A stretch of 64,000 nt of DNA from Gluconobacter morbifer G707 (GTDB taxonomy: Bacteria > Pseudomonadota > Alphaproteobacteria > Acetobacterales > Acetobacteraceae). The notes beneath the pieces are model-generated. The model saw only the letters and a program-made list of their open reading frames with translations, was not told where the DNA came from and ran no database searches. Positions 1-64,000 of this stretch are shown here, piece after piece (positions within the stretch are counted from its first letter, which is position 1; each line of letters opens with the position of its first letter). The DNA lies in assembly GCF_000234355.1 (NCBI RefSeq), contig NZ_AGQV01000010.1:248001-312000 (forward strand), written 5' to 3'. A program made the position numbers and the translations under genes.

Positions 1-1326
1 CCCGTCTCCTCCATGAAGGAAGGAGATGCTTACATCACGAACGATCCGTGGATGGGAACAGGGCATCTCAACGATTTCGTCATCACCACCCCGGCATTTC
101 ACAAAGGGCGTCTGGTTGGGTTGTTTTCCTGCACCAGTCATCTGATGGATATCGGAGGCTTGGGCAATGGCCCCGAGGCGACAGACGTTTTCATGGAAGG
201 TCTGTCGATCCCCATGCTGAAACTGATCGATCGGGGACGGGTCAACGAAACACTGATGGCCATGATCCGCGCCAATACCCGCCTGCCGGTAGATACGGAA
301 GGGGACACCTACTCTCTGGCGGCGTGTAACGATGTCGGTGTGCGAGCCCTGTGCGACATGATGGACGAATTCCGGCTCGACACTCTCGATCCTCTAGCCG
401 ATTTCATCATCGAGCGGTCCCGACAAGCCGTTCTGGACAAGATCGCAGCACTCCCACAGGGCACATGGTCCCATGAGATGACGATCGACGGCTACAACGC
501 GCCCCTGACGCTCAAGGCAAGGCTCACGGTCAGTGAAGGCCAGGTCAGTGTCAGCTATGACGGTTCGCCTCCGGCCGTAGGTCGCGGGATCAATGTTCCA
601 ATGGCCTATACGCGGGCCTATACGGTCTTCGGACTGGCCTGCGCCATCTCGCCAGACGTTCCCAACAATGCAGGCTCCCTTGCGCCCTATCATGTCGAGG
701 CGCCGGAAGGGTCCGTCCTGAACGCCCTGCGCCCTGCGCCCGTCTCCTCCCGTCATGTCATCGGACAGATGCTGCCGGACATGGTGTTCGGGTGCCTGCG
801 CGCACCGCTTCCCGACAGGGTCCCGGCAGAAGGTACATCCTGCCTGTGGAACATTGCGGTCCGAGGCCAGTGGCTTCCCAAGGGTGCTGTCGCGTCCCAG
901 ACCTATGCTCTTGCCATCACAACGAATGGTGGTACCGGCGCCCGTCCGGGGCTGAATGGTCTTTCCGCAACAGCCTTCCCCTCAGGTGTTCATGGCACCC
1001 CGGTAGAAATCGCGGAAATCCAGTGTCCACTCATCTTCTGGGAAAAGGAACTCCGCGAGAACAGTGGCGGGGCCGGCCAGACAAAAGGCGGCGACGGACA
1101 GACCATGAGGATCGGTACGACGCAGAAGCAGCCATTCGAACTGCTGGCAGCGTTTGACCGCGTCGATCATCCGGCCCGCGGGGCACTCGGCGGTCAGGAC
1201 GGTGCCGCAGGCCGTGTCGAAACAGCGTCAGGCCGGAAACTCGCCGGCAAGGGCCTCCAGGTCCTTGAACCGGACGAGGTCCTCGTTCTCATGACACCAG
1301 GCGGCGGCGGTCTGGGCGCTCCCTGA
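1..1326 (+). CDS. Hydantoinase B/oxoprolinase family protein (5' truncated)
   Basis: The frame is open from base 1, so the true start lies outside the window and only the last 441 codons are seen. The protein matches the HyuB family, the large subunit of ATP-dependent N-methylhydantoinase and 5-oxoprolinase-type enzymes. Family marks include an early YITNDPWMGTGHLND segment, a central NVPMAYTRAYTVFG segment and a glycine-rich C-terminal tail ending in MTPGGGGLGAP, where these proteins carry a conserved GGGG-type stretch. It normally pairs with a HyuA subunit, which would be upstream of the window. The substrate cannot be read from the sequence; hydantoins, 5-oxoproline or related cyclic amides are the family options. 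Confidence 0.88.
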   Translation, partial: PVSSMKEGDAYITNDPWMGTGHLNDFVITTPAFHKGRLVGLFSCTSHLMDIGGLGNGPEATDVFMEGLSIPMLKLIDRGRVNETLMAMIRANTRLPVDTEGDTYSLAACNDVGVRALCDMMDEFRLDTLDPLADFIIERSRQAVLDKIAALPQGTWSHEMTIDGYNAPLTLKARLTVSEGQVSVSYDGSPPAVGRGINVPMAYTRAYTVFGLACAISPDVPNNAGSLAPYHVEAPEGSVLNALRPAPVSSRHVIGQMLPDMVFGCLRAPLPDRVPAEGTSCLWNIAVRGQWLPKGAVASQTYALAITTNGGTGARPGLNGLSATAFPSGVHGTPVEIAEIQCPLIFWEKELRENSGGAGQTKGGDGQTMRIGTTQKQPFELLAAFDRVDHPARGALGGQDGAAGRVETASGRKLAGKGLQVLEPDEVLVLMTPGGGGLGAP

Positions 1327-1338
1327 GACGGGCTTGTA

Positions 1339-1365
1339 CGTCCCTCTCTGTCAGGAAGAGGGACG
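1339..1365. terminator. Bidirectional terminator-like hairpin
   Basis: A perfect 9-bp stem (CGTCCCTCT paired with AGAGGGACG) around a 9-base loop sits between the convergent hydantoinase-B and 2-hydroxyacid dehydrogenase genes. Neither side has a long T tract, so it is a weak intrinsic terminator or a convergent-gene barrier. The position between two gene ends supports the reading. Confidence 0.5.
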
Positions 1366-1379
1366 CAGGCTCATAATGG

Positions 1380-2324
1380 TCAGAGACAGTGCGGCGGAAC
1401 ACGTCCCGCGAGGGCATCCTGAACCTGTGACGCACACAGCATCGCCATCCGGCGCAGGGCCTCCTCGGTTGTCGCACCAATATGCGGCGTCAGAACGACA
1501 TTCGGCGCTCCCAGCAGTGGATCATCCGGAAGAGGAGGCTCAGGCGACATTACGTCCAGTCCTGCACCCCCAAGATGCCCTGTCGCCAGAGCCTTCGCGA
1601 GTGCGGGGCCATCCACTTCTCCCCCACGGCTGGTGTTGATCAGGATCGCCCCCTGTTTCAGGCGGGACAGGGCCGAAGCGTCAATTGTGGGACGACCACT
1701 TCCCTGCGCAGGACGATGTAGCGACAGCACGTCAGATGCGATCAGAAGATCATCAAGACTGTCCGCCCGTTCCACACCTGCAGTTTTGAAGGCGTCTGCC
1801 GGAACACTCGGAGACCAGGCAATGATCCGCATGCCCAGCCCCTGTCCCGCAATCTGTGCAACATGCCGGGCGATGGCTCCGAACCCGACCAACCCAAGCG
1901 TCCGCGTATGCAACTCTATGCCCTTGCCTGTATAGCGGAACTCCCAGTTGCCCTTTCGCACGGCACGATCCGCTTCACAGATACGACGCACAACCGCCAG
2001 CAGAAGTCCTATGGTCATTTCCGCAACGGACCGACTGTTGGTGTTGGGCGCATTCGTGATCAGAACTCCGCGCGCAGCCGCTGCGGCCTTGGCAATCCGG
2101 TTTGTTCCCGAACCGTGGCATGAAATGATTTTCAGGTTCGGCGCCGCTTTCAGAGCCTCTTCACTGAATCCCAGATCACGGGTGATGACTGCATCGGCAT
2201 CTCCGACCTCGTGGATAACGGCATCCATCGTGGGCGCCGTGGCATATCGGGTTCTGATTCCCGCTGCATTCAGACAGGTTACGGCATCGGGATGAATCTT
2301 TTGTGTAATGAAACACAGGCTCAT
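1380..2324 (-). CDS. D-isomer-specific 2-hydroxyacid dehydrogenase
   Basis: This is an NAD(P)-dependent dehydrogenase of the D-3-phosphoglycerate/D-lactate dehydrogenase superfamily, interconverting a 2-keto acid and a D-2-hydroxy acid in the cytoplasm. A Rossmann nucleotide loop GLVGFGAIARHVA lies near the middle, followed by INTSRGGEVDG and by LTPHIGATTEEA, which holds the catalytic His. The length (about 314 residues) fits the short single-substrate enzymes and there is no ACT domain, so it is unlikely to be a full SerA. The start MSLCFITQ was chosen because the upstream in-frame extension looks non-coding; no strong ribosome binding site is visible. The substrate is unknown. Confidence 0.85.
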   Translation of the reverse strand: MSLCFITQKIHPDAVTCLNAAGIRTRYATAPTMDAVIHEVGDADAVITRDLGFSEEALKAAPNLKIISCHGSGTNRIAKAAAAARGVLITNAPNTNSRSVAEMTIGLLLAVVRRICEADRAVRKGNWEFRYTGKGIELHTRTLGLVGFGAIARHVAQIAGQGLGMRIIAWSPSVPADAFKTAGVERADSLDDLLIASDVLSLHRPAQGSGRPTIDASALSRLKQGAILINTSRGGEVDGPALAKALATGHLGGAGLDVMSPEPPLPDDPLLGAPNVVLTPHIGATTEEALRRMAMLCASQVQDALAGRVPPHCL

Positions 2325-2611
2325 ATCACTGGTTTTTCCAAGGTCGGGGGATGGATATGGTGGGATGATGACATACAGGCCCCCGTTGTCCATGCCAAAA
2401 AAGGTCTTCCATCCGACCTGTTGTCCAGATGCATGATCCAAAAGAGGAGAAAGAAATCCCTTAATGCTGGAAGAAAAATCCTGTTCAGATCCCTCTATAA
2501 GCTGGTGACGTGCCCTGCCCGGTTCTGCCAGGAAGTCCGGAATTCATACCCCGATTGATCTGGTATCGTTCTGGAATTACCCTTGTCCGGGAAAACAGGG
2601 ATACCATCTCC

Positions 2612-4135
2612 ATGCGGTCTGCCGACATCGCCGTAATCTGCGGGTACTTTCTGGCCCTGCCGGTTGTCGCAATCCTGCTGGCACGGCGTGGCAAATCATC
2701 AGACGATTTCCTTACGGCTTCCCATGATCTGCCATGGTGGGCGATTTGCCTGTCTCTTGTCGCTACTGAAACATCCACCCTGACATTCATCAGCATTCCC
2801 GGTGTCAGTTATCTGAACGGCATGGTCTTCCTTGGGCTGGCCGGAGGCTATCTTATCGGGCGCCTGATCGTCGCAATATGGTTTCTGCCGCTTTATGCGC
2901 AGGGACGCATGCGCAGCGCATATCAGTATCTCGGGCATCGTTTCGGCGGAGCTCTCCAGCGTGCTGCATCCGGCGCATTTCTGATAACGCGGCTTCTGGC
3001 TGAAGGCGTACGGCTGTCCTCGGGTCTGTTACCCCTGCTCTGGATCCTGCGACACAACCATGTCGAGGCAGGCTCTCTGACCATTCTGGTCCTCATCATG
3101 TGTTTCACTCTTGTTTACACAATGATCGGCGGACTGCGAGCTGTTGTCTGGTCTGATACGATCCAGCTTTTCATTTATCTTCTCGGCGCAGCGGCCTGCG
3201 TCATGCTTCTTGCGAATGCGCTTCCGGCAGACGGCTGGCAGACGGCGTGGCATGCCGGAAAAATGTGGCCCTTCCATAACCAGAGTCTCGCTAACCTGCT
3301 GTCTGACCCATTCACCCCGCTCGCAGCCCTGATCGGTGGCACCATCGTCTCGATCGCATCGCACGGAACAGACCAGCTCATGGTGCAGCGTCTGCTGGCC
3401 GCCCGGAACCTACGGGACGCCCGCTATGCCCTGATTGGCAGTGCCTTTGTCGTTGCCCTGCTGTTTGGCCTTCTGTCGGTACTGGGGGTGGAACTCTGGA
3501 TAGACCATGGTGGCGCATCCCTGTCATCCCTTAGGCTGAATGGTCCGGATGACCTCTTCCCGGGTTATATCGTATCCGGCCTCCCGACAGGACTGGAAGG
3601 GCTGCTGCTGGCCGGAATTCTCAGCGCCACGATGGGATCCCTGTCCTCAACGCTCAATGCCATGGTTGATGCGACACTCACCGATTTCGGCACCCTGCCG
3701 CAACGCATTCTGACACAACTGGGCCGTCATCTGGGTTTCCTCGAGAAAGGCCTCTTTGCCCCCCGCCTCATGACGCTGTTCTGGTGCGTCTGCCTTGTGG
3801 CCGTAACCCTCCGCTTCACGGACGGCACACAGTCTGCCGTCATTCTTGGTCTGACGATTGCCGGCTGGTCTTATGGCCCGACGCTCGGCGCTTTTCTTTT
3901 TGGCATGCTGTACCCTTCCACCAGCCTCCGAGATGCCATGACAGGCTTTCTCGTGTCCCTGTGCGGCATGGCCATCGTCATGGTCCTGCTTCAGAGTGCC
4001 GGCAGGCCCCTGGCCTTCCCCTGGCTTGTCCCGCTCGGTATTGCCGGCATGATGATACCGGCGCGTCTTTCAATGTTTTTTACAGCCGGAAAACGTTCGG
4101 CGTTTCTTCAGCCTTCCAGACATGAAAAGGACTGA
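2612..4135 (+). CDS. Sodium:solute symporter family transporter, candidate MurNAc/anhMurNAc importer
   Basis: This multi-spanning inner-membrane protein of about 507 residues is rich in hydrophobic segments from residue 5 to the C-terminus. It fits the SSS (SLC5-like) family, with SDDFLTASHDLPWWA early and a TETSTLTFISIPG segment in the second helix region. The start MRSADIAV was preferred over an upstream in-frame ATG because it begins the first membrane helix and follows a CAGGGA sequence. It ends 2-5 bases before murQ, so the two are almost certainly co-transcribed. By context it may import N-acetylmuramic acid or anhydro-muropeptide sugars, a role played by the PTS protein MurP in enterics. 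That substrate is an inference. Confidence 0.85.
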   Translation: MRSADIAVICGYFLALPVVAILLARRGKSSDDFLTASHDLPWWAICLSLVATETSTLTFISIPGVSYLNGMVFLGLAGGYLIGRLIVAIWFLPLYAQGRMRSAYQYLGHRFGGALQRAASGAFLITRLLAEGVRLSSGLLPLLWILRHNHVEAGSLTILVLIMCFTLVYTMIGGLRAVVWSDTIQLFIYLLGAAACVMLLANALPADGWQTAWHAGKMWPFHNQSLANLLSDPFTPLAALIGGTIVSIASHGTDQLMVQRLLAARNLRDARYALIGSAFVVALLFGLLSVLGVELWIDHGGASLSSLRLNGPDDLFPGYIVSGLPTGLEGLLLAGILSATMGSLSSTLNAMVDATLTDFGTLPQRILTQLGRHLGFLEKGLFAPRLMTLFWCVCLVAVTLRFTDGTQSAVILGLTIAGWSYGPTLGAFLFGMLYPSTSLRDAMTGFLVSLCGMAIVMVLLQSAGRPLAFPWLVPLGIAGMMIPARLSMFFTAGKRSAFLQPSRHEKD

Positions 4136-4140
4136 CATTG

Positions 4141-5067
4141 ATGATTTCGAAGAGCAGTAAGCATCCTGAGCCAGTGGCGGGAACCGAAAGTCAGGATCCG
4201 CGCTATGTCGATATTGACCTGTGGCCTGTTACATCGGTGCTGGAAGCCCTGGCTGAATCCCAGATGACTGCGACAGCCGTAGTACGCTCAGCCGTTCCCC
4301 AGATGAACGAGGCCGTCACGGCCGCACTGCCCAGACTTCGTTCCGGCGGCAGGCTGTTTTACGTCGGTGCCGGAACTTCCGGGCGTATCGGTCTTCAGGA
4401 TGGCGTCGAACTCAGTCCGACATTCGGGTGGCCGGATGACCGGCTTGTCCTGATGCTGGCGGGCGGGACACAGGCCGTGTTTGCTTCCGTTGAAGGCGCG
4501 GAAGATGATGAAAAGACGGCTCGGGAAGAGATCCTGTCCCATCAACCCGGTCCCGATGATGTTGTTTTCGGAATCGCCGCCAGCGGATCGACACCCTATA
4601 CCTGCGCAGCCATTGCCGCTGCCCGGTCCATGGGAGCACTGACCATTGGTATCAGTTCCAACCCTGACGGACGTCTGCTGAAAGACGCGGACCATGGCAT
4701 TACGATCGTCACGGGTGCTGAAGTCATCTCTGGTTCAACACGCCTAAAAGCCGGGACAGCCCAGAAAGCAGTTCTGAACCTTCTGTCAACGACACTGATG
4801 ATCCAGCTTGGCCATGCCTACCGGGGACAGATGGTGGATATGCGCGTAGTTAATGACAAACTCGCAAGACGCGCGGCCCATATGGTGCACCTGCTCGCCG
4901 GTGGCACATCACAAGACGTCGAAGCAGCCCTTGCCGCCAGCCATCAGAATGTCAAACGCGCGCTCCTCATCCGTTCAGGCATGAACGCGGAAGAGGCTGA
5001 AGCTGCGCTGAAAAAGCATGCCGGAAACCTGCGCGCCATTCTGGACGTCCGACCAGAGCAGAACTGA
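4141..5067 (+). CDS. murQ: N-acetylmuramic acid 6-phosphate etherase
   Basis: MurQ cleaves the D-lactyl ether of N-acetylmuramic acid 6-phosphate to give GlcNAc-6-phosphate and D-lactate, in cytoplasmic peptidoglycan recycling. Family motifs are clear: the SIS sugar-phosphate loop YVGAGTSGRIG near residue 79, GIAASGSTPYT, SSNPDGRL, and EVISGSTRLKAGTAQK, which carries active-site residues. The length of about 308 residues is normal. An ATG at 4141 and a TTG at 4138 are both usable after AAAAGG; ATG was taken. It follows the symporter directly, and anmK lies 670 bases downstream with a regulator scar between. D-lactate produced here could be used by a dehydrogenase elsewhere. Confidence 0.95.
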   Translation: MISKSSKHPEPVAGTESQDPRYVDIDLWPVTSVLEALAESQMTATAVVRSAVPQMNEAVTAALPRLRSGGRLFYVGAGTSGRIGLQDGVELSPTFGWPDDRLVLMLAGGTQAVFASVEGAEDDEKTAREEILSHQPGPDDVVFGIAASGSTPYTCAAIAAARSMGALTIGISSNPDGRLLKDADHGITIVTGAEVISGSTRLKAGTAQKAVLNLLSTTLMIQLGHAYRGQMVDMRVVNDKLARRAAHMVHLLAGGTSQDVEAALAASHQNVKRALLIRSGMNAEEAEAALKKHAGNLRAILDVRPEQN

Positions 5068-5095
5068 AAACGGACATGGACGCGACGCACTCAGG

Positions 5096-5323
5096 CGATC
5101 TGTTTCCGTTGCTCACGTCAGCCCGGGTAGTGCACAAATCCCTATCCCTGAAACGCTCCGGGTAACCAGGGATCTGATCCTCAGTGGCAGCCTGCATGCG
5201 GGAAAACGGCATTCCAGCACTGAGCGTCGTCTCGTGCTGGCCGTTCACAAAATTCTGGAACGGCTGGAAAACGCCATCCTGCCAACACGGCTCTTAGGAG
5301 CAGGACTGTTCGTTGTACGATAG
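5096..5323 (+). pseudogene. Degenerate GntR-type regulator N-terminus
   Basis: The translation resembles the winged-helix part of a GntR/FadR regulator. TRDLILSGSLHAGKR recalls the usual LRDLILSGELPPGERLSE, and ILERLENAIL followed by RLLGAGLFVVR recalls the recognition wing ending in GRGxFV. About 15 residues that normally lie between these parts (the LGVSRTPV turn) are missing, and the frame stops right after the wing with no recognisable effector domain. It is best read as the scar of a regulator of the murQ-anmK group. The similarity was judged by eye. Confidence 0.45.
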
Positions 5324-5737
5324 ATCCAGCATGTTCCGGCCAGCCTATCCGAATCTTCCAATGATCTGCGTGCAAGGAATTTCGGCGTCAGTCTGGTCTG
5401 ACGGGAAAACTACCGCTGCAGATGTGGTGCCCTAGGAATTGCTTCAGCTCCTCCAGCCCCATCTGCGCCAGATCAGGATTGTGCATGGCAACCCCGTGAC
5501 CGCCATTACACAGCGGGCTCTGACAAAGCTGGTCAGAATATTACAGCGCTTTCAGGCCTCTGATAGTTACGAAACAGGAAGTAGGCCCTTTTCCTGTCAG
5601 CCTTTCCACGGCCGTCCTCAATCTCTAACATTGTTCTTTCCCGAACGATGGACGCGTTCCCGAAATCATCTTCTCCTGCTATCGCGCAACTTCATACGAT
5701 TTTGCCGTTGAACGCCGGGCCATGGAAAACAGAACCG
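5324..5737. other. Non-coding stretch before anmK
   Basis: No convincing gene is seen in these 414 bases. Short open frames exist in it but none has a recognisable product or a good ribosome binding site. It probably holds further debris of the GntR-type gene and the anmK promoter. Confidence 0.4.
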
Positions 5738-6868
5738 ATGCAATACCTGACAGCCATAGGATTGATGAGCGGAACCTCTCTGGATGGCGTTGACGCAGCC
5801 ATGGTCCGCACTGACGGAAAAAATATCGCTGAACGCGGTCCAGGCATCAGCATCGCCTATTCTCCGGAACTCCGGGCCCGCGCCCGGAATCTGTTGTCAC
5901 GTGCATCGCGCCTGCAACCCAATGACCCCGAACTGATTGCTGTCGAGCGCGATATCACCCTCTGTCACGTCGAAGCCGTCGAGGCATTACGCAGCAGCAT
6001 TGGCAAGGTTGACCTGATCGGTTTCCATGGCCAGACCCTGCTCCACGCCCCGGAAGAAGGGCGGACATGGCAGGTCGGAGATGCCGCACTCCTGTCTGAG
6101 AAAACCGGCCTCGCAGTCGTTCATGATTTTCGCAGCGCTGATGTCGCTGCCGGAGGTGAAGGAGCCCCTCTGGCCCCCTGGTACCATCAGGCCCTCCTGC
6201 GGGACCGGAGCAAGACAACTGCCATCCTCAATATTGGAGGTGTGGCCAACATAACGCTCATCGGGGCGGATGGAAGCATTTATGCCTGCGATACCGGACC
6301 CGGCAATGCCCTTCTGGATGACTGGGCTTTTTCCAAGACAGGCGTGGCCTGTGATGTTGATGGTGCCCTCGCGCAGGTTGGTACCGTTCACAGGGATATT
6401 CTGGAACCGCTTCTCGCGGATCCCTACTTTTCCCGCCCCGCTCCCAAGTCCCTGGATCGCCTGACCTTCCATCGTGCCATGGGCGCGGTGCAGAGACTTT
6501 CCCCGGAAGATGGCGCGGCGACCCTGACCGCCTTCACGGTAGAAGCCATTTACCGGACCCTGCTGCCGCTCACACCGGACATTTGGTACGTCTGTGGGGG
6601 CGGACGACATAACCCTGCCCTCATGGACGCGCTGAAACGGACTCTGGACGCGCCCGTATGGCCGGTCGAAACATTAGGATGGAACGGTGACAATCTGGAA
6701 GCCGAATGCTTCGGATTTCTGGCCGTCCGATCATTGAGAGGACTACCGCTATCCGCCCCCGGCATAACGGGTGCTCCTGCCTTCATCAGCGGTGGCCGGC
6801 TTACATGCGCGGGCCTTGCTCCCATACCGGACTGGCTGGCCAATCCGGAACCGGCATCAGGACCATGA
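5738..6868 (+). CDS. anmK: Anhydro-N-acetylmuramic acid kinase
   Basis: AnmK hydrolyses the 1,6-anhydro bond of anhMurNAc and phosphorylates it with ATP to MurNAc-6-phosphate, the substrate of MurQ. The start MQYLTAIG leads directly into the signature GLMSGTSLDGVDAAMV. Later come FHGQTLLHAPEE, ILNIGGVANIT, CDTGPGNALLDDW and the nucleotide-site GGGRHNPALM. The length of about 376 residues is typical. An upstream in-frame ATG at 5648 only adds unrelated residues. Together with the symporter and murQ this makes a compact cell-wall sugar recycling group. It converges on flhA with a 9-base gap. Confidence 0.95.
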   Translation: MQYLTAIGLMSGTSLDGVDAAMVRTDGKNIAERGPGISIAYSPELRARARNLLSRASRLQPNDPELIAVERDITLCHVEAVEALRSSIGKVDLIGFHGQTLLHAPEEGRTWQVGDAALLSEKTGLAVVHDFRSADVAAGGEGAPLAPWYHQALLRDRSKTTAILNIGGVANITLIGADGSIYACDTGPGNALLDDWAFSKTGVACDVDGALAQVGTVHRDILEPLLADPYFSRPAPKSLDRLTFHRAMGAVQRLSPEDGAATLTAFTVEAIYRTLLPLTPDIWYVCGGGRHNPALMDALKRTLDAPVWPVETLGWNGDNLEAECFGFLAVRSLRGLPLSAPGITGAPAFISGGRLTCAGLAPIPDWLANPEPASGP

Positions 6869-6877
6869 GGTCGTCTG

Positions 6878-9028
6878 TCAAATGATATTACCGACCGTCC
6901 TGATCCGTGATCGCACCGATATCTCATCCTGAGCCAGCACCTGGGTCGAAGGGTGCATTCTTTCCATGATGCCCCGGACAGGGCGGCGCAACTGGGATGA
7001 CACGAGAATAACCGGACTTTCCTTGAGCAGCGCACTCTTATCAAGAGCCTGCCGCAGGGCCGCAACAAAATCCTTCAGCCGCGATGGTGGCAGCGTCAAC
7101 TGCCGGTCATCAGGCGGGCCACCGATATTTTCAGATAACGTCATTTCCCACTCGGGGCTGAGTGTCACAACAGGAATGTAGCCGTTCGGCCCCGTGACAG
7201 ATGCGCTGATCTGTCGTGCCAGCCGCATCCTGACATGGGCCGTCAGTCCCGACACTGTTTTCAGCCCCTGCCCGCAGCCTTCCTGCAGGGCTTCAAGGAT
7301 GCTGGACAGATCCCGTATGGAAACTCTTTCCGCAAGAAGGGCCTGCAGCACCCGTTGCAATGTGCTGACCGACAACTGGGAAGGAATGAGATCGACGACC
7401 AGCTTCTGCTGATCACGCGGCATCTCATCCAGAAGTTTCTGCGTTTCGGTATAGGACAGGAGATCGGACATGTTTTCACGGACCATTTCCGTGAGATGTG
7501 TGATGATGACGCTGGCCGGATCGACAACCGTATAGCCTTTCATCAGCGCACTTTCCCGCAGGTTCTGCGACACCCAGAGCGCAGGCAGACCAAAGGCCGG
7601 TTCTTTTGTCGCCTCTCCCTCAAGTTCGGGAAGACCACCCTCCGGCGCCATGACCAGCAGGCTGTTGACCCGGATGTCCCCGCTGGAAACTTCGATTTCC
7701 TTGATTTTTATGACATATTTATTGGGATCGATGCTCAGGTTATCCTGAATCCTGACAGGCGGCAGGATAAATCCCATCTCTGATGCAATCGTTCTCCGCA
7801 AAACCTGAATTTGACCTGTCAGACGCGCATTTTCACCATTCGCGATGGACAGCAGATTGAACCCCAGTTCAAGCCGTAGCAGATCCACCCGCAGGCTCTC
7901 GGAAATCGGTACGTCCTGCGGAACCGTTTTTTCCGGCGGTTCAATCGTATCACCTTCTTCGTCTGTCGCAGGCAGAGGCGTACGATACCGCTTCCAGGCC
8001 GAGGCTCCACATAAAAGCGCGAGACACAGGAACGGGACCGTGGGCAATCCGGGGATCAGCGCCAGAACCGTTGCAGCGCCCGTTGCCAGCGCCAGAGGCT
8101 TGGGATTTCCAGCCAGCTGACGGACCAGCGTAATGTCAGCCGCCCCTTCCGTCCCCCCCTTGGTAACGACGATACCAGAGGCCGTAGACACCAGAAGCGC
8201 CGGGATCTGGGAGACAAGGCCGTCACCGATCGTCAGAGTCGTGAAAGTCGCCGCGGCATCGGTCACGCTCATCCCGTGCCTGACAATCCCTATGACCAGC
8301 CCCCCTACGATGTTGATGGCCGTAATGATCAGACTGGCAATGGCATCACCCCGGACAAACTTGGCCGCACCGTCCATGGCCCCGTAAAAACCGCTTTCTT
8401 CTTCGAGTTCTTTCCGCTTCTTTTTGGCGACCTGATCCGTGATCGCGCCAGCTGACAGCTCCGCATCAATGGCCATCTGCTTGCCGGGCATGGCATCCAG
8501 AGAAAACCGGGCGGCCACTTCCGCAATCCGCCCCGATCCCTTGGTGATGACCATGAAGTTTACGACCAGCAGGATCGCAAACAGGATGGCGCCGATGACA
8601 ACATCCCCCCCCATCAGGAAGCCACCAAAAGCCGCGACAACATGGCCTGCCGCGTAAGCGCCTTCATGGCCATGGCTCAGGATCAGACGCGTCGTAGCCA
8701 CTTCAAGGGAAAGACGAAGCAGCGTCGTCAACAATAGGAGGGTTGGAAACGACGTAAAATCCAAGGGGCGCTTCAGAAACAGGGCGACCATCAGTACCAG
8801 AACCGAACCGGTTAGGGACAGCGCAAGCCCTACATCCAGAACAAAGGTGGGCAAAGGCAGGATCAGGATGGAAAGAAGTGCCGCAACGGAAAGCGCAAGC
8901 CCGATATCCGTGCCGGGTATCCAGCGGCGTCCTTTGACCAGCCACGCAGGCAGACGGATATTCCGCTCCAGTTCGCTCAGAAAATTCGGCTTGCGAATGG
9001 GAAGGGCAGTCTTTTGGGTTTCGCTCAT
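6878..9028 (-). CDS. flhA: Flagellar biosynthesis protein FlhA
   Basis: FlhA is the nonameric export gate of the flagellar type III secretion system. The N-terminal half (about residues 40-335) holds the membrane helices. The FHIPEP-family signature follows with RFSLDAMPGKQMAIDAELSAG-like residues, split here by a charged KKKRKELEEESGFYG loop that binds other gate parts. The C-terminal half is the cytosolic ring domain that docks chaperones and ends in VRSRIRTVGNII. At 716 residues it is slightly longer than enteric FlhA. No other flagellar gene is adjacent in the window. It implies that the organism makes flagella. Confidence 0.96.
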   Translation of the reverse strand: MSETQKTALPIRKPNFLSELERNIRLPAWLVKGRRWIPGTDIGLALSVAALLSILILPLPTFVLDVGLALSLTGSVLVLMVALFLKRPLDFTSFPTLLLLTTLLRLSLEVATTRLILSHGHEGAYAAGHVVAAFGGFLMGGDVVIGAILFAILLVVNFMVITKGSGRIAEVAARFSLDAMPGKQMAIDAELSAGAITDQVAKKKRKELEEESGFYGAMDGAAKFVRGDAIASLIITAINIVGGLVIGIVRHGMSVTDAAATFTTLTIGDGLVSQIPALLVSTASGIVVTKGGTEGAADITLVRQLAGNPKPLALATGAATVLALIPGLPTVPFLCLALLCGASAWKRYRTPLPATDEEGDTIEPPEKTVPQDVPISESLRVDLLRLELGFNLLSIANGENARLTGQIQVLRRTIASEMGFILPPVRIQDNLSIDPNKYVIKIKEIEVSSGDIRVNSLLVMAPEGGLPELEGEATKEPAFGLPALWVSQNLRESALMKGYTVVDPASVIITHLTEMVRENMSDLLSYTETQKLLDEMPRDQQKLVVDLIPSQLSVSTLQRVLQALLAERVSIRDLSSILEALQEGCGQGLKTVSGLTAHVRMRLARQISASVTGPNGYIPVVTLSPEWEMTLSENIGGPPDDRQLTLPPSRLKDFVAALRQALDKSALLKESPVILVSSQLRRPVRGIMERMHPSTQVLAQDEISVRSRIRTVGNII

Positions 9029-9249
9029 CTGGCCATATTGTCACGTCATCTGCACGGCCCCGGCTTTTCCTCCGAGACCTTCTATGTATTTTCAAATGTC
9101 TTAATTATTCCTTTAGAGACGCCGTCTGCCGCGATGCGACCAGACCTGGACAGGAAAGACGGCAGGCGCCGGCATTCCACCCATTCCCCTGCAAGGACGT
9201 TTCTGGCAAGACGCCTGAGACGTCACCTTCCGCCTGACCGGAGCTTTCC

Positions 9250-9765
9250 ATGCGCGATCGTCCAGACACTTCATCCGTGCAACGGGACCACTCGGCTCCG
9301 GAACACGCGGCGCCTTCCGCTGTGACGAGCAACATCCTGGGCAACCGCGAAACGGTTGCCCATTTGGTCAGAACATTCTTGCTGACTGTTGCCGCCATTT
9401 TTGAGGACGTTATGGACGGCATCGAAAAACCGGAACATGAGAATGTCGGTCAGAAATGCATCGAAATGGGTCAGATCTTCAGCGGACAAAACGCTCTCTA
9501 TGTGACCAATCCGGACTGGAACGGCGCCCCGCTGGCCCGTTACCTGCAGGACCACACCGGCATGCATGCCGATGATACGGACGAGACACCTTCTGACACC
9601 ATCACCAGCTATTTTGCTGAAAAATCCGGGGAATGGGTCAACTGCATGGTCCGCAACAACCTGAATGAGATCAGCGATGATGAAACCCAGAAATGGGTTA
9701 ACAGGACGCTGGTGCAAATGACCTATGATCTGATGGGAGAACAACCCTCTGGCGCTGCTCCCTGA
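9250..9765 (+). CDS. Hypothetical protein next to flhA
   Basis: I do not recognise this 171-residue protein. The start is supported by GGAG seven bases upstream. The first 35 residues are polar and probably disordered. A helix-rich body follows with a stretch HLVRTFLLTVAAIFEDVMDGI that could be amphipathic rather than membrane spanning, and the rest is acidic with many D, E and N. There is no signal peptide or Cys motif. It is divergent from flhA, with about 220 bases between, and convergent with a small minus-strand ORF. Confidence 0.7.
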   Translation: MRDRPDTSSVQRDHSAPEHAAPSAVTSNILGNRETVAHLVRTFLLTVAAIFEDVMDGIEKPEHENVGQKCIEMGQIFSGQNALYVTNPDWNGAPLARYLQDHTGMHADDTDETPSDTITSYFAEKSGEWVNCMVRNNLNEISDDETQKWVNRTLVQMTYDLMGEQPSGAAP

Positions 9766-9774
9766 ACACTTGCG

Positions 9775-9873
9775 TCAGGACAGCGGAAGCTCACGGGCCG
9801 TTCCTTCCTCCACCAAGGTCAGCCAGCTTCGGACGAGAATAGCTCCCAGAAGCATGCAAAGCACATATTTCAT
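9775..9873 (-). CDS. Small 32-residue membrane peptide (putative)
   Basis: A 33-codon frame begins ATG AAA TAT and is preceded by a strong AAGGGAG with a 6-7 base spacer. The product starts MKYVLCMLLGAILVRSWLTL, a single hydrophobic segment, then a short polar tail. It ends about 10 bases from the convergent 171-residue protein gene. The ribosome binding site and hydrophobic profile are good, but at this length a chance frame remains possible. Its function is unknown. Confidence 0.4.
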   Translation of the reverse strand: MKYVLCMLLGAILVRSWLTLVEEGTARELPLS

Positions 9874-9984
9874 ACTCAACTCCCTTTCAGCCGCACGATG
9901 TCAGCCGAATGTGACGGAGCAGAGAAGGAAATGTGACAATATAAGACCGCTCTGCTCGGATTTACGCAGCCGGTAATACGCACC

Positions 9985-10021
9985 AACCCTAATCAGGGTT
10001 TCTCCCCGCCTGTCCGGCGGG
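9985..10021 (-). terminator. Two hairpins downstream of the kinase gene
   Basis: Two perfect 6-bp hairpins lie just past the end of the minus-strand dak-type gene: CCCGCC/GGCGGG around TGTCC (10005-10021), and AACCCT/AGGGTT around AATC (9985-10000). T runs are poor, so this is a possible terminator or RNA-stability end of the tetritol operon. Confidence 0.4.
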
Positions 10022-10057
10022 AAGTTTTCCCCCTGGATTACTGCAGGATCCGGCCCT

Positions 10058-11818
10058 TCATCCCACCATCCCATGCAACTGTTCCACATCACTGAACGGA
10101 ACCATGGCGCCCTTTTCCAGCTCCTCACCCACGACACGGGTGCAGAGCGCCAGCGAAAGCGCGCCGGCATCCGGATGTCCCTTGCTGCGTTCGCCATGCG
10201 TGCGTGCCCGGCCAAGACGGGGCAGCAGGTCGCGGGTCGCTTCAGCGGCCTTCCGGGCCGCAAGAGCCGCTGCCTGCCAGGCGGGAACCAGATCCTCTCC
10301 GGCCCGCAGTTCACGGTCCAGCGTGTCTACGAAGGGTACGAGCGCATCGATCAGGGTCTTGTCCCCCGGCTTGGCATGACCAAGCTCCATGACGCGCTCC
10401 ATGCTGTTGCGAACGCCACGTGCCAGGTGCTCCGCTACCGGCAGGCGGGAATCATCCAGCGCCAGACTGAAGGCCCGCAGCCCTTCACCCCACAGCGCCC
10501 CGGATGTCCCTCCCGCCCGGTCCGCCCAGGCATCGGCCGCTGCGGCCAGAACGGTCGCCGGCCCGGCTCCCTCATCAGCAGCGGCACAGGCCGCACGCGC
10601 TGCGGCAGCCGATCCACGCGCCATGCCCTGCCCATGATCGCCATCCCCGGCCTGTGCATCGATATGACCAAGCTCAGTCTCTGCTGCCGCCAGGGCCTTG
10701 CCCAGACTGACCATGAGGCTCGCCACACAGGCCCCGCCACGCCGGCCCTGCGTCGTGGTCGAGCGCATGTATACAACCGGCGTTTCAGCTTCCACTTTCA
10801 CATCGGAGATCCCGTCTTCCTGAATCCCGGTATGGAACAGTGCCGCAGTCTCGACGGGTGCCCGCCAGAACCGTTCCAGTTCCTCATCCAGCCAGGTCAT
10901 CGTCAGCGAACAGCCTGCCATGTCTAGACTGGTCACATATTCCCCCACCAGTGGCGCCACCAATGTCAGGCCAGCCTCCTCGAGCATGGGGCCAAGAGCC
11001 GTCCACAGCACGAAAAGCTCTTCCTGTTTCGTACTGCCGAGACCATTCAGCATGAGCGCAACCCGCCGGGGCGCATCCGCAGGGAGTTCCGCCAGCAGAT
11101 GATCCAGTAGCAGCCGGGCCAGCACTTCAGGTGTCGTAATATCCTGCTCGTCGATCCCTGGCTCACCATGCACGCCCAGTCCCAGCGCCATCCGGTTCCG
11201 GGAAACCTCGAACAGCTTTTCCTTCTCTCCGGGAAGCGTGCAGCCATCGAACGCCACACCAAAGGTCCGCGTCTGACGGTTGGCGCGCTGTCCTACCGCC
11301 TCAACCCGATCAAGGTCGAGCCCTGCCTCGGCCGCCGCGCCCAGAATCTTGAAGACGATCATGTCCCCTGCAATGCCACGGCGCTTTTCATGAACCTCCG
11401 GCCCGGCGCTGGCCACATCGTCGCTGGTGGCCAGCAGACGGACATCGTAGCCTTCCTCCCGCAGCCGGTCTGCAGCAATCCCGAAATTCAGCACATCGCC
11501 GGCATAATTGCCGTAACCCAGGATAATGCCGCCCCCCAGATCGGCCTGCCGCGCCACGCTCTTGATGGCCTGCGTGGACGGAGACGCGAAGATATCACCG
11601 GCAACGGCGGCATCCGCCATCCCCTTCCCGACATATCCGGCAAAAGCCGGGTAATGTCCGGACCCACCACCGAGTACGACAGCTACCTTGCCTTTTGCGC
11701 CTGGACGGGCACGAACGACACCACTGCGCACAAGACGGACAAGGTCATGATGAACCATGCTGAAACCACGCAGCGCCGAAGCCGCGAACAGGGAAGCGTC
11801 ACCGCAGATTTTGGTCAT
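10058..11818 (-). CDS. DhaK-DhaL fusion kinase, probable erythrulose/ketotetrose kinase
   Basis: This ATP-dependent kinase joins an N-terminal DhaK substrate domain (about residues 1-330) to a C-terminal DhaL nucleotide domain (about 380-585). The substrate loop reads GGGSGHYPAFAGYVG, where true dihydroxyacetone kinases usually have GSGHEPxHxGYVG. GLGVHGEPGI holds the His that binds the ketone covalently, and DAQAGDGDHGQG holds the metal-binding acids. AGGAG sits one base before the first ATG but seven before the second, so the second was taken. It is the last gene of an ABC-transporter operon with TpiA- and RpiB-like isomerases. This suggests a ketotetrose such as erythrulose rather than dihydroxyacetone, by analogy with the mycobacterial erythrulose kinases. 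Confidence 0.88.
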   Translation of the reverse strand: MTKICGDASLFAASALRGFSMVHHDLVRLVRSGVVRARPGAKGKVAVVLGGGSGHYPAFAGYVGKGMADAAVAGDIFASPSTQAIKSVARQADLGGGIILGYGNYAGDVLNFGIAADRLREEGYDVRLLATSDDVASAGPEVHEKRRGIAGDMIVFKILGAAAEAGLDLDRVEAVGQRANRQTRTFGVAFDGCTLPGEKEKLFEVSRNRMALGLGVHGEPGIDEQDITTPEVLARLLLDHLLAELPADAPRRVALMLNGLGSTKQEELFVLWTALGPMLEEAGLTLVAPLVGEYVTSLDMAGCSLTMTWLDEELERFWRAPVETAALFHTGIQEDGISDVKVEAETPVVYMRSTTTQGRRGGACVASLMVSLGKALAAAETELGHIDAQAGDGDHGQGMARGSAAAARAACAAADEGAGPATVLAAAADAWADRAGGTSGALWGEGLRAFSLALDDSRLPVAEHLARGVRNSMERVMELGHAKPGDKTLIDALVPFVDTLDRELRAGEDLVPAWQAAALAARKAAEATRDLLPRLGRARTHGERSKGHPDAGALSLALCTRVVGEELEKGAMVPFSDVEQLHGMVG

Positions 11819-11854
11819 TTTCATTCTCCTTGAAAGAGGCGGAAGCGTGGAAAA

Positions 11855-12886
11855 TCAGGCTGCATCACGGTTGAGATAACGGCGGGCCAGCGCGTCGAAG
11901 GAAATGGCCAGAACCACGATCCCACCGCTGACAACCGACTGCCAGTAAGGCGAGATCCCAAAGAGAACGATGATGTCCTCGATGATCCCGATGATCACTG
12001 CGCCAAGCACCGCCCCGACCGGGCTTCCGAGGCCACCTGTCGTCGCCACGCCCCCGATGACGGCGGCGGCAATCGGAGACAGGACCCATGTATCGCCGAT
12101 GGACGGCTGGGCCGTACCCAGACGCGCAACCATCAGGATGCCCGCCAGCGCAGACAGGAAACCGGCGAGAGCGAACGCGCCCATGCGGATGGCATTGACC
12201 CGGATACCCAGCATTCGTGCCGCCTGGGCATTGCTGCCAATGGCGTAGATGTATCGTCCGACCGGCGTTCGCATCATGACGAACGCCACAACGGCCAGAC
12301 ACACTGCCAGCACCACGAACGGCACCGGAAAACCAAACACGAGACCGCGCCCGAGGAACGAGATGTCATGCGGAACACCCGTAATCGCGACGCCCTTGGT
12401 CATCACGAGGTTGGCTCCGCCATAAACGCCCGCCATACCAATGGTCAGGACAAGAGAGTGGAGGCGAAGCTGCGTGATCAGCAGACCGTTCACCAGCCCG
12501 CATGCCGCCCCCAGCATCAGGCAGATGACCAGGGAGAGCCACGGGTTCAGCCCCATCTGAACCATCAGGATACCACCCGCAACGCCCGAAAGCCCGCCAA
12601 TTGCCCCGACGGACAGATCCAGCTCCCCGAGAATCATCAGGATGGACTGGCCGATCGTCACCAGCCCCACGAAAGCAAGGGCCCGGGCAATGATGACCAT
12701 GTTGAACGTTGTCAGGAAGTGCGGCGAAAGCGCGCAGGAAATCCCGAAGATCAGCAGCATCGCCACGACCACACCACCCAGCGGATTGGTGGCAAGGCGG
12801 GACATCATGGCCCGAAGGGAAGATGTCTTCGGTGGCGTGGGTGGTGCAGCCGGCGCGGGAGCCGGGAATGCGGGTTCAAGCGACAT
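11855..12886 (-). CDS. Sugar ABC transporter permease, RbsC type
   Basis: This is a BPD-transp_2 family inner-membrane permease of about 343 residues with 8-10 hydrophobic helices. A proline/alanine-rich cytoplasmic N-terminus comes first. The C-terminal half carries VIGGVATTGGLGSPVGAVLGA, the coupling-helix region typical of ribose-type permeases. The start MSLEPAF was chosen because GGAG lies seven bases upstream. It overlaps the end of the ATPase gene by 11 bases, so the two are translationally coupled. Together with the ATPase and binding protein it forms one importer, probably for erythritol or a related small polyol or ketose. Confidence 0.92.
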   Translation of the reverse strand: MSLEPAFPAPAPAAPPTPPKTSSLRAMMSRLATNPLGGVVVAMLLIFGISCALSPHFLTTFNMVIIARALAFVGLVTIGQSILMILGELDLSVGAIGGLSGVAGGILMVQMGLNPWLSLVICLMLGAACGLVNGLLITQLRLHSLVLTIGMAGVYGGANLVMTKGVAITGVPHDISFLGRGLVFGFPVPFVVLAVCLAVVAFVMMRTPVGRYIYAIGSNAQAARMLGIRVNAIRMGAFALAGFLSALAGILMVARLGTAQPSIGDTWVLSPIAAAVIGGVATTGGLGSPVGAVLGAVIIGIIEDIIVLFGISPYWQSVVSGGIVVLAISFDALARRYLNRDAA

Positions 12887-14381
12887 GATGGGTCTCCGGG
12901 GCGCCAATGATCGCGCCGACTAGCGTGTTGACATCAGTGGTGGCCTGATCGAACGATCCCGTAATCCGGCCGGAATACATGGTGATGATCCGGGACGCAC
13001 AGCGCTGGAGTTCGGTCATTTCCGAAGAGACGAGGATGATGCCTACTCCCTCTTCAGCCAGCTGCTGCATGATCCGGTAGATCTGGAATTTGGTCCCGAT
13101 ATCGATGCCCTTCGTCGGTTCATCGAAAATCAGGACACGCGGCCTGCTGGCCATGGCCCGTCCGATAATCGCCTTCTGCTGGTTCCCGCCGGACAGATAG
13201 ACGATCTTCTTTCCCGTTGAGGACGTCCGGACATCGAACTGGCTGACCGTCTCCGCGACGACATCTCTTTCTTTCGAAGAGGAAATGATGCCGCCACGCT
13301 TCATCCGGTCCAGTACGGACAGGCTGATGTTCTCCCGCACACTCAGCAGAGGAAAAATGCCGTGATGCTTGCGCTCTTCCGACAGATAGACCATCCCCAT
13401 CGCCACTGCCCTATCTGTCCGTCCCCGCGGGATTTCCTTTCCGTACAGGGTGCAGTGGCCCGCCGTGGCGCGGTGATAGCCGAACATGGTCTGCATCACT
13501 TCCGACCGCCCTGCCCCGACCAGTCCGGCAAAGCCAAGGATCTCACCCCGCCGCAGATCGAAGGACACATCCGAGAACCCGGGTCCTGAAAGATGTTTAG
13601 CGCTCAAGATAATCTCGTCATCCTGCACGGACATGCGCGGCTGGAACTTCTCGTCCAGTTGGACTGAACTGCCCGACATCAACCGGATCAGATGCTCTTC
13701 CGTCATCCCTTCCATCGGATGCGTGCCAACGCTGCGCCCGTTCCGCAGAACGGTCACCGTGTTCCCCAGCGCGAAGATCTCTTCCATCTTGTGCGAGACG
13801 AATACGATAGCGCATCCCTCATCCCGCAACTGGCGGATGATCCTGAACAGATGCTCGGTCTCATTCGCGGTCAGGGATGATGTCGGCTCATCCAGGATCA
13901 GAACCTTGAATTCCTCACGACAGGCTGCCCGCGCGATCTGGAGAAGCTGCTGGTCCGGCACGCTGATGCGACTGACAAGCTGCCCCGGTTTCGCATGGAT
14001 GCCAAACCGCCTGATGAATGTCGCGGCTGCCTTTTCCATGGCCCTGTGCGACACGGTCAGATGCGCGAACCCGGAGCGCTCGAACGGCATGAACATGTTT
14101 TCCGCAACCGTCATGGACGGAAACAGATTCAGCTCCTGCGGAACGTACGCCACCTTTTCGAACAGCTCCGGATGTTCCCGTACATCCTGCCCTTCGATCA
14201 GAAGCCGGCCTTCATCCGGGACCACAAGTCCCGTCAGGATCTTGATGAGCGTGGATTTCCCCGCGCCATTCTCGCCGGCAAGGATATGCACCTTCCCCGG
14301 CTCAAGCGTCAGATCCACATGATCCAGCGCAACAACACCGGGATAGGCCTTGCGAACGGCTTCTACCTGTAAAACTGTCAT
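12876..14381 (-). CDS. Sugar ABC transporter ATP-binding protein, RbsA type
   Basis: This 501-residue protein has two fused ABC cassettes, as in RbsA, XylG and MglA. The first has Walker A GENGAGKST near residue 37 and Walker B VLILDEPTSSLT. The second has the degenerate loop GLVGAGRSE and a signature YLSGGNQQKAIIGR with Walker B VLIFDEPTKGID. Degeneration of the second P-loop is normal in this family. It powers import with the overlapping permease and the upstream binding protein. Its specificity is set by the binding protein and is inferred from the operon. Confidence 0.95.
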   Translation of the reverse strand: MTVLQVEAVRKAYPGVVALDHVDLTLEPGKVHILAGENGAGKSTLIKILTGLVVPDEGRLLIEGQDVREHPELFEKVAYVPQELNLFPSMTVAENMFMPFERSGFAHLTVSHRAMEKAAATFIRRFGIHAKPGQLVSRISVPDQQLLQIARAACREEFKVLILDEPTSSLTANETEHLFRIIRQLRDEGCAIVFVSHKMEEIFALGNTVTVLRNGRSVGTHPMEGMTEEHLIRLMSGSSVQLDEKFQPRMSVQDDEIILSAKHLSGPGFSDVSFDLRRGEILGFAGLVGAGRSEVMQTMFGYHRATAGHCTLYGKEIPRGRTDRAVAMGMVYLSEERKHHGIFPLLSVRENISLSVLDRMKRGGIISSSKERDVVAETVSQFDVRTSSTGKKIVYLSGGNQQKAIIGRAMASRPRVLIFDEPTKGIDIGTKFQIYRIMQQLAEEGVGIILVSSEMTELQRCASRIITMYSGRITGSFDQATTDVNTLVGAIIGAPETHHVA

Positions 14382-14417
14382 GGCCGCTGCTCCGTCGTTT
14401 CGGTCGTTACGGAAAAA

Positions 14418-15338
14418 TCAGATGTTCTTCTTCGTCAGCATATCGATACCGGTATCGATATATTTCGGGGTCTTGTTGCCTGTCGCGCTCTGCCAGGCGG
14501 AAACAACCGACCAGTAACCCTGCATTTCCGGACGGCTTGAAGCCGAGGAATCCGCCACGCCTTCCTTGATGAGCTGGATCATGTCGTTGAGGTTATCGAG
14601 ACCGACCTCACGCACCTTTCCAACCTGGCCGTTCTCCCGGATGGCCTGCCCGACACCCACCGGTCCCGACGCATCACACTCTACCCAGCCCACGAGGTTG
14701 GGATGAGCCTGCATGATGGCGGATGCCTGCTTCTGCGCCGTTTCGATGCTGTCATTGTCTACGCCCGTCGCTACAAGCTTGACGTCCGGATACCGGGCAA
14801 AGACCTTTTTCTCGCATTCTGCACGCAGCGTATGATTAGGCGCGGTTGGCACGCCCATCATGATGGCCACCTCACCCTTCTTGCCGATCAGTTCGACCAG
14901 ACGCTCCGCGGCCATCGTGCCCTGCTCGCAGAAATCCGCCCCCACAGCCGTCACGTTCATACCTTCTGGCGGCAGGGAATCGAACACCGTCATCGGGATC
15001 TTCTCCTCGACGGCCTCATCCATGGTGGCGCGGTTGCCCTTCTCATCCAGCAGGTCAAGGATCAGACCATCCGGATGGGTCGCTATAGCCCGCTCGATGA
15101 TGTCATTCTGCGATGAGACATCCGCCGTCTGGGGCGCGCGGTATTCAATGACCACTTTCCGCCCCGTCGTGCGGCTCAGCATGTCCGCCGCCGCCTGTGC
15201 TCCCGCATTGGCCTTGTCGAACCACGGATGCACAGTTTTCGGGATCAGGACGAACCGCAGGGGGGCTGAACTGTCTGCCGCGTGAGCCGCAAAAGGCGCA
15301 GCCGCCAGCATTACGGAAAGAGCAATAACCGCTTTCAT
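14418..15338 (-). CDS. Periplasmic sugar-binding protein (type I, RbsB-like)
   Basis: A clear signal peptide (MKAVIALSVMLAAAPFAAHA, with cleavage before ADSS) precedes a two-lobed periplasmic binding protein. The mature part shows the family pattern FVLIPKTVHPWFDKA, then AIATHPDGLILD, and VGLDNLNDMIQLIKEGV near the C-terminus. It captures the substrate for the adjacent RbsA/RbsC importer. The gene lies between the RpiB-like isomerase and the ATPase on the same strand. An erythritol or erythrulose ligand is an inference from the enzymes around it. Confidence 0.92.
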   Translation of the reverse strand: MKAVIALSVMLAAAPFAAHAADSSAPLRFVLIPKTVHPWFDKANAGAQAAADMLSRTTGRKVVIEYRAPQTADVSSQNDIIERAIATHPDGLILDLLDEKGNRATMDEAVEEKIPMTVFDSLPPEGMNVTAVGADFCEQGTMAAERLVELIGKKGEVAIMMGVPTAPNHTLRAECEKKVFARYPDVKLVATGVDNDSIETAQKQASAIMQAHPNLVGWVECDASGPVGVGQAIRENGQVGKVREVGLDNLNDMIQLIKEGVADSSASSRPEMQGYWSVVSAWQSATGNKTPKYIDTGIDMLTKKNI

Positions 15339-15392
15339 TCTTCTATTCTTTCTCAGGTTCTGGCCGTTATTACAGCCAGACGTTCCTTTATT

Positions 15393-15875
15393 TCAGCAAA
15401 CGGCGCCAGCTGGTATTTTCTGACGGTATTTCTGACCGAGCGCATCAATACCCGCCACATTCCGCGCGGACGGACTTCTGGGATCGAATGTGCAGTCCAG
15501 CCAGGCATCAACAATCGTCTTGGCCAGTTCCGGCCCGATAACGCGTGCGCCCATGGTGATGATATGCGCGTTATTGGACAGGGCCGCCCGCTCGGCAGAA
15601 TAGGTATCGTGCGTCAGGGCAGCACGGATACCGGGAATCTTGTTGGCGGAGATGCATACCCCGATCCCCGTCCCACAGATCAGAATGCCCCGATCATATT
15701 CCCCCTTCAGAACCGCCAGGGAAACACGCTCGCTCAGCACCGGATAAAGCTCCGGTACATTGTCATCGGGATGAGACATGTCGATCACGACATGGCGTCC
15801 CGTCCGGGACAGATGCTCGGCAATGATTTTCGCCAGACCTTCGCCAGCGCTGTCGCCACCAATTGCAATACGCAT
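15393..15875 (-). CDS. RpiB-type sugar-phosphate isomerase (EryI-like)
   Basis: This LacAB/RpiB family isomerase of 160 residues interconverts an aldose and a ketose phosphate. [14 protein letters not shown] forms the phosphate-binding N-terminus, where ordinary RpiB has a GxDHAGxxLK pattern. [21 protein letters not shown] holds the active-site Cys-Gly-Thr-Gly region, and [17 protein letters not shown] follows. In Brucella an RpiB homologue, EryI, makes D-erythrose-4-phosphate from a tetrulose phosphate. The position beside a DeoR regulator and a TpiA-like gene copies the rhizobial eryR-tpiB-rpiB set. GGAG spacing favours the second ATG over the first, which lies six bases upstream. Confidence 0.88.
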
Positions 15876-15901
15876 GACCATTCTCCGTTTTTTCGACTGT
15901 G

Positions 15902-16714
15902 TCAGGTTGCCGCACGCTCTGCATGCGATACTGTGGCGATCCGGAGAGCGACCCCGGCGGACGCCAGGCGCTCCACCTGTTCAGGGCTGATGCCGTCATC
16001 CGTAATCACCACGTCAAACTCCGATAGATCGGCAAGTCTGTTCAGGACGCTGATCCCGAACTTCCGGCTGTCCACCATCAGCACACGCCAGTCAGCCTGC
16101 CTCATCATTGCCGTCTTGATCTTGATGAGGTCTTCATCCTGATGATAGGCGGCTGTGCCATGGATGGCCCCGGCAGACATGAACAGCGTGTCGATCCGCA
16201 GCGTTGCCAGGCTCCGCTCACACAGAACACCCGCAAACGCATCAAAAGCCGTGCTGTAATGTCCCCCCAGGCCAATCAGCGTCACATCCTGCAAACGCCC
16301 AGCCATCATGCCGAGGCCCAGACTGTTGGTGATGACCGTCAGCGAGCCCAGTTCTTCCAGATGATCCGCCAGAAAACGGACGGTCGTGGAATCATCAAGT
16401 GCAACTGTGTCACCCGGCCTGATCATGGATGCCGCCATACCGGCAATAGCAGCCTTCTGGCGCACGGCCTGATCCAGCCTGTACATGACGCTTCCTGCCG
16501 AAACCCCGCTGGGCCACGCCGTCACAGCATTCCCCACCTTGCGCAGAAGACCCTGCGCTACAAGCATCTGCAGATCCCGGCTGAGCGATATCCGGTTAAC
16601 GACAAACCGCTCTCCCAGCGCCGCGACAGAGACCGGTCCCTGCATCGTCACATAATCCAGAATGGCCCGGCGCCGGCCGGACACACCCCGTGGAGCGGAC
16701 AGAACGCCGGACAT
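15902..16714 (-). CDS. DeoR-family repressor of the tetritol locus (EryR-like)
   Basis: This 270-residue DeoR/GlpR regulator has an N-terminal winged helix (about residues 10-65, with [23 protein letters not shown]) and a C-terminal sugar-phosphate sensor. The sensor carries [30 protein letters not shown] and [10 protein letters not shown]. Its start codon overlaps the stop of the TpiA-like gene by one base, and the RpiB-like gene follows 27 bases later. The order tpi-regulator-rpiB fits the rhizobial eryR-tpiB-rpiB arrangement, where the DeoR protein controls tetritol use. The 18-bp palindrome upstream of the tpi gene is a likely operator. The effector is probably a phosphorylated tetrulose, by inference. 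Confidence 0.88.
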
Positions 16715-17502
16715 CAGGCTGCGACCTCACGCTCGACGACAATGCTGATACTGTCGATGATCGCCTTGAAGCCCGTCACCTCCCATGCCGCACGTCCGAC
16801 AAACACACCGTCCACATTCGGCAGGGTCACATAGCCATAGGCATTGTCCAGCGTAACGCTGCCGCCATAGAGCAGTGGAATACAGGCAGCGATCTCTTCT
16901 CCCGCGATACCCTCCAGCGCGCGGCGCAGATGGGCATGTACGCCCGCCACGCAGTCTTTATCCGCCGCACGCCCCTTCGTCCCGATCGCCCAGACGGGTT
17001 CATATGCAATGAGAACATGCGGCAGTTCTTCCGCGGAAAGGCCATGCAGCGCTATTTTCGTCTGACGCGCGAGTGTTTCGAGGGAAACCCCGAATTCATA
17101 TTCGTCAGACGTATCCCCGACACACACAAGTGGCCGCAGACCGTGCCTGACGGCGGCGCGGACTTTCCGGTTAACCGTCCAATCAGTCTCCCCGAAATGC
17201 TCCCGCCGCTCGGAATGACCGATCTCAACCAGTGCCGCACCGCATTCCCGGATCATGCTCGGAGAAATTTCCCCAGTCCAGGCGCCGCTGTCATCCCAGT
17301 GCATGTTCTGGGCTCCGACCAGAAGATCACTGTTATGAAGAATGGTGCAGACATCCTTTAGGGATGTGAAAGGCGGTATGACAAAAGGCTGGATGTCGGG
17401 TGGAGCATTATACAGTTCCAGACTGCGGGCTGCCGTGATGGCTTCCGCAGGCCCCTTGTTCATCTTCCAGCTCGTCCCGACCCAGACTGGCTTATGATCC
17501 AT
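16714..17502 (-). CDS. TpiA-like triose/tetrose-phosphate isomerase (EryH-like)
   Basis: A triosephosphate-isomerase barrel of about 262 residues. The catalytic Lys lies in VGTSWKMNKG, the His in VEIGHSERREHFG and the Glu in AYEPVWAIGTKG, followed by LYGGSVTLDNA as phosphate loop. The GTSWKMNK variant, in place of GNWKMN, is what distant TpiA2/EryH proteins of ery loci show. It begins after an excellent AAAGGAGG; an earlier in-frame ATG at 17553 has no such support. In Brucella EryH isomerises tetrulose 4-phosphate. A housekeeping TpiA would be expected elsewhere in the genome. Confidence 0.88.
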   Translation of the reverse strand: MDHKPVWVGTSWKMNKGPAEAITAARSLELYNAPPDIQPFVIPPFTSLKDVCTILHNSDLLVGAQNMHWDDSGAWTGEISPSMIRECGAALVEIGHSERREHFGETDWTVNRKVRAAVRHGLRPLVCVGDTSDEYEFGVSLETLARQTKIALHGLSAEELPHVLIAYEPVWAIGTKGRAADKDCVAGVHAHLRRALEGIAGEEIAACIPLLYGGSVTLDNAYGYVTLPNVDGVFVGRAAWEVTGFKAIIDSISIVVEREVAA

Positions 17503-17583
17503 GACCGATCCTCCTTTCACTGGCCCCCTCAGGGCGATTTCACAAAACGCCATAATCAGTAACTGAATACTTTATCGCTAAAC

Positions 17584-17607
17584 CATAACACTCATAACGT
17601 TATGAGT
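17584..17607. promoter_or_regulatory. DeoR-type operator: 18-bp perfect palindrome
   Basis: ACTCATAACGTTATGAGT at 17590-17607 is a perfect 18-bp palindrome. It is preceded by a further CATAAC half site at 17584-17589, giving CATAAC, CATAAC, GTTATG at close spacing. It lies about 85 bases upstream of the TpiA-like gene start, in the 190-base gap after the aldolase-like gene. The regulator gene is second in the downstream operon, so autoregulation by the DeoR protein is likely. Confidence 0.6.
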
Positions 17608-17743
17608 CTCGAAAATAGCGAGATATTTTCAGATCAAAGGATGGTGTTAAATCTGTCCGGATGTGTCTGCCTCCGGGCAAACTCTCTATATCCGTTGCAA
17701 AAAGGATTTTCCCGCCCCTGCCCGACATCCGTCAGGCGCGGGA

Positions 17744-18727
17744 TCAGGCTGCCCGCTCGAGCAGAACGGTTTCCGTCACGGCATTGTCCGTCTCATAGGC
17801 TCGCCCGGCACGGATCCCTTTGTGCGCCAGACCTTCATGGTAGAACTGTGTCGCTTCATTGGGGGAAAGCGCCCCGTCCGTCACGCGCCTCATGGCATCG
17901 ATCAGCAATTGCGGATCATCTGCATCAACAATTTTGCGGCCAAACAATGCCGCCCGCGCGCCGCAGTTGTGGGCCTGATGAAGCAGTTCCAGACAATCCC
18001 GCGTTGTCCCGCTTCCCCCTCCCATGATGCCGACGATCAATGTCGGATCATAGGCACAGAGCTCCGTCAGTGCTTCAGCTCCATTATAGGGCACTTTCAG
18101 GAAAACCGGTCGCTCATCCCGACGCAGCCCGGCAAGACAGCGCGCGATCATGTCATTCAGGAAAAAACCGCGGTCCGAGCTTGCAATCCTTCTTTCATTC
18201 GGATTGAAAATTTCCAGAAAATAGGAAAAACGACGCTTCTGCGCATCTTCCCGGAACCGGGCGAAAGCTTCCAGCGCCAGTACATCCTGTTCTGCGTCTC
18301 CGTTGAATGTCATGGAATACAATCCAAGATTGGTCTGCGCCGTTTTCAGCGACGCCGAACGGAACGGAACGGATTTCTGGCTCTGATACGTCCCGCCCCG
18401 ACCACGCCACAGATCCGTCGTGTCATTGGCGCGGATCGCGGACTGGATGCGTGTTCCGGCAAAGGCGTCTTCCTCCACCAGCATTTCGAGGATCGAAACA
18501 GATGTCAGCATGAGATCGACGATATCCTGTTTCAGAATACCGCAGATCTCGTTCACGTATTGCCGCCGCGTCCGGAAACGGGACCGTCCGTCCACCGGAT
18601 CCCGAACGTGTCCCATGGCGCTGATCCCGGCAGCCATGTCGGAATCTTTGGCGTCAGCAAGAATGAAATCATACCGGCTGTCTTCACCCGCCATCATGCG
18701 GGCGATCTTTTCTTCATAACGATTCAT
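17744..18727 (-). CDS. Class I aldolase-fold protein of the tetritol locus
   Basis: This 327-residue protein looks like a DeoC/LacD/FbaB-type (alpha/beta)8 aldolase. PVFLKVPYNG offers a possible Schiff-base Lys in a late strand. LIVGIMGGGSGTTRDCLELL followed by GARAALFGRKI forms a typical phosphate-binding end. The early RFRTRRQYVNEICGILKQD and DLMLTSVSILEML segments fit the first strands. It starts 3 bases after the GlpD-like gene ends, so it belongs to the kinase-dehydrogenase operon. EryC, the racemase that normally follows EryA and EryB, is missing from the locus, and this protein sits in its place. It may epimerise or cleave tetrulose phosphate; neither activity is proven by the sequence. 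Confidence 0.75.
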   Translation of the reverse strand: MNRYEEKIARMMAGEDSRYDFILADAKDSDMAAGISAMGHVRDPVDGRSRFRTRRQYVNEICGILKQDIVDLMLTSVSILEMLVEEDAFAGTRIQSAIRANDTTDLWRGRGGTYQSQKSVPFRSASLKTAQTNLGLYSMTFNGDAEQDVLALEAFARFREDAQKRRFSYFLEIFNPNERRIASSDRGFFLNDMIARCLAGLRRDERPVFLKVPYNGAEALTELCAYDPTLIVGIMGGGSGTTRDCLELLHQAHNCGARAALFGRKIVDADDPQLLIDAMRRVTDGALSPNEATQFYHEGLAHKGIRAGRAYETDNAVTETVLLERAA

Positions 18728-18730
18728 CGC

Positions 18731-20452
18731 TCAGGCCCTCAGAGCAGTGGAAACAGAAGAAATGTCCGGAAGCTCTCCGGTCAGATGATGACGGTTGCGT
18801 CCTTCAGCCCAGGCCATCTGACACTGATGCCCCGTCTCCTGCACCGACCAGCCAAGAACCTCACCTGCAATGTTCCCCACCTCCAGCACCGCCGCTGGCG
18901 TCAGTTCCCCGGCCAGTGCAATCGGAACGCGCCGGAACAGAACATCGGACAGGCTGCGCACCAATTCGTTCCGGACAACAAACGCAATCTCCCGCCTTGT
19001 GAAACCGGCCAGGCTTCTCAGAGGCGCATCGGCCTCTTCCTGACAGAAGGCCGCAACGGCGCGTGCGGTCGAACCGTACCGTTCAAGCAGGGTGATTCCC
19101 CGTGACCGGGGCAGTCCATAGGTCAGACAGAACTCATCAAGATATGCCTGAAAGTGCTGTCCGGACGGGAAGTCACGCCCGCCTCCGATCGGGACATGAC
19201 GCGTGGACAGACGGCGCGGATGATGGAGAAGACCGAGGATACGGTCGGCCACCTCCTCTCCCAGACCACGGAATGTCGTCCATTTGCCCCCAACCAAAGA
19301 GAGGACGATCCTGTCTTCAATCCTGTCTTCAATCCTGTCTTCGTGGATCAGGTGATCGCGACTGATAATGCCGGGATCAGACGCCTCCGTGGCAGGCAGT
19401 GGTCGCACACCGCTGTAGCGATAAATCACATCGGCGGCGCTGAAACGGAAACCAGGGAACAGCCCCTCAAGCATCCGCAACATGTAATCCTGTTCTTCAT
19501 CCGTACAGACCGCCTGATCCGGATCATCGATCCTCAGATCGGTTGACCCCACGAGCACATGCCTGAAGAACGGATACGCCAGACAGATACGGCCATCCGG
19601 TGTCCCGAAATAGACCATCCGTCCCTTGAGTTCGGCCAGAAGTCCATCATGCCGAAGAAGAAGGTGAGACCCCTTGGTTCCGCCGATATACCGGGTTTCC
19701 CGACCCAGAACATGATTGATCCGGTCAATCCACGCCCCTCCCGCATTGACAATCACCCGCCCCTGAACGGCACGGCTTTCTCCCGTCAGGGTATCACGCA
19801 GGAACAGACGCCCGTCTTTCAGGCCTTCAGGAACTGTATAAGTCAGGGCAACGCAGTCCCTCCCGCCCTCTAGACCGTCCCGGACACATTCATATCCCAG
19901 ACGCTCCGGCTGCGTGATCGCCGCATCGTAATACTGCGCCGTCGCGATGACATCCGGCGCCATGTGAGGCCATTGCCGCCGACTCTGCTCGCGCATGAAC
20001 ATCCGGTGCCGCGGCATGACACGCGAGCGTCGTCCGAGGAAATCATAGATCTGAAGCCCGGCTTCCAGAACCAGAGCGCCTCGATCCGTCATCTTCCCGC
20101 CCAGACGTAGGAAACGGCGCATCGAGGGAACAATTCCACCAAACCAGGAGTGGATGGGAAGGACTGTCGGCAGCGGACGCACCATATGCGGCGCATTGCG
20201 GAGCAGGAGATTGCGCTCCAGCGTTGACTGCGCGACCAGTCGAAACTCGCCCGTCTCCAGATATTTGATCCCGCCATGAATGAGACGTGACGGTGCACAG
20301 GATGCACCAGAACAGATGTCATTCCTGTCCAAAAGCAGCACCTTCAGATCCTGAAAGGCCAGTTCACGGAACAGCCCGGCACCATTGATCCCGGCACCGA
20401 CAATGATGACATCGAAATCTGCGTTTTCAGGAATATCTGCGAGAGTTTTCAT
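18731..20452 (-). CDS. GlpD-family FAD dehydrogenase, probable erythritol-phosphate dehydrogenase
   Basis: The 573-residue protein is a flavoprotein of the glycerol-3-phosphate dehydrogenase family. DVIIVGAGINGAGLFRELA near residue 14 is the FAD dinucleotide fold. CSGASCAPSRLIHGGIKYLE follows, as in GlpD and EryB, and GGKWTTFRGLGEEVADRIL is conserved in the C-terminal half. It would oxidise a polyol phosphate and pass electrons to the quinone pool at the membrane. Its ATG overlaps the stop of the FGGY kinase gene by four bases, matching an EryA-EryB pair. A 12-base triplication inside the gene adds EDRIEDRI. A plain glycerol-3-phosphate enzyme is the main alternative. Confidence 0.85.
   Translation of the reverse strand: MKTLADIPENADFDVIIVGAGINGAGLFRELAFQDLKVLLLDRNDICSGASCAPSRLIHGGIKYLETGEFRLVAQSTLERNLLLRNAPHMVRPLPTVLPIHSWFGGIVPSMRRFLRLGGKMTDRGALVLEAGLQIYDFLGRRSRVMPRHRMFMREQSRRQWPHMAPDVIATAQYYDAAITQPERLGYECVRDGLEGGRDCVALTYTVPEGLKDGRLFLRDTLTGESRAVQGRVIVNAGGAWIDRINHVLGRETRYIGGTKGSHLLLRHDGLLAELKGRMVYFGTPDGRICLAYPFFRHVLVGSTDLRIDDPDQAVCTDEEQDYMLRMLEGLFPGFRFSAADVIYRYSGVRPLPATEASDPGIISRDHLIHEDRIEDRIEDRIVLSLVGGKWTTFRGLGEEVADRILGLLHHPRRLSTRHVPIGGGRDFPSGQHFQAYLDEFCLTYGLPRSRGITLLERYGSTARAVAAFCQEEADAPLRSLAGFTRREIAFVVRNELVRSLSDVLFRRVPIALAGELTPAAVLEVGNIAGEVLGWSVQETGHQCQMAWAEGRNRHHLTGELPDISSVSTALRA
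19309..19344. repeat. Three tandem 12-bp units inside the GlpD-like gene
   Basis: The unit ATCCTGTCTTCA occurs three times in a row, with the last base changed to G in the third copy. On the coding strand it adds repeats of Glu-Asp-Arg-Ile in frame. The unit keeps the reading frame, so it is a candidate for slippage-driven length variation between strains. Confidence 0.9.
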
Positions 20453-22041
20453 GGCCGTGCCTCCCGAATATGTCCGCCCGCCATGGCGTAATTCATGAGC
20501 GGAGTATCCGGCAGAGCGGGTTTGGTGCTTTCTGGCCTTTCCGTATTGTAGAGCCCTGCCCAGAACGGCTGCATGGCAGAGGTCAGGGCTTCGTACCGCT
20601 GGAAAATCCGCTCATAGACCGATGCCCGCGTCTGTCGGGGACGATAAACCGTCAGGGGAATATGCTGGGCGGCGACAGCAGCCTCGAGATCGGCATGAAG
20701 GCCAACGGCGACACTGGCCGTCAGGGCTGCTCCCAGCGCGCCCGCTTCACGGACTTCGGGAATTTCCACGGGCATCCCCAGAATATCTGCGAACATCTGC
20801 GCGACTGCCGGCCGGCCGCTTCCACCGCCTGAAACACCCAGACGCCGGATAGGGCCGGTCTTCCTCAGGGCTTCGACATGTTCGCGATGGTTGAAAACCG
20901 TTCCTTCCACCATCGCCTGGAAGAGATCTGCCCGGTCATGCCAGGACTGGACCCCGAACAGCGATGCGCTTGCCGGCATTTCATACGGGGAACCAAACAG
21001 GAAGGGATGATAGAGCGGAATGGTGCGCTCTTCGCGCGGAGCTGCAAGCCGGCTTTCCATTTCCTGCGACAGCGCCTGCGCTGCTTCGCTCTCGGCGGGC
21101 AGCAGCAGCCTGGCCAGCCATTCGAGATTGCTGGCCGATGCCGGAGAAATGGCCATACAATTCCACAGACCGCGCCGGTATCCCGCCCGGCAAGCCCATC
21201 CCTCTCCGGTCACCGGTTGGTCGCGAAAGACCTCATTGATGGAAAACGTACCTGCCGTAATCGACAGTTCTCCGGGCTGCGTGTGACCCAGCCCGACCGC
21301 CGCAGCCGTGACATCATGCAGTCCGACCGAAACGGGCGTTCCCGCCAGAAGACCCGTCGCCGCGGCAGCCTCCGCCGTGACAGCACCGCCCCGGTCACAG
21401 GACAGTCGCATGAGCGGAAGAGCAGACCGGATGGCCTTTAGCCCGAGCAGATCCAGAATTCCGTCACTGTAATCCTGTGTGTACAGATCTGTGAACGACG
21501 TACTCGCTTCCGTCAGGTCGGTAGCAATTTCCCCCGTCAGACAGAAACGGATCCAGTCTTTCGCAAAGATAACCGAGCCGATAGCGGCGTACCGTTCGGG
21601 TTGGTGATCCCGTATCCATGCCAGAAGAGTACTGGCGGAATAGACATACGGTCTCTGACCCACCAGCTGGAGCATCCGGTCGGAAATCCCGTTCTGTTTC
21701 CAGCCATCATGCACGTCGATCGCCCGACTATCGAGCGACATGATGCCCCGGCCGAGCGGCCTTGTTGATCGGTCAAGAAGAAAAAGTCCGTCACCGTGCG
21801 CCGTAATCCCCACCCCCGCAATGGCATTTCCTTCAAGACCCGCATCCTCAAGGGAATCCCGCATGGCTTCCACGACGGCTTGCCAGGCTTCGGTCATATC
21901 CCGCTCTACGTGATGGGGCTGATCCATATGCTGTGGCACACGTCGTCTGCCCACACCGACAATCCGTCCGTCCACAGAAAAAATAACAGCCTTCGTGGTC
22001 GTGGAACCACAATCGATGCCGATTGTAAAATCCTGCTGCAT
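20449..22041 (-). CDS. FGGY-family carbohydrate kinase, probable erythritol kinase
   Basis: This kinase of about 530 residues has the two-domain FGGY fold. FTIGIDCGSTTTKAVIF forms the phosphate-1 loop, GITAHGDGLFLLDRS precedes the substrate-specificity strand, and VSVGLHDVTAAAVGLG and ITAGTFSINEVF follow. RRLGVSGGGSGRPAVAQMFADI is the FGGY signature 2 region. The start MQQDFTIG follows GGAG at proper spacing. It heads the minus-strand operon and overlaps the GlpD-like gene by four bases. The EryA role (erythritol to L-erythritol-4-phosphate) is inferred from the EryB-like partner and the isomerases; other polyols such as L-arabitol or ribitol are possible. Confidence 0.82.
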   Translation of the reverse strand: MQQDFTIGIDCGSTTTKAVIFSVDGRIVGVGRRRVPQHMDQPHHVERDMTEAWQAVVEAMRDSLEDAGLEGNAIAGVGITAHGDGLFLLDRSTRPLGRGIMSLDSRAIDVHDGWKQNGISDRMLQLVGQRPYVYSASTLLAWIRDHQPERYAAIGSVIFAKDWIRFCLTGEIATDLTEASTSFTDLYTQDYSDGILDLLGLKAIRSALPLMRLSCDRGGAVTAEAAAATGLLAGTPVSVGLHDVTAAAVGLGHTQPGELSITAGTFSINEVFRDQPVTGEGWACRAGYRRGLWNCMAISPASASNLEWLARLLLPAESEAAQALSQEMESRLAAPREERTIPLYHPFLFGSPYEMPASASLFGVQSWHDRADLFQAMVEGTVFNHREHVEALRKTGPIRRLGVSGGGSGRPAVAQMFADILGMPVEIPEVREAGALGAALTASVAVGLHADLEAAVAAQHIPLTVYRPRQTRASVYERIFQRYEALTSAMQPFWAGLYNTERPESTKPALPDTPLMNYAMAGGHIREARP

Positions 22042-22120
22042 CCCACTCTCCAGACCAAAAAACATCTCACAGGAACCTGCGACAACCCTGAGATTAATAA
22101 CACCAGAAACCACATAAGTT

Positions 22121-22136
22121 TCACATAAATGTGTGA
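22121..22136. promoter_or_regulatory. Imperfect palindrome upstream of the FGGY kinase operon
   Basis: TCACATAAATGTGTGA lies about 80 bases before the kinase start codon and reads almost the same on both strands. It is a possible operator of the kinase operon, or a CRP/FNR-type site. It does not match the CATAAC palindrome found before the TpiA-like gene. Confidence 0.3.
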
Positions 22137-22288
22137 TATGTGTGTCTTATAATGTTGCGAAATCTCCTAGGAGGCACAGAGATATACCCCTAAAGAAGCG
22201 CGTCATGCCTTGGCGCCGCATTGCAAAACATTGCCCGCTTTCCCATATTTTCTGCTGAAACGAACCTTTTTCAGAGGCAGAACAGCAT

Positions 22289-22768
22289 ATGGCCAAGGAA
22301 ACCCGGGCAACCGCATTTCTAGCTTCCCATAACGTTCCCTTCAGTCTGCATGAGTATCACTACGCGCCGAATGGCGGTCTGATCGGAATGCAGGCTGCCG
22401 ATGCGATCGGCGCTGAACCAGGAAGCGTTCTGAAAACCCTGGTTGTGGAAATCGACAAGAAACAGCCGGCCTGCATCGTGGCTCCAGCCCATCAGAAACT
22501 GAATCTCAAGAAGGTGGCGGCCCTGTTCGGAGGGCGTAACGCCCGCATGATGAACCCGGAAAAGGCCCATGAACTGACGGGTTACCACTCCGGAGGCACG
22601 AGCCCGTTTGGTCAGAAAAATCCGATCCCGGTGGTTATCTCCTCGGAGGCCATGACGCAGGATCATGTCTATATCAATGCAGGTGATCAGGGTTTCGTCG
22701 TCCGGATCGCTCCGGCTGATGCCGTCACCATTACAGACGCCAGGGTAGCCGATGTCGCCGCCGACTGA
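22289..22768 (+). CDS. ybaK: YbaK/EbsC-type Cys-tRNA deacylase
   Basis: This 159-residue member of the YbaK/ProX aminoacyl-tRNA editing superfamily hydrolyses wrongly charged tRNA, chiefly Cys-tRNA(Pro), in the cytoplasm. Typical marks are KTLVVEIDKKQPACIVAP in the first half, LNLKKVAALFGGRNARMM and GYHSGGTSPFGQK, where the SPFG loop closes the active site. The C-terminal half holds YINAGDQGFVVRI. The length is normal. The gene diverges from the FGGY kinase operon and overlaps the next ATPase gene by 17 bases. Confidence 0.93.
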   Translation: MAKETRATAFLASHNVPFSLHEYHYAPNGGLIGMQAADAIGAEPGSVLKTLVVEIDKKQPACIVAPAHQKLNLKKVAALFGGRNARMMNPEKAHELTGYHSGGTSPFGQKNPIPVVISSEAMTQDHVYINAGDQGFVVRIAPADAVTITDARVADVAAD

Positions 22769-23993
22769 TCCTCAGCCAGCCGGTCGGCAAGCCAGTGCGG
22801 CGTCTGGAAACGCCGCCATACACAAGCTCTCTCCTGAGCTGCCACTTTCAGAAGCCCAGAAGACACTCCGCGATGCCGTCCTGTCCTTCTGCATCCGGCA
22901 CAGGGCGGATGGGAGCGCCCTGTTCATTATCGAAGGCGCCGCAGGAACGGGCAAAAGCGTCGTGCTGAATGCCATTTTCAACGCACTTCAGAGCCACGCC
23001 CGTCACAACAGGCCCGGCGATCCCCTTGGTGGGACGCGGAACATGCTTCTGGTCAATCATCCCGAGATGCTGAAGCTGTACCGCAATATCGCGGCGACCA
23101 TGCCTGACCTGCGAAAAGCCGATTTTGAGCGTCCAACCACATTCATCAACCGGATGCGCAAATCCGGACAGCGAGCCGACATTGTTCTGGTCGATGAAGC
23201 TCATCTTCTGCTGACCCGACCTGACCGTTACAATCATTTCGTGCAACAGAACCATCTTGAGGAGATCCTGCATTACGCCAGAACGGTCGTTATTGTTTTC
23301 GATCCTCTTCAGGTTCTCAAATTCAAGAGCCACTGGTCCGTGGATATGCTGGACCGTTTCCGACACGGGCGCCCCAGCGAAACCTTTCATCTGACGACCC
23401 AGTTCCGCGTCGCGGCGGCTCCAGGTACGCAGACATGGATCGACGCTCTGGGTCAGGGCAAGCTCCTGCCCCGTCCACAGGATTCATCCTTTGATCTGCG
23501 CATCTATGATGACTGCACCTGCCTGTACAACGATCTGAAAACGAAGAATACGGAATACGGTCTGTGCCGCCTGCTCTCGACTTATGATTATCCCTACCGG
23601 CTGGATGGACAGGACCATTTCATCACGGAAGGACGTTTTCATCTGCGTTGGGACCGTTCAAAACCGGACGAAAAGCTGCCCTGGGCCGAACGCCCCGATA
23701 CCATTGATGAAGTCGGGTCCGTCTATACCATTCAGGGCTTCGACCTGAATTACGCAGGCGTCATTCTGGGGCCATCACTCTATTATGACCGCGCTCTGGA
23801 CAGGATCCGCGTCAATCCCGCGCGTTACGAGGACAGCGCAGCCTTTCAGGGACGCGACGGCATCGCCACACCGGGGAAGGCAAAGGAAAGGATCATCCTG
23901 AACGCACTGAACGTGCTGCTGACACGTGGTATTCATGGTCTTTACCTTTACGCGCACGACCCTGCCCTGCGTGAGCGGCTGCTATTCTCCTGA
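22752..23993 (+). CDS. DUF2075-family P-loop ATPase
   Basis: This 413-residue protein fits the DUF2075 family, AAA/superfamily-1-helicase-like ATPases. Walker A is EGAAGTGKSVVLNAIF near residue 63, Walker B is ADIVLVDEAHLLL, and TTQFRVAA is a helicase-like later motif. VGSVYTIQGFDLNYAGVILG is the characteristic SF1 motif-V-type segment, and NVLLTRGIHGLYLYAHD resembles motif VI. Its cellular role is unknown; relatives occur beside nucleases and in defence islands. The start lies inside the end of ybaK, which suggests translational coupling. It follows core genes here. Confidence 0.85.
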   Translation: MSPPTDPQPAGRQASAASGNAAIHKLSPELPLSEAQKTLRDAVLSFCIRHRADGSALFIIEGAAGTGKSVVLNAIFNALQSHARHNRPGDPLGGTRNMLLVNHPEMLKLYRNIAATMPDLRKADFERPTTFINRMRKSGQRADIVLVDEAHLLLTRPDRYNHFVQQNHLEEILHYARTVVIVFDPLQVLKFKSHWSVDMLDRFRHGRPSETFHLTTQFRVAAAPGTQTWIDALGQGKLLPRPQDSSFDLRIYDDCTCLYNDLKTKNTEYGLCRLLSTYDYPYRLDGQDHFITEGRFHLRWDRSKPDEKLPWAERPDTIDEVGSVYTIQGFDLNYAGVILGPSLYYDRALDRIRVNPARYEDSAAFQGRDGIATPGKAKERIILNALNVLLTRGIHGLYLYAHDPALRERLLFS

Positions 23994-24116
23994 AAGCAGG
24001 ACGTATGAAAAACCGTCCATTGTATCCGCCGGCTTTATCGCTACAGTTTCATCAGATCCATGGGCATTACTTGAAAGCCCGTTATCCTGCCGTTCTGGAA
24101 ACAGGAAGATTTCATC

Positions 24117-25241
24117 ATGAAACGTCAAAAATTACTGGCTCTTTTCCTTTGTGCGGGCACCGCCCTGCTGGGTACGACCTGTACGGCCGAGGCGCGCGAG
24201 AGCGTGGACAAAGGATCCATTCCTTCCGGGAATGTCGATGTCATCGCACGCTTTCCCACCATCCAGCCTTCCGGAATCGCCATCCTGCCAGATGGGCGTA
24301 TGGTTCTGGGCTTCCCCAGAAGCGTTCATGACCATCCGGGCCCACGTCTGGCAGTCTATGCTGGCAACAAGGCCACGCCCTTTCCCAGTGAAGCTGTACA
24401 GGCTCAGTTCGTCTCTCCGCTTGGCATGACGGTCGATGCAAAAGGGAAGCTGTGGGTTCTGGATGAAGGCATGGTTGCTGGTCACGGAACCATCCCCGGC
24501 GCCCAGAAACTGTTCGAGATTGATCCAAAAAAAGACCGGATCCTCCGTGTCTACCCGATCACGGCACCTGCCCTTCTGACAGACAGCCATCTCAACGATG
24601 TCAGGATCGACCTGACGCATGGCCAGTCCGGAACCGCCTTCATCACAGATACGTCCACGGATGTTCATCCCGGCATCATCGTCGTGGACCTTGCCTCCGG
24701 GCATCAGCGCCGGATCCTGGCGGATGCCAGGGTTGTTTCCGCTGAGCCTGGCTTTGTTGGGATGATCGATGGCGTTGTCGCCCGCTATGACCCGAAACAC
24801 CCGGTCATCCCTCAGGGTGGAGTGGATGGAATAGACCTGAGCGCAGATCAGAAGACACTTTACTGGCAGTCCCTGAGCAGCCGAACCCTGTATTCCGCCC
24901 CAACTGCCGTTCTGGCCAATCCAGACGCCACGGAACAGCAGATCGAGGCTGCTGTGAAAGACGAAGGGGAAACCGGTATGGGTGACGGAATGGCGACCGG
25001 TCCGGACGGCTCTCTTTATCTCACCGATGTGGAACGTCATGGTATCCTGAGACGCACGCCGGATGGCGGCATTTCAATCGTCGCTCATGATCCGCGCCTC
25101 ATCGAACCGGACGGTCTCGTTTACCATGATGGCGCGCTCTACGGTACGGTTGGTCAATGGGCCCGCCTGCCTGACTTCCATAACGGCAAGGACATGGAAG
25201 AAATGCCCTATATCGTTATCAAGATCTCATTACCGAAATAA
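24117..25241 (+). CDS. Exported Yellow/major royal jelly-type protein
   Basis: A signal peptide (hydrophobic LLALFLCAGTALLG, then TCTAEA) precedes a beta-propeller-type protein of the MRJP/Yellow or SMP-30-like group. Repeated GxLWVLDEG-like blades are seen (KLWVLDEGMVAGHG, then VYPITAPALLTDSHLND and TAFITDTS), and GVDGIDLSADQKTLYWQSLSSRTLY is typical of bacterial MRJP homologues. AGGAAG lies at good distance before the ATG. It acts in the periplasm or outside the cell. Bacterial members are often annotated as gluconolactonase-like, but no enzymatic activity can be assigned. Confidence 0.82.
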   Translation: MKRQKLLALFLCAGTALLGTTCTAEARESVDKGSIPSGNVDVIARFPTIQPSGIAILPDGRMVLGFPRSVHDHPGPRLAVYAGNKATPFPSEAVQAQFVSPLGMTVDAKGKLWVLDEGMVAGHGTIPGAQKLFEIDPKKDRILRVYPITAPALLTDSHLNDVRIDLTHGQSGTAFITDTSTDVHPGIIVVDLASGHQRRILADARVVSAEPGFVGMIDGVVARYDPKHPVIPQGGVDGIDLSADQKTLYWQSLSSRTLYSAPTAVLANPDATEQQIEAAVKDEGETGMGDGMATGPDGSLYLTDVERHGILRRTPDGGISIVAHDPRLIEPDGLVYHDGALYGTVGQWARLPDFHNGKDMEEMPYIVIKISLPK

Positions 25242-25286
25242 TACCCGAACCGGCAGGGAACTGGAAAAACGGTTCGCAATAGTCTT

Positions 25287-25610
25287 TCAATGCCCGGTAA
25301 AAAAATTCTTCATCCCGGAAGCTGTCTGATGCCCCCAGCGATCAAGCGTATGCCCCGTATTTTGCCCCCAGCGCCCCAGATCCTGACCGGTCTTATGTCC
25401 CCACCTGTCAAGTTTCCGCCCAGTCTGATGCCCCCATTGCTGCGCTGTTTCCCCGCTCGATGACCCGGTTTTTTCATGGTCCGATGCTGTCTGGACATGC
25501 CCGGAGCAGGCTTTCCCCGTACAGTCTCCAGCAGCATATCCAACTGAGGGCACAATAAGGCAGACAAGCAGAAAAAGACGCGAAAAACAGTCCGCGGGAA
25601 AATGCCGCAT
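25287..25610 (-). CDS. Small exported protein with WGxxTG repeats
   Basis: A signal peptide (MRHFPADCFSRLFLLVCLIV, ending near GYAAGD) leads to a mature part of about 80 residues. Two Cys come first, then four 11-residue repeats: QWGHQTGRKLD, RWGHKTGQDLG, RWGQNTGHTLD and RWGHQTASGMK. Each repeat has Trp-Gly, an amide or His, then Thr, so a helix with one Trp face is likely. The function is unknown. The ATG at 25610 is favoured by the signal peptide; an in-frame ATG 51 bases upstream is possible. Confidence 0.65.
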   Translation of the reverse strand: MRHFPADCFSRLFLLVCLIVPSVGYAAGDCTGKACSGHVQTASDHEKTGSSSGETAQQWGHQTGRKLDRWGHKTGQDLGRWGQNTGHTLDRWGHQTASGMKNFFTGH

Positions 25611-25826
25611 GATCACGAAAGCTCCGTCAGTATTCCGGATATGAGGATGTAACTCTTCCATGCCCCTATTGGTTTCTTCCAGACAACCAGTGAGAAGGTC
25701 AGGAACAAAAACACAGCGCCGAAATTTCCTCTGTCAGAAAAGCAGAAAAGCTCACGATTTTCAGAAAAGAAAAACCTGCCGAACAGCATTGGCAACAGCA
25801 ATTTTCTCTAGGATTTCCTTCGTGCG

Positions 25827-27215
25827 TTAGACGTAGCGGATCAGCTGCATGAACCCGTAATCCATATGCATCTGATGATGACAATGAAACAGGGTATCGC
25901 CCGGATTGTCGGCCACGAACAGCGCATCGATTGTATCGAAGCGCCCGATCTGGACCGTATCCTTTAGAATAGGTCCAATCCGGCGCATGCCACGACGGAG
26001 CACGGTGAAGCGATGTCGGTGCAGATGCAACGGGTGAGCACAACCGCTAAGGTTGAACCAGCGGAACAGGTAGCGTCCCCCCTCACGCACGCTCAACGGC
26101 GACAGATCGGCATAGGAGCGTCCATTGATCGTCCAGCTTTCCATGCCATCAGGCGTCAATCGTCGTTCGAACACCATCGAAAAAATGCCGTCAAGCCGCA
26201 GATCCTCGATCGGCGACGTCGCGACACCGCCGAACAGGGCATAGTCCCAGTCCATGGCCGCGGGGTGATGCCAGACTGCCGGACCGGCACTGCCTGCATA
26301 TTCGATCACTCTTCCCAGACCAGCGACCTTCTGTGCAGGGTCTATCGGCCCCAACAGCCAACAGCCGGACCGATTCATATGAACGATGGCATCCACCCGT
26401 TCGGCAACACCCAGCGTGATGACCGAAACCGGCGACGGATTGGCAACGGGATTGCCATCCAGGGCCGTCACCGTAAAGACGTGCCCCGGCAGAGAGAGGG
26501 AGACCGTCTCTGTTGCACTGGCATTGAGGAAGCGGAAAAGAACCCGCTCACCCTGCCGTACGCGCACCGGTTCAGCCGCCTCCGCCAGCCTTCCATTAAA
26601 AGTCACGTAACGATAGCGCGGCATCGCGCACTCTTCAGGCGAGCGTGGAATCTCTGGCAGGCTGGCGTCCCAATGATGGACTGCCAGAAGCACCTCGCGG
26701 TCATAGCGGCCCGGGTCGTGACCGGAATCCACGATCAGGAAGCCGAACTGCCCGCTATACAAGGCGCGCGAGAAATTCATCATCGCCATGGTATGGGTAT
26801 GATACCAGCACGTTCCCGCACGGTTGGGCACAAAGCGGTAGTCCAGCGTGCCGCCTGGGGGGATCGTGGTCGCCCCTTCTTCTGAGGCCCCGTCAGGAAT
26901 GGAACCAATGTCCAGTCCATGCCAGTGTACCAATTCCGGTGCGTCGCTGTTATTCGTCACACGCAACCAGGCCGGATGCCCCTCACGCAAGCGCAGCACG
27001 GGACCAGGCACCTGCCCGTTATAAGCCAGCACGCGTCGGGTGATGCCGGGCGCAAGCTCGACGGTCGTCGGTGCGATCTGCAACGTGATGGGCTGAACCG
27101 GCCCTGATGACTGCGCCGATGCCGTATGGGCAATGCGTGGTGGGACCAGCAGCCCTGCCGCCCCGGCAAGCAGCGCATGACGCCGAGTGACGGGAGAAAT
27201 ATCCTTCATGACCAT
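25827..27215 (-). CDS. Tat-exported multicopper oxidase
   Basis: This three-domain multicopper oxidase of 462 residues has a twin-arginine signal (TRRHALLAGAAGLL). All four copper motifs are present: HWHG near residue 98, WYHTHTM, HPLHLHRH, and HCHHQMHMDYGFM near the C-terminus, which gives the type 1 Cys, two His and an axial Met. It oxidises a substrate in the periplasm with O2 as acceptor. It overlaps the flavoprotein gene before it by 10 bases. A CopA/CueO-like copper oxidase or a phenol/amine-related laccase are both possible. Confidence 0.9.
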   Translation of the reverse strand: MVMKDISPVTRRHALLAGAAGLLVPPRIAHTASAQSSGPVQPITLQIAPTTVELAPGITRRVLAYNGQVPGPVLRLREGHPAWLRVTNNSDAPELVHWHGLDIGSIPDGASEEGATTIPPGGTLDYRFVPNRAGTCWYHTHTMAMMNFSRALYSGQFGFLIVDSGHDPGRYDREVLLAVHHWDASLPEIPRSPEECAMPRYRYVTFNGRLAEAAEPVRVRQGERVLFRFLNASATETVSLSLPGHVFTVTALDGNPVANPSPVSVITLGVAERVDAIVHMNRSGCWLLGPIDPAQKVAGLGRVIEYAGSAGPAVWHHPAAMDWDYALFGGVATSPIEDLRLDGIFSMVFERRLTPDGMESWTINGRSYADLSPLSVREGGRYLFRWFNLSGCAHPLHLHRHRFTVLRRGMRRIGPILKDTVQIGRFDTIDALFVADNPGDTLFHCHHQMHMDYGFMQLIRYV

Positions 27216-29080
27216 GATGCAACCTCGCGCGCGGCGCGGACACCATGCCGGAAAGCGCCCGTATAGTTCTGTGCACCGTCGAGTTCGGCATGAGCAATGG
27301 CAATACGGCCAAAGCCCTTCGCCACGATCTCGCGTCCCGGGGGCTGGCCATTGAGTCCATAATAGAACCCCGGCGTCTGGATCACCCGCGCATGTCCCCA
27401 GCGATTGAGAATGATACCGTCGATATCGCGCGCCGGGTCAAATCCGACTTCGGCAAACATCGCGGCCATCTGGGAGCGGATGATGCGTTCATACTCCGTG
27501 TAGCTGGTCGACAGAAGGCGCATGCGCCCGCGTGCACCTTGCTCCCATGCGCTCAGACCAGGGGTATAAAGCCCCATATAGAAGGTCAGGATTATGGGCT
27601 GGTCGGGATGCAGCGGCGGATTGTAATCGGGCGTGACGATCGACTGACGGATATTGGCGCTAAAACCAAACATCGTGCCGTCATCCATCCATCGTGCAGC
27701 CGTGGCATTCAGCCGGTAAAGGAAACGCCAGTTCTTCAACGCCACATTCGCCACCAGCGCAGGCGCATAGGTGAACCCGTCATAGGCGGTACGCATGGCA
27801 GCAGGCAAATCACGCACCACATGTTTGGTGATCCATCCGCCCGTCGCCATAATGACGGCGCGTGCGCGGACATAGCGGATACAACCCGCGCTGGCATATG
27901 CGACGTCCACGATGCCCGAGACTGGATCGTCGCTCCGGTGACGGACCGACACCACCGTGGCGTTCTGGCGGATGCGCACCGGCCCCTCTCCGTCCAGCCG
28001 GGTCGGGTCGATACGTCCTCGCTGCATGGCCGAGAACGAGAGGCCACCGGGAAACAGGCCCGGGATTAACTGTGCAGCCAGATAACGCCCCAACAACGCA
28101 TTACCGCCGGGGAAGGAATAGGTCATACGATCCGAATGCGTGACCAGGTGCATACCGCAGCGTGCGGATATTGCATCGGCACTGACGCCGCCCAGCAAGC
28201 CCACCACCGGCTGATGAAAGGCGGTTACCTCGGGGCAATATCCACATATTGTTTCGAGATAGGTGCGGTAATCGATCCTATCCAGCATGTGGGGATCGTC
28301 AGCATGCCTGGCGCCTTCACCGCGTCGCCAGCGTAACAGGCTTTCCTTCGCCTCTGGTGAAAAAGGCGTACGCACGAGATCATCCTGCCAGATATTCGTG
28401 GCCCAGGAAGGCTGGGCCGCGCCATCCCTGGTTTCAAAACGATAGGCAACATCGACCTGTTTTTCGTTAAACCCATCCATGTTGGAATAATTATCGAGCG
28501 AGAACCGCAGCTTCTTCAGCGATGAATCCCATGATTGCAGGTTGTATTCGTAGGGAATGCCACATTCGCGAAACAGCGCACCAATCGGTGTGTCGGCATC
28601 CGGTTTCGGGGCCAGAAAATCATTCGACCCTTGAGGACCGAGTAGATGGGTGTCCCCGACTATGAATTCATTCTGGCGGGCTTCGCCACCAAAAATCGGA
28701 TGGTTGTCCAGAATCAGGCAGCGCCGGCGGCCGCCAGTCAGGGCCTGATATTCTTTCGCCGCCATCAGTCCGGTCAAACCGCCGCCGACGATCACCAGAT
28801 CGTAGGTTTCAACATTCTCGTCAGGAGAAGGAGCAGGTGGCAAAGCGTCATGCAAGCCGTCGCGCACGCGATGCGCCGCAGTCAGCACTGGCAGCGTGTT
28901 GCCGTTGGCATGCGCATAATCCCCGACGCCACTATAACCGGAAAAATCGTCGATGCCGCCCGGATCGTGCCCCGAAACCGGACAGGCCGCAACCGAACGC
29001 ATACGACCATTGAGGAAATCTCGTCGCGTGGTCCCTTTTCCCATTCCCAAACGGCGATCTTCACTGTTTCCATTAACCAT
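27206..29080 (-). CDS. Spermidine-dehydrogenase-like FAD oxidoreductase
   Basis: The 624-residue flavoprotein has DLVIVGGGLTGLMAAKEY near residue 95 as FAD-binding fold and ILDNHPIFGGEARQNEF after it, as in SpdH-type polyamine dehydrogenases. The leader includes TTRRDFLNG, a twin-arginine-like stretch, but the hydrophobic part that should follow is weak. RLNATAARWMDDGTMFGF and GHARVIQTPGFYYGLNG mark the C-terminal half. It lies ten bases into the multicopper oxidase gene, so both probably form one exported redox pair. GAGG precedes the chosen start. Spermidine as substrate is a family guess. Confidence 0.75.
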   Translation of the reverse strand: MVNGNSEDRRLGMGKGTTRRDFLNGRMRSVAACPVSGHDPGGIDDFSGYSGVGDYAHANGNTLPVLTAAHRVRDGLHDALPPAPSPDENVETYDLVIVGGGLTGLMAAKEYQALTGGRRRCLILDNHPIFGGEARQNEFIVGDTHLLGPQGSNDFLAPKPDADTPIGALFRECGIPYEYNLQSWDSSLKKLRFSLDNYSNMDGFNEKQVDVAYRFETRDGAAQPSWATNIWQDDLVRTPFSPEAKESLLRWRRGEGARHADDPHMLDRIDYRTYLETICGYCPEVTAFHQPVVGLLGGVSADAISARCGMHLVTHSDRMTYSFPGGNALLGRYLAAQLIPGLFPGGLSFSAMQRGRIDPTRLDGEGPVRIRQNATVVSVRHRSDDPVSGIVDVAYASAGCIRYVRARAVIMATGGWITKHVVRDLPAAMRTAYDGFTYAPALVANVALKNWRFLYRLNATAARWMDDGTMFGFSANIRQSIVTPDYNPPLHPDQPIILTFYMGLYTPGLSAWEQGARGRMRLLSTSYTEYERIIRSQMAAMFAEVGFDPARDIDGIILNRWGHARVIQTPGFYYGLNGQPPGREIVAKGFGRIAIAHAELDGAQNYTGAFRHGVRAAREVASWS

Positions 29081-29167
29081 TTCGTTTCCTCGAAGGACCG
29101 TTCTGTCTGCTTTCGAGAAAGAAAAGCAGACAGATGGAAATTTTAATCAGGATCATCTTTTAAAGCG

Positions 29168-29392
29168 TTAGATCAATACGATTACGATAATATCTGCGGT
29201 GAAGGAAATACCGGAACCATTCCGGTCGTATGGACCATCCCAACTGACGTCAAGCGACTCTTCCTGGAACGGGTGTTGAAAAATGTTATCGATGCCGATG
29301 GCAATATGAACGTCGGAAATCGCATGGTAATTCCCCTTCAAAATCGGGCAGCCATGCTGGGATGTTAATGAACCCGATGCGTTGTGCGGCAA
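29168..29392 (-). pseudogene. C-terminal scrap of a TonB-dependent receptor
   Basis: The 74-residue frame reads HAISDVHIAIGIDNIF, then HPFQEESLDV and a tail NGSGISFTADIIV. This is the pattern of the last beta-strands of TonB-dependent receptors (xIxVGIDNLFDxxY then PGRxFxxx). No plug or barrel part is nearby. The frame was probably cut by an insertion or deletion, and it may once have belonged with the multicopper oxidase and flavoprotein genes. The assignment is by eye. Confidence 0.45.
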
Positions 29393-29465
29393 TGTTTGGG
29401 GAAGGCAAGATAATCACACTGTTCAGTGAGCGTAAAGCCGACAATTATCAGGCTAAGTTCAGGGT

Positions 29466-29549
29466 TCATAACCAGAACACGACGATTGCTGCGAAGAAAT
29501 AGGTTTTGCATTAGTCTGCTGTGGCAGCGATGAGGATGATAGAGAAGAC
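29466..29549 (-). mobile_element. IS5-type transposase C-terminal scar
   Basis: On the minus strand the frame reads FSIILIAATAD, a stop, then TYFFAAIVVFWL and a stop. The last residues of IS5-family transposases typically read SAIxIAATVIFWL, so two related tail copies may be overlaid here. The element is far too short to be active. The scar lies directly after the GH35 gene. Confidence 0.35.
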
Positions 29550-29568
29550 CTAGATATCAATCCTGAGC

Positions 29569-31415
29569 CTAAAATCCAGTCAAAGCCTTATATCCCTTGA
29601 TACTGGCAGGGTTTTCCTGATGATAATCGAGAATTAGCACCTCATTTCCTATGGGACGTATCCAGCACGCCGGGCAGAACAGACGATACTGCGGACCTAT
29701 ATGCCAGAAGCGTCCAAGGGCATGACCATTGACCCAGACATATCCTTTTTTCCAAGAACTCATATCGATATAAACTCCGCCTCTAGCGGGACGATCAAAG
29801 TGAGCCCTGAAGAGAAAACCGTGTTGGATGGCTCGGTCAGGTAAAGCACGCAGCGTTGAAATATGACTATCGTCCAAGGGAAACCCTGTTATGGTCCAAT
29901 TCCGTAACGGCTTTTCATCCAGGGACACATGTCCTTCCAGACCTTTTCGATCACCGAGAGCCGCTCCATAGCCAATATGGCCGAACGTATCGATTATGAT
30001 ATCGAGTTTCCTCGGCTTTTCAGCTTTCGAAATCATGAAGCTGGCTTCACCCGGATTTACGCGCGAGACCGTCCCGATATCTGTTCCCTCTAGGAAAAGC
30101 CGTGCGTAATCATGCACAGGTGGCAATTTGAGCAGTCCACTCATCCCGGCGGGGATAGTGGTCCGGTAAAGTGCCATTCCCTGACCCTGATGAAGGGCTC
30201 TTTCCATCGAAATCGGTGTGTCGCAGATCACGGTCGCACCTGGTGCTTCCCACAGAGAGCCGGCACGATGTGCCATTACAGGTTCAAATTCTACCATTGG
30301 AGGTGGTTCAGGAATTGACAGATCCTTGCAGTCCCCATGGTCAATCAGGAGATTGCGGAATGCATAATACTTTTTCGTCGGGCGTCCAGCTTCATCAATC
30401 GGCGCATCATAATCGTAACTTGTAATGACCGGCTGAAACCCCGAACCATCCCGATGGGCATTGGCGCCAGCTCCAAAGCCGAAATTCGTCCCACCATGTA
30501 CGACGTACAGGTTGAACGACAGACCCTTCGCCACTATTGCAGAAAAATCCTTGGTGAATTCGACGCGTGCCAGGTCTTTATCTTCCCAGTGCGTCAGCCA
30601 GCCAGGATAGGCTTCGCTGATCCAGGCGGGGTCCTGTGTGCTAATACTCTTTGTACCTGAAATATCGTTTTCTCCATCCAGACCAATGGCACATCCCGGC
30701 AAATTGGTGCGTCTTTCAGTTAGTTGGGGCAGACCATCTGCTGTAGAAAACGGCCCGGGAATACCAGCCTGAATCCACGCTTCCCGGACCCAGACCATAT
30801 ATATCCTGTCGCTTCCGAAAGACGCGTATTCGTTTTCGACCTGTATCATGATGATAGGGCCGCCATTCGCAGCCAGATAAGGCCTGATGGACGAGGCGAT
30901 TGCTGTGATGTACCGCTGGCAGGCTTTCAGAAAACGTGGATCGCGTGTTCGCAAAGAAATATCTTCATCGAAGAGAAGATAGGCCGGGAGCCCTCCCAAG
31001 TCCCACTCCCCGCAGATATAAGGACCAGGACGAAGAAAACCCAAAGACCGGCATCCTGACAGAGCTGTATGAAAGCCGGGAAATTGCATCTATCCGTGTG
31101 GAAATCAAAATGCCCGGGCGAACGCTCAAGAGTATTCCACATCAGATAAATACTGATGGTATTCAGGCCCATGGCCTTTGCCATTGCAATGCGCGACGGC
31201 CACTCTTCCCGCGGAATACGCGCAGGATGCATTTCGCCTGATCGAATTTGCATCGGCACTCCATCCAGACGGCAGCCTTCTGGATGGAGAGTAAAGCTGT
31301 GCGCTCGCCCATCTGGGCTCACTACCCGACACTCCACAGCACAAACAGGCTTGATCAGGTGATGCCCAAGAGAGAAAAGGCCCAGCGCAACGGTAGAACG
31401 ACGAGTAAGGGACAT
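29569..31415 (-). pseudogene. GH35 beta-galactosidase, frameshifted
   Basis: The N-terminal part (from 31415) starts MSLTRRSTVALGL with a signal-like leader and continues through MAKAMGLNTISIYLMWNTLE to QDAGLWVF. There the frame changes. The rest (from about 31040 down to 29569) continues LRPGPYICGEWDLGGLPAYL, with acid/base Glu in QVENEYASFG and the nucleophile region in ISEAYPGWLTHW. One base is missing from the AAAA run at 31036-31039 on the plus strand; a fifth A would restore the frame. The enzyme would release terminal beta-galactose. It is last in an operon after the TonB receptor and GH36-like genes. A sequencing error is an alternative to true decay. Confidence 0.85.
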
Positions 31416-31422
31416 GATGACC

Positions 31423-33432
31423 TTATGGTGTAAGTTCGAGTGTCATCACCTCGAAAGGCGCTAACTGGATTAAAAGTGGATGGTCAGCATCCAGGCTTTT
31501 GGGGATGGTAGATTTCGCCCAGAGTGCACGTACCGCATAATGCGTTGGGGCATCGGAAGGAATTTCCAGTACATTACGGGGTTCAATAAGTATCGAGCGA
31601 GGTTTCTGATCTGGATTGCGCAGGGTCAGAAAAGCCTTCTGTGGCGTCCATGCAGCCCACCCATAAGGCTCCAGTCGCCCTGGATCACCACCGACCCAAT
31701 GACTGTCTTTCAGAATTTCCGCATTGGCTCGTGCCCATTTTGCCGTATCCGCAATAACGTCCCAGTCCTCGGTTTTCAGAAGATCAGGCGTTACATAGAG
31801 CTCCTGCTCGTCCGTACCTGTGGCGAAAAAGGAATGAACCTCGTCAGGAAAATCATCTCCCGGGTCGTCGTTCAGACGTTGATTTTTCTGTGCGTAGATG
31901 ATGCCATGCAGCATCAGTGAATTCAGGGGGAAAAGCGGCGCCTTGACTACGATATTATGATAGGTATCGGAGTCACGGTATGTGATCCAGCGCTGGCGCT
32001 TGGTACCGACACCTCGAAGCATATCATCTTCACCTCCGCGCCAAATTGAGTCTGCCGTGCGCAGCCAGAACGGAGATGGGTATGTGCCGGTTGTCAGGTT
32101 AATAAAGGTGTCAGGCCTGGCCTTATAGATATCAGCAATAAGGTGAATTGCCGCATCAAAATCACTGTTAAAGACACTATTTTTGGCAACCTGACTCGCA
32201 TTCCCCGTACCATCGAATTTGAACTGATTAATGCAGTCCTGGGTCAGAAGCGTCATTACAGCCTTATGAAACCCAGCGAAATAACGCTGTCCCGACAGAT
32301 CAAATCCGCCGTCCTGTATCTCTAGACCCAGCTTGCGACCATGAGCTACTCGTATCTCCTTGGGCTTACCATAACCGCCCCATGGAGAAAGCCACACGCC
32401 TGGAGCAGCCCCGTAAGATGACGCAAGAGCACAAAGAGGACGAAAGCCTTCCGGAAAATCCTTGCTGAAATTCCACTGGCCACTTCTGTCGTCCCAGCCA
32501 TCATCAAACAGAAACGAATTGAGCTTAACTCCCCGTTTGCGGACCAGTTCTTTACCAATACGACTGATGCGATTTTCTGCATCTTTTTGCGTGTAAGGTG
32601 TGAAATAGCCGATATCGTACCAGGAGTTATAGTTCAGGAACGGCCGGTAAGGATGCGTACGCTCGCGTTCTACATAAATCTGGAAATCCCGGCGCATCTG
32701 CCCATGCCGAACAATACCACCCACAGCGGAAACCGTCAGTTCATGGCCAACAGGGACAGGAAGAACCTGAGAAAGACTGAGTCGTGACTGCCCATTGAAT
32801 ACGAGGCTATCCGCAAGGGGGCTCTCGATTCCAAAATAGCTGTCTTCGATCGCAACAGGTGATCCTTGCACGTCTCCGATGACTTCACCGACATCAGTAT
32901 GGGCGTCGAATAGCGAAACAGTTTTCAGGTGAAGAGCCGTCTTCACCGGAATAACAGTCAGACTTTGGCGCAGATAGGGTGAACCGTTGCGCTGCTCAAC
33001 GCGCCATGTCGCAGTAAAACGGCCTTTGGGATCAGAAAAATGCGCAACGACTGCTTTCCCGTCCAAATGATCCGCTGCACGCGCAGACCCCGGCGCAGGC
33101 AAAAGAGCCTCCTCATACGGCTGGTCCGTTTGGTGAAGACTTTCGTTCGAGATTTTTTCGCCATCCGCTAAAGTAATCGTAAAAAGAGAAACCAATGAAA
33201 CTATTCGCCCATGAATGACATCAATAAAACTCGCCTTATCCAGAGTTTCATTGTTCTGATGCCAGGACAGTTTGACAACATTGTTGCCTAGTGAGCCATT
33301 GCTGGTGATCATATCAGCGTATGTTGGTCCTGGTGAGAGAATACCAGTTTCCTGTCTGGCAGCATGGGCTGGCATCAGGATATTGGTTGTGAGAAGGGTC
33401 GCAATGAGCGCGTTCCTGAAAAAAACAGCCAT
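31423..33432 (-). CDS. GH36-like glycoside hydrolase (alpha-galactosidase/alpha-N-acetylgalactosaminidase type)
   Basis: The 669-residue secreted enzyme has a signal peptide ending near MPAHA. Its centre resembles clan GH-D: FLNYNSWYDIGYFTPYTQ, SFLFDDGWDD, APGVWLSPWGGYG, then INQFKFDGTGN, where the Asp in KFDG would be the nucleophile. GH36 and GH27 enzymes hydrolyse alpha-linked galactose or N-acetylgalactosamine. It starts 3 bases after the TonB receptor ends and is followed 8 bases later by the GH35 gene. The amino-sugar genes in the divergent operon favour an alpha-GalNAc or alpha-Gal substrate from glycoproteins, by inference. Confidence 0.8.
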   Translation of the reverse strand: MAVFFRNALIATLLTTNILMPAHAARQETGILSPGPTYADMITSNGSLGNNVVKLSWHQNNETLDKASFIDVIHGRIVSLVSLFTITLADGEKISNESLHQTDQPYEEALLPAPGSARAADHLDGKAVVAHFSDPKGRFTATWRVEQRNGSPYLRQSLTVIPVKTALHLKTVSLFDAHTDVGEVIGDVQGSPVAIEDSYFGIESPLADSLVFNGQSRLSLSQVLPVPVGHELTVSAVGGIVRHGQMRRDFQIYVERERTHPYRPFLNYNSWYDIGYFTPYTQKDAENRISRIGKELVRKRGVKLNSFLFDDGWDDRSGQWNFSKDFPEGFRPLCALASSYGAAPGVWLSPWGGYGKPKEIRVAHGRKLGLEIQDGGFDLSGQRYFAGFHKAVMTLLTQDCINQFKFDGTGNASQVAKNSVFNSDFDAAIHLIADIYKARPDTFINLTTGTYPSPFWLRTADSIWRGGEDDMLRGVGTKRQRWITYRDSDTYHNIVVKAPLFPLNSLMLHGIIYAQKNQRLNDDPGDDFPDEVHSFFATGTDEQELYVTPDLLKTEDWDVIADTAKWARANAEILKDSHWVGGDPGRLEPYGWAAWTPQKAFLTLRNPDQKPRSILIEPRNVLEIPSDAPTHYAVRALWAKSTIPKSLDADHPLLIQLAPFEVMTLELTP

Positions 33433-33435
33433 GTT

Positions 33436-35877
33436 TCAAAAACCTGAAGACATCGAAAAGACGAGACCGAAACCACCGCCCACAGTATAAAGCGGTGAGC
33501 TTCCCTTAAGCGTCGAGCCAAAGACCCCTTTGACTGGGTGAGCATTGAACGCTCCCCCACCAGAGGCAAGATATTTGTTATCTGTGAGGTTAAGGGCGTT
33601 AACCTGAAGTTGTGGTGACTTGGCAAACCAGATTTTTTTGAAGCGATAACCAAGCGTCGCATTTCCAATCGCATATGCTGGCATCTTCTCGTCATTCATG
33701 AACGTCGAATACTGGGATCCAACGTAAGACATATAGCCATTGGCGAAGAAATGACCGTCGTCGTAAGAAAGGCCGAAATTTACCGTATAAGCGGGGCTGT
33801 TAATGGCGATTTTTCCAGCGCTTCGGATGTAGTCCGTACCGTCCGGAAGATTATTGTCCATCGTTGCATGCAGGTACTGGAAAGAGGCATATGGACTTAA
33901 GCCGTGCCAGGGACGCAGGCCGATTGCAAGCTGTGCGCCACGTGAAGTCTGCCCACCCGCATTGACATACTGCGAGACCAGACGTCCCCCTGTATAAGCC
34001 GTCACTGAGCTCTGACGGTTAGTCATATTGTAGTTAAACAGAGAAGCCGTAATATTGATCAGACCGGTGTGGCGATAGCCAATTTCTTCCGAAATCGAGT
34101 ATTCTGGCTTCAGGCCGGTTGAGTGTGCCAGATCGATTTGGGGTGAACCCGCATCCCAGTAATTGCCATATACCAGAATACCAGACGGTTCACGGAATGC
34201 TGTTGCAGCATCAAAGTAAATCTGATCATGGGGCGTGATTTGATAGGACGCTGAAATCTGCGGCAGGGGCTGCGCATCACTGCGGCCATAGTTATAGTCG
34301 TCACCTGGGATGAGATTCGTGGATTTATAAGACATCATGACAAACTTCAACCCTGCGTTCAGGGTTAGCTTGTCATTGAACATCTTGTAAGTATCAGACA
34401 GGAAAAGCGAATTCAGCTGCTGGATCAGATGAATATTGAACTGCATGACTGCATCGCCATATTGATCTCTGATTGGATATTTCCCCCAGAAATTTTCGGC
34501 AGTCCCATTCGGTCCAATAACTGAAAACGGCGCCTGCTCGGTCTGGTTGTAATAATTGTACCAGTACCCTGCTTGCAATTCATTATGACCTGCCTTCCAG
34601 GACAGGACATTATTAAATCCAGCCGTATGCTGATTGAAATTATCAACGGCCTGTATGGCAGCCGACCCATCAACGGCACCCGGAATGTTTAAATTTCCTG
34701 TTGGTCGGGTACCATTGTAGCCTTCCTCAGCCTGATCCTGGCCATTGTTTCCTGCTCCGTGCAGATGGACGTAATAAGGCTCGCTGGTAAACGTCAGGCC
34801 ATGCCCGAGATTAAAGACAAGCGGCGCGCCGATAACAACCGAATGACGCTCTTCTGAATTCAGCTTATAGTAATTGACGTCGCCTGGAGTGTAAGTTGGA
34901 TCATAATAAGCTGCAGAACGCCCGGTTTGCTTCCACTGCGACTTGGAAATGCTCAGCAGGAATGGAAAACTCTGCTCGGTCCAGGTCATGAACACGCGTG
35001 CACTGTTTCCTTCTCCCCATTCCTTCATCACCTTGGCATCAATATGAGAGCGGCGATCCCGACCCGGACCAAGCCACTGCGCATTGGTTCCATAGGAATA
35101 GGATGCAAACGCCTTCACGCCGCTGTGACCGATTTCCCCGGTATCAAATCGTACAAATTCGCGCGCAAGCTGATGATTGCCGTAGGATACGTTCACCTTG
35201 CCACCGAGACGACTCTCCGGATCCGACAAATACTGTTTGATAGCACCTGCAACCGAGTTGTAGACGGGGGAAGAAATGTCAGCCACACCCTGCTGCACAG
35301 TAATTTTGCTGATATTTTCTGTATCGGATGCCTCGGACGTAAAAGGGGCATAAGAAGAAGGATCAGCGATCGGGATCCCTTCGAATGTGTAGCCAACAGA
35401 GGTCTGGCTCATACCACGCATATAAAAGCTGCTCTGATCGGACTGACCAAAAGCATCAGCATTCGAAAGCGTAATTCCCGGCGTATACTGAACCAGGGAG
35501 ATCGGATTGCTGGTTGCCGCCTGTTTGGCAATAAAATCCCGCGTAACTGATTGCTGGGCCTTTGCCGCAGTTTCTGGCGGCAAGAGTCCCCCACCCGGGG
35601 TCGTATTCGTGACCCCGGTGGATGTGACAGCTGCAACGACGTGAATGCTTTCGGAAGCCTTTGCATCTACTGCTTGCTTTCTGGGAGATGCCTTTGAAGA
35701 GGTGGAAGCGGCTTTCAGTGCTGGCCCCGCCCTGTTGTGCAGAGGCTTGTATGTCGTCGTCTTAGCAAGGCCTGGTGCTGTCAGAACAGTCGAACACAGG
35801 AGTGTCATGCCAGTCAGCTGAAAGAGACGAAGCGACCTTGATCCGGGAAGAGCCGAGCAGTTGATAGAAGAACGCAT
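33436..35877 (-). CDS. TonB-dependent outer-membrane receptor
   Basis: The 813-residue receptor has a signal peptide ending near APGLAKTT and a disordered linker. A plug domain follows (about residues 105-235, with NPISLVQYTPGITLSNADAF and SSFYMRGM), then a barrel ending in a canonical aromatic tail, VFSMSSGF. CGGAG lies at good spacing before the start. It is first in the minus-strand operon with two glycosidases, so it probably imports an oligosaccharide or glycopeptide released outside the cell. The divergent DeoR operon shares the 300-base regulatory gap. Confidence 0.93.
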   Translation of the reverse strand: MRSSINCSALPGSRSLRLFQLTGMTLLCSTVLTAPGLAKTTTYKPLHNRAGPALKAASTSSKASPRKQAVDAKASESIHVVAAVTSTGVTNTTPGGGLLPPETAAKAQQSVTRDFIAKQAATSNPISLVQYTPGITLSNADAFGQSDQSSFYMRGMSQTSVGYTFEGIPIADPSSYAPFTSEASDTENISKITVQQGVADISSPVYNSVAGAIKQYLSDPESRLGGKVNVSYGNHQLAREFVRFDTGEIGHSGVKAFASYSYGTNAQWLGPGRDRRSHIDAKVMKEWGEGNSARVFMTWTEQSFPFLLSISKSQWKQTGRSAAYYDPTYTPGDVNYYKLNSEERHSVVIGAPLVFNLGHGLTFTSEPYYVHLHGAGNNGQDQAEEGYNGTRPTGNLNIPGAVDGSAAIQAVDNFNQHTAGFNNVLSWKAGHNELQAGYWYNYYNQTEQAPFSVIGPNGTAENFWGKYPIRDQYGDAVMQFNIHLIQQLNSLFLSDTYKMFNDKLTLNAGLKFVMMSYKSTNLIPGDDYNYGRSDAQPLPQISASYQITPHDQIYFDAATAFREPSGILVYGNYWDAGSPQIDLAHSTGLKPEYSISEEIGYRHTGLINITASLFNYNMTNRQSSVTAYTGGRLVSQYVNAGGQTSRGAQLAIGLRPWHGLSPYASFQYLHATMDNNLPDGTDYIRSAGKIAINSPAYTVNFGLSYDDGHFFANGYMSYVGSQYSTFMNDEKMPAYAIGNATLGYRFKKIWFAKSPQLQVNALNLTDNKYLASGGGAFNAHPVKGVFGSTLKGSSPLYTVGGGFGLVFSMSSGF

Positions 35878-36012
35878 TGGACCACTCCGTTGATGGTGGT
35901 CTCAGGATAACCATGCAGCCGATTATGATTGCAACAACAAAACATTCATAAACGATCAATAAAAATCTTTGAGTGAATGAGATTCTTGCCCGGATAGCCT
36001 GATATTTAGGGG

Positions 36013-36099
36013 TTTTTTCGTTTCTTTTCCTTACGAAAAAAAATTAAAGCTTCGATTCGAGATTTTTTCGATCATTATCGATCAACTTAAGTCTTGACA
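36013..36099. promoter_or_regulatory. Divergent promoter region with DeoR/AgaR-type operators
   Basis: The gap between the TonB receptor and the DeoR gene is AT-rich. TTTCGTTTCTTTTCCTT at 36016-36032 fits the TTTCRTTTYRTTTY core that I recall for E. coli AgaR except at one base. A second block, TTTTTTCGATCATTATCG, follows at 36063. TTGACA at 36094-36099 is a good -35 box for the plus-strand operon, but its -10 box is weak. The DeoR protein probably represses both directions. Confidence 0.45.
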
Positions 36100-36177
36100 T
36101 GATCGTAATTTAGAGTGGAATTTGAGAGCCGCCGGAAACGGTGCCATTATCAGGTCCGTTTCTGAACCGGAGTTCCT

Positions 36178-36975
36178 ATGCAGCCCGATCGCCTCGCCCA
36201 AATTCGCCACCATCTTTATCGCCACGGGATAACAAGCGTGACGGAGCTGGCCAAAGTGGTAGAGAGTTCAGTCGCAACCATTCGCCGGGACCTTCAGCGC
36301 CTTGAGGAGCAGGGATATGTACGCCGGACACATGGAGGCGCTGAAATTATTGGCTCAGGAAACGCTGAAGTCGGGTTCCACGCCCGCGAAAGTCATCGTT
36401 TGGCCACCAAAAGAGCAATTGCTGACGCTGCTTATGAACGGCTGATCGAGAACACATCAATTTTTCTGGATTCTGGAACGACGGTCCTGCAGCTTGCAAA
36501 GCGTCTACGACTGCACCCCATCCCATTAACCGTATTTACCAACAGTGTGGCAATTGTTGATGCCCTGCTCGATACACCCAGAATCCAGCTGACACTTCTG
36601 GCCGGACGGGTCCGTAACGAGAACCGTAGTATTGTTGGCCCCCTGGCTGAACGTAGCATTGAAGCCTTGTGGTTCGACCAGTTGTTTCTTGGAGCCAGTG
36701 CCGTACAGCCCGACGGTAGCATTGCTACCCCTGATAGTGATGAGGCCAGTCTGAATGCAGCGATGTTGCGCCACTCAACAATGCGATTTCTGCTGATGGA
36801 CAGCGGAAAATTCGGCAAGCATTCAACATTTAGAGTAGGGACGCTCGACGATGTCACCCATGTCATCACAGACGATCATCTGGACGAAGAATGGGTGTCA
36901 CGTCTGGCTCAGACGGAGTTGTCGTGCAGCTATGTTTCCGGAGCAGGCATCCATGATGAAAGCGAAGACATTTAA
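36178..36975 (+). CDS. DeoR-family regulator (AgaR-like)
   Basis: This 265-residue repressor has a winged helix in the first 60 residues (GITSVTELAKVVESSVATIRRDLQRLEEQG). The C-terminal sensor has NTSIFLDSGTTVLQLAKRL, FDQLFLGASAVQPDGSI and LLMDSGKFGKHSTF. It heads the plus-strand operon and is followed by a SIS sugar isomerase 80 bases later. CGGAG precedes the ATG. An amino-sugar or sugar phosphate is the expected inducer. By context it resembles AgaR of GalNAc/galactosamine loci. Confidence 0.88.
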   Translation: MQPDRLAQIRHHLYRHGITSVTELAKVVESSVATIRRDLQRLEEQGYVRRTHGGAEIIGSGNAEVGFHARESHRLATKRAIADAAYERLIENTSIFLDSGTTVLQLAKRLRLHPIPLTVFTNSVAIVDALLDTPRIQLTLLAGRVRNENRSIVGPLAERSIEALWFDQLFLGASAVQPDGSIATPDSDEASLNAAMLRHSTMRFLLMDSGKFGKHSTFRVGTLDDVTHVITDDHLDEEWVSRLAQTELSCSYVSGAGIHDESEDI

Positions 36976-37057
36976 CCCGAACCCTACTTCTTCAAATGCA
37001 CACATGAAATTCTGAGTGAACCGGACACCCATCTCTCCTGGTAAGGGAAATACAGCC

Positions 37058-38011
37058 ATGAATGCGACAGAACGCGGAATACGCGAACAGTTTCCCCTTT
37101 GGAACGAACTTGACCTGAAGAGGATAGACCCGGAACCTGGCAGAATGCAGATTGTCGTCGGCTGTGGCACATCCGTTCACATTGCGGATTCCATTGCTGC
37201 GACCCTTAATATTCAAGGCCATCTGGCACGGGCCGTCCCAGGTAATGAGTGGACCGTCCGCTCAGACAACTACGTACCGTCATCAGTCCCCGTCGAGGTG
37301 GTTGCTTTGTCCAGAAGTGGAGAATCTACGGAAACAGTCGCAGCAGCCCGTAAGAGCCGTCTGAACGGTGTTCCGGTCGTTGCCTTCACATGCGCTCCTG
37401 GCAGTTCCTTATGCCACGAGGCAGACAGGCTGGTGGAAGCAAAGACACATCCCGAAGAGGGGATTGTCATGACAGCATCCGCAAGTCTGATGTTGCTGAT
37501 GGGGCTTCGATATGCTGGGGTTTCGGTTGGTCCTCAGACAACTGAAGCAGCTGAGAAGCTTCTGGTAAACGGAGAGAAATTCCTGCCTAAATTGATTGCG
37601 GGTCGGACGCATTTCGTTTTTCTTGGCGGCGGCAGCCTGTATGGCGTAGCACGTGAAGCAGCGCTGAAAATGCAGGAAATGAGCCTCAGCCAGAGTGAGG
37701 CTCATCATCCGCTTGAATACCGTCACGGACCAATCAGCCTGATCGATGATCGTTCGCTGGTCGTCATGCTTTATCATCCGGATACCGCTTCCGAAGAGGC
37801 TGCTGTTGTCGCAGATGTTCAGAGCAAGGGGGCACGCGTCCTGGGGCTTGGCGGCCCCGGGGATGTGTCGCTTGATGTCGGGGGAGAGCCACTTACAGAA
37901 CCGTTGGTCTGTTTGCCACTCCTTCAGTTGCTGGGCGAAAACGTCGCCAGAATGAAAGGTCTGGATACGTTGGCTCCACGTCATCTCACAAAGGTCGTGA
38001 CCGTTGCATGA
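37058..38011 (+). CDS. SIS-domain aminosugar-phosphate isomerase/deaminase (AgaS-like)
   Basis: The 317-residue protein has two SIS domains like the isomerase half of GlmS and like AgaS/NagB-II. MQIVVGCGTSVHIADSIA and VVALSRSGESTET belong to the first. THFVFLGGGSLYGVAREAALKMQEMS with EAHHPLEYRHGPISLI, the catalytic His-Glu region, belongs to the second. AgaS-type enzymes deaminate and isomerise galactosamine-6-phosphate to tagatose-6-phosphate; NagB-II does the same for glucosamine-6-phosphate. The start MNATERG follows AAGGGA. It overlaps the GatZ-like gene by eight bases. Confidence 0.85.
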   Translation: MNATERGIREQFPLWNELDLKRIDPEPGRMQIVVGCGTSVHIADSIAATLNIQGHLARAVPGNEWTVRSDNYVPSSVPVEVVALSRSGESTETVAAARKSRLNGVPVVAFTCAPGSSLCHEADRLVEAKTHPEEGIVMTASASLMLLMGLRYAGVSVGPQTTEAAEKLLVNGEKFLPKLIAGRTHFVFLGGGSLYGVAREAALKMQEMSLSQSEAHHPLEYRHGPISLIDDRSLVVMLYHPDTASEEAAVVADVQSKGARVLGLGGPGDVSLDVGGEPLTEPLVCLPLLQLLGENVARMKGLDTLAPRHLTKVVTVA

Positions 38012-39293
38012 ACCGACGGCCATTCTGAAAAACCTGGTAAAACAGGTCCATGATCCGGCCATTCCCAAACATGAGCGTTGTGGCATCACTTCTGTCTGCT
38101 CTGCGCATCCCATCGTTCTGGAAGCCGCCTTGCGGCGAGCCGCAAGCAACAAAACTCCGGTCCTGATTGAGGCGACCTGCAATCAGGTCAATCAGGAAGG
38201 CGGCTATACCGGGATGACCCCGGCAGACTTCTGTAGCCTTATTGCTTCAATCGCAGCCAAGGTCGGTTGTCCGATGGATTCCATTATTCTGGGCGGAGAT
38301 CATCTGGGTCCTAACCCTTGGAAACACCTTCCTCCCAACGAGGCCTTGGTCCGCGCGGGAGAGATGGTGGAATCCTATGCTGCTGCCGGTTTCCTCAAGC
38401 TGCATCTTGACACGAGCATGGGCTGTGCTGAAGAGCCTGCTGTTCTTGCAGATGCAGTTGTTGCAGAACGGGCCGCACTCCTTGCAGCAAGGGCTGAAGC
38501 AGTTGCTCCGGGAAAGCCGGTCTATGTTGTCGGAACCGAAGTTCCTGTCCCGGGTGGCGCATTGGAGACACTGGATCATCTCATTCCCACCACCGGACAA
38601 GCTGCACGCTCTACAGCGGCGATGACACGCGAGATTTTTTCCAGAACATTGTCCGATGAAGTCTGGAGTAGGGTTATTGCGCTCGTCGTACAGCCAGGCG
38701 TCGAGTTCAGCGCAGAGGAGACAATCTTTTATCAACCCGGGAAGGCCAAGGGCCTTGTTGACACACTAGGTACTCTCCCCGGTATGGTTTTCGAAGCTCA
38801 TTCAACAGACTACCAGACAGTCCGTCACCTCCGTGCGCTTGTCGAAGACGGATTTTCAGTGCTCAAAGTCGGTCCAGCCCTGACCTTTGCACTTCGGGAA
38901 GCCCTCTTCAGCCTTGATGAACTGGCCTCAATTCTTCAGCCAGGCCGCGTATCACTCGTACAGGTCCTGGAGGATGAGATGCAGGCAGAGCCGTCTTTCT
39001 GGCAGGGGCATTATGATCCCGCAAAAGCCGATATGCTGCGTCTCTACGGCTACAGTGATCGCATCCGCTATTATTGGGCACGCCCGCGCATACAGCGTGC
39101 TGTAAGTGACCTTCTGGGCGTTCTGGAAGACACGGGCCTTCCTGATCCATTGGTAAGCCAGTTTCTACCCAAGCTCTATGAACGGGTGAGAAGTGGGGAG
39201 ATCCCCTGTGAGGGCATGGCTATGCTTCTCGCAGCCGTTGGGGATGTTCTCGATGATTACGGCTCAGCCTGTGCGCCCAGGAGAGTGCAATGA
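38004..39293 (+). CDS. GatZ/KbaZ-family protein (tagatose-bisphosphate aldolase subunit or tagatose-6-phosphate kinase)
   Basis: The 429-residue protein belongs to the GatZ/KbaZ group. GITSVCSAHPIVLEAALRR starts the barrel. IEATCNQVNQEGGYTGMTP, ILGGDHLGPNPW and KLHLDTSMGCAEEP are highly typical, with metal-type His and Asp residues. In enterics it supports class II tagatose-1,6-bisphosphate aldolase, and AgaZ of other GalNAc loci has been proposed as a tagatose-6-phosphate kinase. No AgaY/KbaY aldolase partner is in the window. The frame has a TTG start that overlaps the SIS gene, and it ends in an ATGA overlap with the next gene. Confidence 0.88.
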   Translation: MHEPTAILKNLVKQVHDPAIPKHERCGITSVCSAHPIVLEAALRRAASNKTPVLIEATCNQVNQEGGYTGMTPADFCSLIASIAAKVGCPMDSIILGGDHLGPNPWKHLPPNEALVRAGEMVESYAAAGFLKLHLDTSMGCAEEPAVLADAVVAERAALLAARAEAVAPGKPVYVVGTEVPVPGGALETLDHLIPTTGQAARSTAAMTREIFSRTLSDEVWSRVIALVVQPGVEFSAEETIFYQPGKAKGLVDTLGTLPGMVFEAHSTDYQTVRHLRALVEDGFSVLKVGPALTFALREALFSLDELASILQPGRVSLVQVLEDEMQAEPSFWQGHYDPAKADMLRLYGYSDRIRYYWARPRIQRAVSDLLGVLEDTGLPDPLVSQFLPKLYERVRSGEIPCEGMAMLLAAVGDVLDDYGSACAPRRVQ

Positions 39294-40333
39294 CAGCGCA
39301 ACAGTTTGCCAGCGACAACTATGCAGGTATCTGCCCCGCAGCTTTCAACGCAATGATGGAAGCCAATGCGGGATCGGCTGTCTCCTATGGACAGGATGAC
39401 TGGACTTCCCGCGCTGCTGATGCTCTACGCAGTGCTTTCGAGCACGATGCCGATGTGTATTTTGTATTTAATGGGACAGCTGCGAATTCTCTTGCGCTTG
39501 CCAGCCTGTGCCGCTCCTACGAAAGTATTATCGCAGCGGATTTCGCCCATATCGAAACCGATGAATGCGGCGCTCCGGAGTTCTTTTCAAATGGCGCGAA
39601 AATCCTTACGGCTCCGACCGATAGGGGCAAGTTGACTCCCATAGCAATCCGGGCCATCGCGAAGAGCCGGAATGACATTCATTTTCCACGTCCGGCAGTG
39701 GTAACCATTACACAGCCGACTGAGACCGGCCTGCTCTATACCTTGGATGAAATTCAATCCATTAGTACAGCCTGCAGGGAACTCGGTCTGAAACTGCATA
39801 TGGACGGTGCACGCTTCGCGAATGCCGTGGCTGCTCTGAACTGTTCTCCTGCGGACATGACATGGCGTGTTGGCGTTGACGTCCTGTGCTGTGGTGGAAC
39901 CAAAGGTGGCATGGGCATTGGTGAAGCCGTCTTGTTTTTTGACCGTGATCTGGCGCGGGGGTTTGACTATCGCTGCAAACAGGCGGGACAGTTGGCCTCG
40001 AAAATGCGCTTCCTTGCTGCTCCCTGGGTTGGAATGCTGCAGGACGGACGCTGGCTTGAATATGCGCGACATGCCAACAGTTCCGCTCGTTTGCTGGGCC
40101 GACTTCTTCAGGATATCGAAGAAATTCAGCTTGTTTATCCTGTTGAAGCCAATGCTGTTTTCATTTCCATGCCGCCGGATGTTGGATTGAGGCTGAGAAA
40201 GCGCGGCTGGTTATTCTATGAGTTCATAGGAGATGCTGCCCGCTTTATGTTTGCGTGGGACGCCGACAGAAACCGGATTGAGAAGCTGGCTCAGGACATT
40301 CGAGAGTGCTCATATTCCGCTACCAATAGCTGA
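39290..40333 (+). CDS. Threonine-aldolase-like PLP enzyme
   Basis: This 347-residue fold-type I PLP enzyme of the beta-eliminating-lyase/threonine-aldolase family has SDNYAGICPAAF at the start, FVFNGTAANSLALASL in the cofactor cup, LHMDGARFANAVAAL and the Lys in CCGGTKGGMGIGEAV. These enzymes cleave L-threonine or L-allo-threonine to glycine and acetaldehyde. Its ATG overlaps the stop of the GatZ-like gene, so it is firmly inside the amino-sugar operon. One reading is that the operon also uses the Thr or Ser released with O-linked glycopeptides. That reading is a hypothesis. Confidence 0.85.
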   Translation: MTAQQFASDNYAGICPAAFNAMMEANAGSAVSYGQDDWTSRAADALRSAFEHDADVYFVFNGTAANSLALASLCRSYESIIAADFAHIETDECGAPEFFSNGAKILTAPTDRGKLTPIAIRAIAKSRNDIHFPRPAVVTITQPTETGLLYTLDEIQSISTACRELGLKLHMDGARFANAVAALNCSPADMTWRVGVDVLCCGGTKGGMGIGEAVLFFDRDLARGFDYRCKQAGQLASKMRFLAAPWVGMLQDGRWLEYARHANSSARLLGRLLQDIEEIQLVYPVEANAVFISMPPDVGLRLRKRGWLFYEFIGDAARFMFAWDADRNRIEKLAQDIRECSYSATNS

Positions 40334-40469
40334 AACTCATGGTACGCCTCATGTTCTGGCCAACCGAAAATTACAGAAAAGGCTGTTCAGAAGCACTCTG
40401 TCAGAAATCCATGAATATCCACATAATAGTCATTCTGTTATTTGAGCAGCGTTTTTCTAGGATACTTTC

Positions 40470-41429
40470 ATGATTCAGCCCTCTATCGTGGCCGTGGATG
40501 GAGGGGGAAGCAAAACCCTGATGGTCGTCCTGCGTCAGGACGGTACCATTTTCGATATCAGGCGTGCCAGAGGTTCCAACCCTTTCGATCAACCCTTATG
40601 GCGCGAAACGCTCTTGGGGTTGCTCGACCGCCTTCCAGGTCATGTTGCAGCCGCTGGTCTGGGCCTTGCTGGTTCCGGAGAAAGCGCCACATTCACTCAA
40701 CATCAGTGTAGCCTGATTGATGTGGCCCTGGGGGATATTCCCCACTCTCTGACCAATGATGTGGACATGGCCTGCAATGGCGCTTTTGCAGGACAGGCAG
40801 GCGTTCTTCTGCTTTCGGGAACCGGCTCCATGGCATGGGCAACAGACGGTGCCGGCCGGACCTGCCGGGTGGGAGGCTGGGGGAGTCTTCTGGGCGACGA
40901 AGGAAGCGCTTTCTGGATTGGACGCAAGGCTCTTGGGGTCATCACGGCCATTCTCGATGGTCGCAACACGGTCGATACGGATTTTTTGGCGCCGTTTCAG
41001 AAGGCATTGGATCTATCGTCCGATCCAGCTGAATGCGCCGCAGCCCTGCTGGACTGGTACGCCAATCTGACACATGAACGCTCTGCTGTGGCCTCGCTCG
41101 CACATATAGTCGCCCGGTTGGCTGAGGAGAACTGTGCGCCAGCAGGCAGGCTCATGCAGGAAGCTGCAGCGGAACTTGTGCTCAATATCCAGACGGCCCG
41201 CCGCAAACTGCTCTGCCCTGATCTCCCCTGGAGCTATGCAGGTGGAACCCTTCAGAGCGCTTTCCTGCGCAATGCGATTGCCGAAACGTGCGGCGCTCCT
41301 GCGCGTCCACTGCTACCTCCGATCGGAGGTGGTCTTCTCACGGCTGCCAGACTTGCAGCCTGGCCTGTGGATGACATCTGGATCCACAATCTCGCCAAGA
41401 CCCTCAGCGACGCAGGGCTGGGCAATTGA
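40470..41429 (+). CDS. BadF/BadG-type N-acetylhexosamine kinase
   Basis: The 319-residue ATPase of the BadF/BadG/BcrA/BcrD family resembles eukaryotic-type N-acetylglucosamine kinases. AVDGGGSKTLMVVL is the first phosphate loop, LLSGTGSMAWATD the second, and GGWGSLLGDEGSAFWIGRKALG is the highly conserved middle. It would phosphorylate GlcNAc or GalNAc at O-6 or a related sugar. AGGA lies before the ATG. It follows the threonine-aldolase-like gene by 136 bases and precedes a permease remnant, so it completes an import, phosphorylation and deamination set. Confidence 0.88.
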   Translation: MIQPSIVAVDGGGSKTLMVVLRQDGTIFDIRRARGSNPFDQPLWRETLLGLLDRLPGHVAAAGLGLAGSGESATFTQHQCSLIDVALGDIPHSLTNDVDMACNGAFAGQAGVLLLSGTGSMAWATDGAGRTCRVGGWGSLLGDEGSAFWIGRKALGVITAILDGRNTVDTDFLAPFQKALDLSSDPAECAAALLDWYANLTHERSAVASLAHIVARLAEENCAPAGRLMQEAAAELVLNIQTARRKLLCPDLPWSYAGGTLQSAFLRNAIAETCGAPARPLLPPIGGGLLTAARLAAWPVDDIWIHNLAKTLSDAGLGN

Positions 41430-41535
41430 TCCTGCCCTGCGTGCAACCGTCTTTATAATAGTCCTTGCCCACAAAGGCTTACGGATCCCTCCTAACGTGG
41501 CTCTTTCCAAGCCACCTTCACATAACAGTCTGACC

Positions 41536-41919
41536 ATGCCTGACAGACTGGGACCACTTGGCGTCGCTGCTGGCATCTTCTTTATGATGGGCTTCGTGAC
41601 CTAGCTGAATGACCTCCTGATCTCGTATGCCTGCGACGCCTTTTCTCTCGGAGACGCGGCAGCCTTCCTCGTCACGCTCATAGCCTTTCTGACAACCGAC
41701 TTTCTTAATCGGCTGCGTCGCCCTTCTCGATACTACCAATGCCATGATGGTGCCGACGATCTTTCCCATTGCCATCTGGCGCCGGTCCTTGGTCACCACG
41801 CCTCGACCCTGATCGTCATGGCCTACAGCGGCGATACCATCATGCCGCAGATCTATATCGCCCTTAAACCCTTTGTCGGTTTCCAGGGAAACATATCATA
41901 CTTCTTGGCAAAAATCTGA
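41536..41919 (+). pseudogene. FucP/NagP-type MFS sugar permease, remnant
   Basis: The frame starts MPDRLGPLGVAAGIFFMMGF, the first helix of FucP/NagP-like permeases. It then reads VT, a TAG stop at 41602 in place of the usual Trp, and LNDLLI. The internal portion is lost or frameshifted. The final segment [20 protein letters not shown] resembles the C-terminal helices of the same family. Only about 380 of an expected 1,250 bases remain, so it cannot make a transporter. It was probably the amino-sugar importer of the operon. Confidence 0.65.
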
Positions 41920-41930
41920 TGAGGTCAAGC

Positions 41931-42338
41931 ATGACAGTTCTGGGACTGAATCATATCACTCAGGCCGTAGCGGATGTGCAGCACTCCCTGGCGTTTTATC
42001 GGGATATTCTGGGATGCAGGGTACGCGCAATCTGGGCAGAAGGCGCGTATCTTAAAGTCGGCAGCCTTTGATTATGCCTATCGCGCGACGATCAGGTGAG
42101 ACAGACACCGCATGCAGACTATACGCATATAGCTTTCAGTGTTTCCGAGGCCGCCTTTGCCAGTATGAGCGAAACACTCATAAGCAACAGCGTAATCTGG
42201 AAAGAAAACAGGAGCGAGGGACACTCTGTCTACTCTCTGGATCCAGACGGGTATAAGCTCGAAATTCACGCCAGCTCACTTGAGACCAGATTACAGCATT
42301 ATCTGAACACTCCCTCGAAAAATGTGCAGGTTCTCTAA
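41931..42338 (+). pseudogene. fosA-like glutathione transferase with a Trp-to-stop change
   Basis: The 135-codon frame keeps the full FosA pattern: [33 protein letters not shown], a stop, LCLSRDD, DYTHIAF and DPDGYKLEIH. Metal ligands His8, the His in DYTHIAF and the Glu in LEIH remain. The TGA at 42069-42071 replaces the Trp of the usual GSLWLCL, and the frame is otherwise intact. FosA inactivates fosfomycin by glutathione addition. The single lesion makes it a recent pseudogene. Confidence 0.75.
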
Positions 42339-42385
42339 AAGGCAGCTTTCCGTTCTGTCACACAGCAAAGCCATAAGAACATCCC

Positions 42386-43288
42386 ATGCAACTCGTTCTC
42401 GCCCCATCAAACCTTGGACTCAGTCCGCTTCAGAAGGGACATGTTCCCGGAACATGGCGCGCTCCCGAAGCCCTGATGGATGCCGGCCTCGGGGAGGCCG
42501 TGAACTACAGCTGCCTCCATAGTCTTTCGAGACCGGATTATTCTCCTGAGGCTCAGGAAGGGACACGTATTCGGAACGGTCACGCAATCCGTGCTTATGA
42601 CCTTATCCTTGGAGAAACAGTTGGGAATGTCTGCACTTCAGGTGAGTTCGCGCTTGTCATTGGAGGAGACTGCTCCCTGTTGCTTGGAGCATTGGTAGGC
42701 GCCCGACAGATCGGGCCTATTTCACTGATCCATATCGATGGACACAGCGACTTCAGGCACCCGGGAAATTACGATCCAGCAGCAGCTCTCAATGGTGCGG
42801 CCGGCATGGATCTGGCGCTCGCAACCGGGCGGGGTGAGGCGCTTCTAACCGCCTGGCCCGATGTGTCAGATCCGCTGGTTTCGGATGCGAACGTCATCCA
42901 GATTGGTGAGCGCGAAAGTCACGATCCCGATTTCGTTTGGCCTGATATCGCAAACACTGCGATTGAACAGGTTGATATCTTTGAAGCCCAGAAGATCGGT
43001 CCGTCAGGTCTTTCCCAGCGGATCCATGATGTGCTTCTCCGCGAACCTGAGCAGAGTTTCTGGATCCATTTCGATGTCGATGTCATGGATCAGGCCATCA
43101 TGCCCGCAGTGGATTGTCCGGGTTCTCCCGGCCTCTCGCCCGAATATCTGGTCCAGATCCTCTCTCCGCTTGTTTCCAGCGCAGGATGCTTGGGCATGAG
43201 CCTGACAATTTACGATCCTGACCGAGATCCAGAGGGACAATGTGCCACGATTATCATCGATATTTTGCATGCTCTACCTTTTCGGTAA
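42386..43288 (+). CDS. Arginase/agmatinase-family protein with altered metal site
   Basis: The 300-residue protein fits the ureohydrolase fold. The metal motifs read VIGGDCSLL (arginase usually GGDHS), HIDGHSDF (usually DAHxD) and HFDVDVMDQAIMP. Five of six manganese ligands remain, with Cys in place of one His. Related GGDCS proteins form a subgroup with no settled substrate that I know of. It may hydrolyse a guanidino or amidino compound. The start lacks a strong ribosome binding site. It lies between the fosA scar and an aldo/keto reductase. Confidence 0.8.
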   Translation: MQLVLAPSNLGLSPLQKGHVPGTWRAPEALMDAGLGEAVNYSCLHSLSRPDYSPEAQEGTRIRNGHAIRAYDLILGETVGNVCTSGEFALVIGGDCSLLLGALVGARQIGPISLIHIDGHSDFRHPGNYDPAAALNGAAGMDLALATGRGEALLTAWPDVSDPLVSDANVIQIGERESHDPDFVWPDIANTAIEQVDIFEAQKIGPSGLSQRIHDVLLREPEQSFWIHFDVDVMDQAIMPAVDCPGSPGLSPEYLVQILSPLVSSAGCLGMSLTIYDPDRDPEGQCATIIIDILHALPFR

Positions 43289-43623
43289 GTAGGCATACAT
43301 AACCATGCATTTTATGAACCGCTTACGCCTTTATACAAGATGCAAATTAACGCATGGCGGCTTGCCAAACGCCAGTCCCAGCTCCACGGGGACTTCTGGA
43401 GCGGATCAAGAGCAGACTTATAGAACTTCCCATATAAAGGCGCAGGGAAATAACCCTCTGACATGATTGGATCGCCGTTCGCTGGAAATCATTGCTTTTC
43501 CTTGAAAGATGAGCCGAAAAGCAACGACACAATGACGTGACCTGCTTACGACGGTTCCGGAAAGTTTCGAACCTCGCCCGGTTCTGGGCATTCAAAGCCA
43601 GATCCATATCATGCGAGGACGCG
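43289..43623. other. Non-coding gap before the aldo/keto reductase
   Basis: Nothing recognisable is seen in these 335 bases. A 95-residue minus-strand frame crosses it, but its product matches no family and has no supported start. Confidence 0.4.
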
Positions 43624-44781
43624 ATGACGGCCACTCGACGAAATCTTCTCGCTCTTTCTGCTTTGGGAAGTGCTGCAGTTCTGGTGCCCCGAAGCGGACG
43701 GGCTCAGGATGCACAGCATGCCGGAGATGTCACCCCGACCATGGGAAACGTGGTGCGCAATACGCTACCACTGAACGTAGCGCAGACGGGTCAGCGGTTT
43801 CGTCCTCCGACACGCATAGGCCTTGGTGGGGTTCCGATCGGAAACGGTTTCGCGGCTGGTACGGATGAAGATGCCGAAGCCGCGCTGGAAGCGGCATGGG
43901 CTTCAGGAGTGCGTTATTTCGATACATCACCCTGGTACGGTCTGGGTCTGAGTGAACGGCGGTTTGGTCATTTTCTGCATACGCGACCGCGGGATGAATT
44001 TGTCCTTTCCTCCAAGGTTGGTCGACTGCTGACGGCTGCCCCCCAGCCACCTGGTGGGACGATGTGGAACGATCCCTCTCCTTTCGCCTACCGCTACGAC
44101 TACACGGCAGACGGTATTCGGCGGTCAATCGAGGATAGCCTGCAAAGACTGGGAATTTCCCGGCTCGATATCGTCTACATCCATGACCTGTCGCCAGAAA
44201 ACAAGGACATGGGGCCGCGGTGGACGACCTATTTCGATCAGGCCGCCAAAGGCGCTATTCCAACGTTGACCAGAATGCGGGAGGAAGGTCTCATCAGGGG
44301 CTGGGGGCTCGGGGTCAATACACCTCAGGCCGTTCTACGAACCATTGAGATCGGAGATCCGGATATCGTCCTTCTGGCAACCCAGTATTCCATCATGCGA
44401 CATGATGAGGCGCTGACCCACACACTCCCTGCACTCGCGCCGCGTGGCATTTCAGCTGTTGTCGGCGCGCCTTTGAATGCAGGCTATGCAGCTGGACGCA
44501 ATCGTTACGATTATGGAGGTACTATTCCATCCGGGATGGCGCGCAAACGTACAGCGATGGAGGCCATTGCCAGACAGCACGGAACCGATCTGCGTACGGC
44601 AGCACTTCAGTTTGCGGCGGCTCATCCGACTGTTGCAGCTGTCATTCCGGGGGCACGTAACGCTGCTCAAATGCAGGCTAATGCGAAGTCTATGGAAGTC
44701 TCAATTCCGGCAGCCTTTTGGGATGAACTCAAGCAGAAAAAATTGATTGCCCAAGCTGCGCCTGTTCCTGCTTCCTTGTAA
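43624..44781 (+). CDS. Tat-exported aldo/keto reductase
   Basis: A twin-arginine signal (MTATRRNLLALSALGSAAVL) precedes a normal AKR barrel. FDTSPWYGLGLSERRFG holds the catalytic Asp and Tyr, VLSSKVGRLL the Lys and DIVYIHDLS the His. The tail VIPGARNAAQMQANAKSM binds the cofactor phosphate. It resembles D-threo-aldose 1-dehydrogenase and L-fucose dehydrogenase. Export is odd for a NAD(P)-dependent enzyme; the cofactor may be loaded before Tat transport. The start was chosen because the Tat signal begins there and GAGG precedes it. Confidence 0.85.
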   Translation: MTATRRNLLALSALGSAAVLVPRSGRAQDAQHAGDVTPTMGNVVRNTLPLNVAQTGQRFRPPTRIGLGGVPIGNGFAAGTDEDAEAALEAAWASGVRYFDTSPWYGLGLSERRFGHFLHTRPRDEFVLSSKVGRLLTAAPQPPGGTMWNDPSPFAYRYDYTADGIRRSIEDSLQRLGISRLDIVYIHDLSPENKDMGPRWTTYFDQAAKGAIPTLTRMREEGLIRGWGLGVNTPQAVLRTIEIGDPDIVLLATQYSIMRHDEALTHTLPALAPRGISAVVGAPLNAGYAAGRNRYDYGGTIPSGMARKRTAMEAIARQHGTDLRTAALQFAAAHPTVAAVIPGARNAAQMQANAKSMEVSIPAAFWDELKQKKLIAQAAPVPASL

Positions 44782-44905
44782 GGGAAGCAGAAGTGGGTCT
44801 TGGGTGCTTTGTATTCTAAGCTCAGGATCTGTTAATTTATTGAATTGAGCTGTGCTCTATGCTTCACGGGCCTCCCGAGGGGAACCTGTGGGTAATATGT
44901 TTTTG

Positions 44906-45130
44906 CTGGCTGAGAGGCAGATGGAAAGGATTACGCCGTATTTTCCTCTGGGCTCACGGAGCTGAGTGTGGATGACCGCCGAGTGCTCCTTGGGATCGTG
45001 TATATGATCCGTAACAGGGCTCAGTGGAAAGATGTGCCGGAAGCGTATGGTCTGCACAAAACCTTATAACCGATTCATCCGCTAGAGCGTCTGGGTATTT
45101 TCAATGTGATGGCCTGTTTCGGCCTAGCCG
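44906..45130 (+). mobile_element. IS5/IS1031-type transposase remnant
   Basis: Scattered frames read ERQMERITPYFPLGSRS, then VDDRRVLLGIVYMIRN, RAQWKDVPEAYGLHKTL and RFIR...LGIFNVMACFGL. This is the order seen at the N-terminus of IS5-family transposases of the IS1031 type. At least two frameshifts and a stop break it and the C-terminal half is absent. It marks the right edge of the amino-sugar locus and stands 330 bases from the left repeat of the tRNA-Tyr element. Confidence 0.65.
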
Positions 45131-45460
45131 CCTGCATCTGCCAGCCTTCCTGTTCAGTTGCTTCCTGATTACCTCAAGAGCGGTATCACGAAGCCCCAGG
45201 GCATCTTACGCGTGCAGGTCTGGAGAAATTTGAGGATGTCTTTTCGGATTCCCATGCAGGAAGCAAGCATCTTGCCGGCGGTCTTTCGGGATGATGAACC
45301 GGACATAAAAAAGTCCATCCCAATCAGCCATATCCGTGTCGCCTTCTATCAACGAAGGCAGGACCGAGCCATAGCATCGAGGTGACGCTAGACCAGTGAC
45401 GCAGCGTTAACCTGAAGTGACGCTGGTTTTGGCTAAATGATTGTTTTTTCAGGAAAAGGG

Positions 45461-45481
45461 GACCTGGTGGAGAGAGTTGGA
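45461..45481. other. Left attachment repeat
   Basis: GACCTGGTGGAGAGAGTTGG plus one A is an exact copy of the tRNA-Tyr 3' end with four flanking bases. After excision one copy would remain to complete the tRNA. Confidence 0.85.
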
Positions 45482-45700
45482 AACAGCTCTCATTTGTCAT
45501 AAAACACCATACAAAACATATAGTTATCGCACCGAAAATCCGATGGCTGACTCTCATGGTGCTACAACTCGGCGAGCAGCGTATCCGTCGTCGAAGAAGA
45601 TCCAGTGACAGAGGCAAATTGTCAATCTGCGGAATGGTTTTCTCCCTTCGCAGAACGTATCATGAGAAATTCTCGAAGACCGTGTGCGGCTTACTGAATG

Positions 45701-46450
45701 ATGGCGGAAAAGAAGCGAAACCCACCTTGGACCCGTGACGAGATCATCTTGGCGTTGGACCTCTATCGACAAGTTGAAGGGGCTTGGCCCCGAGAAAGTG
45801 ATCCTCGCGTCGCGGCGCTCAGCGATACCCTTAATAGCTTCTGGCGTGCCCAGGGCCATGAAGGAGCGACACTGCGCAATGCTAATGGTGTGAAGATGAA
45901 GCTCATGAACCTTCGCGCCCATGATCCCGCTTACGCTGACAAGGCAGGTCTGAAAGCAGGAAATCATATTGAGCGTGAAGTATGGGCCGACTTCGCAGAT
46001 GATCCTCGACATCTCAAGGAAACGGCTGATGCAATTCGGGAAGCGATTGTGTCGGGAAAAGCTATCCAGATTGAGGTCGAAAGTGATGAGATTCTGGACC
46101 CAAACGAGGTAGAAGCTCCAGAAGGACGGCTTCTGACAGTCATGCATCATCGCCGGGAGCGGTCGCGAAAGATCGTTAAGGCAAAGAAGCAGGATGTCTT
46201 GAAAAAGGTGGGCCGCCTGACCTGCGAGGCTTGTAGCTTTGATTTCGCCGAACGATACGGTGCTCGCGGAGATGGGTTTATAGAGTGCCACCATATAAAG
46301 CCGCTGGCAGACTTGGCCGAAGCAGGAAATACGCGGTTAGCCGATTTGGCGCTTCTCTGTGCAAATTGCCACAGGATGATCCATGCGAAGCGGCCCTGGC
46401 TAAGCGTAGACGAACTTCGCGCTCTTCTTGATTTAGAGGGGTGGAACTGA
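45701..46450 (+). CDS. HNH endonuclease (first of two in the element)
   Basis: The protein of about 249 residues has an N-terminal module WTRDEIILALDLYRQ with ATLRNANGVKMKLMNLRAHD, found in many HNH nucleases of suspected type IV restriction systems. The C-terminal HNH domain has CEACSFDF, ECHHIKPLADL and LCANCHRMIHAKRPWL: two Cys pairs for zinc plus the catalytic His and Asn. It stands alone at the left end of the element, with no methylase nearby, so it may cut modified DNA. The start could be either of two adjacent ATGs; the ribosome binding site is weak. Confidence 0.82.
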   Translation: MAEKKRNPPWTRDEIILALDLYRQVEGAWPRESDPRVAALSDTLNSFWRAQGHEGATLRNANGVKMKLMNLRAHDPAYADKAGLKAGNHIEREVWADFADDPRHLKETADAIREAIVSGKAIQIEVESDEILDPNEVEAPEGRLLTVMHHRRERSRKIVKAKKQDVLKKVGRLTCEACSFDFAERYGARGDGFIECHHIKPLADLAEAGNTRLADLALLCANCHRMIHAKRPWLSVDELRALLDLEGWN

Positions 46451-46809
46451 GGGGAAAGTCCGGATGGGAGAAATTATCTGTTTAAATTTTCAATACAAAA
46501 AGAGTATTTTTAGCAAGTCAAATTGAGTGAGGTTTATGTGGTGTGCAAATTAGCCCGCATTCAACTTCTGTTTCTCCACCGGCATGCGGCCTAGTTATTC
46601 TTTTGCAGTTTATAGCAAGATGGGACCCAAGACGAGATATAGCGTGTTACAAGCCTCGGCGCGCAGCCGCTTTTACGGTAGTCGGATAACGAGTAAGAAA
46701 TGCCCGCCTTCGTCGAAGGCCAGCAATCCCCCGGCCGTCGTAAATGAATGCCAATGGGGGAAGCGTGTAGCTGCTGTTACTTCCTTACACGGCACCATTT
46801 CTGCCGTTT
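46451..46809. other. Gap between two convergent HNH genes
   Basis: These 359 bases hold no gene that I can support. The first part is AT-rich and the second part GC-rich, which may mark the junction of two modules. A 113-residue plus-strand frame here matches nothing known and overlaps the next gene. Confidence 0.4.
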
Positions 46810-48015
46810 TTATAATTCTCGTAATCGCCTTTGAGATCGAAGTGCGTTCATATCAGGATGGAGAGCCGGATCATCGGGTAGCGAAATTTGCTGTCCATGA
46901 AGGTCACGATATGTGTTTTCGGTGATCTCAGGGGAAACTAAAATTCTAAAATTATCGTCGATTGACAATAATCCGAGATCAAACAACGTATGTATATCGG
47001 ATCGCAGTAGTATTCCGTTCGTAGTGCAGTTAGTTTCAGGTCCATTGTATGGATTTATGTGTGCAGCTTCAAGTATTTCTAGCGTATTTGATCCTGTGAA
47101 TGCGCATCTATTTTTATAAGCGGCAATCAATTGCGATCTGAATTTCGCTTGTCCCTGACGCTGTGTGATCGATGCGAAAACCTTTCGTCTTCCTTCTATC
47201 GCGTTTTGATCGTTATTATCTCTATTCTGACGCTCAAGGAGCTTTTCTTGTTGACGGAGGATTCTCTCGCGTGCTTGCCATTCATGAAGAACATTTGCCA
47301 CCGGTGCTTGCCGTGCGCGGATATAGGACATAAGTGGCGCAAATAATCGAGCAGCATTTTCAAATTCAGTGTAAAAACTGAGATCTATGTCGTCAATTTC
47401 ATCTAAATTGTAATATCTACTAATAGAAGTTGCACCGTATTTTTGACCTGCCTCACTATGAAGGTAGCTTATCAACTCGGATATTGACTGAAAATCACTA
47501 TTTTGATTTTCCATGCGGGCTTTTTTCTTAAATTTCCAGCCACCCTCTTGGTTTAGGCGCACACTAAGATCGAAAATAATTTGACTATTGGAAGCGGGAA
47601 ATAAGTCAAAGAGCAACGGCGTTACTTTTCTTAAAAGATTTTTTACATCTTGATTTGAAAAATCACTTCGGTGAATTGCCGGAGCAAGACCGATTTCTAC
47701 GCCACGGCCAGATACGATCATGAAAATCTGCGGCATACCAACCAAGTCGACTGAATCACTATTAACTAATGAGCACCATAGGTCGCGAGGTCGATTATTT
47801 CGAATTCCGGTTTCTGGTCGAAAACTAGGTTGAACTACGGGCTGAAGGTGATCGATGAAATTCTGGGCCACGTTCTCGCATATATTTCTTAGCGTCTGAT
47901 TGATTCTGACATACGCATCACGCTGCTCTTGTGTGAGAATTTCGGTCCAAGCATTAGAAGGGGAATTCGGAAAATTTCCGACGATTTGGCAATCTTGGCT
48001 ACTGATTTCTGACAT
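46810..48015 (-). CDS. HNH endonuclease with unknown N-terminal domain
   Basis: The 401-residue protein ends in an HNH_2-type nuclease domain: YKNRCAFTG, LEAAHINPYNG, NGILLRSDIHTLFDLGLLSI and a tail FRILVSPEI. The first 200 residues contain WCSLVNSDSVDLVGMPQIF with VEIGLAPAIH and could recognise modified DNA. A charged helical linker (QARERILRQQEKLLERQNRD) joins the two. The gene is clearly AT-richer than the flanks, a sign of separate origin. Relatives of this architecture are annotated as HNH restriction endonucleases. Confidence 0.8.
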   Translation of the reverse strand: MSEISSQDCQIVGNFPNSPSNAWTEILTQEQRDAYVRINQTLRNICENVAQNFIDHLQPVVQPSFRPETGIRNNRPRDLWCSLVNSDSVDLVGMPQIFMIVSGRGVEIGLAPAIHRSDFSNQDVKNLLRKVTPLLFDLFPASNSQIIFDLSVRLNQEGGWKFKKKARMENQNSDFQSISELISYLHSEAGQKYGATSISRYYNLDEIDDIDLSFYTEFENAARLFAPLMSYIRARQAPVANVLHEWQARERILRQQEKLLERQNRDNNDQNAIEGRRKVFASITQRQGQAKFRSQLIAAYKNRCAFTGSNTLEILEAAHINPYNGPETNCTTNGILLRSDIHTLFDLGLLSIDDNFRILVSPEITENTYRDLHGQQISLPDDPALHPDMNALRSQRRLREL

Positions 48016-48322
48016 ATAAATCGCCTTAAATCACAAAATTTTATAAGAGGCATTCAGACGAAGCGCTAAAGGCCCACAGTTGACATGGTTATTTACCTTT
48101 CTACTTTTTGGAGAAAAGTCAATTCCTGTCAGAACGGCAAATTGAGTAATATATAAGATATTCATTCTTTTATCATTATAAAAGTTTCTGGAAATGTGTC
48201 GCCTTGTGCGCAAGTCGCAAGGCTATAGTCATCTGTCCGGATTGCATACTTTTCTGGACACTTTCGCCGCCAACGGAAAACCGGGCTTCCTATGTGTCAG
48301 GAAAACACCGATTCTATGTTTA

Positions 48323-48351
48323 TTGACACTATGTAAGCCATAGCCTAGACA
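48323..48351 (+). promoter_or_regulatory. Promoter of the serine recombinase gene
   Basis: TTGACA (48323-48328) and TAGACA (48346-48351) are spaced 17 bases apart. The spacer contains CTATG and CATAG as an inverted repeat, a possible operator. The rest of the gap 48016-48322 is AT-rich and I see no gene in it. Confidence 0.55.
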
Positions 48352-48377
48352 TTTCCTTACACACAAGGGACCCAGTC

Positions 48378-48947
48378 ATGTCAGGCCAGACCGTCGCATA
48401 CGTCCGCGTTTCATCAGCAGACCAAAACACAGACCGTCAGACCTTCGAAGGCGTGAAAGTAAACAAGACCTTTACCGACAAGTGCAGCGGCGGAACGCGC
48501 AACCGCCCGGCCCTCACCGAGATGATGGAATATGTCCGCAACGGAGACACCATCGTCTGTCACTCCATCGACCGGCTGGCCCGCGACCTGCAAGACCTGA
48601 TGGAACTGGTCCAGACCCTGACGGCCCGTGGCGTCGGTGTGCGGTTCATGAAAGAGAGCCTGATCTTCACCGGCGACGAAAGTCCGATGCAAACCATGAT
48701 CCTGCAAGTCATGGGATCTTTCGCGCAGTTCGAGCGCAGCATGATCCGGGAACGCCAGAAGGAAGGACAGATTGCCGCCCGTGCAAAAGGCAAGCTTCCA
48801 GGTCGAAAGAAGACCCTATCAGCGGGCCAGATCAACGAGCTACATGCACGGATTGATGCCAAGGAACCCAAAGCACAGATCGCAAAAGCACTCGGGATCA
48901 GCCGCGCCACGCTATATTCCTATTGGGATCAGTCCGCCAAAACCTGA
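48378..48947 (+). CDS. Serine recombinase (resolvase/invertase)
   Basis: The 189-residue recombinase has the N-terminal catalytic domain with VAYVRVSSADQNTDRQ (catalytic Ser), DKCSGGTRNRPAL, CHSIDRLARDLQDLM and FAQFERSMIRERQKEG. The C-terminal HTH is KAQIAKALGISRATLYSYW. The size is that of DNA invertases and transposon resolvases, not of large integrases. It could resolve multimers of an excised circle or invert a segment. AAGGGA lies before the ATG, and a strong terminator follows directly. Confidence 0.92.
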   Translation: MSGQTVAYVRVSSADQNTDRQTFEGVKVNKTFTDKCSGGTRNRPALTEMMEYVRNGDTIVCHSIDRLARDLQDLMELVQTLTARGVGVRFMKESLIFTGDESPMQTMILQVMGSFAQFERSMIRERQKEGQIAARAKGKLPGRKKTLSAGQINELHARIDAKEPKAQIAKALGISRATLYSYWDQSAKT

Positions 48948-48958
48948 ACTACAATATA

Positions 48959-48981
48959 GACCGGCCTTGAGCCGGTCTTTT
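48959..48981 (+). terminator. Terminator after the serine recombinase
   Basis: GACCGGC, CTTGA and GCCGGTC form a perfect 7-bp hairpin followed by TTTT, 11 bases after the stop codon. Confidence 0.85.
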
Positions 48982-49108
48982 CGTATCTGACACGGCCGCT
49001 AAGAAATACACCTGCCGATCATCCGTTGAGGTTAGGAAGCGGCTGAACTCGAACGTCTCTTCTTCGAGCCAGAAATCCGCAATCAATAACTACTATCCTG
49101 TTTCGTGC

Positions 49109-49114
49109 TATAAT
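49109..49114 (+). promoter_or_regulatory. -10 box before the HTH gene
   Basis: A perfect TATAAT lies 38 bases before the start codon of the HTH protein; the -35 side is weak. A similar GCTATAATA stretch recurs at 51692, before the next small gene, so element promoters may share this form. Confidence 0.45.
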
Positions 49115-49152
49115 AGGTGCAATCAATCCCCCCGAACGAGACAGGAGCCATC

Positions 49153-49776
49153 ATGAGCGAACCGAAAAAGAGGCGATATGCCAAGCTGACAGACGAGAAG
49201 TGGGTTGAGGCCGCAGAAATGCACAAACTTGGCTTCACCCAAGACCAGATAGCTGAGGCGATGAATGTCTCCGTCCGCACGGTCAACACCCATCTTCCGG
49301 TAGCCGTTGCCAAACTGGACGCCGCCAAGATCGCGATCACCTCGACTGACACGGCCCCAGTCCTTCCGGTTCCATCGCCTCATGACTTGCCGCCAGTCAC
49401 CGATCTAGAAGAGTGCGGGCGCTACGCTCGTCGCCAAATGTGGAACGACATCGACGCCGTGACGAAGGCCCTACGTCGCGAGGTCGCATCCCCCGTCCCG
49501 AACGGAAGAAGCATCCGCGCACTGGCGACCGCTGCCGAGGCGTTCAAGAACGTATGGGGCATCGCTAGAGACGTCATCCAGCTTGACGACACGATTGATG
49601 ACAAGGCGCTACCGCAGATCGTTATCCGTGAGATCACGGCTGATGAGGTGCAGGAGATGCGGCGCAAGCAGCGTCTCGAAGACGGAGACATTGACGAGGC
49701 CGAAGCCCGACTCCTGAAGGAAGAGGCGGCGCGTGATGATACCGACGCGGACACCGCTGTCATCAGTGAGGAATAG
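49153..49776 (+). CDS. HTH DNA-binding protein of the element
   Basis: The 207-residue acidic protein has an N-terminal helix-turn-helix (WVEAAEMHKLGFTQDQIAEA followed by MNVSVRTVNTHLP). A Pro-rich linker follows, then a helical C-terminal half with a charged tail (DGDIDEAEARLLKEEAARDD). The HTH resembles LuxR/Sigma-70 region-4-like turns and small-terminase N-termini, but no terminase partner is present. CAGGAG precedes the ATG at good spacing. It may regulate the element or bind its origin. Confidence 0.7.
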   Translation: MSEPKKRRYAKLTDEKWVEAAEMHKLGFTQDQIAEAMNVSVRTVNTHLPVAVAKLDAAKIAITSTDTAPVLPVPSPHDLPPVTDLEECGRYARRQMWNDIDAVTKALRREVASPVPNGRSIRALATAAEAFKNVWGIARDVIQLDDTIDDKALPQIVIREITADEVQEMRRKQRLEDGDIDEAEARLLKEEAARDDTDADTAVISEE

Positions 49777-49914
49777 GCCGAAGTCTTAGAAAATCGCGGG
49801 AAACCCTCCATCCATACCCGATATACTCGGCAGCAATTTTGAAAATCGGCAACCAAAATCACTAGATTAAATCGTTTGTTGTGGAAATATCGGCCTCAAT
49901 ATTGTTACAATAAA

Positions 49915-49987
49915 GGGGCTCATACGGACTGTGAGTTAGCAGGGAGATGCAGGGGTGCATCTCCCTGCCACCCCGTCCGTGAGCCCC
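49915..49987. repeat. Large nested stem-loop before the Rep-like gene
   Basis: A perfect 13-bp inverted repeat (GCAGGGAGATGCA, GGGG loop, TGCATCTCCCTGC; 49939-49968) sits inside an outer stem (GGGGCTCA plus CGGAC at 49915-49929, paired with GTCCG plus TGAGCCCC at 49975-49987). In all about 26 base pairs can form over 73 bases. No T tract follows, so it is not a plain terminator. It ends 40 bases before the Rep-like gene, where a rolling-circle double-strand origin would be expected. Confidence 0.7.
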
Positions 49988-50026
49988 CGCCGCAGTCCAA
50001 GTCACAAACCCCATGAGCCCCCATAA

Positions 50027-51727
50027 GTGGATCACCAGATCGCTGCCGCCCGCGTCATCAGGCATATAAAAAATACGCGCAAAGATTTACTACCAAACCT
50101 CATCGCCTTCCGGGATGAAGTGCTTCAGCATGAGAGCCGCGACCTGATCGCACAGGCCGTGCTGGATTTCGCACGTCACCACCACCTGCCGAACGTGCCT
50201 GAAGCGAAGCGTCCGGTAATGCGTATTGGTGAGCCTCTGCCGTCCCAGAAGGTCCGCGCCCGCATCATGGCGGCGCTAACGGAGAAGGCTGATGGCAACC
50301 TAGAAGCCGCTCTGGAAATCCTCAACATCCCATCCCCAACGGGCATCGGCGAGGACGCCGACATGAGCGCCCTGATGTCCTACCTGCACTGCCTCGATGC
50401 CAAGCGGGATGGAAAATTGGAGGGAGATTCGCCCTCATTTGGAGGGACATTTGCCCCTCATTTGGAGGGAGATTTGCCCCTCAATTTGGAGGAGGATTCG
50501 CCCCTCGATACAGCCGATAACGCCGCGTTGAAAAATCCGCAGTTTCCTGCCGCCCGGAATACTGCCGATCAGAGCAAGAGCGAGGGTGGAAAAACGCATG
50601 GACCATTAGTATCCCTTCCCCTGCATACAGTTTCACACCCTGAAACCCTCCCTCTAAATGCAGTGCAAAAGCCGCAAGAAATCCAGCGGCCCGCCATCTC
50701 GGCAGTCCGCGTCACGGACGCGCCGAGCGCACCCAAGACGCTCCCAGCCAGCCCAGCGAGAAAGCATCGCAAGAGGGCTTCAACAGACATGACGGCGGAA
50801 GAAATCGCGCATGTCCGGCTCGCTATGCTCGCCTCCCAAGCCAGATCAAAGCCGCTTAACGTCGAGATCATGGTTCGCCTCGAAAAGACGGCCTCATACA
50901 GAAAACTTTGGAACCCATCCCCGGATGCGAAAGGGAAAATAAGAAGCCCGAACTCCGCGAGTGAGCGACAGGCAAGAGCGCAAGCCCGCAGGGCCGCAGC
51001 GGATGCCCTGTCTCGCCTTCTCGACAATCTTGGCAGGGACACGGGCGCTTCTATTCCATACATCGCTGTCTTTGAGCTTCCAGCGAAGGGCGGTTCAGGA
51101 CTCCACGTCCACATAAAGGCCCACCTGCCGGATCGTGAAGCGGTGCAGATCCTCATCCGGAGGCTATCGAAGTTCACGAATACAACGCCGGAGATGGTTC
51201 AGAACTTCCAGCATCTTGCGGACAGCAACCACCTGCCGTTCGACGTCAGAGGAGAAGAATCTTTCGTCCGCAATCCCGACGCCCCCTTCGCCTCGGAGAA
51301 GCGGTCATGGCAAAGCGCCGCATATCTCTGCAAGAGCGCCGCGCAGGACGTCGAAGTCACCATCGCCGGGCAAGCAGCAACTCTAGGCACCATCAGGCCA
51401 GAGGCGGACGAACGAAAACACCTCCGTCACATGCAGGACATCAGAGCCTATCAGCAGCAGAACGCCGATATGTCAATCGCAAAGCGCGTCCGCTTCAGCA
51501 GGTGTCTGGGATGGGCCGCACTGGCAGCGGATGGCTTCACGCCAGAAAAGGCGGGTGATGCCGGGTGGCTTTCAAAATCCGAACGCAACCGACGGGACGG
51601 TATCCATCGCCGCGCCCTTCCAGCTTACTCGCCGCGAGCACCATCATTTCTTCCTCCAGAGCCTGAAAACTCGCCAAAATCTGCCGTTTCTGCTATAATA
51701 ACTCTCGAAAGAGAGGACCATTTGTGA
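50027..51727 (+). CDS. Putative HUH-type replication initiator of the element
   Basis: The protein of up to 566 residues has a helical N-terminus, a low-complexity middle and a conserved C-terminal half. There IAVFELPAKGGSGLHVHIKAHL contains a His-hydrophobic-His (HVH) metal motif, and AAYLCKSAAQD, about 100 residues later, offers YxxK. These are motifs II and III of rolling-circle Rep and related HUH endonucleases. The late FSRCLGWAALAADG-type segment is unassigned. The start is uncertain: GTG at 50027 has no visible ribosome binding site. The stem-loop upstream supports an origin function. I have no family match beyond these motifs. Confidence 0.55.
   Translation: MDHQIAAARVIRHIKNTRKDLLPNLIAFRDEVLQHESRDLIAQAVLDFARHHHLPNVPEAKRPVMRIGEPLPSQKVRARIMAALTEKADGNLEAALEILNIPSPTGIGEDADMSALMSYLHCLDAKRDGKLEGDSPSFGGTFAPHLEGDLPLNLEEDSPLDTADNAALKNPQFPAARNTADQSKSEGGKTHGPLVSLPLHTVSHPETLPLNAVQKPQEIQRPAISAVRVTDAPSAPKTLPASPARKHRKRASTDMTAEEIAHVRLAMLASQARSKPLNVEIMVRLEKTASYRKLWNPSPDAKGKIRSPNSASERQARAQARRAAADALSRLLDNLGRDTGASIPYIAVFELPAKGGSGLHVHIKAHLPDREAVQILIRRLSKFTNTTPEMVQNFQHLADSNHLPFDVRGEESFVRNPDAPFASEKRSWQSAAYLCKSAAQDVEVTIAGQAATLGTIRPEADERKHLRHMQDIRAYQQQNADMSIAKRVRFSRCLGWAALAADGFTPEKAGDAGWLSKSERNRRDGIHRRALPAYSPRAPSFLPPEPENSPKSAVSAIITLEREDHL
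50417..50509. repeat. Four tandem hairpin units inside the Rep-like gene
   Basis: Four copies of a 22-24 base unit (TTGGAGGGAGATTCGCCCTC and variants) follow one another. Each has GAGGG and CCCTC arms that can fold. The protein stretch encoded is a Gly-, Asp- and Pro-rich linker with LEGDSP, GGTFAPH, LEGDLP and LEEDSP. The units could be iterons or a strand-specific signal placed in coding sequence. Confidence 0.75.
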
Positions 51728-52173
51728 CGCCATTCATTAAGCATTATTGCGATACAATCCTGCCTTCCCCGACCGGCGCATCAGATGAGGAAACGCACTT
51801 CATCCCGCCATTCGGGTGGTCCGAAATCATGCACATTGCATCCGATGTCCAGCATCAAGGTCGCGTCGCATCAAAACAGTGGGGGGACGTTGAAGTCCTC
51901 TCTTGCATCATCGAGGGTCAGCCGCACATCCTCGCCCACATCCGAACGATCCAAGGCACGCCCTTCGAAGGTGGGTTTGCATGGCACCGGGAAACCCTGA
52001 AGGCGGAGCTTCACGCCATAAAATCGTCTCTGGAGATCGCAGGAGCCGCCGTATTCTTCGGAGTCACGGCGCTGGAGCTGTTTTCCGAGCCACTGGATGC
52101 GTCCCAGCCCTCGTCCGGCATGATGACACCCAAGAGGACCAGCAAGCGCACCGGCGCAAAGGTGTCGCCATGA
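51724..52173 (+). CDS. Hypothetical protein coupled to the Rep-like gene
   Basis: This 149-residue protein is not recognised. It starts with GTG overlapping the stop of the Rep-like gene by four bases, after AGAGGA. It is soluble, with a middle segment HILAHIRTIQGTPFEGGFAW and a basic tail (PKRTSKRTGAKVSP). Its coupling suggests a helper role in replication or copy control. Confidence 0.65.
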   Translation: MTPFIKHYCDTILPSPTGASDEETHFIPPFGWSEIMHIASDVQHQGRVASKQWGDVEVLSCIIEGQPHILAHIRTIQGTPFEGGFAWHRETLKAELHAIKSSLEIAGAAVFFGVTALELFSEPLDASQPSSGMMTPKRTSKRTGAKVSP

Positions 52174-52373
52174 ACGCCGCCACGACACCGAATCTCCTCA
52201 TGACCAAGGATGCCGGTCTGGCTCTCATCGCGACCAGTAAGACGATTCGCCTGTTCCCGGAGACAATAGAGGGGATAGACTACGCCGTGATAACAGTTAA
52301 AATAGGCGGGAAAACAATTAATATCTATTCAAATCTACATATATGCGGATATTTAATTAGATATTTTGAATGA
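52170..52373 (+). CDS. Small hypothetical protein, ATGA-coupled
   Basis: The 67-residue frame starts in an ATGA overlap with the gene before it. It reads MNAATTPNLLMTKDAGLALI and ends in a region rich in I, N and Y as the DNA becomes AT-rich. The function is unknown. Confidence 0.5.
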   Translation: MNAATTPNLLMTKDAGLALIATSKTIRLFPETIEGIDYAVITVKIGGKTINIYSNLHICGYLIRYFE

Positions 52374-52408
52374 CTAGTTAGTAATAGATATTTAAATTAT
52401 TTATTGAC

Positions 52409-52423
52409 CACGAAAGATTCGTG
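52409..52423. promoter_or_regulatory. Inverted repeat in a promoter-like site
   Basis: CACGAA, AGA and TTCGTG form a perfect 15-base operator-like site directly after a TTGACC -35-like box at 52405-52410. It lies 42 bases before the next small gene and may bind a repressor of it. Confidence 0.4.
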
Positions 52424-52464
52424 ATGCTTTTGTTTTCATCACCAACAAAAAAAGGATGGAATCA

Positions 52465-52659
52465 ATGTCTAATATTGAATCTTACTTCGCTAATGCAGAG
52501 ATCGTCTCCGAGAGCATGGACCGCGCAATGAAGGCCGGGACGTTCCGCATGAATCGCCGCCCGTCTGGTCGATCAGTAGTGTTCGGGCGATCCGTTGACG
52601 GAGAAGATGAGGCGTTCGTAGAAATAGTTGTTGGTGAAGAGTTTGTAAGGCTGGCATAG
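52465..52659 (+). CDS. Small acidic hypothetical protein
   Basis: The 64-residue protein (MSNIESYFANAEIV...) has a short beta-rich C-terminus (RSVVFGRSVDGEDEAFVEIV). AAGGA lies eight bases before this ATG; another ATG nine bases upstream is in frame. The length and charge recall small element-borne regulators or anti-defence proteins, but nothing specific can be said. Confidence 0.5.
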   Translation: MSNIESYFANAEIVSESMDRAMKAGTFRMNRRPSGRSVVFGRSVDGEDEAFVEIVVGEEFVRLA

Positions 52660-52992
52660 AATAGAATAAATTTAGGTCATGGCACGATATAATTGCGCCA
52701 TGACCTATAATAAATATAGTAATTATACAGTACCATATATCGGAAACTCTCTAGAATTAACGTATAATAATTTCTATTACCTTCTCATTTCCGAAAATAT
52801 ACTTCGAACGATTGATGCCAGACAGGGCGTCACGATTTACCGCTTTGCCGTAGCGAGGTAGGCCCATTGGGCCGTCGCTGATGGCGAGACTGCCCTGCTC
52901 TTCGATAAGACGACTTTCGCCGGGCCATCATCGCCCGCGCAGACAAAGAGCGTCTTCCGGTCTGATCGTCAGTATCGCGCTCAAAGCATAAC
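52660..52992. other. AT-rich gap before the integrase end
   Basis: The gap holds an 11-bp inverted repeat (52673-52707) and otherwise AT-rich DNA. A 60-residue plus-strand frame at 52679 has a biased composition and no ribosome binding site, so I do not call it. The gap lies between the small genes and the end of the integrase gene. Confidence 0.45.
52673..52707. repeat. 11-bp inverted repeat with a 13-base spacer
   Basis: TAGGTCATGGC and GCCATGACCTA are perfect reverse complements around ACGATATAATTGC. The spacer contains a TATAAT-like run, so it may be an operator around a promoter or an end-of-transcript hairpin; no T tract follows. Confidence 0.6.
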
Positions 52993-54840
52993 CTATTTGA
53001 CCTTAGACAAGACAGAACGTCGCCTTGGCTTGACTGGGTCAAGGCGAATCTTTTTCACGCCGCGCATAGACATTTTGCCAGGCGGCGCGAGGGTAATTGA
53101 CAGGCCTGGATAAGAAATTGCTTGAATAGCCTTATCCAAAACCGCCAGTTCGAAACCGCTTCCCGTCTCGTCGAGACCATAAACTTCGGCAACATCCTCG
53201 GCATCATGGCCCATGACGGCATCCCGCAGCGTTTTGTCCACCCCGGCATTTCGCAAAGCCCGCTTCGCCGTATGCCTGAAAGAGTGAAAGGATTTGTTGA
53301 GCTCCGGAACCGCTTTTCGTGCTTCGCGCCCCCACCAGTTCGAAAAAGGACTGGTAGGCTTTTTCCCTTTAGACGTCTCGGCACGGATCATAGGAAAGAG
53401 AAGGTCGTCTAGACCATCACCTGATAGACGCCTTCCCTCGACGTAGCGCAGAAAGCCGAGACGCTTCACTTCATTATGAATAGGGATGCGCCGTGCAGCA
53501 TTTACAGTTTTCCCAGTCAAGATATGGAGCACGTCGATATCGTCTTCCCGAACAACATCCCTAATTCTCAACGTGCCAAGCTCGTTCAGGCGTGCGCCAG
53601 AATACAAAGCTAAGATCGGCAGCCAGACTGCGGCCTCACCCGCGCCAGCCGCCGACCGCTCGCCCTTCACGAACACAGGCAACGCAAAAATAGACTTCAG
53701 ATCCTCAAGACTGTAGGGTAGACGTGCTGCTTTGGTTTTCGGCGCTCCACCCTTTGCACGAACCTCTCGCGAAACCACCTGGTCCACGTAACCATTATCA
53801 GAAGCCCATTTTAGCGCAACGGACACAGCAGAAAGATGCTTGCTGTTAATCGTGGCTGACGACAGGCGCGGAACGTCAGGTTTATCTTTGTAAAGCGCCG
53901 TCACCTCTTGAACCGTAAGCAGTCGCTCCGCTGGCTTCAGCCGTGCAGGTATCTTCAGCAGCACATCTTTAAAGCCAGCGATTTGCCGTTTCGTGATCCG
54001 CGCGACATCCAAATCCCCAAATACTTCAATAAAGCGCCGGATGGACGTCTGAAAACTTGCCGCAGTGGAGACCGCGGGCTTGCGCTCATCAATGTATCGC
54101 TGCAAAGCCCCAGAAATCGTCAAGCCGGACGTTTTCACTGGCAAATGATCTTTGTCTTCCGCTTTCGTCGTAGGCCCGTCTGGCTCCTGGGGGCTTTTCG
54201 CACGCGGAAACAGGTCATCGGGTAGCGACGGCTTCCATGAAGGCTGAAAGTCCGTCCGTCCAGACGCCCATTCAAGCACTGTCTCGGCAACCTCGCTCTC
54301 GCCAGCCAAGATTTGCCCGGCGATAACTTCGACCCGCCTGTCATTCTCTAGAATGGGAGGAGCCGCTTTGGCTGCCAAGAGCCGCGCAACACTCCTGAAG
54401 GAAGAGGCCTTCAGCGTGCCTTCCTCGAGTTGCTGAAGCGTATGATCGGCACAATCAGCCGCGAACCTCGCCTTCTCTCCCATGAAATCAAAATTAGCGC
54501 CGGGCCTATCACGTTTAAGAGCCGCGATCCGTTCGGAAATGATCTCATCTCGCTCGGGGTCTAAGAAATTATCAGCCCAGGCTCGCTGCAGGGCAGTTTC
54601 AAACCATTCCCGAATAATCCGGTCCATTTCCTCAAAACCAGACACGCTCTCCAACTCCACCCAAAGCCGTTTGATCCGTAGACCAAGCGCAGCACACAAA
54701 ATCCGCGCGACATCCCGATCCCGCGTTCCAACAGCGAACACGACATCTTGTTTTGCCACACGGCTCCGCAACCAGGCTGGCACGCGACACCTAAACGAAT
54801 AGGTATCGCCACGGCGATAGACAAAGCTGCCAATGCCCAT
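52993..54840 (-). CDS. Tyrosine recombinase (integrase) of the tRNA-Tyr element
   Basis: The 615-residue phage-type integrase has a basic N-terminus typical of large alphaproteobacterial integrases (YRRGDTYSFRCRVPAWLR). An SAM-like core-binding segment follows (about residues 240-345). The catalytic domain has the first Arg in LYSGARLNELG, HSFRHTAKRAL, MGHDAEDVAEVYG and the terminal Tyr in that last segment. The gene starts 83 bases from the right repeat and reads away from the tRNA. It should catalyse insertion and excision between the two 21-bp repeats. Confidence 0.93.
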   Translation of the reverse strand: MGIGSFVYRRGDTYSFRCRVPAWLRSRVAKQDVVFAVGTRDRDVARILCAALGLRIKRLWVELESVSGFEEMDRIIREWFETALQRAWADNFLDPERDEIISERIAALKRDRPGANFDFMGEKARFAADCADHTLQQLEEGTLKASSFRSVARLLAAKAAPPILENDRRVEVIAGQILAGESEVAETVLEWASGRTDFQPSWKPSLPDDLFPRAKSPQEPDGPTTKAEDKDHLPVKTSGLTISGALQRYIDERKPAVSTAASFQTSIRRFIEVFGDLDVARITKRQIAGFKDVLLKIPARLKPAERLLTVQEVTALYKDKPDVPRLSSATINSKHLSAVSVALKWASDNGYVDQVVSREVRAKGGAPKTKAARLPYSLEDLKSIFALPVFVKGERSAAGAGEAAVWLPILALYSGARLNELGTLRIRDVVREDDIDVLHILTGKTVNAARRIPIHNEVKRLGFLRYVEGRRLSGDGLDDLLFPMIRAETSKGKKPTSPFSNWWGREARKAVPELNKSFHSFRHTAKRALRNAGVDKTLRDAVMGHDAEDVAEVYGLDETGSGFELAVLDKAIQAISYPGLSITLAPPGKMSMRGVKKIRLDPVKPRRRSVLSKVK

Positions 54841-54922
54841 CGGTGCTACAGTCTTGTGCTACAATGAGTACAGACTGACCCGTTAGGAAAAAAACAGTCA
54901 AAACAATCAGTTAGATGGAGGC

Positions 54923-54943
54923 GACCTGGTGGAGAGAGTTGGA
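54923..54943. other. Right attachment repeat in tRNA-Tyr
   Basis: This exact copy of the left 21-bp repeat includes the last 17 bases of tRNA-Tyr and four flanking bases. The tRNA stays whole at this end. Confidence 0.85.
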
Positions 54944-55012
54944 TTCGAACCAACGTAGGCGTACGCCAGCGGATTTACAGTCCGCCCCCTTTAGCCACTC
55001 GGGCACCTCTCC
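54927..55012 (-). tRNA. tRNA-Tyr (GTA)
   Basis: The minus strand gives an 86-base class II tRNA. The 5' acceptor strand GGAGAGG pairs with the 3' strand TCTCTCC followed by A and an encoded CCA. The D arm follows GGTGCCCGAGTGGC, and the anticodon loop CTGTAAA has anticodon GTA. A long variable arm and GGTTCGAATCC complete it. The gene is the insertion target of the neighbouring element. Confidence 0.95.
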
Positions 55013-55083
55013 GGGTCGGCGGTTGGGATATGTGGATTTGACGGCTATGTCAATCGCATAACCTCGATTATATGATTTTTTTC

Positions 55084-55884
55084 ATGGCCAGACGACCGCA
55101 CTCACGCTCCGCTTCATCCCGTTCGATCGAACGGATTCCCTCCCTCTCAAACCCATCCGCCGTACGGACCGGCCGCTCCAGTAAGGGCGCGCCCGGATAC
55201 TGGATCTATGGACGTCATGCCGTGGAAGCGGCTCTGGCTAACCCGGCCCGGACTATTCACGAGTTTCTGGCCACCCGGGAGGCCGCCGCTTCTCTGGAAC
55301 AGAATTTGCGCCAGCAGCCACAGATCGTTGATCGTGAACGCCTGGACCGGCTATGCGAACGGGATGCCGTGCATCAGGGCCTGTGCCTGAGAGTAGACCC
55401 CCTGACGTCACTTTCCATTCATGAGGCGCTGGCACAGCCCGGCCCCATTCTTGTCCTGGATCAGGTGACGGACCCGAGGAACATCGGTGCCATCCTGCGC
55501 TCCGCAGCGGCCTTCGGAGCCGCAGGACTGCTTGTTCAGGATCGCAACACACCGCAGGAAAGCGGCGCCATGGCCAAAGCTGCCTCGGGCGCGCTGGACA
55601 TTGTTCCTATCCTTCGAGAAGTCAATCTCTCACGAGCCCTTGCGACGCTTCAGGCCGAGAATCTCTGGGTGGTTGGATTGGATGCCGGCGGTGGACGGCT
55701 GGACGGAACGAGCTTCGGAGACAGGCGCGTAGCCCTAGTTCTGGGAGCCGAAGGAGCTGGCCTGCGACGCCTCACACGTGAGACCTGCGATGAAATCGCC
55801 AGTGTTTACATGCCGGGAAACATGGAAAGCCTAAATGTTTCCAACGCCGCGGCAGTCGCCCTTTACGAGCTTGCACGCGGCTGA
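55084..55884 (+). CDS. rlmB: 23S rRNA (guanosine-2'-O)-methyltransferase RlmB
   Basis: The 266-residue TrmH/SpoU-family methyltransferase has an N-terminal substrate-binding part (WIYGRHAVEAALANP) and a SPOUT knot domain. The motifs are DQVTDPRNIGAILRSAAAFG, LVLGAEGAGLRRL and PGNMESLNVSNAAAVALYE. RlmB methylates G2251 of 23S rRNA with S-adenosylmethionine. A Ser/Arg-rich N-terminal tail comes before the core. The ATG at 55084 was preferred over an in-frame ATG 12 bases upstream; neither has a clear ribosome binding site. Confidence 0.9.
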   Translation: MARRPHSRSASSRSIERIPSLSNPSAVRTGRSSKGAPGYWIYGRHAVEAALANPARTIHEFLATREAAASLEQNLRQQPQIVDRERLDRLCERDAVHQGLCLRVDPLTSLSIHEALAQPGPILVLDQVTDPRNIGAILRSAAAFGAAGLLVQDRNTPQESGAMAKAASGALDIVPILREVNLSRALATLQAENLWVVGLDAGGGRLDGTSFGDRRVALVLGAEGAGLRRLTRETCDEIASVYMPGNMESLNVSNAAAVALYELARG

Positions 55885-55937
55885 AAAACCGGTTTCCGGA
55901 GCCAAACCGGCTTACCGGATACCGGGACACTTAACCT

Positions 55938-57014
55938 TCAGGCCGAGAGGAAAGGATAGTCGGTATATCCTTCCGGTCCCTGGCTATACCAAGTCTTCAT
56001 GTCATCGGCCTGAAGAGGCGCGTGCTGACGGAAACGTTCCGGCAGATCAGGATTGGCAATGAACTTTCGCCCGAAGGCGATGGCATCGGCCCGCCCTTCG
56101 GAAACGGCGGCTTCGGCTCCCTCGAACGTATAGTCCTGATTGAGAACCAGTGGTTTGTGGAACACCTTCCGGATCTGGGGCGAGAGCTTGGGCTGATCTG
56201 TTTTGCCGAATGTACCGTTCGGCCCTGGTTCCCGTAGTTCCAACCAGGCAATCCCGAGATCCTGCAAAATTTCCGCAGCCAGAATGAAGACTTTCTCAGG
56301 CGCACTATCGATACAGCCCTGCGTTTCTCCGTTCGGTGAAAGACGTATGGCGGTACGATCGGCACCAATGGTGGCAATGACCCGTTCCACGACATGCCGA
56401 AGAAAGCGGGTGCGGTTCTCCGGACTACCGCCATATTCGTCTGTCCGGTGATTGGTGCCATCACGGAGAAATTCGTCGATCAGATAGCCGTTAGCGCCAT
56501 GGATCTGGACACCGTCGAAGCCCGCTTTCAGGGCGTTGCGTGCTGCGTTTTCATAATCGTTCAGGATGCGGGGAATTTCATCAAGCCGCAGGGCACGGGC
56601 CTGTTCGTACGGCTTCTTGCCTTCGTATGTGTGGACTTCGTCCGGCCCGGTGGTGGCCGAACACGAGACAGGCTGCTGTCCAGTGACGGAAGAATGAACA
56701 AGCCGCCCCATATGCCAGAGCTGGCAGACAATCTTTCCGCCCTTTGCATGAACGGCTTCGGTCACGGGCTTCCACGCAGCAACCTGCTCATCCGACCAGA
56801 TGCCGGGAGCAAACGGCCAGCCAAGGCCTTCCCGCGAGATACCGGTTGCTTCGGAGATGATCAGGCCGGCAGAGGCACGCTGTGCATAATATTCTACCAT
56901 GAGTGCCGAAGGTACACCGTTCTTGTCGGCGCGTCCGCGCGTCAGAGGAGCCATCAGAATCCGGTTTCTGGCGTGAATAGTGCCGAGTTCTACAGGATCA
57001 AAAAGTGTTGGCAT
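55938..57014 (-). CDS. Old Yellow Enzyme-family alkene reductase
   Basis: This FMN-dependent NAD(P)H oxidoreductase has about 358 residues. The barrel begins TLFDPVELGTIHARNRILMAPLTRGRA. IHGANGYLIDEFLRDGTNHR holds the His and Asn that bind the substrate ring, and NQDYTFEGAE and GRADAIAFGRKFIANPDLPER close the fold. NemA-type enzymes reduce alkenes, quinones and N-ethylmaleimide. AGAGGA precedes the start. It diverges from an ArsR gene across a 14-bp inverted repeat, so it is likely induced by an electrophile. Confidence 0.93.
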   Translation of the reverse strand: MPTLFDPVELGTIHARNRILMAPLTRGRADKNGVPSALMVEYYAQRASAGLIISEATGISREGLGWPFAPGIWSDEQVAAWKPVTEAVHAKGGKIVCQLWHMGRLVHSSVTGQQPVSCSATTGPDEVHTYEGKKPYEQARALRLDEIPRILNDYENAARNALKAGFDGVQIHGANGYLIDEFLRDGTNHRTDEYGGSPENRTRFLRHVVERVIATIGADRTAIRLSPNGETQGCIDSAPEKVFILAAEILQDLGIAWLELREPGPNGTFGKTDQPKLSPQIRKVFHKPLVLNQDYTFEGAEAAVSEGRADAIAFGRKFIANPDLPERFRQHAPLQADDMKTWYSQGPEGYTDYPFLSA

Positions 57015-57034
57015 GAAAAAATTCCTCTTGAGGG

Positions 57035-57066
57035 TCTGATTGTTCGATAACGATCGAACAATCAGA
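57035..57066. promoter_or_regulatory. ArsR operator: 14-bp inverted repeat
   Basis: TCTGATTGTTCGAT and ATCGAACAATCAGA are perfect 14-bp arms around AACG. The site lies between the divergent reductase and ArsR genes (21 bases from one start, 43 from the other) and would let one dimer control both. Confidence 0.75.
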
Positions 57067-57109
57067 GTGTTGCAGTACACTTTCAGGAAAAGACTGTATA
57101 GAGAATCGT

Positions 57110-57442
57110 ATGCCCCCTGCTCACCGCGCTCCCTTGCTCTCCCTGGACATCATTACCGTTCTGCGCGCCCTCGCGGACCCGGTGCGGCTCGATATCGTGC
57201 GACGACTGGAGACCCTGGGAGAAGCGAACTGCGCGGCGCTAATCGGCTCACGGCCCAAATCCAGTATGTCCCATCATTTTCAGGTTCTGCGGGAAAGCGG
57301 GATCATCCACACCCGCATCGAGGGCATCCACCATTACAATTCCCTGCGGCGAATGGAACTGGAGGACACGTTTCCGGGATTGCTGACGGCCATTCTGGCA
57401 GGGGCGACCGGAGCACGCGTACCGAAAGAGCCATCAGCCTGA
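57110..57442 (+). CDS. ArsR-family repressor
   Basis: The 110-residue winged-helix protein has VLRALADPVRLDIVRRLE and SSMSHHFQVLRESGIIHTR, the recognition helix, then the wing IEGIHHYNSLRR. There is no CxC metal site in the usual place and only one Cys (ANCAAL), which may sense electrophiles. It diverges from the alkene reductase gene and probably represses it and itself. Confidence 0.88.
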   Translation: MPPAHRAPLLSLDIITVLRALADPVRLDIVRRLETLGEANCAALIGSRPKSSMSHHFQVLRESGIIHTRIEGIHHYNSLRRMELEDTFPGLLTAILAGATGARVPKEPSA

Positions 57443-57452
57443 AAAGCGCGCC

Positions 57453-57929
57453 TCAGTTGTGGCGCCAGACTTCCTCATGCACGCAGATGGCGAAGATCAG
57501 CCAGACAAAAAGCGGCACCTGCAGCTTTGCGGCACAGGGATCAACCTTGCGAGCGGCGACAACCGAACTGCCGGATGAGAGGATCATGCCAATGCAGATG
57601 GCCAGGCCAGTCCCGAGTTCACGCTTGCGGAACACGAAGAAAGGAAAAGACGCAATCCCCACCACGCAGAGCGCCCAGAGCGACAGGGCCAGAGTGCGCC
57701 CGGGAGAACTCTCCGCTCTCAGGAGCCGGTATCCCGACCAAGCGAGCAGACTGTCCAGCATGGTCCAGACCACGGCATAGACCGGCCCGGGCGGATTGAA
57801 GGCAGGCTTGTTCAGACGCGTATACCAGCGACGGGTCTCGGGATCATCCGCGGGGCTGATCTCTTGGGAAGCATACTGCACTCCAAAAACCGTCCCTGCC
57901 GCCAGAAGCGCGTCGATATACCGTCCCAT
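57453..57929 (-). CDS. tspO: TspO/MBR-family membrane protein
   Basis: The 158-residue protein has five hydrophobic helices and the family core TRRWYTRLNKPAFNPPGPVY followed by VVWTMLDSLLAWSGYRLL. TspO proteins bind porphyrins and sterol-like ligands and act in stress and tetrapyrrole handling in the inner or outer membrane. The frame continues far upstream but only this part is family-like. AAAGGA precedes the chosen ATG. It converges on the ArsR gene with a 10-base gap. Confidence 0.88.
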   Translation of the reverse strand: MGRYIDALLAAGTVFGVQYASQEISPADDPETRRWYTRLNKPAFNPPGPVYAVVWTMLDSLLAWSGYRLLRAESSPGRTLALSLWALCVVGIASFPFFVFRKRELGTGLAICIGMILSSGSSVVAARKVDPCAAKLQVPLFVWLIFAICVHEEVWRHN

Positions 57930-58000
57930 GCCGGGTTCCTTTCGTCGAAGAGGCGGTCCTACAACGTCGGAAGGATGGGCCGGGTTCAGAGAGCGGGACA

Positions 58001-58387
58001 TCAGGGCTGGTTCCCGGATCGGGAAGCACTGGCGAAATCGAGTTCGGAAACGATCCGTCCATCTTCCGGACTCCAGAGCAGAAGGCGAGCCTGTCCAGGA
58101 CCGGAAAGAGTAATGGCCATCATTCCGTCCGGACGGGACGTGACGGCAGTGATATGCTCTCCTTCCGCCAGCGGCAGGGCCAGACGCGGCGTGGCGCCAG
58201 ATGAAAGAGACGCCATAACAGGTGACGGAGCGGTCTTGTGAGGATGCAGGAAACGATAGGCCACGACGCCGATCAGGCCGAACGTGGCAAAAATGATCAG
58301 TACGCCCATGATAATGACGGCGGCGATAAGCGCTTTTGGCGTCTGTGGCTCGCTGTGCGTCTGATCCTCGGCTAAACCCTGCATCAT
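58001..58387 (-). CDS. Membrane-anchored hypothetical protein
   Basis: The 128-residue protein has one membrane helix (ALIAAVIIMGVLIIFATFGL, about residues 19-45), then a periplasmic domain with a repeated beta pattern (HITAVTSRPDGMMAITLSG and ARLLLWSPEDGRIVSEL). It resembles small conserved proteins found beside rluD in Acetobacteraceae and other alphaproteobacteria. Its start codon overlaps that of the divergent pseudouridine synthase gene by two bases. The function is unknown. Confidence 0.7.
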   Translation of the reverse strand: MMQGLAEDQTHSEPQTPKALIAAVIIMGVLIIFATFGLIGVVAYRFLHPHKTAPSPVMASLSSGATPRLALPLAEGEHITAVTSRPDGMMAITLSGPGQARLLLWSPEDGRIVSELDFASASRSGNQP

Positions 58388-59354
58388 GTCCGATCCCGAA
58401 TCCCCGTTTCACCTTGCTGTTGATGCCAGTCTGGCCGGCCAGCGTGCCGATCGCGCGCTGGCGGACGCCATCGGCACCGTTTCGCGTTCCCGGGTCAAGA
58501 CCCTCATTGAAGGAGGGCATCTTTTCCGCAATGGGCAGGTTCTGCGGGAGCCCGCGGAAACCCTGCGGGCCGGCATGGAACTCTTGCTGAATTTTCCGCC
58601 TCCGCTGCCGGCGCGCCCGATTGCGGAGAACCTGCCGCTGAAGATCCTTTACGAGGATCAGGACCTGATCGTGCTGGACAAACAGGCCGGTCTCGTCACC
58701 CATCCCGCGCCCGGCAACGAGACCGGTACGCTCGTGAATGCCCTGCTGGGGCATTGCGGAGACGGATTCGAGGGAATTGGCGGAGAGAAGCGTCCCGGCA
58801 TCGTGCATCGGCTGGACAAGGATACATCGGGCGTCATGGTCGTGGCCAAGACCGCTCTGGCGCATAACGCGCTGTCCGAAGCCTTCGCCGCACGCGACAT
58901 CGACCGGGCATATCTGGCTCTTGCCTGGGGACTCCTGCCGGCATCCGGCGAATTTGACGGCGCGATCGGGCGAGACAAACGGGACCGCAAGCGCATGACG
59001 GTCGTGACATCGGGCGGGAAGGCCGCCCTCACCCGGTTCCGGCTGCTGGAACCGATTCATGCTGCGGTTTCACTGATTGAATGCAAGCTGGCGACCGGCC
59101 GGACGCATCAGATCCGGGTACATCTGTCGCAGGCCGGGCATCCGCTGCTGGGAGACCCGGTCTATCTCCGCCGGATTCCCGCCGCGGCGCGGGGATTGTC
59201 CCAAGATGCCCGGGAAGCGGCCCTTGATTTCCCACGGCAGGCTCTCCATGCAGCGCGACTCGGCTTTATCCATCCACGAACGAAAAAACCAATTTCCTTC
59301 GACACTGCCCCTCCCGCTGACTTTCAAGACTTGAAAAACCGCCTGATCGGCTAA
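58386..59354 (+). CDS. RluA-family rRNA pseudouridine synthase (RluD/RluC-like)
   Basis: The 322-residue enzyme has an N-terminal S4 domain (GQRADRALADAIGTVSRSRV) and the catalytic domain with PGIVHRLDKDTSGVMVVAK, which carries the active Asp. Family segments YLALAWG and GRTHQIRVHLSQAGHPLLGD follow. RluD and RluC modify uridines of 23S rRNA; the exact site cannot be told by eye. The gene lies just before rpoH, an order common in alphaproteobacteria. Confidence 0.92.
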   Translation: MSDPESPFHLAVDASLAGQRADRALADAIGTVSRSRVKTLIEGGHLFRNGQVLREPAETLRAGMELLLNFPPPLPARPIAENLPLKILYEDQDLIVLDKQAGLVTHPAPGNETGTLVNALLGHCGDGFEGIGGEKRPGIVHRLDKDTSGVMVVAKTALAHNALSEAFAARDIDRAYLALAWGLLPASGEFDGAIGRDKRDRKRMTVVTSGGKAALTRFRLLEPIHAAVSLIECKLATGRTHQIRVHLSQAGHPLLGDPVYLRRIPAAARGLSQDAREAALDFPRQALHAARLGFIHPRTKKPISFDTAPPADFQDLKNRLIG

Positions 59355-59368
59355 ACCTGTGTGAGTTC

Positions 59369-59397
59369 TTGACTTTTTTGGCTGAGCCTGTCATAAA
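59369..59397 (+). promoter_or_regulatory. Sigma-70-type promoter of rpoH
   Basis: TTGACT and CATAAA are spaced 17 bases apart, about 200 bases before rpoH. The long leader between them and the gene is GC-rich and could fold over the ribosome binding site, as in heat-shock RNA thermosensors. Confidence 0.6.
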
Positions 59398-59594
59398 CTG
59401 CGTATCCGACGAGCTGACGCGCCGCCGGAATGGATCGTACCACCAGAGGCCGCCCAGTTCGGGGGTTGATGGTCGGGGACGTGAAAGTCCTTCCCAATGC
59501 GTCACCTGGGTGTGTGGAACCATCCTGTCGTCCGGTCGTATGAGTCTTCACCTCAGCGAGGCCGGCGCACCCCGGGCGAAAGGAGTCGAAGAAC

Positions 59595-60488
59595 ATGGCA
59601 TCCCCAGCCGTCATTTCCGTAGGTCCCGAGAACAATCTCACCCGCTACCTTCAGGAAATCCGCAAATTCCCCCTTCTGACCCAGAAGGAAGAGCTGGATC
59701 TCTCCCGTCGCTGGCGCAAGGATGAGGACACCGGTGCGGCCCATCGCCTGGTCACGTCCCATCTGCGTCTCGTGGCCAAAATCGCGATGGGCTATCGTGG
59801 TTATGGTCTGCCGGTCAGCGAACTCATCAGCGAAGGCAATATCGGCATGATGCAGGCCGTGCGCCGGTTCGACCCGGAACGTGGCTTCCGTCTGGCGACC
59901 TATGCCATGTGGTGGATCCGGGCCGCGATGCAGGAATATATCCTGCATAGCTGGTCTCTGGTGAAGATGGGAACGACTGCCGCCCAGAAGAAGCTGTTCT
60001 TCAACCTGCGTCGTCTGAAAGGGCAGATGCAGGCCATTGATGACGGTGATCTGAAGCCGGAACAGGTCAATTCCATCGCCACGACGCTGGGTGTTCCAGA
60101 ACAAGACGTCGTATCCATGAACCAGCGTCTGTCTGCACCGGATCACAGCCTCAATGCTCCGCTGCGCATTGATGGCGAGGGTGAGTGGCAGGACTGGCTC
60201 GTGGACGATCATGAGAACCAGGAGCAGACCTATGCGGCCTCCGAAGAATTCAGTGGCCGCAAGGCCCTGCTGGATCAGGCCATGATGACGCTGAACGAGC
60301 GTGAACGTCATATCCTGGCGGAACGTCGCCTGAAAGAAGACCCGTCCACACTGGAAGAGCTGTCTCATCATTACGGTGTGTCCCGTGAGCGCATCCGGCA
60401 GATCGAAGCCCGCGCCATGGAAAAACTTCAGAAAGCCGTGGCGGCGGAAGTCGAGCATCGCCGTCGGGAAAATGGTCTTCAGGCCTGA
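59595..60488 (+). CDS. rpoH: Heat-shock sigma factor RpoH (sigma-32)
   Basis: The 297-residue sigma factor has region 1.2/2 (LTRYLQEIRKFPLLTQKEE, then SELISEGNIGMMQAVRRFD and RLATYAMWWIRAAMQEY). The RpoH box is QKKLFFNLRR, which is targeted by FtsH and DnaK. Region 4 has ERHILAERRL and YGVSRERIRQIEARAM. It directs RNA polymerase to heat-shock promoters. AAGGAG lies ahead of the ATG. A strong terminator follows 25 bases after the stop. Confidence 0.96.
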   Translation: MASPAVISVGPENNLTRYLQEIRKFPLLTQKEELDLSRRWRKDEDTGAAHRLVTSHLRLVAKIAMGYRGYGLPVSELISEGNIGMMQAVRRFDPERGFRLATYAMWWIRAAMQEYILHSWSLVKMGTTAAQKKLFFNLRRLKGQMQAIDDGDLKPEQVNSIATTLGVPEQDVVSMNQRLSAPDHSLNAPLRIDGEGEWQDWLVDDHENQEQTYAASEEFSGRKALLDQAMMTLNERERHILAERRLKEDPSTLEELSHHYGVSRERIRQIEARAMEKLQKAVAAEVEHRRRENGLQA

Positions 60489-60513
60489 AGACTGTTTCCC
60501 TCCAAAACATCAG

Positions 60514-60543
60514 AAGCCGCCGGGAGAAATTCCGGCGGCTTTT
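60514..60543 (+). terminator. rpoH terminator
   Basis: A perfect 10-bp stem (AAGCCGCCGG, GAGAAATT loop, CCGGCGGCTT) is followed by a T run; it is a classic intrinsic terminator. Confidence 0.95.
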
Positions 60544-60555
60544 CTGTTTCCGGGT

Positions 60556-61017
60556 TTACTGTGACAGCGGGACGGCCAAGGCCAGACCACATGAAGCGCT
60601 GCCATGTCCGCGGCGCTGCTGGTTGGCGTGGTCGCTTTCTTCGCCATCGCCGAAAGAGCCATCTAGACGATGAAAAAAATCCGGTCGAAAATGGGCTGTG
60701 TCCGGAGTACTTTCTGTCGGAGCCTGTATATCTTCATCTGGAAGGGGCGCTGTACCGAACGACGATGAAGCCTGTGTAACATGGGTGGAGGCCGCCCGCA
60801 GAAGGGCCGCGCCCTGACGCGGATCGCGTGTCACATCCTGAAAAAGCGTACTGTTCATCGGGCGCATCAGGGGCGCCGCCGCTGTCATTGTTGCAGGGAC
60901 TTCATGATACGACGGTACTATCACGGCACTGCTCGCAGGTGTTGCAGCAAGCGTCATGACCGGCACCAGAAAACAGAGGATGGGGAATATTTGGGGAGAA
61001 ACGCGGAAACGGCCCAT
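60556..61017 (-). CDS. Exported hypothetical protein
   Basis: The 153-residue protein has a signal peptide (ILCFLVPVMTLAATPASSA) and a polar, Ser/Thr/Pro-rich mature part with no known motif. The end is rich in His, Gly and Asp. It is convergent with rpoH and has a weak ribosome binding site. Coding nature is likely from the signal peptide but not certain. Confidence 0.5.
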   Translation of the reverse strand: MGRFRVSPQIFPILCFLVPVMTLAATPASSAVIVPSYHEVPATMTAAAPLMRPMNSTLFQDVTRDPRQGAALLRAASTHVTQASSSFGTAPLPDEDIQAPTESTPDTAHFRPDFFHRLDGSFGDGEESDHANQQRRGHGSASCGLALAVPLSQ

Positions 61018-61128
61018 GATGGAAGGTCCGAAAGCAGGTTGACCCCATTATTCTGGATGTCCAGTTGGTTCGGACACAATTAAAAAATATCGAAGATTTC
61101 AGGGTGTCGCAAATCGTGATGGCCGCGT

Positions 61129-61162
61129 AAAAAAGCGGCCCGGAACGATGTCCCGGGCCGCT
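61129..61162 (-). terminator. pgk/gap operon terminator
   Basis: On the minus strand AGCGGCCCGG and CCGGGCCGCT form a 10-bp stem around nine bases, followed by a T run. It lies 35 bases past the pgk stop. Confidence 0.93.
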
Positions 61163-61196
61163 GGAAACGGATGTGGTTCAGTTATTCCGCTCCGTG

Positions 61197-62411
61197 TCAG
61201 TCAAGACCAAGATCCTGACCGGCGGTATGCAAAACTTCGATTCCTGGAAGCATCTTGCCTTCCAGCCATTCCAGAAAAGCGCCACCCGCAGTCGAAACAT
61301 AGGTCATCTTGTCGGCAACGCCGGCATGGCGCAGAGCGGAAACCGTATCACCACCTCCGGCAACGGTCCTGAGTTTGCCCTGTTCGGTCAGGCGAGCGGC
61401 TTCCTGCGCCACCTCGACCGTGGCCCTGTCAAAGGGAGGCATCTCGAACGCGCCGAGAGGACCGTTCCAGACCAGTGTTTTCAGGGACGCCAGACGGTCC
61501 TTGATCAGTTCGACCGTGCGCGGTCCGGCATCGAGGATCATGGCGTCTGCCGGAACCTCGCCGATGAGGCAGACTTCGCTCGGGGCATTGGCCCTGAATT
61601 CACGAGCCACCACGGCATCGACCGGCAGGATCAATTCGCAGCCTTTTTCTTGTGCCTGATGGGCGATCTGGCGGGCAGTCTCGTGCATGTCCGCTTCCTG
61701 GAGGGACTTGCCCACATTCATGCCTTCCGCGGCGAGGAACGTGTTGGCCATTGCGCCGGTAATGAACAGCGTGTCCACCTTTTCCAGCACATTGCCGATC
61801 AGATCCAGCTTTGTAGAGATCTTGGAGCCGCCGATAATGGCACCGACCGGCCGTTCAGGGTTTTCCAACGCCGCAGACAACGCACCGAGTTCAGCCTGCA
61901 TCAGACGCCCGGCGAAAGACGGTAGATGCCGTGCGACACCCTCCGTGGAGGCATGCGCCCGATGGGCGGTCGAGAAGGCATCATTGACGAAAATATCGCC
62001 ATTCTGTGCGAGTGCCTTGGAAAACTCCGGATCGTTGGCCTCTTCCCCCCCATAGAAACGGGTATTTTCGAGAACCAGCACATCGCCGTCATCAAGATGA
62101 CTGACTGCGCTTTCCACATTCGGGCCGACACAATCCCCGACAAAGGAAACCGGCCTGCCAAGAACCTGCCCCAGTTTCTCGGCGATGGGACGCAGGGACA
62201 GGGAAGGCACGACCTGCCCCTTCGGGCGATCGAAATGACTCAGGACAATGACGCGCGCGCCCTTCTCCGCCAGTTCGCTCAGGGTCGGGGCCACGCGCTC
62301 GATACGGGTGGTGTCCGTGATGACGCCGTCATGCAGGGGCACGTTGAGATCCGCGCGGACAAGAACGCGTTTGCCGCGCACATCCACGCCGTCAATGGTG
62401 CGGAACGCCAT
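61197..62411 (-). CDS. pgk: Phosphoglycerate kinase
   Basis: The 404-residue glycolytic enzyme transfers phosphate from 1,3-bisphosphoglycerate to [56 protein letters not shown] and [10 protein letters not shown] mark both domains, and [12 protein letters not shown] the nucleotide end. It follows gap directly; a GTG three bases upstream of the ATG abuts the gap stop codon and could be the true start given the GGGAG spacing. The two genes form an operon with a shared terminator. Confidence 0.96.
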
Positions 62412-62414
62412 CAC

Positions 62415-63434
62415 TCACAGACTCCCGAACAGGGCGGCCGTATCGGCCATACGGTTGGAGAAACCCCACTCGTTGTCATACCAGGAGCAAACACGTACCA
62501 GCTTGCCACCATCGACAAGTGCCGTCTGCGTGGCATCAAAGGTGGAGGACGCCTTGCAGTGGTTGAAATCAGTGCTGACCAGTGGAGCGGTGCTGTATTC
62601 CAGAATACCCTTGAGGCTACCCTCAGAGGCCGTACGGATCGCCTCGTTCACGGCGTCAACCGAGGCCGGAATGGTCCGGGGCACGAAATCCAGCGAGATG
62701 AGCGACACGTTCGGCGTCGGCACGCGGATGGCCGTACCGTCCAGCCTGCCTTTCAGGTGCGGCAGAACCAGACCGACAGCGCGGGCTGCGCCCGTGGAGG
62801 TCGGGATCATATTCAGGGCGGCGGCGCGGGCGCGGCGCGGGTCCTTGTGAAGCGTGTCCACCGTGCGCTGGTCCCCGGTGTAGGAATGGATTGTGACCAT
62901 ATATCCGCGCTCGATGCCGAATGCTTCGTCCAGGACATGGGCGATGGGCGCCAGGCAATTCGTCGTGCAGGACGCATTGGAGATGATCTGCATGCTCGGC
63001 GTCAGGACGTCGTTGTTGACGCCGAAGACGACGGTAGCATCCACCTCGGTTCCCGGAGCAGAGATCAGGACACGCTTTGCGCCGGCTTCCAGCAGGGGAG
63101 CCGCCTTCTCTCGGGACGTGAAAAGACCCGTGCATTCCAGTGCGACATCAACGCCCTGGAATGGAACCTGCGAGGGATTACGCTCGGCCGAAACGTGGAT
63201 CGGGCCGTAAATCCGGCCATTCGCCTCAATGACGAGGGCGCTGCCTTCCACCCGTACGGTGCCAGGAAAGCGGCCATGGACACTGTCATAGGACAGGAGG
63301 TGGGCATTCGCCTCAACGGAGCCGAGATCATTGATGGCCACGACTTCAACGTCGGTCCGTCCGCTTTCGATAATGCCGCGCAGAACGAGACGCCCGATAC
63401 GTCCGAAACCATTGATCGCGATTTTTACGGCCAT
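62415..63434 (-). CDS. gap: Glyceraldehyde-3-phosphate dehydrogenase
   Basis: The 339-residue enzyme has the Rossmann start KIAINGFGRIGRLVLRG, the catalytic SNASCTTNCLAP with active Cys, and SYTGDQRTVDTLHKDPRRAR. WYDNEWGFSNRMADTA closes the domain. It oxidises glyceraldehyde-3-phosphate with NAD(P). It is first in the gap-pgk operon. The active-site and cofactor residues are all standard. Confidence 0.97.
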   Translation of the reverse strand: MAVKIAINGFGRIGRLVLRGIIESGRTDVEVVAINDLGSVEANAHLLSYDSVHGRFPGTVRVEGSALVIEANGRIYGPIHVSAERNPSQVPFQGVDVALECTGLFTSREKAAPLLEAGAKRVLISAPGTEVDATVVFGVNNDVLTPSMQIISNASCTTNCLAPIAHVLDEAFGIERGYMVTIHSYTGDQRTVDTLHKDPRRARAAALNMIPTSTGAARAVGLVLPHLKGRLDGTAIRVPTPNVSLISLDFVPRTIPASVDAVNEAIRTASEGSLKGILEYSTAPLVSTDFNHCKASSTFDATQTALVDGGKLVRVCSWYDNEWGFSNRMADTAALFGSL

Positions 63435-63533
63435 ATCCGCTCTACTCCGCTACTGAGATCCTGTGTGCCTCTTCCATAGCATTGCCACAGCCAAGCGACA
63501 GGGGGGTCACAATGTTTTTGATGAAGTTGGATC

Positions 63534-63539
63534 TATAAT
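63534..63539 (+). promoter_or_regulatory. -10 box of the lipoprotein gene
   Basis: A perfect TATAAT lies 40 bases before the lipoprotein ATG; the -35 side is weak. The gap between this gene and gap is a divergent promoter region. Confidence 0.4.
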
Positions 63540-63579
63540 CTTGCCGAACTCCTCCGTTCCTGCGACGGTCCCGCACGAT

Positions 63580-64000
63580 ATGGCTGCTACTGTCCGACAT
63601 TTTCGTGCGCGGAAGGGTGTTCACCCTGCCCGTCTCCTTGCCCTTCTGGGAGCTGTTATACTGACGGCTCCGCTGCTGTCCGGCTGCAAGCTGGTGGATC
63701 AGCGGACCTTCAACCCGAATGCGGGGCGCCCGCCACAGCCGGTTGTGCCCCCGGCACCCCCTGCCCCACCCGCGAAGCCACCTTTCCTCCAGATCAGGAG
63801 CGGCACGCCGGAATCGGAGTATGGGCCGATCGTGGACCGGGCTGTAAGGGCGGCGCTGGCGCACAAGGCCAATGTGCTGTTCATCGTGCAGGGGCTGGCA
63901 CCGATGCAGGCCAGTCCTGACGAACAGGCTAGGGTCCTGACCGATCTGACGAAAAAACAGCTCGCCCCGCTTGGGGCACGGATTGCACGGGCAGGCGCGC
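63580..64000 (+). CDS. Lipoprotein, 3' truncated
   Basis: The frame runs to the end of the window (about 140 codons seen). MAATVRHFRARKG is followed by a hydrophobic stretch and the lipobox LLSGC, so it is a lipoprotein. KLVDQRTFNP is followed by a Pro-rich linker (PPAPPAPPAKPP), then a folded part with VLFIVQGLAP. It diverges from gap-pgk. The function is unknown; the lipobox suggests an outer- or inner-membrane anchor. Confidence 0.75.
   Translation, partial: MAATVRHFRARKGVHPARLLALLGAVILTAPLLSGCKLVDQRTFNPNAGRPPQPVVPPAPPAPPAKPPFLQIRSGTPESEYGPIVDRAVRAALAHKANVLFIVQGLAPMQASPDEQARVLTDLTKKQLAPLGARIARAGA

Follow-up and report, generated by a model that had tools for sequence, protein, structure and literature searches.

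A 9.46-kb insertion in the tRNA-Tyr gene of Gluconobacter morbifer G707, bounded by exact 21-bp repeats, is probably an integrated phage satellite that inserts at a tRNA gene, replicates as a rolling circle and uses a small terminase subunit (TerS) of its own to enter the particles of an SSU5-like helper phage. The insertion lies within a 64,000-nucleotide stretch of DNA (hereafter the window), to which all coordinates refer (Table 1). An initial annotation made from the letters of this DNA had described a plasmid-like integrative unit, left the combination of genes without a name and suggested that the unit replicates by rolling circle and is carried by another element. We now consider both suggestions probable, and the combination can be called a satellite-like element, although we found no described family to which it belongs.

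Table 1. Features of the insertion and of its target gene (window coordinates).
Feature	Position	Strand	Evidence or remark
Left att repeat (attL), 21 bp	45461..45481	+	Same as right copy
HNH nuclease 1, 250 aa	45698..46450	+	Pfam HNH, E 1.3e-8; PADLOC HNH, E 2.9e-9, and restriction-type profiles
HNH nuclease 2, 401 aa	46810..48015	-	Pfam HNH_2, E 5e-13; PADLOC HNH, E 2e-19
Serine recombinase, resolvase/invertase type, 189 aa	48378..48947	+	Pfam Resolvase, E 7.8e-38; serine recombinases in relatives
TerS homologue, 207 aa	49153..49776	+	N-terminal HTH, helical middle, conserved C-terminal end
Signal CGAAGTCTTAGA, 12 bp	49779..49790	+	Common to all six whole elements
Promoter-like site for rep, TGGAAA-18-TACAAT	49882..49911	+	TG before second hexamer; consensus scan only
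Large stem-loop	49915..49987	+	Expected 5' end of rep transcript; DNA fold z -6.0
Rep, HUH-type motifs, 566 aa	50027..51727	+	HxH at H360/H362; YxxK at Y433/K436
Four imperfect direct repeats inside rep	50419..50506	+	Consensus GGAGGGAGATTTGCCCCTC, 0-4 mismatches; spacing 22, 23 and 24 bp
Small conserved protein, 149 aa	51724..52173	+	Start overlaps rep stop
Three small ORFs	52170-52373, 52456-52659, 52679-52861	+	Shared with G014
Tyrosine integrase with N-terminal DUF6538, 615 aa	52993..54840	-	DUF6538, E 1.4e-12; Phage_integrase, E 1.9e-8
Right att repeat (attR)	54923..54943	+	Overlaps 3' end of tRNA-Tyr
tRNA-Tyr(GTA), target gene	54927..55012	-	Stays intact

The boundaries of the insertion are defined by comparison with related genomes. 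First, similarity of the whole window to genomes G014 (Gluconobacter potus R-71646) and G025 (G. cerevisiae LMG 27748) begins exactly at 45461 on the left side and continues on the right side into conserved chromosome, and the sister elements in these two genomes end on either side in the identical 21 bp, which together argues that the att repeats are not chance occurrences. The repeats can be extended to 25 bp with one mismatch (45457-45481 and 54919-54943), 21 bp being identical, and the tRNA was the sole match in an Rfam scan. Second, the att core is single-copy in 21 of the 25 other genus genomes over the stretch read (about 19 kb in 19 genomes, and to contig ends at 0.75 kb in G018 and 4.7 kb in G023), with two copies in G002, G004, G014 and G025; in G004 a different occupant, with a TIR protein (PDC-S35), sits in the same tRNA-Tyr. 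Third, the window flanks joined with one att copy gave one alignment that runs unbroken across the junction in G020 (75.8%, query positions 131-938). The discrete unit flanked by exact repeats in tRNA-Tyr that the initial annotation proposed has thus held up, and the empty tRNA-Tyr that it suggested looking for in related genomes exists.

Pfam confirmed the serine recombinase, the integrase and both HNH nucleases as named before. HNH nuclease 1 adjoins attL in 3/3 Gluconobacter elements, its counterparts in G014 and G025 being 96% and 91% identical (88% and 74% for the tyrosine integrase). BLASTP found no counterpart of HNH nuclease 2 in the sister elements, which rules it out as a core gene, so that judged from the sequence it is probably cargo; its C-terminal part resembles restriction HNH proteins, and its match to NF045808 (E 1.2e-16) falls under the cut-off of that profile. 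The 149-aa protein downstream of Rep (91% identical in G014 and 52% in G113) belongs to no family found in Pfam, PHROGs, NCBIfam or PADLOC scans, and the small ORFs showed no clear family where scanned. As the initial annotation had noted for capsid and relaxase genes, the nine window proteins scanned against Pfam, PHROGs and NCBIfam include no capsid family and no relaxase, coupling protein or type IV secretion (T4SS) family by which a mobilizable or conjugative element would be recognised. Nor do these nine contain primase or helicase families, phage structural families at E <= 0.001, TerL, portal or tail families, or a recognisable Stl- or AlpA-like regulator (the ORF at 52679-52861 lying outside the scan), and no capsid-redirecting or interference gene was recognised in the element. 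According to the available part of PMC11389934, a phage satellite is not a phage and encodes mechanisms or signals that favour its packaging in phage particles. The att repeats, the empty site and the nine proteins describe an integrated mobile element that lacks a virion gene set of its own, with the qualification that a related locus in G311 has scaffold and tape-measure genes.

The element belongs to a family. Six elements from four genera, each flanked by att repeats of 21-32 bp, have genes for a serine recombinase, TerS, HUH Rep and tyrosine integrase in one and the same cyclic order. They measure 5.9-15.6 kb and occupy tRNA-Tyr, -Thr, -Ala or -Gln. The four protein-coding genes are constant while the cargo varies: PDC-S14 and type I restriction are present in G113, and no cargo was recognised in G374. 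Another seven proteins, from G374, G184 and G113, likewise contained no phage structural families at E <= 0.001. A seventh, rearranged locus in G311 has a related Rep and TerS and an integrase that is 44% identical, and carries the scaffold and tape-measure genes between Rep and integrase. Its head-scaffold gene has a match in phage ANB28 (41% over 133 aa; E 1e-24), with the top bit score among the 10 matches listed of 54. By eye, this locus also has an IS30-like insertion; a tRNA-Ser att was sought for it and none was found. Contig C105 of G020 holds a fragment with the integrase split over two frames. On a 4.9-kb contig, G340:C5, we found a weak Rep relative (E 8.9e-4) and, by eye, a ParA-like gene; a circular plasmid was rejected for this contig, as its joined ends gave no long continuing reading frame.

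The main correction to the initial annotation concerns the protein encoded upstream of Rep, which had been listed as an HTH protein. An N-terminal HTH is there, but the identity of the protein had been missed: profile comparison firmly establishes its homology to the small terminase subunit of SSU5-type phages (hhalign 98.2%, E 4e-14, for an alignment with TerS from three SSU5/ANB28-type phages that spans 162 columns and takes in the C-terminal part), an identity indicative of phage packaging and of a phage satellite. TerS in 4/4 element members matched phrog_867. In the three phages, SSU5 included, the homologous gene directly precedes TerL; in ANB28, the phage with the best match to the window TerS (identity only 25%), it stands before TerL-portal-scaffold-capsid, and in Cyrano the homologue is annotated as terminase small subunit and TerL comes next. 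A class-wide TerS search returned 21/289 genomes including our own, the other 20 being weak (best E 2.4e-6) and mostly matching the HTH part by position, and a family-wide search returned 11/299 including our own, seven of them weak (E of at least 5.6e-5). Among plasmid records TerS had one match, covering 26% of the query at E 0.03.

The prediction of an HUH/YxxK Rep was upheld by its motifs, as HxH and YxxK are invariant in all seven aligned Reps, the window Rep included. The protein falls below every Pfam cut-off (best PF23343, E 0.039 and 0.012 in two scans), its fold was not captured by the structure model (pLDDT 43), and the matches that bear on an HUH fold were weak. Within the genus, Rep is patchy (3/26 Gluconobacter genomes). 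Queried by tblastn, the window and G374 Reps had no match in plasmids or phages and the G113 Rep none in plasmids, the plasmid set for the three queries comprising 72,556 records.

Between TerS and Rep lies CGAAGTCYTAGA, the sole 11-letter pattern common to the six elements (0/20 shuffles). We regard the 12-bp form, CGAAGTCTTAGA, as a candidate site for nicking by Rep or for packaging by TerS; in the window alone, one motif match is not unusual (28/100 shuffles with at most one mismatch). With both strands considered, no exact 10-mer is present in at least five of the six elements, and eleven exact 9-mers are found in five of six (3.2 expected from 30 shuffles). Matches in G311 and G340, loci with Rep, did not exceed chance, the first 4.65 kb of Cyrano had none within two mismatches, and ANB28 has two one-mismatch copies more than 3 kb away from TerS, with seven matches at up to two mismatches against 4.3 expected. 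Used as a beacon, GCGAAGTCYTAGAR matched in 3/100 relatives and missed the window's own copy because a C precedes that copy; the match in G012 stands next to a gene that by eye is TolC-like and the one in G066 inside a gene that is rpoB-like, and both were taken as chance. The four GGAGGGAGATTTGCCCCTC repeats within rep are candidate Rep-binding iterons.

The initial annotation had also placed the origin in a cruciform before Rep. A strong stem-loop is present there (0/200 shuffles in the DNA fold), with an inner perfect stem at 49939-49968 and ambiguous pairing of the outer arms. However, it is significant in only 3/6 elements, which rules it out as a universal origin, and it lies just downstream of the promoter-like -10 box, where the rep transcript is expected to start, so that it is not clearly an origin. 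The signal that all six elements have in common is the 12-bp motif upstream of it.

On these grounds we propose that the integrase would recombine attL with attR in tRNA-Tyr to release a 9.46-kb circle, that Rep would nick this circle at the candidate site, perhaps bound to the repeats inside rep, and that the ensuing rolling-circle replication would generate head-to-tail concatemers. With an SSU5-like helper active, the element's TerS would bind element DNA and hand it to the helper TerL, filling helper heads with element concatemers. In the recipient, the serine recombinase would resolve the concatemer into single circles, one of which the integrase would insert at tRNA-Tyr, and the HNH nucleases may act as anti-phage cargo. 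The satellite reading thus predicts an SSU5-like helper of ~110 kb, rolling-circle concatemers and the 12-bp signal. No helper was identified: an ANB28 TerL query matched 2/26 genus genomes (G007, E 8e-20 and 27% identity; G004, E 5e-6), the gene preceding the G007 TerL is by eye unlike the window TerS, and scans of IMG/VR with Rep or TerS queries (G113 TerS among them) returned no relative. As a more tentative extension, which we hold to be possible rather than probable, the elements may form an undescribed Acetobacteraceae satellite family that combines an HUH initiator with its own SSU5-type TerS, in which one 12-bp cross-genus signal would serve both as replication nick and as terminase entry, rolling-circle concatemers would pass straight into ~110-kb SSU5-like heads, and G311-type members would bring scaffold and tape measure and could change the size of head or tail.

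Alternatively, the insertion could be a rolling-circle plasmid of the integrative kind, or a mobilizable element, transferred by conjugation or plasmid transformation, with the TerS-like protein recruited as rep repressor or copy-number regulator and the 11-letter pattern serving as operator or oriT-like nick site. HUH Reps are able to act as relaxases. The position of TerS directly upstream of rep with the motif in between, a serine resolvase suited to plasmid multimer resolution and the weak Rep relative beside a ParA-like gene on G340:C5 would all fit such a plasmid. Yet homology to phage TerS reaches beyond the HTH into the C-terminal part, none of the three Rep queries matched a plasmid record, relaxase, T4SS and coupling families are absent from the nine window proteins and the G311 locus has phage scaffold and tape-measure genes, and we therefore regard this explanation as unlikely. 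Still more doubtful is decay from a temperate phage or phage-plasmid whose structural genes have gone, leaving an immobile remnant with the genes for integration, replication and terminase. The scaffold and tape measure kept in G311, its IS30-like insertion and the broken integrase on the G020 contig are what decay might leave; by contrast, the compact gene set, with its reading frames open and its att repeats present, is found repeatedly across four genera and four tRNA genes, with occupation patchy within the genus and cargo differing among members, and random decay would not be expected to give the same minimal set repeatedly. The restriction-type HNH genes of the window, the type I restriction of G113 and the TIR protein in the different occupant of tRNA-Tyr in G004 would suit a defence island, in which integration and replication genes only hold position and the HNH nucleases are the functional point. 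This reading is very improbable, since cargo differs among members, with none recognised in G374, while the recombinase, TerS, Rep and integrase genes do not vary.

If the phage-satellite reading is correct, it adds a family whose replication and packaging logic joins an HUH Rep to its own TerS, of which we found no description, and places it in industrially used acetic acid bacteria. In the literature searched we found no paper on phage satellites of these bacteria, a paper on lytic phages in assemblies being what came up, and the word 'satellite' is absent from an account of their temperate phages (PMC8566455). Phage-plasmids, rolling-circle plasmids and satellites would then be linked through shared genes.

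Several known systems resemble the element in part. SSU5/ANB28-like phages (~103-110 kb) have the TerS homologue and share a head scaffold protein with the G311 locus, but the element is about 1/12 of their size, and its scanned proteins include neither TerL nor any portal, capsid or tail family. SSU5 is a phage-plasmid. Integrative rolling-circle plasmids such as the AICEs of actinomycetes combine tRNA integration, a tyrosine integrase and a rolling-circle type Rep, as the element does, although the element has TerS, and the families found in the window proteins include no TraB-like translocase. PICIs, in the available part of PMC6092414, are small integrated islands with an integrase, a replication gene, sometimes their own TerS and accessory genes including phage resistance. 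The element shares with them its small size, integrase, own replication gene and own TerS and the lack of structural or lytic genes; it differs in having an HUH-type Rep instead of a primase/Rep with its ori 3' of the replication gene (its own candidate origin features are located within rep and before it), no recognised AlpA/Stl-type regulator, a serine recombinase, TerS of SSU5 type and a range of 5.9-15.6 kb. The PICMIs of Vibrio adjoin fis and use alpA, int and primase, and the available text of PMC10803314 does not contain the word 'terminase'; the element sits in a tRNA gene, with an HUH-type Rep and its own TerS and no AlpA or primase family. For PICMIs, rolling-circle concatemers packed into full-size helper heads are the packaging substrate proposed in PMC10803314, and the element, likewise small, with few genes and no capsid remodelling gene recognised, would offer its helper the same kind of packaging substrate.

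To delimit the 9.46-kb segment at tRNA-Tyr (coordinates in the table), we surveyed the 3' side of this tRNA gene in 25 other genomes of the genus. By sequence comparison the segment is an insertion, because the window flanks joined with one att copy match the relative G020 in one alignment that is unbroken over the junction (query 131-938, junction 481, 75.8%) and because most relatives hold one att core. A single core was found in 21 genomes, over about 19 kb in 19 of them and with only 0.75 and 4.7 kb to the contig end in G018 and G023, and two cores were found in G002, G004, G014 and G025. G004 also aligns across the joined-flank junction, its second att copy lying 7 kb off with another element inside. 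The empty tRNA-Tyr sites that the initial annotation had proposed to look for thus exist, and its exact repeats and tRNA target were likewise borne out: the same 21 bp occur twice, within a 25-bp repeat with one mismatch, and the right copy covers part of the tRNA-Tyr 3' end. The element is present once in its genome (2.89 Mb, 19 contigs). When the whole window was searched, the sister elements of G014 (Gluconobacter potus R-71646) and G025 (G. cerevisiae LMG 27748), both classed in the same genus and both carrying the 21-bp repeat at either end, showed similarity that has its left limit exactly at 45461 and on the right runs past 54943 into conserved chromosome. Immediately left of the left att copy lies degenerate transposase-like sequence (IS5-like by eye), the last 330 bp of which also adjoin tRNA-Tyr in G004 and G020.

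Coordinates of the element, its genes and related loci (L-numbers, stretches read from the compared genomes)
Feature	Sequence	Coordinates
Transposase-like sequence	window	44800-45460
Element	window	45461-54943
Left att copy	window	45461-45481
HNH 1	window	45698..46450
HNH 2	window	46810..48015
TerS	window	49153..49776
Rep	window	50027..51727
Right att copy	window	54923-54943
Accessory protein	L005	14885-15826
Accessory protein	L113 (G113)	13766-14719
Restriction cargo	L113 (G113)	1692-9003
tRNA-Ser locus	L111 (G311)	1120-17693
7-kb tRNA-Tyr occupant	L041 (G004)	12141-19168
18.6-kb segment	L051 (G002)	1333-19950

The gene initially labelled only as an HTH protein does encode one, but by homology it is more specifically a phage terminase small subunit (TerS) homologue: its profile matched a phage profile at 98.2% (E 4e-14, 162 columns, C-terminal part covered), and all four TerS members scanned matched phrog_867. 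When the window TerS was searched against phages (tblastn), the two records recovered were from Stenotrophomonas phages (E 3e-6 and 6e-6). In phage ANB28 the homologue overlaps the start of the terminase large subunit (TerL) gene, after which come the genes for portal, scaffold and major head protein; used as a query, the homologue returned 14 phage records, itself counted. Among these, SSU5 and Cyrano have the homologue as first gene with TerL directly after, and that of Cyrano is annotated 'Terminase small subunit'.

Clear Pfam matches confirmed the two HNH nucleases, the serine recombinase (resolvase-type) and the integrase (a DUF6538 tyrosine integrase, a profile checked for the window copy only). 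Family scans of Rep gave nothing at cut-off; the HUH/YxxK character first ascribed to it holds at the level of motifs, on which its assignment as a putative HUH-type Rep rests, with G-x-H-x-H and Y-x-x-K present and E, G, G, H, H, Y and K of the motif regions invariant in all seven aligned sequences (lowest identity to the window's 17%). Serine recombinase, TerS, Rep and a related tyrosine integrase follow one cyclic order in six whole elements (window, G014, G025, G374, G113 and G184), which span four genera, measure 5.9-15.6 kb and are each bounded by a repeat located at the 3' end of a tRNA gene (tRNA-Tyr, 21 bp, in three; tRNA-Thr, 32 bp; tRNA-Ala, 26 bp; tRNA-Gln, 24 bp). Rep is rare, occurring in 3 of 26 genomes of the genus, in 5 of 397 in a family sample (two of these weak) and in the window alone in a class sample of 385, counts that are lower bounds because G113 and G184 surfaced through the TerS search. 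The G020:C105 fragment (L081/L066) is a decayed family member: by eye it has a relative of the element's 149-aa protein, and its integrase is broken up between two frames, one part being 63% identical. On the 4.9-kb contig G340:C5 (L112), perhaps a plasmid of the same Rep lineage, a weak Rep relative that is cut occurs together with a serine recombinase and, by eye, a ParA-like protein. Two members (stretches L005 and L113) encode, between Rep and integrase, a conserved accessory protein of some 315 aa, the two copies sharing 29% identity over 233 positions. By eye it is possibly ADP-ribosyltransferase-like; the G113 copy had no PHROG match.

A related, rearranged locus lies at tRNA-Ser in G311, where no att repeat was found. 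Its gene between Rep and integrase, with a tape-measure gene following it, matches phrog_7402, phrog_784 and phrog_206 (head scaffolding), and ANB28 had the top bit score among the best 10 of 54 phage records. Because the ANB28 scaffold matches the same three PHROGs and is 41% identical to it over 133 aa, the window TerS and this scaffold point to one phage lineage. The stretch holds TerS, serine recombinase, an IS30-like insertion by Rep (by eye), scaffold, tape-measure, integrase and tRNA-Ser; it could be a satellite with its own scaffold and tape measure.

We then searched the six whole elements for shared patterns of 11 letters, one position being free, and kept to the same strand throughout. 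Two such patterns overlap; joined as CGAAGTC.TAGA, they were common to all six and absent from 20 first-order shuffled sets; they lie about 2-262 bp past the TerS stop and 66-307 bp ahead of the Rep start. For the window by itself, a single copy is unremarkable (28 of 100 shuffles, at most one mismatch). The pattern, which could be a candidate Rep nick site, a TerS site or both, was not found at G311 and G340, and the two phages inspected for it, ANB28 and Cyrano, showed no copy close to TerS. The cruciform initially placed before Rep is indeed a strong stem-loop in the window (z -6.0), but is not general, being strong also in G014 (-5.2) and G113 (-3.2) and not significant in G374, G025 and G184 (0.3, -1.1 and -1.2). 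Since it starts 3 bp past a -10-like hexamer, it could equally be a hairpin in the rep mRNA leader. Inside the window rep are four imperfect 19-bp repeats, kept as DNA and not protein repeats because their spacing of 22, 23 and 24 bp does not hold to a single reading frame. In G014 the same repeat type occupies this position; different repeats stand there in G113 and G311, and none was found in rep of G025, G374 and G184 at the threshold used.

HNH 1 is 91-96% identical at the protein level between the sister elements, more alike than Rep or TerS (46% and 38% for G025), and the left end was therefore probably swapped as a module; HNH 2 had no match in the G014 or G025 element. Both nucleases match restriction-type profiles in part, and G113 carries a type I restriction operon and a PDC-S14 gene directly inside its left att, cargo that fits, by analogy, the anti-phage cargo of known satellites. 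The different occupant of tRNA-Tyr in G004 has a serine recombinase of the G374 type and another integrase; it also encodes an HNH/HTH protein, a TIR protein that matches PDC-S35 and a protein with polymerase-like motifs (by eye). The G002 segment has a 59-bp repeat as its boundaries, and a second tRNA-Tyr was called at the far end.

We hypothesize from the att sites and its family that the integrase would insert and excise the element, and from the HUH and YxxK motifs that Rep would drive rolling-circle replication. Concatemers might then be packaged via the element's own TerS and a helper TerL, given the TerS homology and by analogy with TerS-bearing PICIs (PMC6092414, in the part available) and PICMI concatemers (PMC10803314, likewise). 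A search with ANB28 TerL identified no helper phage in 26 genomes of the genus; two had matches (G007, E 8e-20; G004, E 5e-6), and the gene ahead of TerL in G007 resembles another TerS type by eye. No such element was found described in the accessible parts of the literature on satellites, on Gluconobacter, Acetobacteraceae or Alphaproteobacteria and on HUH endonucleases (including PMC10803314, PMC11389934, PMC6092414, PMC8566455 and PMC12324425), most subscription papers lying outside. The element appears satellite-like in its predicted working, a class defined by helper dependence. It differs from PICIs in its replication module and from PICMIs in its layout, and the literature on phage satellites and HUH endonucleases, as far as accessible, describes an ocean element without a terminase.
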